Source: a virus. Taken from it: a DNA stretch of 37,062 nucleotides. Both the position numbers and the translations under genes were made by a program. The number at the start of each line of letters is the position of its first letter. Position 1 is the first letter of the stretch. The stretch lies in IMG/VR virus record IMGVR_UViG_3300029908_000077, positions 1 to 37,062 of that record. One strand, given 5' to 3'. The notes beneath the pieces were generated by a model. It saw only the letters and a list, made by a program, of their open reading frames with translations. It was not told the origin of the DNA and ran no database searches. Of the stretch, positions 1 through 37,062 are shown in pieces.

Positions 1-195
1 GTAATTTAATGCACACCAGAAAGTTAGTTCTTTGTTTGGAGTTGGGTCCATTGCTGTTATTTTAGTTAAAATGTCTTTAATATCGTTGGTTTTTGGAGCA
101 GAGATATCTGTTTTGGCTTTAGTTAATATTTTATTGCCAAAGTCATTTATTAATCGTTGTTCGTTATATTCTCGTAGTAATTCTTTTATTTTCAT
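1..195 (-). CDS. Conserved phage protein, left copy (partial)
   Basis: The first 65 codons read in from the window edge on the minus strand, starting MKIKELLREYNEQRLINDFG. The start ATG lies 2 nt after the stop of the fibre-like gene, so the two are translationally linked. The protein is almost identical (62 of 65 residues) to the partial gene at 36831-37062 in the opposite orientation. It contains a D-P-T-P-N-K-E-L-T-F-W-C-A-L-N-Y segment around residues 50-65 that resembles conserved proteins of other T4-like phages without an assigned function. The extreme N-terminus (basic residue, then E-L-L-R-E) resembles the capsid-targeting peptides of T4 internal proteins. Function unknown; the C-terminal part is outside the window. 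Confidence 0.8.
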   Translation of the reverse strand, partial: MKIKELLREYNEQRLINDFGNKILTKAKTDISAPKTNDIKDILTKITAMDPTPNKELTFWCALNY

Positions 196-197
196 TT

Positions 198-953
198 TTA
201 AATTATGGCAGATTTTTTCCAAACAGTAGTTGCCCCATCATAATTTCCTATGCAAACATAGATAAAACCAGAATCATAGGCAATCATTCCAGCAGAATCT
301 CCGGGAAGACCTATTCCAGTTGGAGTAGCTGATTTTGCAACGGCTGATGTTGGAGCACTTAAAGTAAAATTTAAACCATCGGAACTACCCAAGGTTAATA
401 TATAAGGATTGGTTGTTGTAATTGCAAAATTTGCTGTAGAGCTATTAAAACCAGCAATTCCAATATTACCAGATGTTGTTAATGATCCGCCTACAACAAC
501 ATTTGCAAAATTTAAATATTGCGGAACTGTAGCTGATTCAACTTGTAAAACAAGTTCTGAATATCCAAGTTGTGGGAAATTTGCAATATTAATTGTTTGT
601 GTTACTGGAGTTCCACTTGTAATATTAATATTTGCAACAGCAGTAGATGAAAAATTTAAAGTTGGAACTGAATTAGCTGTTGCTGCCGTAATATTAGATA
701 TTGTTAAAGCAAAATCGAACAACGATAAATTGGAATTTTGCATTCCTCCAAAATTATTAATCGCCGAATTTGATCCGTATAATAATGGAGCACTAACTAT
801 AACTTTATTAAAAAGATCATTTAGTTCTGCAACACATTCTGAAAATGCATTTTGTGTTGCAAGGAAATTTTGTCTAAAGCCAGAACTACTTTGGTTGACG
901 CCCGGAACGGGGTACTGGGTGTTAATTGCGCTGGGATTAATTTGAGAGGCCAT
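198..953 (-). CDS. Fibre-like virion structural protein
   Basis: A 251-aa protein opening MASQINPSAINTQYPVPGVN and continuing with a G-F-R-Q-N-F motif. This N-terminal layout recurs in fibre-like structural proteins of T4-type marine phages. The middle is rich in Ser, Thr, Asn and hydrophobic residues in short beta-strand-like runs. The end (G-M-I-A-Y-D-S-G-F-I-Y-V-C...V-W-K-K) matches the C-terminal signature of many trimeric phage fibres. It has a clear AGGAG ribosome binding site and a GATAAATA late promoter upstream. It lies directly downstream of the large Ig-like protein, which supports a virion role. The function is a family-level inference; exact attachment to baseplate or capsid is not determined. 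Confidence 0.7.
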   Translation of the reverse strand: MASQINPSAINTQYPVPGVNQSSSGFRQNFLATQNAFSECVAELNDLFNKVIVSAPLLYGSNSAINNFGGMQNSNLSLFDFALTISNITAATANSVPTLNFSSTAVANINITSGTPVTQTINIANFPQLGYSELVLQVESATVPQYLNFANVVVGGSLTTSGNIGIAGFNSSTANFAITTTNPYILTLGSSDGLNFTLSAPTSAVAKSATPTGIGLPGDSAGMIAYDSGFIYVCIGNYDGATTVWKKSAII

Positions 954-983
954 TTTGTTTTACTCCTAAAAACTTATTATATA

Positions 984-991
984 TATTTATC
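984..991 (-). promoter_or_regulatory. T4-type late promoter (GATAAATA)
   Basis: GATAAATA on the minus strand, one base different from the T4 late octamer TATAAATA. It abuts the stop codon of the 992-4447 gene and is followed by a leader with AGGAG before the fibre-like gene. The same octamer occurs before other structural genes here, and gp55, the sigma factor that reads such octamers in T4, is encoded at 31615-32493. Confidence 0.65.
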
Positions 992-3900
992 TTATACACC
1001 CACAACAGGATAATTTATAAAGGACGAATCTTTGAATTTAATATAGATAGCTCCATCATCGTCATTTAGAAAAACATCTGATGTATCAAAAAACGAAGAT
1101 ATATCTGAAAAATATGTTGATCCTTGTGTAATAATTACCATACAATTTTCTGTAGTAAGGTCTAAACTCGATTCTGTTTCTAAATCTGTTTCAACTGATA
1201 CTTGATCAAATTCTGTAATTTCTGAAGTCCACCAACCTGCAACTACAGCTACATTTATATTAGCATAAACATTTCCAGATGGTAGTAATCCAAGATTTTG
1301 TAATGGAGTATTAGACCCATCGAAAAGTATAAATGGGCAACCATAAATATTCTGAATTTGTATTTCGCTATCTGGACCAATAACCGATTGAATTCCATTA
1401 ATATTTAAATCATTTATAATAGTAACTACATTGGAAATACTTGTCATATTATAAGGTAAATTAACAGTTACATTTCCAGAAAATTCATAAGTTCTTGGGG
1501 TAAGATTTGGTGTAAATGTTAAGGGAACAGCCGGATTAATAATAAAATTGCTATTAGCATTAATATTTAAACTATAACCATAACCAGCAGAATCGCTTTC
1601 AGTAATAGCAGATGCATTAACAATAGTAAATGTTCCAATTCCAGAATTTGTTACTGTTACTTTTCCGTTATTAATAGTATTTGTCATACCTTCAATAACA
1701 AAAATAGTTCCTATAGGAACGGTATTAGCAAAACCATTTCCACTTAAAATGGAATATATAGCATTTGTTCCAGATGTAGTAACTCCAGAAATTTGCACAG
1801 TAATATTTTGTGCTGACAAGGTGACTAATGGACAAGAGTCCCAGTTTTGTGAATATCCTGTATTCCAAACCAACCTATCGGTTACAGCATCAATAGTATT
1901 AAGGTTTGGACCAATATTATTGTAATACTGTTGAAGATAAAACATTATTTTCTTTCCTGTTCCGGGTTTTACATATAATAATGGAATTACAGGAACAAAA
2001 CCCAAAATTTCACCATTTGGTTGAATGTCTCTCATCCATGATGGAAGAAAATTATAATCAAAACCATTTAAATGAGTATTTAATTGAGTTATCATATTTG
2101 GGAGAGTGGCTGGAAATGCCTCTTTTGGCCCAGTTGGAGTATTATATGTTATGCTTCCCTGAAAGGTTTCATAATTTTTATTTGTAAATTCATCCAAAGG
2201 AACAACATAAATTACTTCATATCCCTCTGAAGTGCTTTGTGCCCATTGAAGGTAATTAAATGTATATTTTTTATTATGAAAATATTTAGAAATAGATTCT
2301 TGCACCGTGCTTGATAGTTCTGGTGAAATTCCATATGCTAACAACATTCTTACATGGGGAGCAATACCAAAATAAAAATCTGCTTGTCTAAATATATCAT
2401 CATTTGAAACTATAGATTCATTTAAAATTGGTTTAAAAAGAGTTTGCATATCAGTATTATCCAATAAAAATTCCAAACTCAAATTTGTTTTTGGTGCATC
2501 CGAAACATTATTGTTTATGTTTGTTTGAAGATTCAATGAAAATGTTTTATCTATTTGAATAAGAGTTTGAAAATCTTGATATACAACATTGTCACCTATT
2601 AAATCAGTTTCAATATGTTCAACATTGCTATTTTGCCCAATAGACGCGGTTACTGTAAATTCATATGTTGTATCAAATACTGTTTGATTTTTATCTAATA
2701 TAGTATCATGATCTAATGTAAAATACTGAGAACTTGGAATTCCAACGATCAATCCATTTGATAATAAATTACATCCAGCCGGAATTGATCCAGAGGACAA
2801 GCTATAATTTATAGGATTTGTTGGTGAAATAAATGATTTTGCTAAAATAGTTACCGACGGAATAGTTTGATAATTATTGCCAGTTTCATTTACTACCACT
2901 CCACTTATTGTTCCATTAAAAATATATGGTGTAGCAATTGCTGAATTTGATTCACCGGCTGATCCAAAACCACATGTTGCGGTATCATAAAAATTGCCTT
3001 GTTTAATAATATTTACTGTATCGACACCAAAATTCAAACTAAAAATAGCATTTAATGCATTAGCATTTCCAGATTCATTTGTCCATATAGCAGTAAAACT
3101 ATTTGGTAATTTTGTATATTGTTGAATAACTGTTTGATCAATAGTTATTTCAGTTATTGTTCCTGTGGGACTCACATTTGCAACAATAATGTTTGCATCA
3201 TTAATATTTATTCCTCCGGGAACGGTAAACACAGACCCAATGGAAAATGCATTGCCTCCATTTAATATATTTGCACTAACAAGTTTTAAAGAACAATTTG
3301 CTGTTGCTGGCACAATAGCTGGTGTTGAAAATGGTTCTATGATTGATGCAGCAACATTCAATGAGCTTGGAATTCCCGGATATAAATTTCCAATTACATA
3401 TGGACTATTCCATATAATACTATTATCTGTGGGATTATCTATTGTTAATGTGCAAAAAGCTAATGTTTGATAATTTAAATTTGCAAAGACATTTGCACTT
3501 TTATATACAAGAACTTGAAATTCATATGGTGTTGGAAGACTTAAATCTCGATTAATGTAGCCAGATAACCAACCTGTCGTTGGATTTATAGTTACATTAC
3601 CGGGAAGAACATCGCCGTTAATTAAAACATAACCAAGTGTGTTATCTTCAAAATCTTCTGTTTTAAACTGATAAAGAATACTATCACCATCAATCAATCC
3701 CAAATCTAGATTTGCAAAAGCACTGGAACAGGTTGTATTATCAAATGTTGCATCTAAAAATATTGGATCATGATATACCGGCAATGAAACATTACAATTT
3801 CCAGTATTATATAAATCCTGTCTCTCAACTGTTAAATAATAATCCGAAGTATTATATGAATCATATTGAATTGCAAAGGAGTATGTTCTTGTATTTGCAC

Positions 3901-4447
3901 TTAGTGCAAGGTCTGGACCTCCTGATTCCGCGTTTGGTTGATTTAATGGAGAATTATATAAAACTGCTGGACTAATATAACCAGTAATTTCACCAGTATT
4001 AGAATTCAAACTTAATTGATATGGGATTTCTCCAGAAACAATTTGTATATTTGTAGGCCAATTTGGTGTAGCTGTTAATGGAGCCACAGAAGTATACATC
4101 CAATTTCCATCTGGAAAAATTCCCAAATTTGCATTTGGAAATAGATATACTGGTTCATTATCTAGAACAACCAAAGAAAATGCACGATCACTAATATTAC
4201 CAAGCGAATCAAATGCTCGAATAGTAAAAGTAAACGTGCCAGTTACACAATCAGTTGATGTCGCTCCCCAAATTGAAGGATATGGTAATTGTTCTTGATT
4301 TTGTGGACCAGTTAAAGTTAAACCCAATGGAAGAGTTCCTGCAATTACTTGAAAAGTTTCGGCATTGGAACACGATAAGGCAAACTGAAATGGTTCACCT
4401 TTTGTAACATTAGACAAAAATCCGGCGGCAGTATTCCATATAATCAT
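992..4447 (-). CDS. Large virion protein with putative Ig (He_PIG-like) domains
   Basis: A 1151-aa protein with several copies of the putative-Ig signature G-x-(L/I)-P-x-G-L-x-L...G-x-I-x-G. Examples are G-T-L-P-L-G-L-T-L near residue 38, G-E-I-P-Y-Q-L-S-L near 138, G-D-V-L-P-G-N-V-T-I near 279 and G-S-I-P-A-G-C-N-L-L near 552. Such domains decorate phage tails, fibres and capsids and often bind glycans. The region after about residue 650 lacks the signature and may be an attachment or fibre section. No signal peptide is evident. The ATG lies only 5 nt after a GATAAATA late promoter box and no Shine-Dalgarno is visible, so the mRNA may be leaderless. A structural role is inferred from composition, size and late promoter. 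Confidence 0.75.
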   Translation of the reverse strand: MIIWNTAAGFLSNVTKGEPFQFALSCSNAETFQVIAGTLPLGLTLTGPQNQEQLPYPSIWGATSTDCVTGTFTFTIRAFDSLGNISDRAFSLVVLDNEPVYLFPNANLGIFPDGNWMYTSVAPLTATPNWPTNIQIVSGEIPYQLSLNSNTGEITGYISPAVLYNSPLNQPNAESGGPDLALSANTRTYSFAIQYDSYNTSDYYLTVERQDLYNTGNCNVSLPVYHDPIFLDATFDNTTCSSAFANLDLGLIDGDSILYQFKTEDFEDNTLGYVLINGDVLPGNVTINPTTGWLSGYINRDLSLPTPYEFQVLVYKSANVFANLNYQTLAFCTLTIDNPTDNSIIWNSPYVIGNLYPGIPSSLNVAASIIEPFSTPAIVPATANCSLKLVSANILNGGNAFSIGSVFTVPGGININDANIIVANVSPTGTITEITIDQTVIQQYTKLPNSFTAIWTNESGNANALNAIFSLNFGVDTVNIIKQGNFYDTATCGFGSAGESNSAIATPYIFNGTISGVVVNETGNNYQTIPSVTILAKSFISPTNPINYSLSSGSIPAGCNLLSNGLIVGIPSSQYFTLDHDTILDKNQTVFDTTYEFTVTASIGQNSNVEHIETDLIGDNVVYQDFQTLIQIDKTFSLNLQTNINNNVSDAPKTNLSLEFLLDNTDMQTLFKPILNESIVSNDDIFRQADFYFGIAPHVRMLLAYGISPELSSTVQESISKYFHNKKYTFNYLQWAQSTSEGYEVIYVVPLDEFTNKNYETFQGSITYNTPTGPKEAFPATLPNMITQLNTHLNGFDYNFLPSWMRDIQPNGEILGFVPVIPLLYVKPGTGKKIMFYLQQYYNNIGPNLNTIDAVTDRLVWNTGYSQNWDSCPLVTLSAQNITVQISGVTTSGTNAIYSILSGNGFANTVPIGTIFVIEGMTNTINNGKVTVTNSGIGTFTIVNASAITESDSAGYGYSLNINANSNFIINPAVPLTFTPNLTPRTYEFSGNVTVNLPYNMTSISNVVTIINDLNINGIQSVIGPDSEIQIQNIYGCPFILFDGSNTPLQNLGLLPSGNVYANINVAVVAGWWTSEITEFDQVSVETDLETESSLDLTTENCMVIITQGSTYFSDISSFFDTSDVFLNDDDGAIYIKFKDSSFINYPVVGV

Positions 4448-4452
4448 GTATG

Positions 4453-4460
4453 TATTTATC
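4453..4460 (-). promoter_or_regulatory. Late promoter directly abutting the start codon
   Basis: GATAAATA on the minus strand, followed by CATAC and then the ATG of the Ig-like protein gene. With a normal -10 to start-site distance, transcription would begin at or next to the ATG, leaving no 5' leader. An identical geometry occurs at 17047-17054. Confidence 0.65.
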
Positions 4461-4465
4461 TAATA

Positions 4466-4678
4466 TCATGATTCAAACTTTTCCAATGTATCCTTTTCAA
4501 TTTTATACCAAGCGTTTTTCCACGCCTCTTCTTCAGTATCACTATTTTTACCAAGACGAGTATAAGAAAATGCATTAGGATGATAAAAATAAATATAATA
4601 GTAATAACCACAATCTAGATAATTTAACCAACATATTGCACGTGGATATACATTTAAAACCATTTCTTTATAATTCAT
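4466..4678 (-). CDS. KLES-family small protein A1
   Basis: A 70-aa protein, last of the left array. The N-terminal block is M-N-Y-K-E-M-V-L-N-V-Y-P-R-A. The core is unusually tyrosine-rich (C-G-Y-Y-Y-Y-I-Y-F-Y). The C-terminal block is T-E-E-E-A-W-K-N-A-W and ends T-L-E-K-F-E-S. The start overlaps the A2 stop as ATGA. The stop TGA is itself part of an ATGA whose continuation does not code a family member and runs into the late promoter of the Ig-like gene, so the array looks cut off here. Function unknown. Confidence 0.8.
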   Translation of the reverse strand: MNYKEMVLNVYPRAICWLNYLDCGYYYYIYFYHPNAFSYTRLGKNSDTEEEAWKNAWYKIEKDTLEKFES

Positions 4679-4887
4679 GATTCCAGTTTCAATAACATTA
4701 ATCTTTGAATTCTATTCCATGCTTCTTCCCAAGCAGCATCCTCGGTTTTTTGATATCTTGACAAATATACATATTGCCTAGAATCATACCAATATTGAAT
4801 ATAAAATTTTGGATGAACACCTTTAGCATTCATGATCCAAACATGTGCATTTTCATAAACATTTAAAACTTTTTCTTTATATGTCAT
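4675..4887 (-). CDS. KLES-family small protein A2
   Basis: A 70-aa protein. The start at 4887 is preferred over an in-frame ATG 18 codons upstream because it forms the ATGA overlap with A3 and opens with the family block M-T-Y-K-E-K-V-L-N-V-Y. The usual Y-P is Y-E here. The core is aromatic (Y-I-Q-Y-W-Y), followed by T-E-D-A-A-W-E-E-A-W and the end L-L-K-L-E-S. No known domain recognised. Confidence 0.8.
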   Translation of the reverse strand: MTYKEKVLNVYENAHVWIMNAKGVHPKFYIQYWYDSRQYVYLSRYQKTEDAAWEEAWNRIQRLMLLKLES

Positions 4888-5084
4888 GTTTCTAATTTCC
4901 TTACCATGTCTTTTTGAATTTGTTTCCATGCTCTTGCCCATGCTTTCGTTGGAGTAAATTCTTGTTGACTGATAAATAATATTTTTCCAGTATAAAGATC
5001 ACATGCAATTATTGCATATCGTGGTCCCTCAACCCAAACATATGCAGTTGGGTATATTTGTAAAACATACTTTCTAGATGTCAT
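4884..5084 (-). CDS. KLES-family small protein A3
   Basis: A 66-aa protein with N-block M-T-S-R-K-Y-V-L-Q-I-Y-P-T-A and C-block K-A-W-A-R-A-W-K-Q-I-Q-K-D-M-V-R-K-L-E-T. The final Ser is replaced by Thr (ACA), which keeps the ATGA overlap with A2 because the codon still ends in A before TGA. Upstream it overlaps the A4 stop in the same way. Function unknown. Confidence 0.8.
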   Translation of the reverse strand: MTSRKYVLQIYPTAYVWVEGPRYAIIACDLYTGKILFISQQEFTPTKAWARAWKQIQKDMVRKLET

Positions 5085-5272
5085 TGCTCTAACTTTCTTA
5101 ACACATCTTGCTGAATATTATACCATGCATCATCCCACGCAAGAACAGAGGTTCCGCCATTTCCAAGTATAAATATACGACCATCACCTACAAATACTCC
5201 ATATGTTCCATCATATCGAATAAAACAATGTGACATAGGATATATTTTTCTAATATGTTGTTTTGGTGTCAT
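5081..5272 (-). CDS. KLES-family small protein A4
   Basis: A 63-aa protein, one of the shortest members. The core has Gly-rich turns (G-T-Y-G-V-F-V-G-D-G) and the protein ends V-L-R-K-L-E-Q. Unlike most members it does not follow another family gene: it starts 20 nt after the IF-1 stop with its own GGAAAA ribosome binding site. It should therefore be cotranscribed with IF-1 from the promoter at 5532-5560. Function unknown. Confidence 0.8.
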   Translation of the reverse strand: MTPKQHIRKIYPMSHCFIRYDGTYGVFVGDGRIFILGNGGTSVLAWDDAWYNIQQDVLRKLEQ

Positions 5273-5292
5273 TTTGGTTTTCCAATAATATA

Positions 5293-5508
5293 TTAATACC
5301 GATAAACTATTCTACCCAATTCAAGTGAATACGGGGAAAGTTCAATAGCTACCTCATCTCCCGGCTCAATTCTAATATTATTCTTCCTAAGTCTTCCTCC
5401 GAGATATACTGAGATTTCTTGTCCTCCCGGAATTTCTACTAACCATGTTGTATTTGGTAAAGTTTTCAAAACTTTACCACGAATTTGAACCTGATCATTT
5501 TTAGCCAA
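5293..5508 (-). CDS. infA: Translation initiation factor IF-1 (phage-encoded)
   Basis: A 71-aa protein, the usual length of bacterial IF-1. It follows the IF-1 pattern along its whole length: M-A-K-N-D at the N-terminus, then G-K-V-L-K-T-L-P-N-T, a central G-G-R-L-R-K-N-N-I-R-I, then P-G-D-E-V-A-I-E-L-S-P-Y-S-L-E-L-G-R-I-V-Y-R-Y. This is a single OB-fold (S1-like) that binds the ribosomal A site of the 30S subunit during initiation. The start codon is TTG, which gives the standard N-terminus, with AAGGAG about 10 nt upstream; no in-frame ATG is available. It sits inside the left array, behind a perfect consensus sigma70 promoter. Presumably it supplements or replaces host IF-1 during infection; that role is inference. 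Confidence 0.93.
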   Translation of the reverse strand: MAKNDQVQIRGKVLKTLPNTTWLVEIPGGQEISVYLGGRLRKNNIRIEPGDEVAIELSPYSLELGRIVYRY

Positions 5509-5531
5509 AATTTATATTTCTCCTTATTTAC

Positions 5532-5560
5532 ATTATATCTATTTTATTTGTTTTTGTCAA
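5532..5560 (-). promoter_or_regulatory. Consensus sigma70 promoter for IF-1
   Basis: On the minus strand, TTGACA (5560-5555), a 17-bp spacer and TATAAT (5537-5532): an exact match to the sigma70 consensus. The -35 box overlaps the stop codon of A5. Transcription would start near 5525 and give a short leader carrying AAGGAG before the TTG start of IF-1. Confidence 0.8.
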
Positions 5561-5790
5561 ATACCTTTTAATTTATCCATAATATCTTTATTTATTATTG
5601 CCAATGCCCATTGCCAAGCAGCATCTTCATTTATATAAGTTACTGTTAATGGCATATTATTGTCACTTACTAATATCCACCAACGAGGCATTTTATTTGA
5701 AGGACTGCAATCACGAACACATTTTGCATTTGGATACAATTTCAAAACCTGTTCTTTATCTGACATCGGTAGTTCATCAAAATAAGACAT
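5557..5790 (-). CDS. KLES-family small protein A5
   Basis: A 77-aa protein if started at 5790, where TAATG joins it to A6. An internal ATG at 5766 would give a 69-aa form beginning M-S-D-K-E-Q-V-L-K-L-Y-P-N-A-K-C, closer to family length, but with a weaker ribosome binding site. The C-terminus is degenerate (I-M-D-K-L-K-G-I instead of M-L-R-K-L-E-S). This fits with the next gene, IF-1, having its own promoter and ribosome binding site. The stop codon lies within the IF-1 promoter -35 box. Confidence 0.75.
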   Translation of the reverse strand: MSYFDELPMSDKEQVLKLYPNAKCVRDCSPSNKMPRWWILVSDNNMPLTVTYINEDAAWQWALAIINKDIMDKLKGI

Positions 5791-5993
5791 TATGACTCCA
5801 ATTTCTCCAGCATTAATTCTCTTAAATAAATAGATGCACTTCTCCATGCAATTGTGCTCGAATATTCACTATACCCCAATATTTTATTTGTTAAATTATT
5901 TTGAAATACACAATATAGTTTTCCATTATTTAACTCAGTGACATCACATATTGCTTCTGGGTAACAAGATAAAACGAATTTTTTATTAGTCAT
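5790..5993 (-). CDS. KLES-family small protein A6
   Basis: A 67-aa protein with N-block M-T-N-K-K-F-V-L-S-C-Y-P-E-A-I-C and end M-L-E-K-L-E-S. The start at 5993 has an AAGGG-type ribosome binding site. An in-frame reading extends further upstream, but that DNA codes the DUF4116-like gene in another frame. The tryptophan block is A-W-R-S-A-S, with the second Trp missing. It joins A5 through TAATG. Function unknown. Confidence 0.8.
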   Translation of the reverse strand: MTNKKFVLSCYPEAICDVTELNNGKLYCVFQNNLTNKILGYSEYSSTIAWRSASIYLRELMLEKLES

Positions 5994-6003
5994 AATATTC
6001 CCT

Positions 6004-6177
6004 TCAAGACAATAATTTGGCCAACATTTGAACCGATATTGTTGGGTTTTCAATATATTTAATGGCCTGACCATCTTCATTAACCGCAGCCAATTGCACA
6101 GATTCACTTGGGTTTTGAATAAATCGAATGAAATAACCATTTTTATTAACGGCAATCAATTGTTCTTTTTCTGTCAT
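6004..6177 (-). CDS. Small DUF4116-like repeat protein
   Basis: A 57-aa gene between A7 and A6. It starts within the A7 stop (TAATG) and ends with TGA 10 nt before the A6 start. It contains two copies of a short repeat of type Q-L-(I/A)-A-V-N-x-(N/D)-G-x-x-I-(R/K)-(F/Y)-I-(Q/E)-N-P, near residues 6-23 and 28-45, with a partial third copy near 49. This pattern resembles the DUF4116-type repeats (helical, often in phage and intracellular-bacterial proteins), usually present in longer arrays. It is unrelated to the KLES family but uses the same coupling signals. Function unknown. Confidence 0.7.
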   Translation of the reverse strand: MTEKEQLIAVNKNGYFIRFIQNPSESVQLAAVNEDGQAIKYIENPTISVQMLAKLLS

Positions 6178-6386
6178 TATTTTTCCAAAACTCGCAACAT
6201 TTCTTTTTCAAGAATATTAGATGCTTGTATCCATGCATTATTTTCTGATTCCATATCATATCCAAGTAATTTTGGAATTTTTGAATTAATATCATCATAA
6301 ATCAGAAAATATGCTCCCCTTGGATAAGTAATTTTTTTACATATTGCCATTGGATATGAACTTATTACTACATCTCGTTTTATCAT
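6177..6386 (-). CDS. KLES-family small protein A7
   Basis: A 69-aa protein with N-block M-I-K-R-D-V-V-I-S-S-Y-P-M-A-I-C. The core includes L-L-G-Y-D-M-E-S-E-N-N-A-W, and the end is M-L-R-V-L-E-K. The start overlaps the A8 stop as ATGA and the stop overlaps the DUF4116-like gene as TAATG. Function unknown. Confidence 0.8.
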   Translation of the reverse strand: MIKRDVVISSYPMAICKKITYPRGAYFLIYDDINSKIPKLLGYDMESENNAWIQASNILEKEMLRVLEK

Positions 6387-6640
6387 TGTTCCAATTTCTC
6401 CAACATTAGTTTTTCAATATTATTCCATGCATTTTTCCAAGCATTGTTTTCATCGGGAGCAACACCAAGCAACTTATGAATTATTGCATATTCATTGTTT
6501 ACTCTAAAATTATATTCTATATATGTTCTTTTTTCAATTGTGTAAATTCTGAATTCAAATTCCGATGGATATAATCTACGTTTATTCATATCACATCTGG
6601 CATCTGGATAAATATTTATTACTTTTTCTTTAAAATCCAC
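6383..6640 (-). CDS. KLES-family small protein A8 (GTG start)
   Basis: An 85-aa member, one of the longest. It begins at GTG (6640) with the family block M-D-F-K-E-K-V-I-N-I-Y-P-D-A-R-C. The core has a charged stretch and then L-L-G-V-A-P-D-E-N-N-A-W-K-N-A-W. It ends M-L-E-K-L-E-Q with ATGA coupling to A7. The start lies 22 nt inside A9, whose stop has been lost at the normal junction position. Confidence 0.78.
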   Translation of the reverse strand: MDFKEKVINIYPDARCDMNKRRLYPSEFEFRIYTIEKRTYIEYNFRVNNEYAIIHKLLGVAPDENNAWKNAWNNIEKLMLEKLEQ

Positions 6641-6879
6641 TGAGACTCCAATCTCGAAAGCATTTTATGTCGGAAGGTTTCAGCAACGGTAAACCATGCA
6701 TCTTTTATTGATATAACGCTATAACCAACCAAATATTGTCGATCCTGTGCATCCACTGCATACACTACATATAATGGATTTCCTTTATCATACATTGGAC
6801 CTATTGGTAAATCAGTATTATCAAGAGTTCTACATGTTGCAGACGGAATTATTGATTGCACAAATTTTTTATCTGTCAT
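6619..6879 (-). CDS. KLES-family small protein A9 (C-terminally extended)
   Basis: An 86-aa protein with N-block M-T-D-K-K-F-V-Q-S-I-I-P-S-A-T-C. It reaches the family end M-L-S-R-L-E-S, where a stop would be expected, but the next codon is CAG. Translation continues seven more residues (Q-W-I-L-K-K-K) to TAA, overlapping the A8 start region. The family's usual tandem Trp block is degenerate (D-A-W-F-T-V-A). Only one Trp of the pair remains. Function unknown. Confidence 0.78.
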   Translation of the reverse strand: MTDKKFVQSIIPSATCRTLDNTDLPIGPMYDKGNPLYVVYAVDAQDRQYLVGYSVISIKDAWFTVAETFRHKMLSRLESQWILKKK

Positions 6880-7103
6880 TATGACTCCAATTTCTCCAAC
6901 ATATTTATTTGAATATTATTCCATGCATCTTTCCAAGCATTATTTTCAGTATCACTACATCCAAGCAATGCATAATAATTCGTTGTATCTCTATAGATAG
7001 AAATTTCTGCATTCCATATTCTAAATTCTGTTAACCGATAAGACTCAAATACTTTACAATAAGCATCTGGATAAATTATCAATACCTTTTCTTTATAATT
7101 CAT
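6879..7103 (-). CDS. KLES-family small protein A10
   Basis: A 74-aa protein close to the family consensus: M-N-Y-K-E-K-V-L-I-I-Y-P-D-A-Y-C, then L-L-G-C-S-D-T-E-N-N-A-W-K-D-A-W-N-N-I, ending M-L-E-K-L-E-S. The stop joins A9 as TAATG. The start is 5 nt after the premature stop of A11. Function unknown. Confidence 0.82.
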   Translation of the reverse strand: MNYKEKVLIIYPDAYCKVFESYRLTEFRIWNAEISIYRDTTNYYALLGCSDTENNAWKDAWNNIQINMLEKLES

Positions 7104-7108
7104 TATGA

Positions 7109-7351
7109 CTACAAGTTATAAAGCATTTCATTTTTAATATCTTCTGCCAAAATTTTCCATGCTTCTTTTTCTGTTGATCCCCAAGCCATTGTCATTATAT
7201 CGTTAATATATCTCTTTTGATTAAAACGTATTATAAATCTTTCGTTTTTCCTAGTCCATGGACTAACTGAAAGTCTTTTTCCTGTATTTTTCCAGCTATC
7301 CTCGCACCATGCACCTTTATATATCGACTTACACAATGTTTTATTTGTCAT
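7109..7351 (-). CDS. KLES-family small protein A11 (lost last two residues)
   Basis: An 80-aa protein ending M-L-Y-N-L followed by TAG. The next codons would be TCA and TAA, so the expected ...L-E-S-stop has become L-stop by a single GAG-to-TAG change. The rest of the junction (TCATAATG) is intact. The core is basic (W-K-N-T-G-K-R-L-S). The coding change removes residues 81-82 but also alters the GGAG ribosome binding site of A10. Confidence 0.78.
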   Translation of the reverse strand: MTNKTLCKSIYKGAWCEDSWKNTGKRLSVSPWTRKNERFIIRFNQKRYINDIMTMAWGSTEKEAWKILAEDIKNEMLYNL

Positions 7352-7560
7352 GATTCTAATTTTCTCAAAAAATCTTTTTGTATAATTTCACGCGCTTCTT
7401 CCCACGCTTCCGCCTTACTATTTCTATAATGTCTATCATTTTGCATTGTTCTCATACCGCACACTTGCCACCAACCATCTTTTTTATTTCCGCCAAAATT
7501 TAGATTATAACATTCAGCACAAGGATAAAATGATTTTACAAATTTTTCATTTTCATCCAT
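7348..7560 (-). CDS. KLES-family small protein A12
   Basis: A 70-aa protein from the ATG at 7560 (TAATG with A13), opening M-D-E-N-E-K-F-V-K-S-F-Y-P-C-A-E-C. A longer in-frame reading exists upstream but only covers A13 in another frame. Two Cys flank the Y-P-x-A motif. The Trp block is A-E-A-W-E-E-A and the end is F-L-R-K-L-E-S, with ATGA to A11. Function unknown. Confidence 0.8.
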   Translation of the reverse strand: MDENEKFVKSFYPCAECYNLNFGGNKKDGWWQVCGMRTMQNDRHYRNSKAEAWEEAREIIQKDFLRKLES

Positions 7561-7781
7561 TATGATTCCAACTTTCTCAACACCATTCTTTTGATATCTA
7601 TTGCAATTTCTTTCCACGCCATTGAAACCGAATAATATGTCATGGGATACATTAATCGCATTTCTATGACGCTCATCGGAATTCCATGAATTCTCCATAA
7701 TCCAGTTTTTTCGCCGCGCATATATAACATTTTGCATCGAGCATCTGGATAAATCGATTTTACAAATTCTTTATTTGTCAT
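7560..7781 (-). CDS. KLES-family small protein A13
   Basis: A 73-aa protein with the most typical N-block, M-T-N-K-E-F-V-K-S-I-Y-P-D-A-R-C. It has a Met-rich core, a single A-W, and the end M-V-L-R-K-L-E-S. TAATG junctions lie on both sides. Function unknown. Confidence 0.82.
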   Translation of the reverse strand: MTNKEFVKSIYPDARCKMLYMRGEKTGLWRIHGIPMSVIEMRLMYPMTYYSVSMAWKEIAIDIKRMVLRKLES

Positions 7782-8002
7782 TATGACTCCAATTTATGTA
7801 ACATTACCCAACTCAACCATTCTGCACTATGTATCCACGCTTGATCTTCATTTTTACTCCAACCAAGCGATCTTGCACAATACTTATCTGCATTTTCATA
7901 AGATTCATATTCATACACAATATTTGTTCCATCTTCCCAAGTTATAACATATGCATCTGGATATATAGATATAACCATTGATTTTGCTTCATCGAGTGTC
8001 AT
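7781..8002 (-). CDS. KLES-family small protein A14
   Basis: A 73-aa protein that shares an extended N-terminus (D-E-A-K-S-M-V) with A15, so these two form a sub-group. The core is acidic (E-Y-E-S-Y-E-N-A-D-K). The C-block is E-D-Q-A-W-I-H-S-A-E-W...M-L-H-K-L-E-S. The start follows the A15 stop by 3 nt and the stop joins A13 as TAATG. Confidence 0.82.
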   Translation of the reverse strand: MTLDEAKSMVISIYPDAYVITWEDGTNIVYEYESYENADKYCARSLGWSKNEDQAWIHSAEWLSWVMLHKLES

Positions 8003-8005
8003 ATA

Positions 8006-8245
8006 TTAAGACTCCAACGTATGCATCATTTGATTCATAATTCTATCCGCTGCCTGTTTCCACGTCAATCCTTCAAATATTTCAATTGACATGCTGTGAT
8101 TTTTACACCTAAAAGTTGTTCCCAATTCCATACTACCACCGACAATTATAAAATTAAGTCCACTATTCCTGCCAATACCCCATTTACGTAAACAAGCATC
8201 GGGATAGCATGATAAAACCATTGATTTTGCTTCATCGGCTGTCAT
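8006..8245 (-). CDS. KLES-family small protein A15 (first of left array)
   Basis: A 79-aa protein with N-block M-T-A-D-E-A-K-S-M-V-L-S-C-Y-P-D-A-C. It has a Gly/Ser-containing core, L-T-W-K-Q-A-A-D-R-I, and the end M-M-H-T-L-E-S. It starts 3 nt after the stop of the broken ORF at 8249-8524. The A15 C-terminal codons contain TTGGAG, which serves as ribosome binding site for A14. Function unknown. Confidence 0.82.
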   Translation of the reverse strand: MTADEAKSMVLSCYPDACLRKWGIGRNSGLNFIIVGGSMELGTTFRCKNHSMSIEIFEGLTWKQAADRIMNQMMHTLES

Positions 8246-8248
8246 ATA

Positions 8249-8524
8249 TCATACCCACAATTTTTTAACGATAGGAAGAATTCGTCTAAATGCTTTAGCA
8301 CGAAGTCTAGAACAATTAGCATTATACTTCTTCAATTCTCGTTCATGACTTTTGCTCAAATATGGAGCACCATACTTCTTGGTATTAATTCCTCTATCAT
8401 GAAATCAAAACATCATTCTATCTGACATTCTCTCAGCCAAAGCGGAAGCAAATCCTTTGGGCGTTGTATATGTCTTCCCAAAACATGAGATAACGGTAGT
8501 CTTTTTTATCTTAAAAATTACCAT
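8249..8524 (-). pseudogene. Small ORF interrupted by an in-frame TGA
   Basis: Starting from the ATG at 8524 the frame is open for 39 codons (M-V-I-F-K-I-K-K-T-T-V...M-M-F). It meets TGA at 8407-8405, then stays open for another 51 codons (F-H-D-R-G-I-N-T-K-K-Y-G...L-W-V) to a second TGA at 8251. The downstream half is basic and looks like coding sequence. A TGG-to-TGA change in a roughly 91-aa gene explains the pattern. Alternatives are readthrough or two separate small proteins. This interval has no other gene. Function unknown. Confidence 0.55.
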
Positions 8525-8526
8525 TT

Positions 8527-8543
8527 TGTAAATAAGTCATTTA
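8527..8543. other. Short inverted repeat after the 393-aa gene
   Basis: GTAAAT, a 5-nt loop and ATTTAC form a small perfect hairpin. It begins at the stop codon of the 8541-9722 gene and lies just before the ATG of the broken ORF. With only 6 AT-rich pairs and no U-tract it is unlikely to be a strong terminator. Confidence 0.3.
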
Positions 8544-9722
8544 CTTAACCCCTTTCAACAAGATACTATCGCCGTTGATGGCTTCGCGCATCTTGGTTGC
8601 CACTGCACGAATATTGTTAAACCACTTGATAGCTCCAGCCTTACTATAGTTACTGAATTCCTTCAACTGCTCATCTGGCTTACGCAAAGTCTTTTGAACA
8701 CTCTTTAATGGATCGATGTTTGTCAAACGAGTTCCCTTAATTTCAAAAGGAACACCACCCAAAGTTACATAAATTCCAATCTTCCTAAGTTTGGTGTTAT
8801 ATACCCAAACTTCGCTGCACTTCAACAACTGAGTTGGTTCAATACTGGCCAACTTCAATGCCGGAAATGTCTTGAGAAACTTCAACTTACCAACAATCTT
8901 AGTTGGGGGTTGTGGTTTGCGCTTGCGAGTCTTGCGCATTACAAGTTTCTGTTGTCCAAAAGTGTTGATGTCAGTAATTGCCTGTTCCCACCATGTAATC
9001 GCAGCCTTGATCTTACGCTTTCCAAGCGGAGCATATGCTTCGGCCAACGAAGGTGGCTTACCAGCAAGTGCCATGGAATATTCATCCAAATACCTCTGAC
9101 AATGATCAACCAATTCCTTTGTGCGATTGGCCGGAACAGATGTCTCAGGCTTACTCAAAATATCGGATACTTTGTTTTTGCTGGAAGTATAATCACTCTC
9201 AATGAAAGTATCAAAGAGAACATCGAGTTCGCCGCGAACAACACGAAACCGATTAGTCAAATTTTCTTGAATTGATGGTTTATTGGTTTCAATGCGTTCC
9301 GAAGATGTTTTTTGACTCTTAACACAACGTCTAATTTCGCGAACCAAAAAACGACGAGTTCCAAAACGAAGATGAAAACCAACACTCGCCGCACGAATAA
9401 TTCTGGCTGCGGTTGTTGAAAAACTCCGAGTTGAATTCTTAATTGCATCAACAATATCGGAACGGTGACCATTTTGATTGATTGCCGCAAGAGCCAAAGA
9501 AATAATACTCTTGTCATCTTGCGTTGCAGCCATCCAATTTAAAGCAAGTCCAATATGTGTCTCATATTCATCCTGTGTCCAATCATTTTGGACTTCAATA
9601 TTAGGCCATGTTGGTTCAGTTTCACCAACAAACTTTGCGCCATCTCCACGAAAATGCAGAGCCTTAATTGGCTTCGGATTAGTTGGCACAAATGATCGAT
9701 TTGTAATAGTGGCGTTCTTCAT
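8541..9722 (-). CDS. Conserved phage protein of unknown function (393 aa)
   Basis: A 393-aa protein opening M-K-N-A-T-I-T-N-R-S-F, with a conserved-looking A-L-H-F-R-G-D-G-A-K-F-V-G-E-T-E-P-T-W segment near residues 21-40. The middle (about 100-160) is Arg/Lys-rich and predicted helical. A second basic stretch (M-R-K-T-R-K-R-K-P) lies near residue 268. Homologous-looking proteins occur in other large T4-type phages, without assigned function. It is GC-richer than the arrays around it. The ATG is 6 nt after a TATATT -10 box with no Shine-Dalgarno, suggesting a leaderless early transcript. It heads the leftward operon that contains the array. Confidence 0.75.
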   Translation of the reverse strand: MKNATITNRSFVPTNPKPIKALHFRGDGAKFVGETEPTWPNIEVQNDWTQDEYETHIGLALNWMAATQDDKSIISLALAAINQNGHRSDIVDAIKNSTRSFSTTAARIIRAASVGFHLRFGTRRFLVREIRRCVKSQKTSSERIETNKPSIQENLTNRFRVVRGELDVLFDTFIESDYTSSKNKVSDILSKPETSVPANRTKELVDHCQRYLDEYSMALAGKPPSLAEAYAPLGKRKIKAAITWWEQAITDINTFGQQKLVMRKTRKRKPQPPTKIVGKLKFLKTFPALKLASIEPTQLLKCSEVWVYNTKLRKIGIYVTLGGVPFEIKGTRLTNIDPLKSVQKTLRKPDEQLKEFSNYSKAGAIKWFNNIRAVATKMREAINGDSILLKGVK

Positions 9723-9728
9723 GTTTTA

Positions 9729-9757
9729 AATATATCAAATTTTGGATTGGTTGTCAA
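9729..9757 (-). promoter_or_regulatory. Leftward early sigma70 promoter
   Basis: On the minus strand, TTGACA (9757-9752), a 17-bp spacer and TATATT (9734-9729). The spacer differs at one base from the spacer of the rightward promoters at 10681, 10967 and 11425. It is positioned 6 nt before the ATG of the 393-aa gene. Confidence 0.75.
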
Positions 9758-9807
9758 CAAAAATATACATACACAAAACAAAGGACTTAAAATAAATCAT
9801 ATTTTGG

Positions 9808-9836
9808 TTGACTTCTTGCTATCTATTTGATATACT
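9808..9836 (+). promoter_or_regulatory. Early sigma70 promoter
   Basis: TTGACT (9808-9813), a 17-bp spacer and TATACT (9831-9836). It is preceded by ATTTTGG and followed by AATCTTGTA, both shared with other early promoters in this region. It forms a divergent pair with the promoter at 9729-9757. Confidence 0.75.
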
Positions 9837-9870
9837 AATCTTGTAATCGAGAAATGACAAGGAGAAAATC

Positions 9871-10188
9871 ATGAGACGCCAAGCACACACGATTGAAACT
9901 CTTCGGATGCAAAACAAATTAAATGTGCGATTTGCAAAAACCTCTGTTGATCATACCACAGATGGGGCAAAAGCGTATGATGTGATTGGTATTTCAGGAG
10001 ACTATTGGCAGATTCACAAACACGGTTGTAGTGCAACTTTTTCCAATAATGGACAAACTTTGTCGGCTGATTTGGTTTGGGCTAAAACCGAAGATGAAAT
10101 TGCCCCACAAGTCATTGATTCTGATATGCTTGCAATGGGGTATGATTATGATTATGTAAAATTCCACAATTGCACAAAGAAATATTAA
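9871..10188 (+). CDS. Early hypothetical protein (105 aa)
   Basis: A 105-aa protein with a basic start (M-R-R-Q-A-H-T-I-E-T) and a mixed alpha/beta-looking body. The C-terminal segment Y-D-Y-D-Y-V-K-F-H-N is conspicuous. It has AAGGAG before the ATG and a strong sigma70 promoter 35 nt upstream. First gene of the rightward early cluster. No domain recognised; early takeover roles are common for such genes but nothing in the sequence proves one. Confidence 0.65.
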   Translation: MRRQAHTIETLRMQNKLNVRFAKTSVDHTTDGAKAYDVIGISGDYWQIHKHGCSATFSNNGQTLSADLVWAKTEDEIAPQVIDSDMLAMGYDYDYVKFHNCTKKY

Positions 10189-10196
10189 GATTTTGG

Positions 10197-10225
10197 TTGA
10201 CATTTAATCAAAATTTTGGTATTCT
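10197..10225 (+). promoter_or_regulatory. Early sigma70 promoter
   Basis: TTGACA (10197-10202), a 17-bp spacer and TATTCT (10220-10225). The spacer contains the palindrome CAAAATTTTG. It drives the 134-aa gene. Confidence 0.65.
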
Positions 10226-10268
10226 ATATATGTAAGTGATTGAGAAACAACCTTGAAAGGGAGAGAAA

Positions 10269-10673
10269 ATGAGCGCAGAAACGATCAAGTTTAGCAACAT
10301 TCTTCACAGCCAATTTGGTTCCGATTACACACAAGTTTGGAACAATACACTTCGTGCAACGACCGCGCTTGCCGAACTTCGTAGCTTTTATATGAATAAT
10401 AGCACACCAACCAATATTCCGTATGTGCATGGGTTTAGTGTAATGAAACGGACATGGAATGATCCTACTTTTGAACCCATGTTTGTTGAAATGTTTGACG
10501 AACTCGGTTCTTTTTTGATGGCGCAAACAAGCGATGATCTGATTCTAATGACATTGAGCATGGCATTTTCATTGAACGGTGATTATCATATTAGTGCCGG
10601 AACCAATATTTGCAATGCAAAGTGCTGGCCACCATTGGTTAATCGTTGCTTCCCGTTAATGAAGAAATTGTAA
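10269..10673 (+). CDS. Early hypothetical protein (134 aa)
   Basis: A 134-aa protein opening M-S-A-E-T-I-K-F-S-N-I-L. It contains several aromatic/Met-rich helix-like segments (W-N-D-P-T-F-E-P-M-F-V-E-M-F-D-E-L near residues 60-80). Cys residues near the C-terminus (N-I-C-N-A-K-C-W-P-P) could bind a metal but are too few to claim this. GAAAGGGAG provides a strong ribosome binding site. Its own promoter lies at 10197. Not recognised. Confidence 0.65.
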   Translation: MSAETIKFSNILHSQFGSDYTQVWNNTLRATTALAELRSFYMNNSTPTNIPYVHGFSVMKRTWNDPTFEPMFVEMFDELGSFLMAQTSDDLILMTLSMAFSLNGDYHISAGTNICNAKCWPPLVNRCFPLMKKL

Positions 10674-10680
10674 TTTTTAG

Positions 10681-10709
10681 TTGACAACCAAACCAAAATT
10701 TGATATACT
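10681..10709 (+). promoter_or_regulatory. Early sigma70 promoter
   Basis: TTGACA (10681-10686), a 17-bp spacer and TATACT (10704-10709). The whole stretch through the following AATCTTGTA is identical to the promoters at 10967 and 11425. Confidence 0.8.
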
Positions 10710-10735
10710 AATCTTGTAAGTGAGAAAGGACTCAA

Positions 10736-10939
10736 ATGAAAAACGGAATCTATGTTGTTCAAACCAAAGGATTCGTAGAGCGCGAACTTGTCAAAATTTA
10801 CGAATTTGATGATTATACTGGTCAACAGGTAACATTTTTTAATGATCCAGACAGTTCTTGGAACATTGAACAATTACTTGAGTCTTGTGAAGTTATTTGC
10901 CGTTTGGATTTGTATTCTTTTGAAAGGGAGGATGTATGA
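10736..10939 (+). CDS. Early hypothetical protein (67 aa)
   Basis: A 67-aa acidic protein (M-K-N-G-I-Y-V-V-Q-T-K-G-F...S-F-E-R-E-D-V), mostly beta-like at the N-terminus. AAAGGA precedes the ATG. Its stop overlaps (ATGA) the miniature ORF at 10936. No family recognised. Confidence 0.6.
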   Translation: MKNGIYVVQTKGFVERELVKIYEFDDYTGQQVTFFNDPDSSWNIEQLLESCEVICRLDLYSFEREDV

Positions 10940-10962
10940 CACTAGAACAAAAGATTAACTAA
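10936..10962 (+). pseudogene. Collapsed duplicate of the 127-aa early gene
   Basis: A nine-codon reading frame (M-T-L-E-Q-K-I-N-stop). It joins the first codons of the 11037-11420 gene directly to that gene's last codons, followed by the same promoter and leader as after that gene. It looks like a tandem duplicate whose interior was deleted between the K-I-N codons present near both ends of the gene. Confidence 0.65.
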
Positions 10963-10966
10963 TCTC

Positions 10967-10995
10967 TTGACAACCAAACCAAAATTTGATATACT
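10967..10995 (+). promoter_or_regulatory. Early sigma70 promoter
   Basis: TTGACA (10967-10972), a 17-bp spacer and TATACT (10990-10995), upstream of the 127-aa gene. The sequence from TCTC before the -35 through TTGTAGTC is repeated at 11421. Confidence 0.8.
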
Positions 10996-11036
10996 AATCT
11001 TGTAGTCAGAAATAACCTTGAAAGGGAGAGAAAATT

Positions 11037-11420
11037 ATGACACTAGAACAAAAAATCAACGGTGTTGTCAATGATTTGATCACCAAAGCCATAACCAGCG
11101 ATGCAAATTCCAGTCATGTATATAAGGAAGCTGCTGATATGCTCCGCGCTGCTCTACAACCCACTCTCAAATTTGAAGGGGTCGCAATGGTTGGTGATAC
11201 GATCCGCGCCTATGATTTTGAGCCTATAAAGGGACGTTTGGATTCCTATATTGAGGGTGATGTGCGCGAAATCGTTGAAGCCGTTACACCGTTTGGATAC
11301 AAGGCATATCATGTAATTCTTACATATGATAGTTTTGGCAGAAGGCCACGTGGAACAAGTATTTACGTTCCAATGGAAACAACATTTGATTGGGAAAACA
11401 GGGTGCAAAAGATCAACTAA
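11037..11420 (+). CDS. Conserved early phage protein (127 aa)
   Basis: A 127-aa protein. The first 45 residues look helical (M-T-L-E-Q-K-I-N-G-V-V-N-D). A beta-rich section follows with the motif V-G-D-T-I-R-A-Y-D-F-E-P-I-K-G-R near residues 52-68, then Y-V-P-M-E and D-W-E-N-R-V at the end. That motif recurs in small proteins of many large phages without known function. It has a strong GAAAGGGAG ribosome binding site and its own early promoter. A deleted duplicate lies immediately upstream. Confidence 0.7.
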   Translation: MTLEQKINGVVNDLITKAITSDANSSHVYKEAADMLRAALQPTLKFEGVAMVGDTIRAYDFEPIKGRLDSYIEGDVREIVEAVTPFGYKAYHVILTYDSFGRRPRGTSIYVPMETTFDWENRVQKIN

Positions 11421-11424
11421 TCTC

Positions 11425-11453
11425 TTGACAACCAAACCAAAATTTGATATACT
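11425..11453 (+). promoter_or_regulatory. Early sigma70 promoter
   Basis: TTGACA (11425-11430), a 17-bp spacer and TATACT (11448-11453), upstream of the acidic protein gene. It is part of the near-identical promoter set. Confidence 0.8.
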
Positions 11454-11486
11454 AATCTTGTAGTCAAGAAATGACAGGAGAGAAAT

Positions 11487-11735
11487 ATGACCAGATCGAA
11501 TCGCGCTTTGCTCACACTTCCCCAAGAACTCACTCTCGTCTATATGGACGAAATTGCAGATGATGTTGAAATGGCTGCTGATGATGAAGGTATGTATGGC
11601 GAGGATGAGTATATGTCCTATGCCTATGACTCGTTTTATGATGAAGATGAAGGTGACTTTTATGACGAGCCGGAGTACACAGGATTTCCGAATTTTGACG
11701 ATGATTTTAGTGATTTTGATGGAGAGGAATTTTAA
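11487..11735 (+). CDS. Highly acidic early protein (possible DNA mimic)
   Basis: An 82-aa protein with 28 Asp/Glu residues and only two basic residues (Arg3, Arg6). The acidic residues are spread from residue 14 to the end and interleaved with Tyr and Phe (e.g. Y-D-E-D-E-G-D-F-Y-D-E-P-E-Y). Such composition is typical of phage DNA-mimic proteins such as Ocr and other anti-restriction or nucleoid-binding inhibitors. No homology to a specific one is visible. Early expression from a strong promoter with AGGAGAG fits an anti-defence role, but this is inference from composition. Its stop overlaps the next start as TAATG. Confidence 0.72.
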   Translation: MTRSNRALLTLPQELTLVYMDEIADDVEMAADDEGMYGEDEYMSYAYDSFYDEDEGDFYDEPEYTGFPNFDDDFSDFDGEEF

Positions 11736-11980
11736 TGATTATGCTTGTTGGTGATACATTTTACAATGATGGTTATTGGATCAATCATGGTCCGGCAATA
11801 CCAGTTGATACTGTGATTCAAGAGTGTTTTGTTGGTGTTGATAACAAAATCAAGCATATTGGATGTTGCTACACCGGTATTCGGTCCCAAAAGGACAAGC
11901 CAGAATATACATATGAAAGAGATTATCGTGACACTTTTTACTGGCGGCACACTGGACTTTCGAGGGAGAATATCAGTTAA
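11735..11980 (+). CDS. Early hypothetical protein (81 aa)
   Basis: An 81-aa protein starting in the stop codon of the acidic protein (TAATG), so the two are likely coexpressed. It has Cys residues C31, C44 and C45, and a Y/R-rich C-terminal third (Y-E-R-D-Y-R-D-T-F-Y-W-R). Net charge is near neutral. The tight coupling suggests a functional partner of the acidic protein. No domain recognised. Confidence 0.62.
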   Translation: MIMLVGDTFYNDGYWINHGPAIPVDTVIQECFVGVDNKIKHIGCCYTGIRSQKDKPEYTYERDYRDTFYWRHTGLSRENIS

Positions 11981-12029
11981 ATAACAGAAAACAATCACTT
12001 TATTTTAAGTAAAATATATCAGATTTTGG

Positions 12030-12058
12030 TTGACTTCTTACGATCTATTTGATATACT
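12030..12058 (+). promoter_or_regulatory. Early sigma70 promoter of the right array operon
   Basis: TTGACT (12030-12035), a 17-bp spacer and TATACT (12053-12058), preceded by ATTTTGG as at 9801. It is the last promoter I can find before the 12090-12422 gene and the following 15 array genes, so it probably transcribes all of them. Confidence 0.75.
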
Positions 12059-12089
12059 ATATATGTAGTCAAGAGAGGGAGAGAAAAAC

Positions 12090-12422
12090 ATGAAGGCATC
12101 GCAAAAAGTGATTGATCGTGTCAACGGTTTCGTGGCCAAGGTTCAGAGCGAAACTATCACCCACTACATAAAGGATTTGCCAAATCTTGTTCCTGCCGTT
12201 ATCAGCATTGTCGAGGGTAGCAAGAACTTCAAGATCGTCACAGCTAGTCACGATGGCAGTAGCCGTTCAGTTTATTGTTTCGTATCCAAGGCAAACGGTG
12301 ATATTTACAAGGCCGCTACTTGGGCCGCGCCAGCAAAACATGTTCGCGGAAATATTTTCGATGCCAATTATGGCTGGAAGACCGCCGTTAATCTTTACGG
12401 CGCAAACTACATTGTTCGGTAA
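12090..12422 (+). CDS. Conserved small phage protein (110 aa)
   Basis: A 110-aa protein. An N-terminal helix is followed by S-R-S-V-Y-C-F-V-S-K-A-N-G-D-I-Y-K-A-A-T-W and A-P-A-K-H-V-R-G-N-I-F-D-A-N, ending Y-G-A-N-Y-I-V-R. This pattern (S-V-Y-x-F-V, G-D-I-Y-K-A-A-x-W, R-G-N-I-F-D) recurs in small proteins from many unrelated phages. I know of no established function. GAGAGGGAGAG precedes the ATG. It heads the right array operon; the first array gene starts 15 nt after its stop. Confidence 0.75.
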   Translation: MKASQKVIDRVNGFVAKVQSETITHYIKDLPNLVPAVISIVEGSKNFKIVTASHDGSSRSVYCFVSKANGDIYKAATWAAPAKHVRGNIFDANYGWKTAVNLYGANYIVR

Positions 12423-12437
12423 TTGGAGGAATTTACA

Positions 12438-12635
12438 ATGACATATCGCCAACGAATTATCGAGACATATAAATATGCATCATGCCACAAAACTCTTGGT
12501 ATGAATAATTATCATGTCGTAATCAATGGTGTATGCGAAGCGTGGGGAGACACTCGTGATAAAGCATGGAGTAATGCTTTTAAATGGTATAAGAATAGAA
12601 TTGCGGTAAGAACTTTAAGAAAATTTGAATCATGA
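12438..12635 (+). CDS. KLES-family small protein B1
   Basis: A 65-aa protein from the ATG at 12438, with GGAGG 8 nt upstream. An in-frame TTG at 12423 is not needed. The N-block is M-T-Y-R-Q-R-I-I-E-T-Y-K-Y-A-S-C, with Y-K instead of Y-P. The C-block is D-K-A-W-S-N-A-F...L-R-K-F-E-S. First gene of the right array; ATGA to B2. Function unknown. Confidence 0.82.
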   Translation: MTYRQRIIETYKYASCHKTLGMNNYHVVINGVCEAWGDTRDKAWSNAFKWYKNRIAVRTLRKFES

Positions 12636-12832
12636 AAGATAAAGATTTAGTTCTTTCTATATATCCTAACGCAACGGATTATTGCAGAAAAGACTCTATA
12701 AAACATTGCATAGTTGATGATATTGGTCATAGCTATATGTTTATTAGTGGTTTTTATTATTTCGAAGACCATGCGTGGGAAGAGGTCGCGAAGAGAATTA
12801 AGATGGATATGCTAAGGAAACTGGAGTCTTAA
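12632..12832 (+). CDS. KLES-family small protein B2
   Basis: A 66-aa protein: M-K-D-K-D-L-V-L-S-I-Y-P-N-A, an aromatic patch (F-I-S-G-F-Y-Y-F), H-A-W-E-E-V-A-K-R-I, end M-L-R-K-L-E-S. The stop TAA is immediately followed by the B3 ATG with no gap. Function unknown. Confidence 0.84.
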   Translation: MKDKDLVLSIYPNATDYCRKDSIKHCIVDDIGHSYMFISGFYYFEDHAWEEVAKRIKMDMLRKLES

Positions 12833-13027
12833 ATGACAGACAAAGAATTTGTTCTGAATGTTGAACCGACCGCAAAAGTTAAAAGATACCCACCGGGTTG
12901 GATGATGACTACAAGATACGGAAAAGTTGGCAGTGCTTGGTTAACCCTTGCAAATTCTGAGAATGGTTCTTGGAAAAGAATAGCTGATCTATATCGAACA
13001 GAGATGCTAAGGAAACTTGAATCATGA
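12833..13027 (+). CDS. KLES-family small protein B3
   Basis: A 64-aa protein with N-block M-T-D-K-E-F-V-L-N-V-E-P-T-A, where the near-invariant Tyr is Glu. The core is rich in Pro, Gly and Trp (Y-P-P-G-W-M-M). It has G-S-W-K-R-I-A-D-L and ends M-L-R-K-L-E-S. ATGA to B4. Function unknown. Confidence 0.82.
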   Translation: MTDKEFVLNVEPTAKVKRYPPGWMMTTRYGKVGSAWLTLANSENGSWKRIADLYRTEMLRKLES

Positions 13028-13224
13028 CAAAAGATGAACAATTCGTGCGAAATATATACCCAAATATTGTTATAATTAAATGGGGTAGCACGTATATTGA
13101 TGTGCGCGAATCATATGCAGGGAAACTTATTACTATTATGTCACGTGATCCCGGAAAAAATAAACGATGGACTGCAATAAAAAATACTATTAAAAATTCA
13201 ATGTTAAGGAAATTAGAGTCATGA
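13024..13224 (+). CDS. KLES-family small protein B4
   Basis: A 66-aa basic protein: M-T-K-D-E-Q-F-V-R-N-I-Y-P-N-I, with Ile replacing the Ala of Y-P-x-A. The Trp block is R-W-T-A-I-K-N-T-I and the end M-L-R-K-L-E-S. ATGA overlaps on both sides. Function unknown. Confidence 0.82.
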   Translation: MTKDEQFVRNIYPNIVIIKWGSTYIDVRESYAGKLITIMSRDPGKNKRWTAIKNTIKNSMLRKLES

Positions 13225-13403
13225 TATATCGTCAAAAAGTTCTTGATATTTATCCAGATGCTTTTCTTGGAAAAAGTTTTTCAGGATTCGTTGTATTTAA
13301 TGATATTAATCCATTGAGCCAAGATATGTGTTTTGAGTCTTTGGCGTGGGAGAATGCATGGAAAATTATTGAACTCGAAATGCTGAGGAAGCTGGAGTCA
13401 TAG
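13221..13403 (+). CDS. KLES-family small protein B5 (shortest)
   Basis: A 60-aa protein, the shortest family member: M-I-Y-R-Q-K-V-L-D-I-Y-P-D-A, a brief core, L-A-W-E-N-A-W-K-I-I, end M-L-R-K-L-E-S. It shows that the two terminal blocks with about 25 residues between them are sufficient. Its TAG stop is followed by one base and the B6 ATG. Confidence 0.84.
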   Translation: MIYRQKVLDIYPDAFLGKSFSGFVVFNDINPLSQDMCFESLAWENAWKIIELEMLRKLES

Positions 13404-13404
13404 A

Positions 13405-13602
13405 ATGACAAATAAAGAATTTGTTTTGAGTATTTATCCAGATGCCAAATCTAAAAAATTTTATTGCAATGGAGTTAGGATGACTAATATTATAATAGGT
13501 AAGTGGTTAATTTGGGATTCAACAGCAAAAAGTGCCACTGGTTCTTGGAAAATGGCCGCTGATGATTTGAGGAAAACGATGTTAAGGAAGCTGGAGTCAT
13601 AA
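13405..13602 (+). CDS. KLES-family small protein B6
   Basis: A 65-aa protein with the consensus start M-T-N-K-E-F-V-L-S-I-Y-P-D-A. The core is M-T-N-I-I-I-G-K-W-L-I-W-D. It has G-S-W-K-M-A-A-D-D-L and ends M-L-R-K-L-E-S. TAATG to B7. Function unknown. Confidence 0.84.
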   Translation: MTNKEFVLSIYPDAKSKKFYCNGVRMTNIIIGKWLIWDSTAKSATGSWKMAADDLRKTMLRKLES

Positions 13603-13814
13603 TGACTAATAAACAATTTGTGCAAAGTGTCGTTTCAACGGCAAAAGCCTATCAAGATCAGAATCTTATCTGGTATATTTCATATAGTCCTATTTTTAAT
13701 CTTAATACTGCAATTTTCCCACGATCACTGTTTAATTGTGTTACGGCAAAGTCTGCATGGGCAGAAACAGCAAAATTTTTGCGCAAAGAAATGCTAAGGA
13801 AGCTGGAGTCATGA
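13602..13814 (+). CDS. KLES-family small protein B7
   Basis: A 70-aa protein: M-T-N-K-Q-F-V-Q-S-V-V-S-T-A, so the Y-P pair is replaced by V-S. It has a Phe-rich core, K-S-A-W-A-E-T-A-K-F-L, and the end M-L-R-K-L-E-S. Its last codons (AAGGAAGCTGGAGTCATGA) show both Shine-Dalgarno elements used by B8. Function unknown. Confidence 0.83.
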   Translation: MTNKQFVQSVVSTAKAYQDQNLIWYISYSPIFNLNTAIFPRSLFNCVTAKSAWAETAKFLRKEMLRKLES

Positions 13815-14053
13815 AACTAAATCAATCTTTTATCAATATGCATCTTATTCCGCTTATCGAATATCATAAACAGCGAGTGATTGCGGTTTATCCGAAGGCC
13901 CATTTCTCGGATGGTTTTATTTATGATGGTTTGATGAAAATTACAAGCGATAGAATGAATATATATGATGGTATTGAATCAGAATATTATGCTTGGATGA
14001 AAGCATGGGATTTTATTGAAAAAATGATGTTAAAGAAATTGGAATCAGAATGA
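13811..14053 (+). CDS. KLES-family small protein B8
   Basis: An 80-aa protein with an N-terminal extension (M-K-L-N-Q-S-F-I-N-M-H-L) before the family block H-K-Q-R-V-I-A-V-Y-P-K-A. The start at 13811 is chosen for the ATGA overlap with B7. The C-block is Y-A-W-M-K-A-W-D-F-I...M-L-K-K-L-E-S-E, with one extra Glu before the stop. Confidence 0.8.
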   Translation: MKLNQSFINMHLIPLIEYHKQRVIAVYPKAHFSDGFIYDGLMKITSDRMNIYDGIESEYYAWMKAWDFIEKMMLKKLESE

Positions 14054-14283
14054 ACAAAAATGAACAATTCGTGAAGAGTATATATCCAACAGCACATGTT
14101 ACCCATACATCTCCGGGTGGTGGTGCATGGATGGGTATTATACAATATCGAGTATATCAGGCACATAGCATTAATGAAATCGGTTGTTATAATGAAATTG
14201 GTGTTGGAAATACCGAAGGGTGGGCATGGTATATGGCAGTTAAATATATTCAAAAAGAATGCCTTAAAAAGTTAGAAGTATAA
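14050..14283 (+). CDS. KLES-family small protein B9
   Basis: A 77-aa protein: M-N-K-N-E-Q-F-V-K-S-I-Y-P-T-A, a Gly-rich turn (S-P-G-G-G-A-W-M-G), a second G-V-G-N segment, W-A-W-Y-M-A-V-K-Y-I, end C-L-K-K-L-E-V. TAA, one base, then the B10 ATG. Function unknown. Confidence 0.82.
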   Translation: MNKNEQFVKSIYPTAHVTHTSPGGGAWMGIIQYRVYQAHSINEIGCYNEIGVGNTEGWAWYMAVKYIQKECLKKLEV

Positions 14284-14284
14284 T

Positions 14285-14530
14285 ATGTCCGATGCTAAAA
14301 ATTTTGTTCAAGCAATATATCCCAATGCTGTTGCTTTAAGTGCAGGATATTGCAAAGTATGTAATCGTAATCTTCCAGCAGATATGATTGTTATTGTTAA
14401 TGATCAATTTTATAATTATTTTAGCGCGGCATGTTTATTATTGAGTGGTTTTGAGGATACGGAAGATATTGCTTGGAAGAAAGCAGCAGAATACATTCAA
14501 CATAATATGTTGAGAAAGTTGGAATTATGA
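14285..14530 (+). CDS. KLES-family small protein B10
   Basis: An 81-aa protein: M-S-D-A-K-N-F-V-Q-A-I-Y-P-N-A, a core with C-K-V-C and a further Cys, I-A-W-K-K-A-A-E-Y-I, end M-L-R-K-L-E-L. The CxxC could hint at metal binding in this one member but a second pair is lacking. ATGA to B11. Confidence 0.82.
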   Translation: MSDAKNFVQAIYPNAVALSAGYCKVCNRNLPADMIVIVNDQFYNYFSAACLLLSGFEDTEDIAWKKAAEYIQHNMLRKLEL

Positions 14531-14724
14531 ACGATAAAATTTTTGTGCAAAATGTTTATCCAAATGCAGTGGCTTATCAAATAGATTTAAAATTCTATAT
14601 TGTTGCTGACAAACAAGCTCAATATTGGCAATGGTTAAGTAAAGACTATTATTATGAATGTTATGCTTGGGAAAATGCAGCAAAAAATATTCAAAGAACC
14701 ATGTTGCAAAAGCTGGAAGCATAA
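14527..14724 (+). CDS. KLES-family small protein B11
   Basis: A 65-aa protein: M-N-D-K-I-F-V-Q-N-V-Y-P-N-A, an aromatic core (Y-W-Q-W-L-S-K-D-Y-Y-Y), Y-A-W-E-N-A-A-K-N-I, end M-L-Q-K-L-E-A. TAATG to B12. Function unknown. Confidence 0.83.
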   Translation: MNDKIFVQNVYPNAVAYQIDLKFYIVADKQAQYWQWLSKDYYYECYAWENAAKNIQRTMLQKLEA

Positions 14725-14927
14725 TGACCAATAAAAATTTCGTAAAATTGTCTTCTACTGGTGCTTATTGTGCTGAGTATTGTTCTGGTCCTGAGAAATA
14801 TATAATTGTTGCTTATCCAAATACAATGTGGTTTGGAACCGCTGCTAGAGCAAATACACCAAAAATGGCATGGAAGAAAGCGGCTGATATTTTAAGAAAA
14901 AGAATGTTGGAAAGGTTCGAATCATGA
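14724..14927 (+). CDS. KLES-family small protein B12
   Basis: A 67-aa protein from the ATG at 14724 (TAATG): M-T-N-K-N-F-V-K-L-S-S-T-G-A, in which the Y-P-x-A motif is eroded to S-T-G-A. It has M-A-W-K-K-A-A-D-I-L and ends M-L-E-R-F-E-S. The conserved ends of the block are kept although its centre has changed. ATGA to B13. Confidence 0.82.
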   Translation: MTNKNFVKLSSTGAYCAEYCSGPEKYIIVAYPNTMWFGTAARANTPKMAWKKAADILRKRMLERFES

Positions 14928-15127
14928 CTGATAAAGAGTTTGTAAAATCTATTTATCCAATGGCAAATGCACATTATATAAGATATCATAAAAAATATGT
15001 TATTATTGATGATGCGGCAACAACTATATGGAATTGGATAAGCTATATGTATGTGTATGAATCTGGTGCATGGCGGAATGCAACAAATGAAATTAAAAAG
15101 GAAATGTTGGAAAGATTAGAATCATGA
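14924..15127 (+). CDS. KLES-family small protein B13
   Basis: A 67-aa protein: M-T-D-K-E-F-V-K-S-I-Y-P-M-A, K-Y-V-I-I-D-D-A, a Trp/Tyr patch, G-A-W-R-N-A-T-N-E-I, end M-L-E-R-L-E-S. ATGA to B14. Function unknown. Confidence 0.84.
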   Translation: MTDKEFVKSIYPMANAHYIRYHKKYVIIDDAATTIWNWISYMYVYESGAWRNATNEIKKEMLERLES

Positions 15128-15351
15128 CACATAGACTGACATATAGACAAAAAGTAATATCCATCTATCCAGATGCTCATTTTTATTATGGTTATAATAT
15201 TGTAACTTGGAAACTAAGCAAATATGCTGTTGCTGATTGGAAAACTGGAAGTTATGTATATTTAAGTGCGAGTAAGTATACTGTAAAAGAAGCATGGAAA
15301 GATGCTTGGAATAATATTCAACAAGATATGTTAAGGAAGTTCGAATCATGA
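15124..15351 (+). CDS. KLES-family small protein B14
   Basis: A 75-aa protein with a few extra residues before L-T-Y-R-Q-K-V-I-S-I-Y-P-D-A. The core is Y-G-Y-N-I-V-T-W-K-L, then E-A-W-K-D-A-W-N-N-I and the end M-L-R-K-F-E-S. The N-block is closest to B1, B5 and the left-array genes A1, A2 and A10, so sub-types are shared between arrays. ATGA to B15. Confidence 0.84.
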   Translation: MTHRLTYRQKVISIYPDAHFYYGYNIVTWKLSKYAVADWKTGSYVYLSASKYTVKEAWKDAWNNIQQDMLRKFES

Positions 15352-15551
15352 TTGCTAAACAATTTGTTTTATCATTATATCCCAATTCTAGATGTATTCG
15401 ACTCAAGGAATATCCCATGAATGCTAAAAAATATTATATATCTTGTGCAGTTGCAACTTTTTGGCTTACTCAGGGAAACACATCAAAAGAAGCATGGACA
15501 ACAACAATGAACATAATTCAAAAGCAATTTTTAGATAAACTAGAAAGCTAA
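15348..15551 (+). CDS. KLES-family small protein B15 (last of right array)
   Basis: A 67-aa protein: M-I-A-K-Q-F-V-L-S-L-Y-P-N-S-R-C, a basic core, E-A-W-T-T-T-M-N-I-I, end F-L-D-K-L-E-S. It ends in TAA, overlapping the convergent gene's stop by 4 bp. Its last codons no longer look like a strong ribosome binding site, as expected for a final gene. Confidence 0.83.
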   Translation: MIAKQFVLSLYPNSRCIRLKEYPMNAKKYYISCAVATFWLTQGNTSKEAWTTTMNIIQKQFLDKLES

Positions 15552-17041
15552 GTAATCTTAAATGACATCTTCCCCGTTGGGCGAGAACTTGCACTGTAAT
15601 TTTTTCTTGAATAGAATCGAACTGTTCCAGTAAATGTTGGTGGCCAAATGACGCTAAAATTAGAAAAGTATGCATCATCCCCAACTTTTTTCATTGAAGT
15701 TTTAACCTGAATCATATTCGAACGGCTCATTATATCTTTAAAAAACTGAGAAACAATTTTTGTATTCTTATTAAGATATTGTTCTGAAACTATATGAGCA
15801 ACTGTTGTCAGTAAATGATAACCAATAGTATAGTTTTGATTAGTTTTGATTGGTTGATATATTGGATTTTTTAACAATGTTTTCAAATTTTGAGACAACT
15901 GTTTTTTATCCATATTCGGATCAGCAATAGCTTTTTTTATTTCGGCGCGTTCTTCTTTTGTAATTACTTTATAAATTATACCTAATTCTAAAGGACCATC
16001 TTCCGCAGATTTATCTTTCAATAGATTTAAAATATTAAACAAATACTTATATTTTTTCTGTTCCTGCAAATCAACATATCTTTCTGGATTAGTTTCAATT
16101 TCAGAAGTTAAACTTGTTATACTTGCCGCTGCTCCACCTTTTTTATCTTTGGAGCTAACTCCTATCTTGGTGCCTTTATTTAATATTAAAAAACTATCCA
16201 CTAAAACTTCACTATCATTCATTGGATAACTAATGCGTTTAATTTTTCTCCAACTTGAACCCATTGGTTTCAATAACTGTTCTTCTACTTGTTGATATGC
16301 TCCAGAAACAAAATGACCAGTTAACAAGGCTATTGGGGCAGCAGTTTCTCCAAGATCAACCTCATAAGAATTAGAATATATCGAAGCATTGGCAACAGGT
16401 GAAACAAACCCAGATTCAACATTTTTAATTAAATTTACTACTTGAAACCGAATATCAGGTGCTAATTCATCATGGGTTGCAATATTTGTTTCAATCTGTT
16501 CTATAGCTTCATCAATAGTAAGATTAGCATCCGTTCCAACAACAGTGCTTGGTTTTAAATTTAAATCAGATTTTTGTTGGGATGCATTACGAATAGAATA
16601 TCCAGTTTCTCTAGCAAAATCTGCATTGGACCAGAAAAATGGTATTGCTCCCATACTCTTAGCATTAAATAATTTCACAAAAGCTACAGTTTCATTTCTA
16701 TCATTTTTCCAAAGAGTAATCATTGCTGCGCGACCAACTGTATTAATTACATGCCAATTTGCTAATGGTATACGAGTCTGTCTTCTATAAATATTCAATA
16801 CTTCCATAACTTTTTGCTGACCCGTTTTCAATAATTTTTTTTGTTCAGCGGGTGGTAATTCTTTTGCTTCCAATGGCAAATTATCAATCGTATCATTATC
16901 ATAAAATAAAGCATCTTCTGGAAATATTACATTACCAATAGCAGTAATAGTTCTTCCCTCAGTATTTGTAAACATTGCTCTTTCCTGAGAACGAATGAAC
17001 ATTCCGCGTGTTGCTTCTGTTAATATTTCGTTATATCGCAT
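15548..17041 (-). CDS. Candidate packaged protein with capsid-targeting-like N-terminus
   Basis: A 497-aa protein from the ATG at 17041, which lies 5 nt after a GATAAATA late promoter. A longer in-frame reading would run through the TnpB gene on the other strand and is rejected. The N-terminus M-R-Y-N-E-I-L-T-E-A resembles T4 capsid-targeting peptides, cut by protease gp21 after (L/I)-x-E. Near residues 275-300 there is V-L-V-D-S-F-L-I followed by K-I-G-V-S-S-K-D-K-K-G-G, an Asp...Ser-x-Lys arrangement reminiscent of a degenerate PD-(D/E)xK nuclease core; this is speculative. Late expression plus the targeting signal suggests a protein enclosed in the head and perhaps injected. Function otherwise unknown. 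Confidence 0.7.
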   Translation of the reverse strand: MRYNEILTEATRGMFIRSQERAMFTNTEGRTITAIGNVIFPEDALFYDNDTIDNLPLEAKELPPAEQKKLLKTGQQKVMEVLNIYRRQTRIPLANWHVINTVGRAAMITLWKNDRNETVAFVKLFNAKSMGAIPFFWSNADFARETGYSIRNASQQKSDLNLKPSTVVGTDANLTIDEAIEQIETNIATHDELAPDIRFQVVNLIKNVESGFVSPVANASIYSNSYEVDLGETAAPIALLTGHFVSGAYQQVEEQLLKPMGSSWRKIKRISYPMNDSEVLVDSFLILNKGTKIGVSSKDKKGGAAASITSLTSEIETNPERYVDLQEQKKYKYLFNILNLLKDKSAEDGPLELGIIYKVITKEERAEIKKAIADPNMDKKQLSQNLKTLLKNPIYQPIKTNQNYTIGYHLLTTVAHIVSEQYLNKNTKIVSQFFKDIMSRSNMIQVKTSMKKVGDDAYFSNFSVIWPPTFTGTVRFYSRKNYSASSRPTGKMSFKIT

Positions 17042-17046
17042 ATATG

Positions 17047-17054
17047 TATTTATC
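17047..17054 (-). promoter_or_regulatory. Late promoter directly abutting the start codon
   Basis: GATAAATA on the minus strand, followed by CATAT and the ATG of the 497-aa protein. This is the same 5-nt spacing as at 4453-4460. No Shine-Dalgarno can fit in the transcript. Confidence 0.65.
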
Positions 17055-17058
17055 CGTC

Positions 17059-17099
17059 CAGAAAAGAAAACCACAGAAGCTCCGTGGATGAATTTTCTG
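17059..17099. other. Imperfect hairpin left of tnpB
   Basis: CAGAAAA (17059-17065) pairs with TTTTCTG (17093-17099), enclosing CCAC (17071-17074) and GTGG (17084-17087). Subterminal imperfect hairpins are the usual left-end structures of IS200/IS605 elements, so this may mark the left end. It could also be a transcription-related structure between the two divergent genes. Confidence 0.4.
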
Positions 17100-17150
17100 T
17101 TACAAAACCAAAATAAATATTTAACATTTATATTAAAACAAAATAAAATG

Positions 17151-17158
17151 TATAAATA
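17151..17158 (+). promoter_or_regulatory. T4 late octamer upstream of tnpB
   Basis: TATAAATA, the exact T4 late promoter octamer, 7 nt before the tnpB ATG. If used, the transcript would be leaderless or nearly so. The surroundings are very AT-rich, so a chance match is possible. Confidence 0.4.
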
Positions 17159-17165
17159 GAAGTAT

Positions 17166-18389
17166 ATGCACAAAGCATTTAAATATCGGGTATATCCAAC
17201 CAAAGAACAAGAGAAAATCTTGAACGAATGGCAAGGACAACTACGCTTCGTTTGGAATAACTTTCTCAAATCAAATATTAAGAGATATAAATTAGAAAAG
17301 AAATTCAATTTCAAATTTGAAATGGCAAACTCATTGCCGATATTAAAACAAGAACACAACTGGATTTCTGCTCCAAGCCAGAGTTTACAACAAGTAGCTC
17401 TTCAATTAGATGGAGCACTCAGAAATTGTTACAAACGAAAACTTGGTTTTCCAAAATTTAAGAAGAAAAACGGAAGGCAACAAGGAATTAAAATACCTCA
17501 GCAATATGATCAAATAAAAACTGGTTCTAAATTCATTAAAATTCCAAAATTAGGTGAAATGAAATGGATTAGACATAGAGAACTGATAGGTAATTTGAAA
17601 TCAATTACCATAACCAAAGATGTTGATCAGTGGTATGTTTCTTGCCTTTGCGATATAGATTTTGTTCCAGTTGTAAAAAAAGTAAAATCTATTGAAAATG
17701 ATATAACGGGAATTGATTTAGGAATCACAAATTTTCTATTTGACAGCAATGGTGTTGTGGTTGATAGTCCGAGATATCTCAAGAAATCAGAGAAGAAATT
17801 AAAATCAAAACAAAAGAAATATAGTAATAAAAAGAAAGGAAGCAATAATCAAAACAAAGCACGAATATTATTAGCAAAACAACATAGAAAAGTAAGATTT
17901 CAAAGAAGAGATTTTCTCCACAAATTGAGTTTTCAGATAGCCAATGAAAACGCAATTGTTATATGTGAAGACTTAGCAGTAAAAAATATGACCAAAAACC
18001 ATAAATTAGCAAAAGCAATAAGTGATCAGGGATGGAGTCAATTCATTTCATATTTAACTTATAAACTTGCTTGGAACGGAGGGGAACTAATCAAAATTGA
18101 TAGATTTGCGCCTTCAAGTCAGATATGTTCGTCTTGTGGTAGCAAACAGAAAATAAGTTTATCAGTTCGAACTTATCTCTGTCCTTCTTGTAATTTGGTC
18201 ATAGATAGAGATTACAATGCATCTCTTAATATAAAAGCATTTGGTCTTAAAATTTTAAATGAAACAAATAGGGCAGGAATTGCCCGAATATACGCTTGTG
18301 GAGATACCTCCAATGGGATATTTGGTATACCGAATATTAGTTGTGTCTCGATGAAACAAGAAGCCAAAGTTGCTTTAGCAACTGGGTGA
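17166..18389 (+). CDS. tnpB: TnpB RNA-guided nuclease
   Basis: A 407-aa protein of usual TnpB length. The N-terminus A-F-K-Y-R-V-Y-P-T-K-E-Q is the family's helix-turn-helix opening. RuvC-like motifs are intact: G-I-D-L-G-I with Asp184, I-C-E-D-L with Glu268, and D-R-D-Y-N-A-S near 347-353. A zinc finger with C-S-S-C and C-P-S-C lies between the last two. The end (I-Y-A-C-G-D-T-S-N-G...M-K-Q-E-A) is the standard TnpB tail. TnpB cuts DNA guided by an RNA transcribed from the 3' end of its own gene. All catalytic residues are present, so it should be active. No TnpA is present. Confidence 0.93.
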   Translation: MHKAFKYRVYPTKEQEKILNEWQGQLRFVWNNFLKSNIKRYKLEKKFNFKFEMANSLPILKQEHNWISAPSQSLQQVALQLDGALRNCYKRKLGFPKFKKKNGRQQGIKIPQQYDQIKTGSKFIKIPKLGEMKWIRHRELIGNLKSITITKDVDQWYVSCLCDIDFVPVVKKVKSIENDITGIDLGITNFLFDSNGVVVDSPRYLKKSEKKLKSKQKKYSNKKKGSNNQNKARILLAKQHRKVRFQRRDFLHKLSFQIANENAIVICEDLAVKNMTKNHKLAKAISDQGWSQFISYLTYKLAWNGGELIKIDRFAPSSQICSSCGSKQKISLSVRTYLCPSCNLVIDRDYNASLNIKAFGLKILNETNRAGIARIYACGDTSNGIFGIPNISCVSMKQEAKVALATG

Positions 18390-18393
18390 TTCA

Positions 18394-18423
18394 TTGACAA
18401 TAGATATTGTTATCTGATAAGAT
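18394..18423 (+). promoter_or_regulatory. Possible sigma70 promoter / hairpin right of tnpB
   Basis: TTGACA (18394-18399) with an 18-bp spacer and TAAGAT (18418-18423), upstream of the glycosyltransferase-like gene. The same region holds the perfect inverted repeat ACAATA-GA-TATTGT (18397-18410), which may instead be the right-end structure of the TnpB element. The two readings are not exclusive. Confidence 0.4.
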
Positions 18424-18433
18424 ATAAATTGAA

Positions 18434-19267
18434 ATGACTACTAAACTTTACAAAATTTGTTATAAACCCGAACAACTAACAACCAATGATGGTTTTGAAA
18501 TATGGAATAATTTGGAAAATAAAAATCCAGAACTTTGTGAGTTCCCAATTTTTGAAAACATATATGACGCAATGATAGATTATAATGTTGATTATTGGGG
18601 AGCAGTTTCTCCCAAGTTTTCACAAAAAACTAACATATCTTCGTATGACTTTTTGGATTGGATTCGAGCAGATCAAGGCAAACATAATGTTTATTTTATA
18701 AATCCAGTTCCAATTGTTGAAAGTCTCTTTCCAAGCACCGTGCATCATGGAGAAAATTGTCACCATGGTATGTTAGGATTACTTCAAAGAAATATATCTC
18801 ATATTACAAATTTAAAACTTGATACACTATATATGGATTACAATACATTTTCCTTATGCAATTATTTTGTTGGTGATAAGATTTTTTGGAATAAATATAT
18901 GAAGTTTGTTCATTCTTTTTTGGAATCTGTTGATAAAAATACAAATGATAAAGAATTATTATATGGAACCAGTGCAAATTATGGCCCAAATAAAACATTA
19001 CCTTTTTATACTTTTGTCATTGAGAGACTATTTTCTATATTCCTAAATATCTACAAATCTGAGATTACCGTTTCTCATTATCCATATTCTCGTGAAGCAT
19101 TGTTAATAAAAACTGGATTATCAGAATCTATAGTAAATGAACTTCAAGCATTATCAGATATTAAACAAGTTGCTATATCTGATGGACATAGCGCAATGAT
19201 GCAACATTGGGCTTTTTTCAGAAATAGAATGGCCCAACAAAATTCTTATTTATTTTTAATGGAGTAA
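18434..19267 (+). CDS. Putative polysaccharide/glycosyltransferase-type protein
   Basis: A 277-aa protein with D-Y-W-G-A-V-S-P-K-F near residue 52, then D-F-L-D-W-I and V-Y-F-I-N-P-V-P-I near 90. This resembles uncharacterised glycan-biosynthesis proteins often paired with glycosyltransferases. No catalytic D-x-D is evident, so the call rests on overall pattern and on the neighbour downstream, which starts 1 nt after its stop with GGAG inside this gene's last codons. It might modify host LPS, phage fibres or DNA. No clear ribosome binding site is visible before the ATG. Confidence 0.45.
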   Translation: MTTKLYKICYKPEQLTTNDGFEIWNNLENKNPELCEFPIFENIYDAMIDYNVDYWGAVSPKFSQKTNISSYDFLDWIRADQGKHNVYFINPVPIVESLFPSTVHHGENCHHGMLGLLQRNISHITNLKLDTLYMDYNTFSLCNYFVGDKIFWNKYMKFVHSFLESVDKNTNDKELLYGTSANYGPNKTLPFYTFVIERLFSIFLNIYKSEITVSHYPYSREALLIKTGLSESIVNELQALSDIKQVAISDGHSAMMQHWAFFRNRMAQQNSYLFLME

Positions 19268-19268
19268 A

Positions 19269-20000
19269 ATGAAACCTTTATTTATTTGCACGTCAGCCTT
19301 ACACACAAAACATGGCGTATTTACGGCGGAACAGCGCCTCGCGCAAACTATCCAGACTTTTGAAAGTATTAAAGCAAAAGTTCCCGATTCACGAATATTA
19401 CTAATTGAATCAAGTGGCGAAAGCTCAATTACAGAAGAGGAATCAGAAAAGATAAAACCATACGTTGAAGGAATATTAAATTATAACCCTGATCAACAAG
19501 TGCAAGATGTTTATAAACTTTATATCAACAATCATGATATTACAAAAAATTTAACTGAATTATGTGTTTTTGGGAAAGCATTAGATTTTATTCTACGACA
19601 ACAACCACATCTACTCAATGATGTAGATCGTGTTTTTAAAATGAGCGGTAGATATATTTTAAATGATGATTTTGATTTATCTAAACATATTGATCCGGCC
19701 ATGGCGGAATCATATATTTTTTCATCAATAAGAAACAGTCAATTTCCGCCAGAAGTTACTAGTGGTTTAACAAAACAAGTAATGTCAAGATTGTGGAGTT
19801 GGAATCCTACTAAAACGGCTCTTGTTTTCTTTAGATATAATCTTATGATGGAGGATTTTATTGGCACAATAAACAGCGGAAAATATAGAGATATCGAACA
19901 TCTTCTTCTACATTATTTTAATGGTCCTTATCTCAAAGAATTATCAATTATTGGTGTTAATGGTCAGATCGGTCCTAATGGTAATATGGTTTTTGATTAA
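19269..20000 (+). CDS. Putative glycosyltransferase (WavE-like)
   Basis: A 243-aa protein. The N-terminus M-K-P-L-F-I-C-T-S-A-L is followed by T-I-Q-T-F-E-S-I-K and I-L-L-I-E-S-S near 40-50, a layout typical of GT-A-like phage and LPS-core enzymes. V-F-K-M-S-G-R-Y-I-L-N-D-D-F-D near residue 122 is the most distinctive motif and matches the K-x-S-G-R-Y-x-L region of WavE-type LPS glycosyltransferases. A two-gene operon with 18434-19267 (GGAGTAAAATG junction). A sugar-transfer role is likely; donor and acceptor are unknown. Confidence 0.55.
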   Translation: MKPLFICTSALHTKHGVFTAEQRLAQTIQTFESIKAKVPDSRILLIESSGESSITEEESEKIKPYVEGILNYNPDQQVQDVYKLYINNHDITKNLTELCVFGKALDFILRQQPHLLNDVDRVFKMSGRYILNDDFDLSKHIDPAMAESYIFSSIRNSQFPPEVTSGLTKQVMSRLWSWNPTKTALVFFRYNLMMEDFIGTINSGKYRDIEHLLLHYFNGPYLKELSIIGVNGQIGPNGNMVFD

Positions 20001-20009
20001 GGAAATAGC

Positions 20010-20615
20010 ATGGTTTATAAAAAATGTGAACATGGAAAACGAAAAAGTAGATGCAAAGACTGTCATGGTTCTGGTATTTGTATTCATAATAAAGAAAAAT
20101 ATTCTTGTAAAGATTGTGGAGGCACTGGAATATGCATACATAATAAAAATAAAAGCACGTGCAAGGATTGCCATGGTTCTCAGATATGTTCACATAATAA
20201 GAATAGAAGTACTTGTAAAAATTGCAATGGTTCTCAAATCTGTGATCATGGAATACACCGAACATCCTGTAAGAAATGTAGAGGTTCTGGAATTTGTAAA
20301 CATAATAAACAAAAAAATAATTGCAAAGAGTGCGGCACTCACAGAGTTCTTCGTATTAACGGATTCTCAATAGAACAAATAAAAGAAATTGGAAGAGTAA
20401 AAGTATGTCAGTTTCCTAACTGTATGGTGCAAAACAAAGATAGGTCTTTTCATTCAGATCACTTGCATGATGGAAATGAAATTAATAAAGAAAATTATAG
20501 AGGAGAAATTTGCTGGGGTCACAATACATTAGTAGGAGATTTTGATACACACCCAGAATGGGTAAACGAAGAAGCAAAAGAATATATGATACGAAGACCA
20601 TATAAAACAAATTAA
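20010..20615 (+). CDS. Endonuclease VII-like (His-Me finger) protein with zinc-knuckle repeats
   Basis: A 201-aa protein. The first 110 residues are six copies of an 18-aa unit of form C-x-H-N-K-x-K-x-x-C-K-D-C-x-G-S-x-I, each offering a CxH...CxxC metal site. The C-terminal part has H-S-D-H-L-H-D-G near residue 148 and R-G-E-I-C-W-G-H-N-T-L-V-G-D-F near 167. This matches the His-Me finger core of phage recombination endonuclease VII, in which the D-H-x-H motif carries the catalytic residues. In phages such proteins are usually free-standing homing nucleases. AAGGAAA precedes the ATG. The repeats probably aid DNA binding (inference). Confidence 0.8.
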   Translation: MVYKKCEHGKRKSRCKDCHGSGICIHNKEKYSCKDCGGTGICIHNKNKSTCKDCHGSQICSHNKNRSTCKNCNGSQICDHGIHRTSCKKCRGSGICKHNKQKNNCKECGTHRVLRINGFSIEQIKEIGRVKVCQFPNCMVQNKDRSFHSDHLHDGNEINKENYRGEICWGHNTLVGDFDTHPEWVNEEAKEYMIRRPYKTN

Positions 20616-20655
20616 TAAATTTATTCAATATGCTAAATACATTAGAGGGTAAACA

Positions 20656-21222
20656 GTGACTAAAGATAAATCAAATCGAGTAGATATTGGGGCAATACTT
20701 GACAATATTAAGCAAGTTTCATTATCACCTTCATCTATTGAGACTTTATGTGAGATGGAAAGAGTTATAGATGAAAACGGATTATATGCTTTTTTCAATT
20801 GGATCGATGGTGAATTAGTATCTGGACCAAATATCACATCATATCGAGTTACTTGCACTTTTTGCTGGCCTTTGGAAAAAATGCCTGATCCTGCTGGAGC
20901 ACAAAGATTAATACCTCTTGGTTGTAAAATTTTTTATAAAAAAGCATGGTTAGTATATCCGATAAAAATTAAATCAGAAGATGATTTCAGACCAGCTATT
21001 AAAAAACCAAAACTTGCAAGAATTAAGGTTTGGCTTGTTACAATCAATATGCCAAAATATTTGATCGCAGAAATAAAACAAAGTAGTAAAGAAATTATGG
21101 ATAATGAATTAGATAGTTCTGATATGAATGCTTCATATGAACAAAATATAAGCGCAGATGAAAATCAAATGGATACTGGTGAAGATAATACACCAGCACA
21201 GATTTCTCCAGAAGGATTTTAA
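20656..21222 (+). CDS. Conserved phage protein of unknown function (188 aa, GTG start)
   Basis: A 188-aa protein starting at GTG. It contains C-T-F-C-W-P-L-E-K-M-P-D-P-A-G-A-Q-R-L near residues 72-90 and A-R-I-K-V-W-L-V-T-I-N-M-P near 127. These match a conserved gene seen upstream of baseplate genes in other T4-type phages. The last 40 residues are acidic and low-complexity. It is followed closely by the next conserved gene with AAGGA in its final codons. Probably structural or morphogenetic by position. A CTAAATA sequence 16 nt upstream is a weak late-promoter candidate. Confidence 0.65.
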   Translation: MTKDKSNRVDIGAILDNIKQVSLSPSSIETLCEMERVIDENGLYAFFNWIDGELVSGPNITSYRVTCTFCWPLEKMPDPAGAQRLIPLGCKIFYKKAWLVYPIKIKSEDDFRPAIKKPKLARIKVWLVTINMPKYLIAEIKQSSKEIMDNELDSSDMNASYEQNISADENQMDTGEDNTPAQISPEGF

Positions 21223-21226
21223 AACT

Positions 21227-21790
21227 ATGACTAAAATAACTGAAGGCTTTCAAGTTGGTGATTTAAAACTAGTGTTAGAACCATATATAGAAATTGATAT
21301 GTATAGATCAAAAATTGGAAACGATGATGAAATAGTTGTAGTAAATTTTTTAGTAAATGACAAACAAGCAGCTATTGATCTAGTTACATTTTTAGAATGT
21401 GGTTATTCATTTATTTTAGATGCAGATATATCAACAAGCGAAATTAAACCCGGTGCATATTTGGTATTTGTAGAATTTCTTAGACGACTAAGAATTATTC
21501 CTCAAATTTTTAAAATTATTTCTGATTTATCTGCTTCTAGTGGTATAAATAAAGATAGTTGGAAATTTAGATATGTAACTAATGAAAAATTCTATCCTCT
21601 TTCCAAAGAAAATCTTAAATCAATGGTTCCTCTTACGGCAAGAGCATATAAAGATAAAGTTGTTTCACCCATTGAAGAAATGAAGAAATTATCGGGTATA
21701 CTAGTATATGAATCTATTCAAGATAATATGGAATTACAAACTATTCAACACGCAGCAGGAATCTATAGAAAACCAACCAAGCAAAATTAA
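21227..21790 (+). CDS. Conserved phage protein of unknown function (187 aa)
   Basis: A 187-aa protein from the ATG at 21227, with AAGGA 11 nt upstream. The frame is open further upstream but that would bury most of the previous gene's end. Features are a beta-rich N-terminal half, then P-G-A-Y-L-V-F-V-E-F-L-R-R-L near residue 83 and W-K-F-R-Y near 111. Similar proteins occur next to the previous gene in other T4-like phages. The role is unknown; position suggests baseplate or tail assembly. Confidence 0.65.
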   Translation: MTKITEGFQVGDLKLVLEPYIEIDMYRSKIGNDDEIVVVNFLVNDKQAAIDLVTFLECGYSFILDADISTSEIKPGAYLVFVEFLRRLRIIPQIFKIISDLSASSGINKDSWKFRYVTNEKFYPLSKENLKSMVPLTARAYKDKVVSPIEEMKKLSGILVYESIQDNMELQTIQHAAGIYRKPTKQN

Positions 21791-21869
21791 TAGTTTAATA
21801 ACTTTTCCAGATAAACCTGTTAAAAATGAACCAATAACAAATTTTGAACTACAAAAGGAGTCTATTCAA

Positions 21870-22286
21870 ATGTCTTTTATTTCAATGAATTTAAAAACTG
21901 ATTACGAAAAGATTTACAATTTATTTGTAACCTTATTCAAACACGAACCACTATGGGCAGATGTTGCTGAAACAGATTTAGCAGTTATTGCTCCAATAAT
22001 TAACGAAATTGTATCTAAATTTTCTGGAACTGGAGCACAAGTAGATGTTACAGTAGCCGCTGTTCTTTCTTCTATACAAAAGGATATTGTTCTTGCTACT
22101 AAATTTATTCAATCATTGGATTCCAGTAAGAACTTATCAGATGTTCTTAATGCAATTTTATCAAATCTTCAAGGTTTATTAACTCTTAGTTCTGTAAAAA
22201 GTAGCGCATTATACAACGAAGTTACTGTTTTGGTATCTAGTATTGCTTTAGAAATTCAAACAATTCTTGCAAATTTACCTAAATAA
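21870..22286 (+). CDS. Hypothetical helical protein (138 aa)
   Basis: A 138-aa protein from the ATG at 21870, preceded by AAAGGAG at a 9-nt spacing; upstream in-frame ATGs lack such a site. It is rich in Leu, Ile, Val and Ser, predicted mostly helical and weakly amphipathic, with no charged catalytic motif. Its last 31 bp overlap antisense with the end of the homing endonuclease at 22256. Not recognised. Confidence 0.65.
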   Translation: MSFISMNLKTDYEKIYNLFVTLFKHEPLWADVAETDLAVIAPIINEIVSKFSGTGAQVDVTVAAVLSSIQKDIVLATKFIQSLDSSKNLSDVLNAILSNLQGLLTLSSVKSSALYNEVTVLVSSIALEIQTILANLPK

Positions 22287-23227
22287 TTTTCTTCCAGAAA
22301 CTTAAATAACAATATATCAATTTTATCTTTGTCTTTATATGATAATGGTATATTGTTATTTTTGCAAAAATCGAGTTTAATTTTATCATGCTGCTGAGTA
22401 TATATTAATTTATTGTTTCCGCCAAAATGTTCATATGAAATATAATGTTGCGATCCTTGAAATTCTATTAATCCAACCAATATTGCATCTTTAAGTATTG
22501 CAAAATCAAACGGAAGAGATATTTTATCCTTACATTCTATTATTTTAAACTGATGATTATATTCAATGTTATTTTTTATTAAAAAGTTTTGAATTATTCG
22601 TTCTCCGTTGGATATTTTGCATATTGGGCATCCATTTCCAGATAAATGAGAACTTGGTTTTTGTATAAAACTTCCATGTTTTTTGCATACAATTGTTACT
22701 TTTTTGTGAGATGATATGTATTTAACTAAATTATAATCATATATACTACCATGAATAGAAACCGCATCTGTTATAAATTGTGCGGGTGACTTAGATAAAA
22801 TATTTGATATTTTTGTTGTTGCGCATTTTTTACATCCTCTACCAGATAAATGATTGTTTGGACATTGCCAAAAAGAGTTATGTGTTGGACATATAATTTC
22901 TATGGGTATTTTTGTTCCAGCATAAATTGATTTACTATAATCATACTTAGAATAATGAACAATATTTGCTTCATTTACAAAATTTTCAATTGTTTTAATT
23001 GGTTTTGGTTTTTTATTTAAATTCCCGCATTTCACGCAACCATGCCCATTAAGATGAATTTTTGCTAATTGTAAAAAATCCCCATGAATAGGACAGTTTA
23101 TAATAATTTTAGTTCTACCACTAATATAATTAGATTTTGTATAATTATATTTGCCTTTGTGTATATCTATTGATTTTTCTATAAATTTTTCAGTAGTTAG
23201 CTTGGTTGTTGAAGGATAAATATTCAT
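22256..23227 (-). CDS. Homing endonuclease (zinc-binding repeats + Vsr-like domain)
   Basis: A 323-aa protein. Three copies of a roughly 60-aa module (F-x-x-x-A...H-x-x-x-Y-D-Y...I-x-C-x-x-H-x-x-F-x-Q...H-L-x-G-x-G-C-x-x-C) lie near residues 10-65, 75-135 and 148-205. The nuclease domain follows: N-G-E-R-I-I-Q-N-F-L, L-P-F-D-F-A-I and L-I-E-F-Q-G-S-Q-H-Y, the Vsr/EDxHD-type core of phage free-standing homing endonucleases. It sits between two late plus-strand genes in the opposite orientation, typical of an inserted selfish gene. A GATAAATA box lies upstream on its own strand. AGGAAA serves as ribosome binding site. Confidence 0.82.
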   Translation of the reverse strand: MNIYPSTTKLTTEKFIEKSIDIHKGKYNYTKSNYISGRTKIIINCPIHGDFLQLAKIHLNGHGCVKCGNLNKKPKPIKTIENFVNEANIVHYSKYDYSKSIYAGTKIPIEIICPTHNSFWQCPNNHLSGRGCKKCATTKISNILSKSPAQFITDAVSIHGSIYDYNLVKYISSHKKVTIVCKKHGSFIQKPSSHLSGNGCPICKISNGERIIQNFLIKNNIEYNHQFKIIECKDKISLPFDFAILKDAILVGLIEFQGSQHYISYEHFGGNNKLIYTQQHDKIKLDFCKNNNIPLSYKDKDKIDILLFKFLEENYLGKFARIV

Positions 23228-23288
23228 ATCTAATTGTTTCCTATGGCATTAGAGTAGTTGGGGAGCAAGGTTCCACTAACTATATAAG

Positions 23289-23296
23289 TATTTATC
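23289..23296 (-). promoter_or_regulatory. Late promoter-like octamer facing the homing endonuclease
   Basis: GATAAATA on the minus strand in the 85-bp gap between the homing endonuclease and gp5. It points at the endonuclease gene, about 60 nt from its ATG, not at gp5. Confidence 0.45.
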
Positions 23297-23312
23297 GTAA
23301 CGAGGATTAATA

Positions 23313-25652
23313 ATGTCTGAAAATCGAAGAATTGGTAGCAAACCCGCACCATATATGAGAACTGATAACAATGGTATGTTCCAAAACAGCGGGCCTTATA
23401 TTGGTATAATTAAGAATAATATTGATCCTACATGTGCTGGTCGTTTACAAGTGTACCTTCCAAAATATGGCGGTCCAGATGAAAACGATCCGAGTAATTG
23501 GGTTACTGTAAATTATGCCTCTCCATTTCGCGGTCAAACAAGACAACGAATTGATCTAGATTGGTATATAGATTCAAATGTTGATTTTTCTACAACGGAT
23601 GGAGCTATCCAAGAGAATTCATTTCAGAGTTACGGATTCTGGTTTGTTCCTCCTGATTTAAATGGCAGAGTCCTTTGTTTTTTTGCTCATGGCGATCCAT
23701 CACAGGGTTATTGGACATCTTGTATACAGGATTCCATGGATGCACATATGGTTCCGGGAATTGGTGCAGTTAATGCTGCGACATCATCTAATCCCGGATC
23801 AGGTGGTTATATATGGAAACCAGAATCAATTGCTGGAACAAATGCTATACCAACACACACAATGCTTCAAAATTATATTCAAATTAAAGATTCTAGTGGA
23901 AATGCAGAAATTCCTTCTCGCCTCCCAGTTAGTGAACCAGTTATTATAAATCAAACAAATTCAAATCCATCAACACCTTCTCAAGTTTTAATGGTTCCAC
24001 AAGTATATCAAACAAGACAGTTAGGTATACAAGGATTAGCTTTTGATTTTATTCGAGGTTCAACTAGTGCAAGCAGTGTAAGAGAAAATCCAAGTCAGGT
24101 TTTTGGAATTAGCACACCGGGAAGATTAACAAGTTTTGCTAATGTTCTACTTAGTCAAAATATTATTTCAAATCTTAATTCATTTGTAAATTCAGGACAA
24201 AATCAAAATTCTCCTCAAGGCCAAGCATTAGTTAATGCTCTTGGTTGTTCATATAGAACCGGAGGTCATCAATTTGTAATGGATGATGGTTCTGTTACTG
24301 GACAAGATCAAGGTATTAGAATTAGAACAACTGGCGGTAATGAAATTCTAATGGACGATACCAATGGACAAATTTATATAATCAATGGTCCGGGAACCGC
24401 ATGGGTTGAATTATCTCCATCCGGTAGAATTGATATTTTTTCTGAAAATGATTTTTCTATAAGAAGTCAAGGAAATATTAATCTTCATGGTGATAAAAAT
24501 ATTAGTATAAACGCAGGTAAAAATTTACTATTACATTCCGATGGTGATACACAATTTGATAGTTCTGGTAAATTTATATCTCGTAGCACTGGAGGAGTAA
24601 CGATTTTTGATTCCTCTAAAATGAATCTTGGAACAACTGGTCCATTAAATATATCCAGTGCAAAAGCTGAATTAAATACTGGAAGTGAGTTTCATGTTCA
24701 ATCCGCAGATATTCAAGCTCCCGGAACAGCGGCAATAGTAAAAGACCCCGGAATAATTATGCAAAATAAACAAATTGCGGTTTCAAAACAAACAGGTTCA
24801 AATGTTTGGTGGCAAAACGGAACATTTAAATCAATCACAAATATTGCTCCATCCCACGAACCATGGCCAAATCACGAAATAAATGGAATAAAATCTGTTA
24901 TTCCTCCGGGTAATGCGGCTGGAACAGCAATTGTTAGACCACAATCTGGAACAACTAGTTCTGGAATACGTGGAACTAAACTTGGTCAATCTATAAATGA
25001 ATCTGATATTGCTACTCAACCATTAACTGGTCCATTATTTGGATTAACAGTAATTGAAACCCAAGCATTTTTAGCTGCTTTAGGTAAGAGTGAATCTGGA
25101 TGGCCAAGAAATAATCCCGGTAATGGTGGAACAACTAAATGGAATATTAGTAATGGTGGTTCTGGATATTATGCAGTTAATCAACTTGGTTTTACTGGAA
25201 AATATCAATTTGGCAACTTGGCCTTGGAAACTTTTAAATTTTTAAAACCCGGTAGTTCAAAAAATTCAACAACTGCAAATGCTATAAACAATCCTGCTAA
25301 TTGGACTGGATTTATGGGTTGCAATAGTGCTGTAGATTTTATGAACAATGGTGCAGCACAAGAAGCATTAATAATGGCAATGATGAAAGCAAATTGTAAA
25401 CAACTTTCTTCATGGGGAGTAATTACAACAAACAGTTCTCCTGAAGATATTGCTGGTTATTTGGGCGTATGTCAATTGGTTGGGTCAGGTGGAGCACTTA
25501 CTTATTATAGACAACAAAATCCAAACGGATCACTATATAATGCACCTACAAAAGTTTACTCAACGAATGACGCAAATGGAAGCACCGCATCTAGATACTT
25601 TGCATTAGGAAGCAATGCAGTTCAAGTGGCAGCATCTTCGTCTAATGCTTAA
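23313..25652 (+). CDS. 5: Baseplate hub/spike protein gp5 with C-terminal lysozyme
   Basis: A 779-aa protein. Residues about 25-60 (Y-I-G-I-I-K-N-N...A-G-R-L-Q-V-Y-L-P-K-Y-G-G) form the gp5/VgrG OB-fold start. Residues about 340-470 are short polar repeats (G-N-E-I-L-M-D-D, S-I-R-S-Q-G-N-I-N-L, I-S-I-N-A-G-K-N-L-L) of the needle-like beta-helix. Residues about 570-745 hold a lysozyme or transglycosylase-like domain with E-S-G-W (Glu near 594) and G-F-T-G-K-Y-Q-F-G. In T4 the lysozyme lies between the OB and needle parts; here it follows the needle. It has GAGG before the ATG. The protein pierces the outer membrane and digests peptidoglycan during injection. The end overlaps a convergent gene by 11 bp. 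Confidence 0.9.
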   Translation: MSENRRIGSKPAPYMRTDNNGMFQNSGPYIGIIKNNIDPTCAGRLQVYLPKYGGPDENDPSNWVTVNYASPFRGQTRQRIDLDWYIDSNVDFSTTDGAIQENSFQSYGFWFVPPDLNGRVLCFFAHGDPSQGYWTSCIQDSMDAHMVPGIGAVNAATSSNPGSGGYIWKPESIAGTNAIPTHTMLQNYIQIKDSSGNAEIPSRLPVSEPVIINQTNSNPSTPSQVLMVPQVYQTRQLGIQGLAFDFIRGSTSASSVRENPSQVFGISTPGRLTSFANVLLSQNIISNLNSFVNSGQNQNSPQGQALVNALGCSYRTGGHQFVMDDGSVTGQDQGIRIRTTGGNEILMDDTNGQIYIINGPGTAWVELSPSGRIDIFSENDFSIRSQGNINLHGDKNISINAGKNLLLHSDGDTQFDSSGKFISRSTGGVTIFDSSKMNLGTTGPLNISSAKAELNTGSEFHVQSADIQAPGTAAIVKDPGIIMQNKQIAVSKQTGSNVWWQNGTFKSITNIAPSHEPWPNHEINGIKSVIPPGNAAGTAIVRPQSGTTSSGIRGTKLGQSINESDIATQPLTGPLFGLTVIETQAFLAALGKSESGWPRNNPGNGGTTKWNISNGGSGYYAVNQLGFTGKYQFGNLALETFKFLKPGSSKNSTTANAINNPANWTGFMGCNSAVDFMNNGAAQEALIMAMMKANCKQLSSWGVITTNSSPEDIAGYLGVCQLVGSGGALTYYRQQNPNGSLYNAPTKVYSTNDANGSTASRYFALGSNAVQVAASSSNA

Positions 25653-26010
25653 TATTTCGTATCGGTAAAAAAGATGTTAGTTTATTGTCATAATCTATAT
25701 GATTCTTTCCAGCAGGATCATATTTTTTTCCATTCCATATTAACACCCAATGCCAATTTCGTGTTCCTTTAATTGGTTGTTTTGCAATGGCAAATATTGG
25801 TTGATTTTTCTTGGAATATCTAACTAATCTATTTGGAACAGCATACCCAAAACTTCTTAAAATTTTAACTAACATTTTTGTATTTAAACCATGGTCAGTG
25901 GGAAATTTTTCTCTAATTTCTTTTCTAGTTTTACCACTAAACATAGCTATACATGTATGACCGCAGTCCCATGAACCACGTGGTTGTCGTTTATATTTAA
26001 ATGTTATCAT
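25642..26010 (-). CDS. C39-like (papain-fold) cysteine peptidase
   Basis: A 122-aa single-domain protein. Q9 and W-D-C-G-H-T-C (Cys16) fit the oxyanion-hole Gln and catalytic Cys of C39-type peptidases. N-W-H-W-V-L-I-W (His87) and Y-D-P-A-G (Asp98) complete the triad in the expected order. It lies 3 nt after the gp46 stop, with no clear ribosome binding site, and overlaps gp5 convergently. C39 domains usually cleave Gly-Gly leader peptides, but here there is no transporter. It could process a phage protein, or act as a toxin or inhibitor; the target is unknown. Confidence 0.72.
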   Translation of the reverse strand: MITFKYKRQPRGSWDCGHTCIAMFSGKTRKEIREKFPTDHGLNTKMLVKILRSFGYAVPNRLVRYSKKNQPIFAIAKQPIKGTRNWHWVLIWNGKKYDPAGKNHIDYDNKLTSFLPIRNIKH

Positions 26011-26013
26011 AAT

Positions 26014-27807
26014 TTATTCAATAAACGAAAAACTAGTAAAACCGTTTTCTTTTGTTACTTTACAAATTGTTGGACATTTAGAAATAAGTTCATCTTTATG
26101 ACTAATTAACCATACATCTTTGTGTTGTTCTCTTCCCATATCTCTGAGTAATTTTGCTGCTGCTTCTGTTCCTCCACTATCTACACCACTATCCAAAGAT
26201 TCATCAATTAACAAAATATTAATATTTTGAAACAATGATTCATATACATCTCGAAAAGAAAAACTCAAACCTAAACTCAATCGGGCCATTTCACCACGAG
26301 ATAAATTACCACTACTGAGTTCTCTTCCAAGTTCTGAAATTTCAACAGATAAATCATTTTGAAAAACAACTTCGTGTGGTAATCCAAGTAATATCAAATA
26401 ATATTTAAGACGAGTATTCAAATAACTTAAATTTTGTTCAATAATCTTTTTACGAATGAAACTATCTTTATTGGTTAATAATTTTTGTAAAAATTCTTGA
26501 TGATCTATAAATCTCGACAACGCATTTAATTCTGACATATCAATTATTTCAATAGCATTACCAAGCATACTTTCAATTTGTGATTGATATGGGTCTATTT
26601 CATTTTGTTTTTGTGTATATTCTTGATTCAATAACATCAATTTATTACGATGATTATGAGCATCATCAATTGACTTATAATTTCTTTCTTCTGGTTTATT
26701 AAGAATAGGTATTAATATCAACTCTGACATTAACACCTCCATGCTTTCTTTTATAATAGAAATTTCATTTTTGCTATCATTATATTGTTTTTGAACTTCC
26801 AATAATAACTCAGAATGTTTGTCAGTTTGAAGTTTTTGTTTACATGTTTGACAGCATTGCTCCTGTAAAATTTTCAAATCGTCTTCAAGCTGAAGTATTA
26901 TTTTTTCTTCTTTATTATAAGCTAAACTCATTTGTGCATGTTGTTGTTTTAAATTCGATCTATCTTTCTCAGCATCATTATAAGTATCCCATTCACTATG
27001 AAGTAATAATTCTTTATCAATATCTATTTTTGATAATTTTTGAATAGATAAATCTAATTTCTTTAAATTTTCTATTTTTTGATTTGCCCATGCTTTTTGT
27101 TTTAATTTTAAACTATCAATTTGGCTTTGGATTCTTTTGTTAGCTGTCTCACTAGCTTTAATTCTTGCATCCTCTTTCGTAAGACTGTCACGAGCAATCT
27201 TTATTTCTTCCTTGAGTTGTTCAGCTTTTTCACTAAGCAATGTAATTCCTAAAAGTTGTTCAATAATATTTTTTTGGTCAATATTTTTTTGAAATAAAAA
27301 AGGCTGAGTATATGTATTGATTGCTACAATTTGACAAAACATATCATGTGTCATCCCAATAGCCTTATCAATTTCTCGTTGTGTTTCTCGATTATCACCC
27401 TGTGCAGAATCGTCAACCGTTTCTGATTTTTCTTTATCTATTTCTATATCTGTAAACTTTTTACCATTTTCATAAAATTCTAAAATACGAGGTTTCAATC
27501 CTCGCACAACACGATAACTCTTGTCATTAGATTCAAAATCCAAAGTTACAAGCATATTTTTTTCATTTGTTATGTTTACAAGATGTTCTTTTTTAATATT
27601 AGATATTGGCCAACTAAATAGGGCGTAGCTAACAGCATTAATTAGTACTGTCTTTCCAGACCCGTTTCTTGATCCTTCACTATCTCCACCCAAATCCAAA
27701 TTTTCACCAAGAACCAAAACAAGTTCTTCGCGATTAAAATTGATTGTTTGTGTTGCATTTCCACAACTAAGAAAATTTCTTATTGTTAAATTATGTAATT
27801 TTAGCAT
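26014..27807 (-). CDS. 46: Recombination endonuclease subunit gp46 (SbcC/Rad50-like)
   Basis: A 597-aa ATPase from the ATG at 27807, which shares one base with the upstream stop. Walker A is G-S-R-N-G-S-G-K-T (residues 45-53). Long coiled-coil arms flank a zinc-hook C-Q-T-C near residue 318. The signature L-S-R-G-E-M-A-R-L-S-L lies near 505 and Walker B I-L-L-I-D-E-S near 537. With gp47 it forms the complex that resects DNA ends for recombination-dependent replication and, in T4-type phages, helps degrade host DNA. Its gp47 partner is two genes upstream in the same operon. Confidence 0.93.
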   Translation of the reverse strand: MLKLHNLTIRNFLSCGNATQTINFNREELVLVLGENLDLGGDSEGSRNGSGKTVLINAVSYALFSWPISNIKKEHLVNITNEKNMLVTLDFESNDKSYRVVRGLKPRILEFYENGKKFTDIEIDKEKSETVDDSAQGDNRETQREIDKAIGMTHDMFCQIVAINTYTQPFLFQKNIDQKNIIEQLLGITLLSEKAEQLKEEIKIARDSLTKEDARIKASETANKRIQSQIDSLKLKQKAWANQKIENLKKLDLSIQKLSKIDIDKELLLHSEWDTYNDAEKDRSNLKQQHAQMSLAYNKEEKIILQLEDDLKILQEQCCQTCKQKLQTDKHSELLLEVQKQYNDSKNEISIIKESMEVLMSELILIPILNKPEERNYKSIDDAHNHRNKLMLLNQEYTQKQNEIDPYQSQIESMLGNAIEIIDMSELNALSRFIDHQEFLQKLLTNKDSFIRKKIIEQNLSYLNTRLKYYLILLGLPHEVVFQNDLSVEISELGRELSSGNLSRGEMARLSLGLSFSFRDVYESLFQNINILLIDESLDSGVDSGGTEAAAKLLRDMGREQHKDVWLISHKDELISKCPTICKVTKENGFTSFSFIE

Positions 27808-28514
27808 CAACCTTCCTGAATTATTTCAATATTTGAACCCTTGAATGCTATATATGTTGCTTCATTTTTTACCCAACATCCAGAATTATAATAATCAACT
27901 CCATCTATCGTTGAATGTTTTGCTTCATGGGTATGACCACAACATATAACATCGAATTTATGTAGTTTAGCATACTTTATTGCTTTTTGTTCAACAACCG
28001 ATGACAAATTCTGAAAATTTGCCGTTATCTTATCTAGCCATCTCGGAAATCCTTTTTTAAGAAACGAAATTTTTTGTATTTGCAAAAATACCCAACTTAA
28101 AAAATTACTTAAACCGCTCCAATATGAAATTGTTGGATCAAACTGATGACCATGCAACGCTATATACCTTTTATTATCTATCATCCAGATATATTTGTCA
28201 ACAACTGTTATACCTACCAAATGACTTAATACCTCAACTAAACCAATATCATGATTCCCATACACCCACACAATCTCTATACCAGTTTTTACATTTGAGA
28301 GAATTCTAATATAGCTTAAAACTTTCCAATCATCTCCCTTTAAACGAGAAAAATTTAAATCTGCAAACATATCGCCGAGCAATATCAATCTTTTAAATTT
28401 TATGGTTTTAAGTAAATGTAAAAATTTTTTACTTTCAGCGATTGGACTTCCCAAATGCAAATCGCTCAAAATAATAGTATCATATTCAATATTAGTTTGC
28501 ATTGTATATGTCAT
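27807..28514 (-). CDS. LpxH-like calcineurin-type metallophosphoesterase
   Basis: A 235-aa protein with all metallophosphoesterase motifs in order: S-D-L-H-L-G-S (Asp18, His20), L-G-D-M-F-A-D, Y-G-N-H-D, H-G-H-Q-F-D and C-G-H-T-H-E. The arrangement resembles UDP-2,3-diacylglucosamine hydrolase LpxH and related membrane-associated phosphoesterases more than SbcD. It lies between gp47 and gp46. The first ATG overlaps the upstream gene by 23 nt; a second ATG at 28502 is an alternative start. Activity on lipid A precursors or nucleotides cannot be decided from sequence. Confidence 0.8.
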   Translation of the reverse strand: MTYTMQTNIEYDTIILSDLHLGSPIAESKKFLHLLKTIKFKRLILLGDMFADLNFSRLKGDDWKVLSYIRILSNVKTGIEIVWVYGNHDIGLVEVLSHLVGITVVDKYIWMIDNKRYIALHGHQFDPTISYWSGLSNFLSWVFLQIQKISFLKKGFPRWLDKITANFQNLSSVVEQKAIKYAKLHKFDVICCGHTHEAKHSTIDGVDYYNSGCWVKNEATYIAFKGSNIEIIQEG

Positions 28515-28878
28515 CCATTGTTAATTCATGTTCTTTATTCTTCCAATCATCTGGAAGAATAACATTTGTTGGAACTGTTTTAAACATTGGTGAAATCTGT
28601 AAATCAGTATATCCTGCATTACAACAACCAATTCTCACAACAATAAATGAATCGTCTGGGTGTTCTGTAGCATATTGTATAAATGTATCTACATGTTTTT
28701 TTATTTCTGATAATGGCAAAGTAATATATGGCGTAAGTTTGGTAGGAATTCCATAACTGTTTCCTTGACGACCCTCTCCTTGACCATAAATAGCTCCCCA
28801 TTTTTTATAGGCTTCAAGGGCAGAGCCTTTACCATGAATTCCAGCACGATTAGCCCCAAATACCAATACTTTTGCCAT
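28492..28878 (-). CDS. A1S_2505-type conserved phage protein
   Basis: A 128-aa protein with V-F-G-A-N-R-A-G-I-H-G-K-G-S-A near the N-terminus, then G-Q-G-E-G-R-Q-G-N-S-Y-G-I-P-T-K, then V-R-I-G-C-C-N-A-G-Y, ending V-I-L-P-D-D-W. This is the pattern of a small protein very common in phages, annotated as an A1S_2505-type non-structural protein. The Gly-rich loops suggest nucleotide or ADP-ribose binding, but no activity is established to my knowledge. TAATG coupling to gp47, with AAAGGA in the gp47 C-terminal codons. Confidence 0.75.
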   Translation of the reverse strand: MAKVLVFGANRAGIHGKGSALEAYKKWGAIYGQGEGRQGNSYGIPTKLTPYITLPLSEIKKHVDTFIQYATEHPDDSFIVVRIGCCNAGYTDLQISPMFKTVPTNVILPDDWKNKEHELTMDDIYNAN

Positions 28879-29900
28879 TACAATCCTTTATAAATTTCCA
28901 AAAGAAGATTCTTATCATAATATTCCGATGCTATATTATTTAGGAGTTGACTTTGAACAATACTATCAACTGATTGAAATTTAATATTTCCAGTTGGATA
29001 TAAATCAACCGAATGAATATCTTTTTTAGTTGATATAATACTCAATTCTCGTAATTCATACTCTTTTATTAAGTTTTCTTTTAAATATGTTGCTTCTTGA
29101 TAAGTTATATCTGTATCTAAGATCAATTTTATATAACTATGGTTCGGTAAATATTTCGAAGGGTCAACAACTAAATCACTTATTCTCACTGTGCGATATT
29201 TTGGTGCTTTTTCCCAAGTATGAAATGTTGGTTCTTCTCCCCATGGCAAAATCATACAGCCACGTTCATCATCTCCTGCATCTCCAAAATTATGAGGGAA
29301 AGCGTTGCCAATATAAGTAATATTGTCTCTTTTTTGTCTTTTATGAAAATGCCCACTATAAATTTGATGATAATCTTTAAGATGTTCCGCTCGTAATTCT
29401 CCAACTTCTGGCATTGTAACCATACTATTCATTAAGAATCCACCCAATTCTAAATGAGCAAACATATATTCAGATTTTTTACCAACTAATTGTTTATATT
29501 CATCTTGAACCAACCACGGAACAAATATAGAATCACCAATAACAGTAATTTCATTCAAAATTTCAATATGAGAAATGTGTTCTGCCCATGCAATACTACT
29601 TATGGTTCTCTGATCACGATAATAATTATCGTGATTACCCGGTATCATAATAACCCTATCAAACCCATCACTTAAAATTCTCAAACCCTGTAAACCATAA
29701 TTCATTGTTACCAAATTAGTATTATTTCGATTATGAAAATAATCTCCAAGAAATATACATATATCACAATCATTTTGTTGCGCTACTTCCACAAACCAAT
29801 GTAAATAATCTAAACAATCTTGATTATGAATATTGCTATTTCCTTTATACCCAATATGTAAATCTCCAAAAATTGCCGCTTTTTTAAACAATTGACTCAT
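28878..29900 (-). CDS. 47: Recombination endonuclease subunit gp47 (SbcD/Mre11-like)
   Basis: A 340-aa nuclease. Metallophosphoesterase motifs are G-D-L-H-I-G (Asp13, His15), L-G-D-Y-F-H, P-G-N-H-D, A-H-L-E-L-G-G and S-G-H-F-H-K, as in SbcD/Mre11, followed by a C-terminal capping region. It forms the end-processing complex with gp46. Translation starts 3 nt after the stop of KLES-family gene C1, whose last two Glu codons (GAGGAG) provide the ribosome binding site. Confidence 0.92.
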   Translation of the reverse strand: MSQLFKKAAIFGDLHIGYKGNSNIHNQDCLDYLHWFVEVAQQNDCDICIFLGDYFHNRNNTNLVTMNYGLQGLRILSDGFDRVIMIPGNHDNYYRDQRTISSIAWAEHISHIEILNEITVIGDSIFVPWLVQDEYKQLVGKKSEYMFAHLELGGFLMNSMVTMPEVGELRAEHLKDYHQIYSGHFHKRQKRDNITYIGNAFPHNFGDAGDDERGCMILPWGEEPTFHTWEKAPKYRTVRISDLVVDPSKYLPNHSYIKLILDTDITYQEATYLKENLIKEYELRELSIISTKKDIHSVDLYPTGNIKFQSVDSIVQSQLLNNIASEYYDKNLLLEIYKGL

Positions 29901-29903
29901 TAA

Positions 29904-30179
29904 CTACTCCTCAAATTTGTTTAGTGTATCTTGTTGAATTTTTTCCCATGCATTTATCCAAGCCTTTGTTTCAGTGTCACAACCAGAACTATACTCGTAC
30001 TCGTGATATCTGTAATTGTTTTCTATTGGACCTTCTAGTATATAATATACCCAATCATCATATTGAATATGATCTTCATTAAAATAAGAAAATTTCCTAA
30101 GTAAACACATTGCATTTGGATAAATTTTTAAAACTGATTTTTGATTTTCAATTAAAATATCTAACATTATTTGTTTCAT
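29904..30179 (-). CDS. KLES-family small protein C1 (outlier locus)
   Basis: A 91-aa protein, the longest family member. It has an N-terminal extension before the block K-S-V-L-K-I-Y-P-N-A-M-C. The core is acidic and Tyr-rich (Y-R-Y-H-E-Y-E-Y), followed by T-K-A-W-I-N-A-W-E-K-I-Q and the end T-L-N-K-F-E-E. The final G-A-G-G-A-G bases act as gp47's Shine-Dalgarno. The start overlaps the C2 stop (ATGA). It lies far from both arrays, in the gp46/47 operon. Confidence 0.8.
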   Translation of the reverse strand: MKQIMLDILIENQKSVLKIYPNAMCLLRKFSYFNEDHIQYDDWVYYILEGPIENNYRYHEYEYSSGCDTETKAWINAWEKIQQDTLNKFEE

Positions 30180-30424
30180 CTCTCAAATTTATCCAACATT
30201 TCTTGTTGAATTTTTTCCCATGCATCTCGCCATGCAAGTTCTTCAGTATCGGACCATCTACTATAACAAGATGGCCATCTTGGAAAAACTCTTCCAAGAT
30301 TTAATTCCCGCATAATTTCCACTGGTATATCCATAATACAATATGAACCATTATATGTAAAGCACTTAGCATCTGGATAAATTTTTTGAACTTGATCACA
30401 AAACAAAATCATCATATTACTCAT
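30176..30424 (-). CDS. KLES-family small protein C2 (outlier locus)
   Basis: An 82-aa protein with M-S-N-M-M-I-L-F-C-D-Q-V-Q-K-I-Y-P-D-A-K-C. A Trp/Pro core is followed by T-E-E-L-A-W-R-D-A-W-E-K-I-Q and the end M-L-D-K-F-E-R. The start overlaps the end of the upstream homing-type endonuclease by 8 nt; internal ATGs at codons 4 and 5 are alternative starts. Function unknown. Confidence 0.78.
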   Translation of the reverse strand: MSNMMILFCDQVQKIYPDAKCFTYNGSYCIMDIPVEIMRELNLGRVFPRWPSCYSRWSDTEELAWRDAWEKIQQEMLDKFER

Positions 30425-31607
30425 ATTTAATAATATACTCTAATACACTACCCTTTATAAAGTCTTTATTTTCATTCCAATCAGATTCCCAAATTGTTAT
30501 AAGATTGATATTTTTATCTTTGCACAATTGTAGCTTTTGTTGATCTTTTTTCCAAATATCACTTGCGAATAATTTCAAATTTTTATTATAATCTTCAGCA
30601 ATATAATATTTTGGATTCATATGCCAATAATCGCCATTAAATTCAATGGCAAACTCATATTTTGGAAAATAAAAATCCAATTCAAATGGCTTAATTGCTG
30701 TTCTATTATTTGGTTTAAATTCTATATTATTTTTTGTTAGCCATATAGAAATTTCATTTTCAAATGAACTCGATATTCTGGATAAAATTTTTAAACCAAA
30801 TTTTTTATGAGTTCTGGAAATTTGACTGTCACTTACACCCAATTTTCTAGCTAAACTACTCCGGCTATTAATAGACAATAATTTCGCAAACTTTTCTCTA
30901 TTATTCAAAATATCTAATGATTCTAAAGATATATGTTTTTGCGAATAAAAATCACGATTATAATTAATTTGACAAGATGCCTTTTGTTGTTCTTTAGAAA
31001 TATTCAACTGAGAATAATGCAAAACGTTATATAGTGAAAGAGAAGTAGCCATACTTTTATTCAAAAACGGTTTGTGTTGAAGCGCATGTTCCACATTGTA
31101 TCTCTTTAAAAGAGTATCTTTGATTCTATTTTGAACTTCTGTTGATTGACTTGGGTGAACCGTTCCCCAATTTTTAATACTGGTTTCTTGTTTTTTATTT
31201 TGAATTTCTGCTGACTGGCTTGGATTTCTAACACCAAAATGTTCTATACAAGTTTTAATTTTTTGTTTTTTAAATTTAGAAACTTGACTAATGTGCTCTT
31301 TTCCATATCTTTCTATACACGTATTTTTAGTTTCAACACGAGTATATGGACAAGATCGCAAACATCTAAATTTTTTTGAGTGGAAATGTTTTTGTTTACC
31401 ACAAAGGCAAATTAGTTTAGTATCTTGATGAATATAAAGAAAAAGTTTCTCACAATCTTTTCCGGTAAATGAAGGGAATTTAATTCCAACAACAGATTCT
31501 ATTTCTGACCACAAAAAAACATCATTTTTTAATTTCCAGAATCTTCTCGTATAATTTTTGATATTTTGATATATTTCTATAATTTGTTGATTTGTTGTCA
31601 TTTCCAT
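30417..31607 (-). CDS. Homing-type endonuclease with YG-x-H-x-SQ repeats and Vsr-like domain
   Basis: A 396-aa protein. Residues about 90-190 contain repeated units of form T-x-x-x-(Y/W)-G-x-x-(H/N)-P-S-Q-S...K, a DNA-contacting repeat common in phage-borne nucleases. A helix-turn-helix-like segment (S-S-L-A-R-K-L-G-V-S-D-S-Q-I) lies near 247. The C-terminal domain has F-E-L-D-F-Y-F-P and F-A-I-E-F-N-G-D-Y-W-H, the Vsr/PD-(D/E)xK core with catalytic Asp, Glu and His. Inserted between gp55 and the C2 gene; its ribosome binding site is the GAGGAA of gp55's last codons. Most likely a free-standing homing endonuclease. Confidence 0.82.
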   Translation of the reverse strand: MEMTTNQQIIEIYQNIKNYTRRFWKLKNDVFLWSEIESVVGIKFPSFTGKDCEKLFLYIHQDTKLICLCGKQKHFHSKKFRCLRSCPYTRVETKNTCIERYGKEHISQVSKFKKQKIKTCIEHFGVRNPSQSAEIQNKKQETSIKNWGTVHPSQSTEVQNRIKDTLLKRYNVEHALQHKPFLNKSMATSLSLYNVLHYSQLNISKEQQKASCQINYNRDFYSQKHISLESLDILNNREKFAKLLSINSRSSLARKLGVSDSQISRTHKKFGLKILSRISSSFENEISIWLTKNNIEFKPNNRTAIKPFELDFYFPKYEFAIEFNGDYWHMNPKYYIAEDYNKNLKLFASDIWKKDQQKLQLCKDKNINLITIWESDWNENKDFIKGSVLEYIIKYE

Positions 31608-31614
31608 ATATTAT

Positions 31615-32493
31615 TTATTCCTCAAATGACATATCTGAATTTGTTTTACTAAATGATGGATTCATATTGTTATCCAATAATAATTTATCTCGTAACTGTT
31701 GATTTTTCTTTTCAATATTCAAAATTCTAACAAAAGAATTTGTGCTTATGGTTGTAAAAAAAGCAAAAGGATTAGCTGATTTTAGTTCATTAAATTGCAA
31801 TGCAACCTGACATAATTGTAACACAGCTTGTCCTTGTAATTCTTCTCTATATGAATAATTTCTAAATTTACTTAACATTGAATATTTTTCTACTAATTTC
31901 ATAATCATTCTAGCTAATTTTTCTGTCATTTCTCCATGAGTTTTACAAAATTCTCCTGATTCTAAAGAACCCTTCCAATGACTTTTTCCAACTAAAAATG
32001 TATTATTGTTTTCATCCAAGCGATAATGAAAAAATGGTGGAAAATTAAGTCTAATGTGATCTGCTTTATTAGTATCAAAAGATTCTTTTGCTAATACTTC
32101 CTCAATGACACTATCTTCATCGGTGATATCCAATTCTTCTTTTTGTAATTCATCAAAAAATTTGTTAATACTTTCGCTACGAGCCATACGAGATTTTTTA
32201 ATCAGTTTTGTGGCTTTTGGTGGTAACAATGGAATATGTTGCCAAGTCATTATTCTAAAAACCAAATCGGTATTTGGAATAGTATTAATATCAAACTGGA
32301 TTCCTTCACGCAAGAATCGTGCCGAGCGTGTCACTTTTGCTTGCTCAATAGTAAGTTCATTTATTTCATCCAATGAAGTTAAAATAATATCATATTGATT
32401 GTCTTTTTCTGGATTTATAAATGAACAATATGTATTTTTAGATAAATGAATTTCTTTTAATAAGTCGCGATTATTTAAATAATTTTGTTTGAT
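31615..32493 (-). CDS. 55: Late-transcription sigma factor gp55 (apparent ATC start)
   Basis: A 292-aa protein. The region N-P-F-A-F-F-T-T-I-S-T-N-S-F-V-R-I-L near residue 247, then E-K-K-N-Q-Q-L-R-D-K-L-L and P-S-F near the C-terminus are the gp55 signature. It is longer than T4 gp55 (185 aa) at the N-terminal side. There is no plausible ATG, GTG or TTG start: GGAGG is followed by CACC and then ATC-AAA-CAA-AAT, exactly where an ATG is expected. The alternative upstream TTG at 32613 would overlap the opposite gene and lacks a ribosome binding site. It directs RNA polymerase to late octamers such as GATAAATA. A sigma70 promoter lies at 32545-32573. Confidence 0.88.
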   Translation of the reverse strand: MKQNYLNNRDLLKEIHLSKNTYCSFINPEKDNQYDIILTSLDEINELTIEQAKVTRSARFLREGIQFDINTIPNTDLVFRIMTWQHIPLLPPKATKLIKKSRMARSESINKFFDELQKEELDITDEDSVIEEVLAKESFDTNKADHIRLNFPPFFHYRLDENNNTFLVGKSHWKGSLESGEFCKTHGEMTEKLARMIMKLVEKYSMLSKFRNYSYREELQGQAVLQLCQVALQFNELKSANPFAFFTTISTNSFVRILNIEKKNQQLRDKLLLDNNMNPSFSKTNSDMSFEE

Positions 32494-32523
32494 GGTGCCT
32501 CCGTAATGCCTATGTTTTAGTAA

Positions 32524-32531
32524 GATAAATA
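32524..32531 (+). promoter_or_regulatory. Late promoter for the gp48-like baseplate operon
   Basis: GATAAATA on the plus strand, with a leader of about 45 nt containing AAAGAGG before the ATG at 32581. It faces the gp55 early promoter and overlaps the region that promoter would transcribe. Confidence 0.6.
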
Positions 32532-32544
32532 TTAGTGTAACTTT

Positions 32545-32573
32545 AGTATAACTTATAACTATAAAGAGGTCAA
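32545..32573 (-). promoter_or_regulatory. Early sigma70 promoter for gp55 operon
   Basis: On the minus strand, TTGACC (32573-32568), a 17-bp spacer and TATACT (32550-32545). Transcription would start near 32538 and run into gp55, the endonuclease, C2, C1 and gp47 onwards. Confidence 0.7.
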
Positions 32574-32580
32574 GAAAAAA

Positions 32581-33555
32581 ATGGCAATTAATACATTTTC
32601 TGTTGGTGGGCAATCATCTTTTTCTAACCCATCATTGCCATCTTTTTCTACTTTAACACCGGCACCGCAAATAAGTGATTATAGTGGTTTAGACCCTAGT
32701 AGCAGTAGATTAAGTAGTTTAAATATTCCTTCATCAATGTCAACGACACCAATTGTTACTTTAGCTGGTTCTTCACTTAACGATAAAAGAGTTAGAATTT
32801 CAATGTTACCCGGAAGTCCTGCAATTTTTTATAAAGATAAAACAAATACTTTATTATCTACTTATTTAGGTGCCACAAATGGAATGTTGTTTCCATTTCA
32901 ACCAAAAGTCGATATATCATTTTCTGCAAACTATCAAGCACAAAAAGTTGTTCAAAGTAATTTTGCTTTTTATAGTTATGAAAATAGTGAATTAAAACCT
33001 TTTGAATTAAGTTGTAACTTTCCTGTTAGAAATCTATATGAAGGTCAATATGTTATTGCCGCTATTACATTTTTAAGAAGTTTAACAATGATGTTTACTG
33101 GAAATGATGTAAATGGTGGAGGGAAAGATTTATCTGGATCACCGCCATTAGTAGTTAGTTTGCAAGGTATGGGGTTTGGTGGTTTGGATTTTATTCCAGT
33201 AGTTATAACAAATGTTACTACAAGTTATCCAGATGATGTAGATTATGTATCCATTACTATGCCCGGTGTTGCTGGAATTGCAAATGAAATAATAAAGGTT
33301 CCAACTATTATGACTATTTCTGTTAGTTGCACACCAATGTTTAGTCGTGCATTTGCATCACAATTTAGTGCATTAAAATTTTCTTCTGGAGATTTAAGAA
33401 TGCTTGGGCCAAACGGATTTTCAACACCAGAAATAACAACAGCAATATCTGGTCCAAATGGACTTACAAGTTCTCAATCAATAACTGTATCTGCTTCTCC
33501 CACAACAATACAAACAACTAGAGATACATCTCTTGATAATTTACAAATAGGATAA
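32581..33555 (+). CDS. 48: Baseplate tail-tube cap protein (gp48-like)
   Basis: A 324-aa protein with M-L-F-P-F-Q-P-K near residue 103, then Y-V-I-A-A-I-T-F-L-R-S-L-T-M-M-F near 160 and a Y-P-D-D-V-D-Y-V-S-I segment near 222. This pattern is seen in the gp48/gp54-type tube-cap proteins of T4-like phages. The N-terminal 50 residues are Ser/Pro-rich. It is followed at 3 nt by gp53, which supports a baseplate role. It caps the baseplate centre and starts tube polymerisation. The split between gp48 and gp54 cannot be settled by eye. Confidence 0.6.
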   Translation: MAINTFSVGGQSSFSNPSLPSFSTLTPAPQISDYSGLDPSSSRLSSLNIPSSMSTTPIVTLAGSSLNDKRVRISMLPGSPAIFYKDKTNTLLSTYLGATNGMLFPFQPKVDISFSANYQAQKVVQSNFAFYSYENSELKPFELSCNFPVRNLYEGQYVIAAITFLRSLTMMFTGNDVNGGGKDLSGSPPLVVSLQGMGFGGLDFIPVVITNVTTSYPDDVDYVSITMPGVAGIANEIIKVPTIMTISVSCTPMFSRAFASQFSALKFSSGDLRMLGPNGFSTPEITTAISGPNGLTSSQSITVSASPTTIQTTRDTSLDNLQIG

Positions 33556-33558
33556 TAT

Positions 33559-33867
33559 ATGAAAATATCATATACTAGTAGTAGTGTTTATTATAATACC
33601 CCGGTTGATTCTCAAGGACGATTGGGTATATGGGTTCCTCGCCCAATTTCATCTTCAACAAGTGATCAAATTATTACTATTTCTGCTGTGTATAATCTCC
33701 GGCCTGATCTAATGGCATACGATATGTATGGTGATCCAAACCTATGGTGGGTCTTTGCTCAAAGAAACCCAAATTCTTTAGCGGCTGATCCTTTAAATAA
33801 TTTTGTCACTGGTCTTCAAATATATGTTCCAAACGCACAAAATTTAAAGAGTTTTTTAGGACTATAA
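33559..33867 (+). CDS. 53: Baseplate wedge protein gp53
   Basis: A 102-aa protein. I-T-I-S-A-V-Y-N-L-R-P-D-L-M-A-Y-D, followed by G-D-P-N-L-W-W-V-F-A-Q-R-N-P-N and then D-P-L-N-N-F and G-L-Q-I-Y-V-P, is the gp53 pattern with a LysM-like fold. It is shorter than T4 gp53, missing part of the N-terminal region, as in many T4-like phages. gp53 fastens neighbouring wedges into the hexagonal baseplate. A compact operon with its neighbours (3-nt gaps). Confidence 0.85.
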   Translation: MKISYTSSSVYYNTPVDSQGRLGIWVPRPISSSTSDQIITISAVYNLRPDLMAYDMYGDPNLWWVFAQRNPNSLAADPLNNFVTGLQIYVPNAQNLKSFLGL

Positions 33868-33870
33868 TTT

Positions 33871-36381
33871 ATGTCATTTACCGCACAACAAGTTATAAAC
33901 AGTTTAACTCCCGCTGAACTTCAAATTTGGAATGGATTATCCACTGACCAAAAAAATGTTATTTTATCCGATGATAATTATCCAAATATTGCTTCTATTA
34001 AAGGATTTTTAGATACAAAAACTGCAAAAAATATTGTCTCACAAAACACCACCACATCTACTAAACCAGTTAATACTTTAAATGACGATAATTCATCAAC
34101 TGTAACTACACAATCACCAACTGATGCTCCCACTATTTTTGTTCCTTTACCGAATATATTACGTCCTTATGCTAGTTATAGTCCAATTTTATCTTTATTA
34201 GTAACAAATACATTAAATTATAATAAAATGATCACTGCTACATCAGTGGATCAAAAATATATAGCAAGTGATTGGCAACTTATATGTAAATCTGGTGGTG
34301 TTGGTAAAAATAAGGCAGTTGGATTTAGTGGAGAAAATACTGCATATTTTAGTCCAGATATGTATATAGATGATGCTACAGTTAATATTGTTGTTGGAAT
34401 GAGTCAGGAAAATAGAGGAAGCAATGCAACAGATATTGAATTAAATATTATTGAACCATACGGAATGGATTTTATTGAACAATTATATGATTATTGTAAT
34501 ACTGCTCTTGGTGAAAATAATTATTGTCAAATCCCATATATGTTAAAAATAGAATTTAAAGGATATAAAGATGATGGAACAATAGAAACTGTTCCAGACG
34601 CAACAAAATATATTCCAATTAGTCTTAATGCGTTAGATATTAAAGTAAACAATATGGGTGCTATATATAAATTATCAGCTATAGCTCTTAATGAACTCAG
34701 TAATTCTGAAATATATGGTAGAGTTCCAACTAATATTCAACTTGGCTCATATGAGGCATTAAATGCAGAAATAACACAGTCTGCACAATCTGGAGATACT
34801 ACCGATATTCAAAATATTGACGCGGCGATTACTCCTGCATTACAAGGTAATGGTCTAATTTCAGATATTATAAAATCATTTATGGATGTTCTCAATAATA
34901 TTCAAAAACGATTATTTGATGAGGGTTCTATAGATTCTCCAGATATTTATAGTGTAACATTTCCTCCAATAGAAACTCCAAATGGAACAATAGATCAATC
35001 TCTTTATCTTGATTTATCTACACTTTCTGGCATTCCAGTAACAGCAAAAGATAACTCTATGGGAACGCCGATAATCAATAATAATCAATTCAATATACCA
35101 GCATATACCAAAAATACTAATTTATATGCACCTGATGCAATCACTGGAAAAACACCAAATGGATCAGTGACATATGGAGATCAACTTATAAGTTTTAGCA
35201 GCGGAAGTAGTATTTTAGATTGTTTAAATACATTGCTAGTTAATAGTAATTATATTACAACTCAAATAAATCAATATAATAATCAAATAAAAAACATAAA
35301 CACCCTCGCTTCCGCAGCTAATTTACAAATTGGTGCCCCTATCCCTACAATGCTTCAAACATTATTATATGAGTTAGATAATACTACATTATATTGGTTT
35401 GTTATTGTTCCGTCCACAACATATTCTACTTATGATCATCTGCGTGGACGATATTCCAGATTTGTAAATTTTACTATTCAACCATATAAAATTTACAATG
35501 CACGGAGTATCAGTGTTCCAAATGATGATCCTATTTCAAATAATAGAGTTGTAAAAGAATATGATTATATTTTTACCGGTAAAAATACAGAAATTATTAC
35601 ATTTGATCTTAATTTTAATAATGCATTTTATACTTATGCCCAATTTAATCATGATACTAAAGGTCAGGCAACTGGAACCAGTTCGCCAGCAAAACAAGTA
35701 GCTGGAGCAGATGTTCCACCTATTAAAAATTTGTTATCTATGGTTTCATCTCCAACGAATTCTGGACAATCCATTCAATTTGTAAGTAGTAGTTCAAAAA
35801 CAGCAATTGGAACTGGAGCACAAACGCCAGAAAGAAATCAAGCATCCGATGTAGTATCTACAATTTATGCAGTTGGAGAACAAATTCAACTTGATATGAC
35901 AATATATGGTGATCCAGATTTTATTCGTCAAGATGGTATTTTTTATAATCCTCTAACTACTCATGCTTTTTCTACAAATCCACGAGGAATTCTTTTTAAT
36001 TCTGGTGAAGTTTATGCAAATGTAAATTTCAAAATTCCACAAGATATAAATTTAAATACTGGAACATTGGATTTATCTTTTGAAGGGTCTCCGATAAATT
36101 ACAAACGTAATGTTTTTAGTGGCCAATATAAGATATTTTCGGTTACTAACAAATTTAATAGAGCTTTATTTACACAACAAATATCAATGTATCGTTATGT
36201 TGATCATCATAATTTTGATTTAAGTGAGCGAAATTCTCAAGATATTAAAGATGCTGTATCAAGAACTGCACAACAAAATGCCATACCTCCTGAATTGAAA
36301 AAGATTCCTGTTTTGCCTCCGAATACTATTAATGCAATAAATACAACCCTAACAGTATTGAAGGGTCTTCCATTACCATAG
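33871..36381 (+). CDS. Large baseplate/tail structural protein
   Basis: An 836-aa protein starting 3 nt after gp53. The N-terminal 90 residues are Ser/Thr/Asn-rich with a linker-like stretch. From about 130 on come beta-rich domains with F-S-P-D-M-Y-I-D-D-A-T-V-N-I-V-V near 168 and a C-terminal section (P-I-N-Y-K-R-N-V-F-S-G-Q-Y-K-I-F-S-V-T-N-K-F near 745). Similar large proteins follow gp53 in other T4-like phages and are virion proteins. A hub (gp27-like) role is possible but not demonstrated by any motif I can see. Confidence 0.65.
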   Translation: MSFTAQQVINSLTPAELQIWNGLSTDQKNVILSDDNYPNIASIKGFLDTKTAKNIVSQNTTTSTKPVNTLNDDNSSTVTTQSPTDAPTIFVPLPNILRPYASYSPILSLLVTNTLNYNKMITATSVDQKYIASDWQLICKSGGVGKNKAVGFSGENTAYFSPDMYIDDATVNIVVGMSQENRGSNATDIELNIIEPYGMDFIEQLYDYCNTALGENNYCQIPYMLKIEFKGYKDDGTIETVPDATKYIPISLNALDIKVNNMGAIYKLSAIALNELSNSEIYGRVPTNIQLGSYEALNAEITQSAQSGDTTDIQNIDAAITPALQGNGLISDIIKSFMDVLNNIQKRLFDEGSIDSPDIYSVTFPPIETPNGTIDQSLYLDLSTLSGIPVTAKDNSMGTPIINNNQFNIPAYTKNTNLYAPDAITGKTPNGSVTYGDQLISFSSGSSILDCLNTLLVNSNYITTQINQYNNQIKNINTLASAANLQIGAPIPTMLQTLLYELDNTTLYWFVIVPSTTYSTYDHLRGRYSRFVNFTIQPYKIYNARSISVPNDDPISNNRVVKEYDYIFTGKNTEIITFDLNFNNAFYTYAQFNHDTKGQATGTSSPAKQVAGADVPPIKNLLSMVSSPTNSGQSIQFVSSSSKTAIGTGAQTPERNQASDVVSTIYAVGEQIQLDMTIYGDPDFIRQDGIFYNPLTTHAFSTNPRGILFNSGEVYANVNFKIPQDINLNTGTLDLSFEGSPINYKRNVFSGQYKIFSVTNKFNRALFTQQISMYRYVDHHNFDLSERNSQDIKDAVSRTAQQNAIPPELKKIPVLPPNTINAINTTLTVLKGLPLP

Positions 36382-36382
36382 A

Positions 36383-36390
36383 GATAAATA
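36383..36390 (+). promoter_or_regulatory. Late promoter for the small Pro/Asn/Gln-rich protein
   Basis: GATAAATA on the plus strand, 2 nt after the stop of the 836-aa gene. A leader containing TGGAG precedes the ATG at 36418. Confidence 0.65.
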
Positions 36391-36417
36391 CTAAAAGAAA
36401 CACTGGAGTAATATAAA

Positions 36418-36834
36418 ATGAGATTATCAGATTTATTTGAGGCACCATTTACACCACCGGGAATTTCATATGTTTTGAATGATCCACAAAATAACGCTGC
36501 TGTGGGACAAAATACAGCTAATGCTGTAGCTCAAACATCCAATGTTGCTCCAATAAATGGAAGTATTCCAGCCACAACAACAGGAGTAGCACCATCACCG
36601 AATGGCCCACAACAACCAAATCCCGCTGCAATGGGATTAGCTCAACAACAATTTCAAAAAGGTAGTATTCAATCTATAAAAATGGGTCCAAACAGTGTCC
36701 CTCAACCAATGAAGGTTACAGATACTTCAAATAATAATTCAATGGTAAAAGGTCCAACAGTTACTCTAGGAAATCCAAATAATAAAAATCAACCAGAACA
36801 AACATATCCATTATCAACTTTTGCTAAAAAATGA
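36418..36834 (+). CDS. Small low-complexity protein with capsid-targeting-like N-terminus
   Basis: A 138-aa protein rich in Pro, Asn, Gln, Ala and Thr, probably disordered. It opens M-R-L-S-D-L-F-E-A, which fits a T4 prohead protease site (L-x-E before Ala) at the end of a short amphipathic targeting peptide. It has its own late promoter and a TGGAG ribosome binding site. Its stop overlaps the next start (ATGA). Candidate internal head protein; no enzymatic domain is visible. Confidence 0.7.
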   Translation: MRLSDLFEAPFTPPGISYVLNDPQNNAAVGQNTANAVAQTSNVAPINGSIPATTTGVAPSPNGPQQPNPAAMGLAQQQFQKGSIQSIKMGPNSVPQPMKVTDTSNNNSMVKGPTVTLGNPNNKNQPEQTYPLSTFAKK

Positions 36835-37062
36835 AAATAAAAGAATTACTACGAGAATACAACGAACAACGACTTATTAATGACTTTGGCAACAAGATTT
36901 TATCAAAAGCCAAAACAGATATCTCTGCTCCAAAAACCAACGATATTAAAGATATTTTAATAAAAATATCAGCAATGGACCCAACTCCAAATAAAGAACT
37001 AACTTTCTGGTGTGCTTTAAATTACGCAAATAATGGAATAACTAGTTTTGAAGATATTGGAA
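36831..37062 (+). CDS. Conserved phage protein, right copy (partial)
   Basis: The first 77 codons of a gene running out of the window, beginning MKIKELLREYNEQRLINDFG. Over the shared 65 residues it differs from the left copy (1-195, minus) at only three positions (Ser for Thr at 25, Ile for Thr at 44, Ser for Thr at 47). It continues A-N-N-G-I-T-S-F-E-D-I. ATGA overlap with the preceding gene. The N-terminus also resembles a capsid-targeting peptide (L-R-E). Function unknown. Confidence 0.8.
   Translation, partial: MKIKELLREYNEQRLINDFGNKILSKAKTDISAPKTNDIKDILIKISAMDPTPNKELTFWCALNYANNGITSFEDIG

Follow-up and report, generated by a model that had tools for sequence, protein, structure and literature searches.

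Divergent arrays of a fast-evolving family of small proteins in jumbo phages, a possible repertoire of early host-takeover or counter-defence binders

T4-like and jumbo phages have early regions for host takeover in which blocks of small open reading frames (ORFs) of unknown function lie behind strong sigma-70-like promoters. The locus described here has the same arrangement, but its block consists mostly of one family, which we call KLES, present in 30-73 copies and divided between two divergent arrays. It lies in a stretch of 37,062 nucleotides (IMG/VR record IMGVR_UViG_3300029908_000077), the whole of which is referred to below as the window. Jumbo myoviruses of the GAP32, CBB, 121Q, 2.275.O and PA5oct type resemble the window lineage in having gp46/gp47 and a major capsid protein that is 65-71% identical, but no KLES members were found among those searched. 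At the level of the single protein, the nearest described folds are the dsRNA-binding domain (dsRBD) and its HPF/RaiA-type relatives which, like the modeled KLES members, have ~65-75 residues in an alpha-beta-beta-beta-alpha order and a long C-terminal helix. The KLES family differs from the dsRBD in an extended second helix that carries a near-invariant tryptophan.

A further described system is Acb4 (PF13876, Phage_gp49_66), the anti-CBASS sponge of phage SPO1, a small protein that binds up CBASS signals and has the alpha-beta-beta-beta-alpha topology of a dsRBD-like fold (PMC11722364). Acb4 is the precedent for a small phage protein of dsRBD topology with an anti-defence role. The section of that source consulted describes no expansion of it, whereas the KLES family reaches 30-90 copies. 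The reading of the KLES arrays that we favor, with a rough probability of 45%, is that they encode an enlarged set of binders for early host takeover or counter-defence.

Positions 1-18393 of the window are 99.96% identical to a sister IMG/VR contig (3300029922_000100, G001), with 7 base differences. The gp23 major capsid protein of this sister shares 66-71% identity with its counterparts in 2.275.O, GAP32, CBB and similar jumbo myoviruses, and the gp47-like protein of the window is 45% identical to that of jumbo myoviruses. With the T4-type gp23 of its sister and the gp46/gp47 homologues, the window is a piece of a T4-like jumbo myovirus. The window diverges from the sister contig at 18393, where a TnpB-like gene ends. 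A chimeric junction at this point was rejected because the window is collinear there with a second phage genome (G036, described below).

The original prediction had grouped 32 short ORFs into one family, with 15 members on the minus strand, 15 on the plus strand and two more on the minus strand, and all were found as described (Table 1). Leave-one-out profiles recover each of the 32, with E values from 8e-8 at worst to 2e-21 in a search space of 398 ORFs, and iterated HMM searches of all six frames give a total of exactly 32 members in the window. Pairwise identity among them is ~30%, yet all are open, without a single internal stop. The investment in the family holds up, although the genes occupy ~7.0 kb rather than the ~6.7 kb first given. 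The minus array needs a small revision, as it holds, besides its 15 members, two non-family genes (encoding IF-1 and a weakly DUF4116-like product). Several of the ORF starts first listed also lie too far upstream; an internal ATG adjoining the preceding stop is more likely to be the correct start.

Table 1. Features in and around the KLES arrays of the window, and the order of conserved orthologues in the window and in G036
Feature	Position	Strand	Remarks
Minus array	4466-8245	-	15 KLES-family genes, mostly with start-stop overlap (ATGA/TAATG)
Minus array, genes 1-5 from promoter	8006-8245, 7781-8002, 7560-7781, 7348-7560, 7109-7351	-	KLES family
Minus array, genes 6-10 from promoter	6879-7103, 6619-6879, 6383-6640, 6177-6386, 5790-5993	-	KLES family
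Minus array, genes 11-15 from promoter	5557-5766, 5081-5272, 4884-5084, 4675-4887, 4466-4678	-	KLES family
Translation initiation factor IF-1, within minus array	5293-5508	-	Pfam PF01176 (eIF-1a), E 1.4e-17
57-aa ORF, non-member, within minus array	6004-6177	-	Weakly DUF4116-like, E 0.0044, below Pfam cut-off
393-aa anchor gene between arrays	8541-9722	-	PHROG 11903
Sigma-70-like promoter, TTGACA-17-TATATT, extended -10	9729-9757	-	Faces anchor gene and minus array
Six sigma-70-like extended -10 promoters	9808, 10197, 10681, 10967, 11425, 12030 (9808-12058)	+	Face small genes and plus array
Non-family small genes between promoters	9871-10188, 10269-10673, 10736-10939, 11037-11420	+	Within 9871-12422
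Non-family small genes between promoters	11487-11735, 11735-11980, 12090-12422 (DUF7717)	+	Within 9871-12422
Plus array	12438-15551	+	15 KLES-family genes
Plus array, genes 1-5	12438-12635, 12632-12832, 12833-13027, 13024-13224, 13221-13403	+	KLES family
Plus array, genes 6-10	13405-13602, 13602-13814, 13811-14053, 14050-14283, 14285-14530	+	KLES family
Plus array, genes 11-15	14527-14724, 14724-14927, 14924-15127, 15124-15351, 15348-15551	+	KLES family
Two extra KLES-family genes	29904-30424	-	Directly upstream of SbcD/gp47-like gene
Orthologue order, window	6643, 6180, 5793, 5566, then IF-1		KLES pairs kept with G036
Orthologue order, G036	258489, 257848, 257430, 255554, then IF-1		KLES pairs kept with window

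Single-protein searches of phages and IMG/VR returned only the near-identical sister contig. An alignment of the 32 rows varied too much to seed peptide searches and was replaced by a pattern for the DNA of the C-terminal helix, which has ten matches in the window and none in shuffles. This pattern picked out G036, an independent contig of 359,890 bp with 83 HMM matches to the family (86 after iteration). The expansion is phage-borne, as predicted, and a high copy number is not peculiar to the window. Collinearity between G036 and the window extends for ~49 kb (240-289 kb of G036). Its members comprise a minus array of 59 and a plus array of 14 that surround the same anchor gene as in the window, three beside gp47 (283061-283801, versus two in the window) and 10 that are scattered. 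Other contigs carry 19 members in 19.5 kb (G035), 13 (G046-G049, four contigs with 100% identical arrays), three (G037) and ~24, several of them weak (G051); because metagenome contigs may be incomplete, these copy numbers are lower bounds. An anchor gene of 392-401 aa lies between or beside divergent arrays in all five lineages having this form of the gene, and the family is conserved across five phage lineages. Weak matches in Moraxella phages were excluded as members by the family profile search, and the HMM did not confirm the DNA-pattern matches that occurred in eight bacterial genomes. A profile search of further related records found no KLES member in any of at least 35, which were cultured phages of the jumbo and T4-like kinds or IMG/VR contigs whose gp23 or gp47 is related. 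The function is thus either dispensable in those phages or met otherwise.

No consistent profile match to the family was obtained in PHROGs, Pfam, NCBIfam or PADLOC, where only scattered one-member matches occurred. The proteins carry no known enzymatic motif, as predicted. The open-access literature likewise yielded no described phage expansion of a comparable kind, as the original prediction had supposed.

Structure prediction, proposed along with the first description, gave AlphaFold models of two members (inputs of 32 and 96 sequences; pLDDT 88.6 and 96.4) with an alpha-beta-beta-beta-alpha fold that ends in a long C-terminal helix. In these models the KLES members share the topology of dsRBDs, a resemblance that we do not take as homology. 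Pfam scans of 32 and of 96 members matched no dsRBD family (PF00035 and relatives). When the first model was searched against the PDB with Foldseek, the dsRBDs of DHX9/MLE ranked top (probability 0.97, TM 0.56, weak E value of 0.08). The second, better model had no significant match (best E 0.65), and HPF, RaiA and RNase III were among the weak matches far down its list. A structure search of BFVD matched two uncultured-phage proteins (E 2.6e-4 and 1.4e-3).

Column statistics for 139 members bear out the prediction of a fixed scaffold with variable parts. A hydrophobic core is near-invariant (V7, Y11-P12-A14, an aromatic at 27, I29, A56-W57, A60, I64, M68-L69 and L72), whereas strand and loop positions have entropies near 4 bits. 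The motif layout first proposed is confirmed most clearly by the AW tryptophan, the most constant residue (138 of 139 members); the YPxA proline (123/139) and the serine of KLES (57/111) are weaker. Helix 2 begins T/S-E-x-x-A-W, and the net charge of members spans -11 to +9.

These data bear on the reading that KLES members are dsRBD-like and redirect host translation as binders of the ribosome or of structured RNA, with a different RNA site for each copy. The topology fits, as do the DHX9/MLE matches and the distant HPF, RaiA and RNase III matches, and two phages retain an IF-1 gene within the array. However, the GPxH loop and the KKxAK residues with which dsRBDs bind RNA are not conserved among the 139 members, positions 53-55 have K/R in no more than 14-17% of cells, charge is not uniformly basic, Pfam detects no dsRBD and the fold matches fall short of significance. 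We consider this reading unlikely, and the earlier suggestion of many RNA ligands keeps the fold in its favor but has the absent RNA-binding residues and the wide charge range against it.

Between the window/G001 and G036, median identity is ~70% for the core genes that were compared (gp23 96%, portal 86%, gp46/47 72-73%). In contrast, the nine clear orthologous KLES pairs of the window and G036 have a median identity of 41% (range 32-56%). The KLES family evolves faster than the core genes. Most copies lack a clear orthologue between the two phages, and between flanking genes shared by both there are 30 array copies in 11 kb in the window versus 73 in ~23 kb in G036. Four orthologous pairs followed by IF-1 are kept in the same order in both phages (Table 1), from which we infer that single copies are individually retained; the IF-1 gene of G036 (255288-255503) has the same relative place as that of the window. 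Internal stops in approximately five G036 copies suggest that not every copy is under constraint, and four copies there lack an ATG, GTG or TTG start. Together, these patterns amount to birth-and-death turnover of the arrays with retention of individual copies.

Could the arrays be the product of run-away duplication, a recombination-prone cassette that spreads in arrays, is weakly selected and has little function? The conserved DNA at the junctions of gene ends and starts would favor unequal recombination, and the strongly different copy numbers and the defective copies of G036 are in keeping with it. However, all 32 copies of the window are open, core residues are conserved across 139 sequences, the nine orthologous pairs (four of them order-conserved) persist at 32-56% identity and the gp47-adjacent copies are kept in both phages, which makes this explanation improbable.

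Slightly more doubtful is the possibility that KLES members are ligand sponges like Acb4, that is, oligomeric proteins of dsRBD fold that sequester immune nucleotide signals, with copies specialized by signal. The topology and size class are those of Acb4, and the diversity of the copies would suit many signals. However, PF13876 matches none of 32 members (E up to 0.5) and none of 96 (E up to 0.05), and the conserved positions differ from those of Acb4, forming a hydrophobic core with no conserved polar pocket residues.

Seven of the nine extended -10 sigma-70-like promoters in the whole window are located within the 2.3 kb between the arrays. The six that face the plus array sit in repeated units of ~50-80 bp and have a near-consensus extended -10. 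Several of the small genes in the 8.3-12.4 kb region between the arrays occupy a matching place in G036, and a divergent sigma-70-like promoter pair lies at the center in all four lineages scanned (window, G036, G035 and G048). Judged from promoter sequence, the arrays would be early-expressed operons and, behind promoters of the host type, their genes are probably some of the earliest to be expressed. Minor virion proteins are numerous in jumbo phages, and virion, scaffold or compartment components in many variants, such as decoration or ejected internal proteins, would explain the size of the investment and nothing else, but the arrays surround a sigma-70-like promoter cluster and the relatives searched outside the group have the same core virion genes without arrays, so such a role is very improbable.

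The C-terminal block had been described as part of the scaffold. It does end a helix of the protein, but it is not purely scaffold. In G036 the tail [ML]L-x-[KR]-[LF]-E-x terminates 18 non-family genes versus 0.4 expected from its internal frequency, a count in which tail-bearing genes of one family are not independent. Among them are the genes of a second small family (GDxVxW...EEAMLWKLENA) and genes for several small membrane proteins. Among small non-family genes, the tail is found in 14 of 113 that are coupled to the next gene versus three of 277 that are uncoupled (p = 5e-6). In the window, the tail leucine is encoded by YTG in 14 of 22 cases versus 24% genome-wide (p = 1.4e-4) and the tail glutamate by GAG in 10 of 22 versus 13% (p = 3.3e-4), a combined bias that yields the Shine-Dalgarno-like GGAG. 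The presence of the tail on unrelated proteins and its Shine-Dalgarno-like codons support a DNA-level role, probably in part as a translational-coupling element. The tail as nothing beyond a ribosome-binding site was rejected because array-end members with no downstream gene still carry it (15348-15551 in the window; 268213-268410 in G036) and its hydrophobic L/F position is kept despite synonymous variation. We take it to be a genuine end of the helix whose bases double as the ribosome-binding site for the gene that follows.

We return to the reading of the arrays as early host-takeover or counter-defence binders, which best fits four features taken together, namely promoters of the early type, rapid turnover, a fixed core under a hypervariable surface, and the lack of the family in relatives outside the group. 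Host-type sigma-70 promoters would fire two divergent operons of lineage-specific, small alpha-beta-beta-beta-alpha domains in which the hydrophobic core holds the fold. Since variation is permitted on strand surfaces and in loops, each copy could bind a different partner, whether a host enzyme, a defence protein or its signal, and tandem duplication, divergence and loss would maintain and renew the repertoire. The KLES block would close the last helix and, by encoding the ribosome-binding site of the next gene, allow the array to be translated as a coupled chain. The original suggestion of many targets such as host defence proteins is compatible with the conservation, fold, promoters and fast evolution; partner binding and an anti-host role remain the presumptive part of it. 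In its most specific form, which we think unlikely to hold in full, the phage repertoire would be a library of anti-host or anti-defence binders built on a mini-domain whose core is fixed and whose face is hypervariable, maintained at 30-90 copies through array duplication and turnover, in which MLxKLES is a shared effector or location handle as well as a ribosome-binding site.

The family costs up to ~17 kb and ~86 copies, though phages are thought to be pressed to stay compact. The KLES tail is a clean example of one set of bases that appears to serve both as peptide motif and as ribosome-binding site. The two collinear phages, with core genes at ~70% identity and the family at ~41%, make the arms-race reading directly testable. 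If the KLES members are binders of host or defence proteins, then the arrays would be a ready-made inhibitor library on a common, confidently predicted scaffold, and every copy would point to a host factor worth finding.

The 359,890-bp relative G036 holds another expanded small-protein family, whose members carry a GDxVxW motif and end in EEAMLWKLENA; part of it is housed in the array of KLES-family paralogues of that genome. Among the members tested, none had a match in Pfam and a single one had a weak match in PHROG. Within the KLES family itself, four genes in a row in G036 (245617-246507, minus strand) lack ATG, GTG and TTG and have an apparent ATA start that overlaps the preceding stop (ATAG/ATAA). 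These are either genes using unusual start codons with translational coupling or decayed genes.

Coordinates of the additional features
Feature	Sequence	Position	Strand	Basis
GDxVxW/EEAMLWKLENA family	G036	255742-256874	-	
GDxVxW/EEAMLWKLENA family	G036	67.5-70.5 kb	+	
GDxVxW/EEAMLWKLENA family	G036	183 kb, 219 kb, 225 kb		
Translation initiation factor IF-1, phage-encoded	window	5293-5508		
Translation initiation factor IF-1, phage-encoded	Sinorhizobium phage Phosso	116147-116365		
Endonuclease-like ORFs with repeated units	window	30417-31607, 22256-23227		by eye
Endonuclease-like ORFs with repeated units	G001	L011, L012		by eye
TnpB-like (IS605 OrfB) gene	window	17166-18389	+	by eye

The window and its sister contig G001 (3300029922_000100) diverge at 18393, the end of the TnpB-like gene. 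This gene is apparently absent from the corresponding place in G036, which makes it a probable insertion and a probable branch point of the assembly. Both ends of the window are linked by an inverted repeat (1-199 versus 36827-37025, about 92% identical). The explanation is either an assembly effect or the end of a paralogous gene lying on the opposite strand. Several ORFs of both contigs look, by eye, like endonucleases built with repeated units, a layout characteristic of the homing or free-standing endonucleases found in jumbo phages. Besides the window, IF-1 genes are present in Phosso and in Lak phages.

In a further KLES-bearing lineage, G046-G049 (IMG/VR 3300028854, 3300029914, 3300029915 and 3300029913), the 8-9 kb array regions are 100% identical in all four contigs, and therefore one phage strain recurs across samples.
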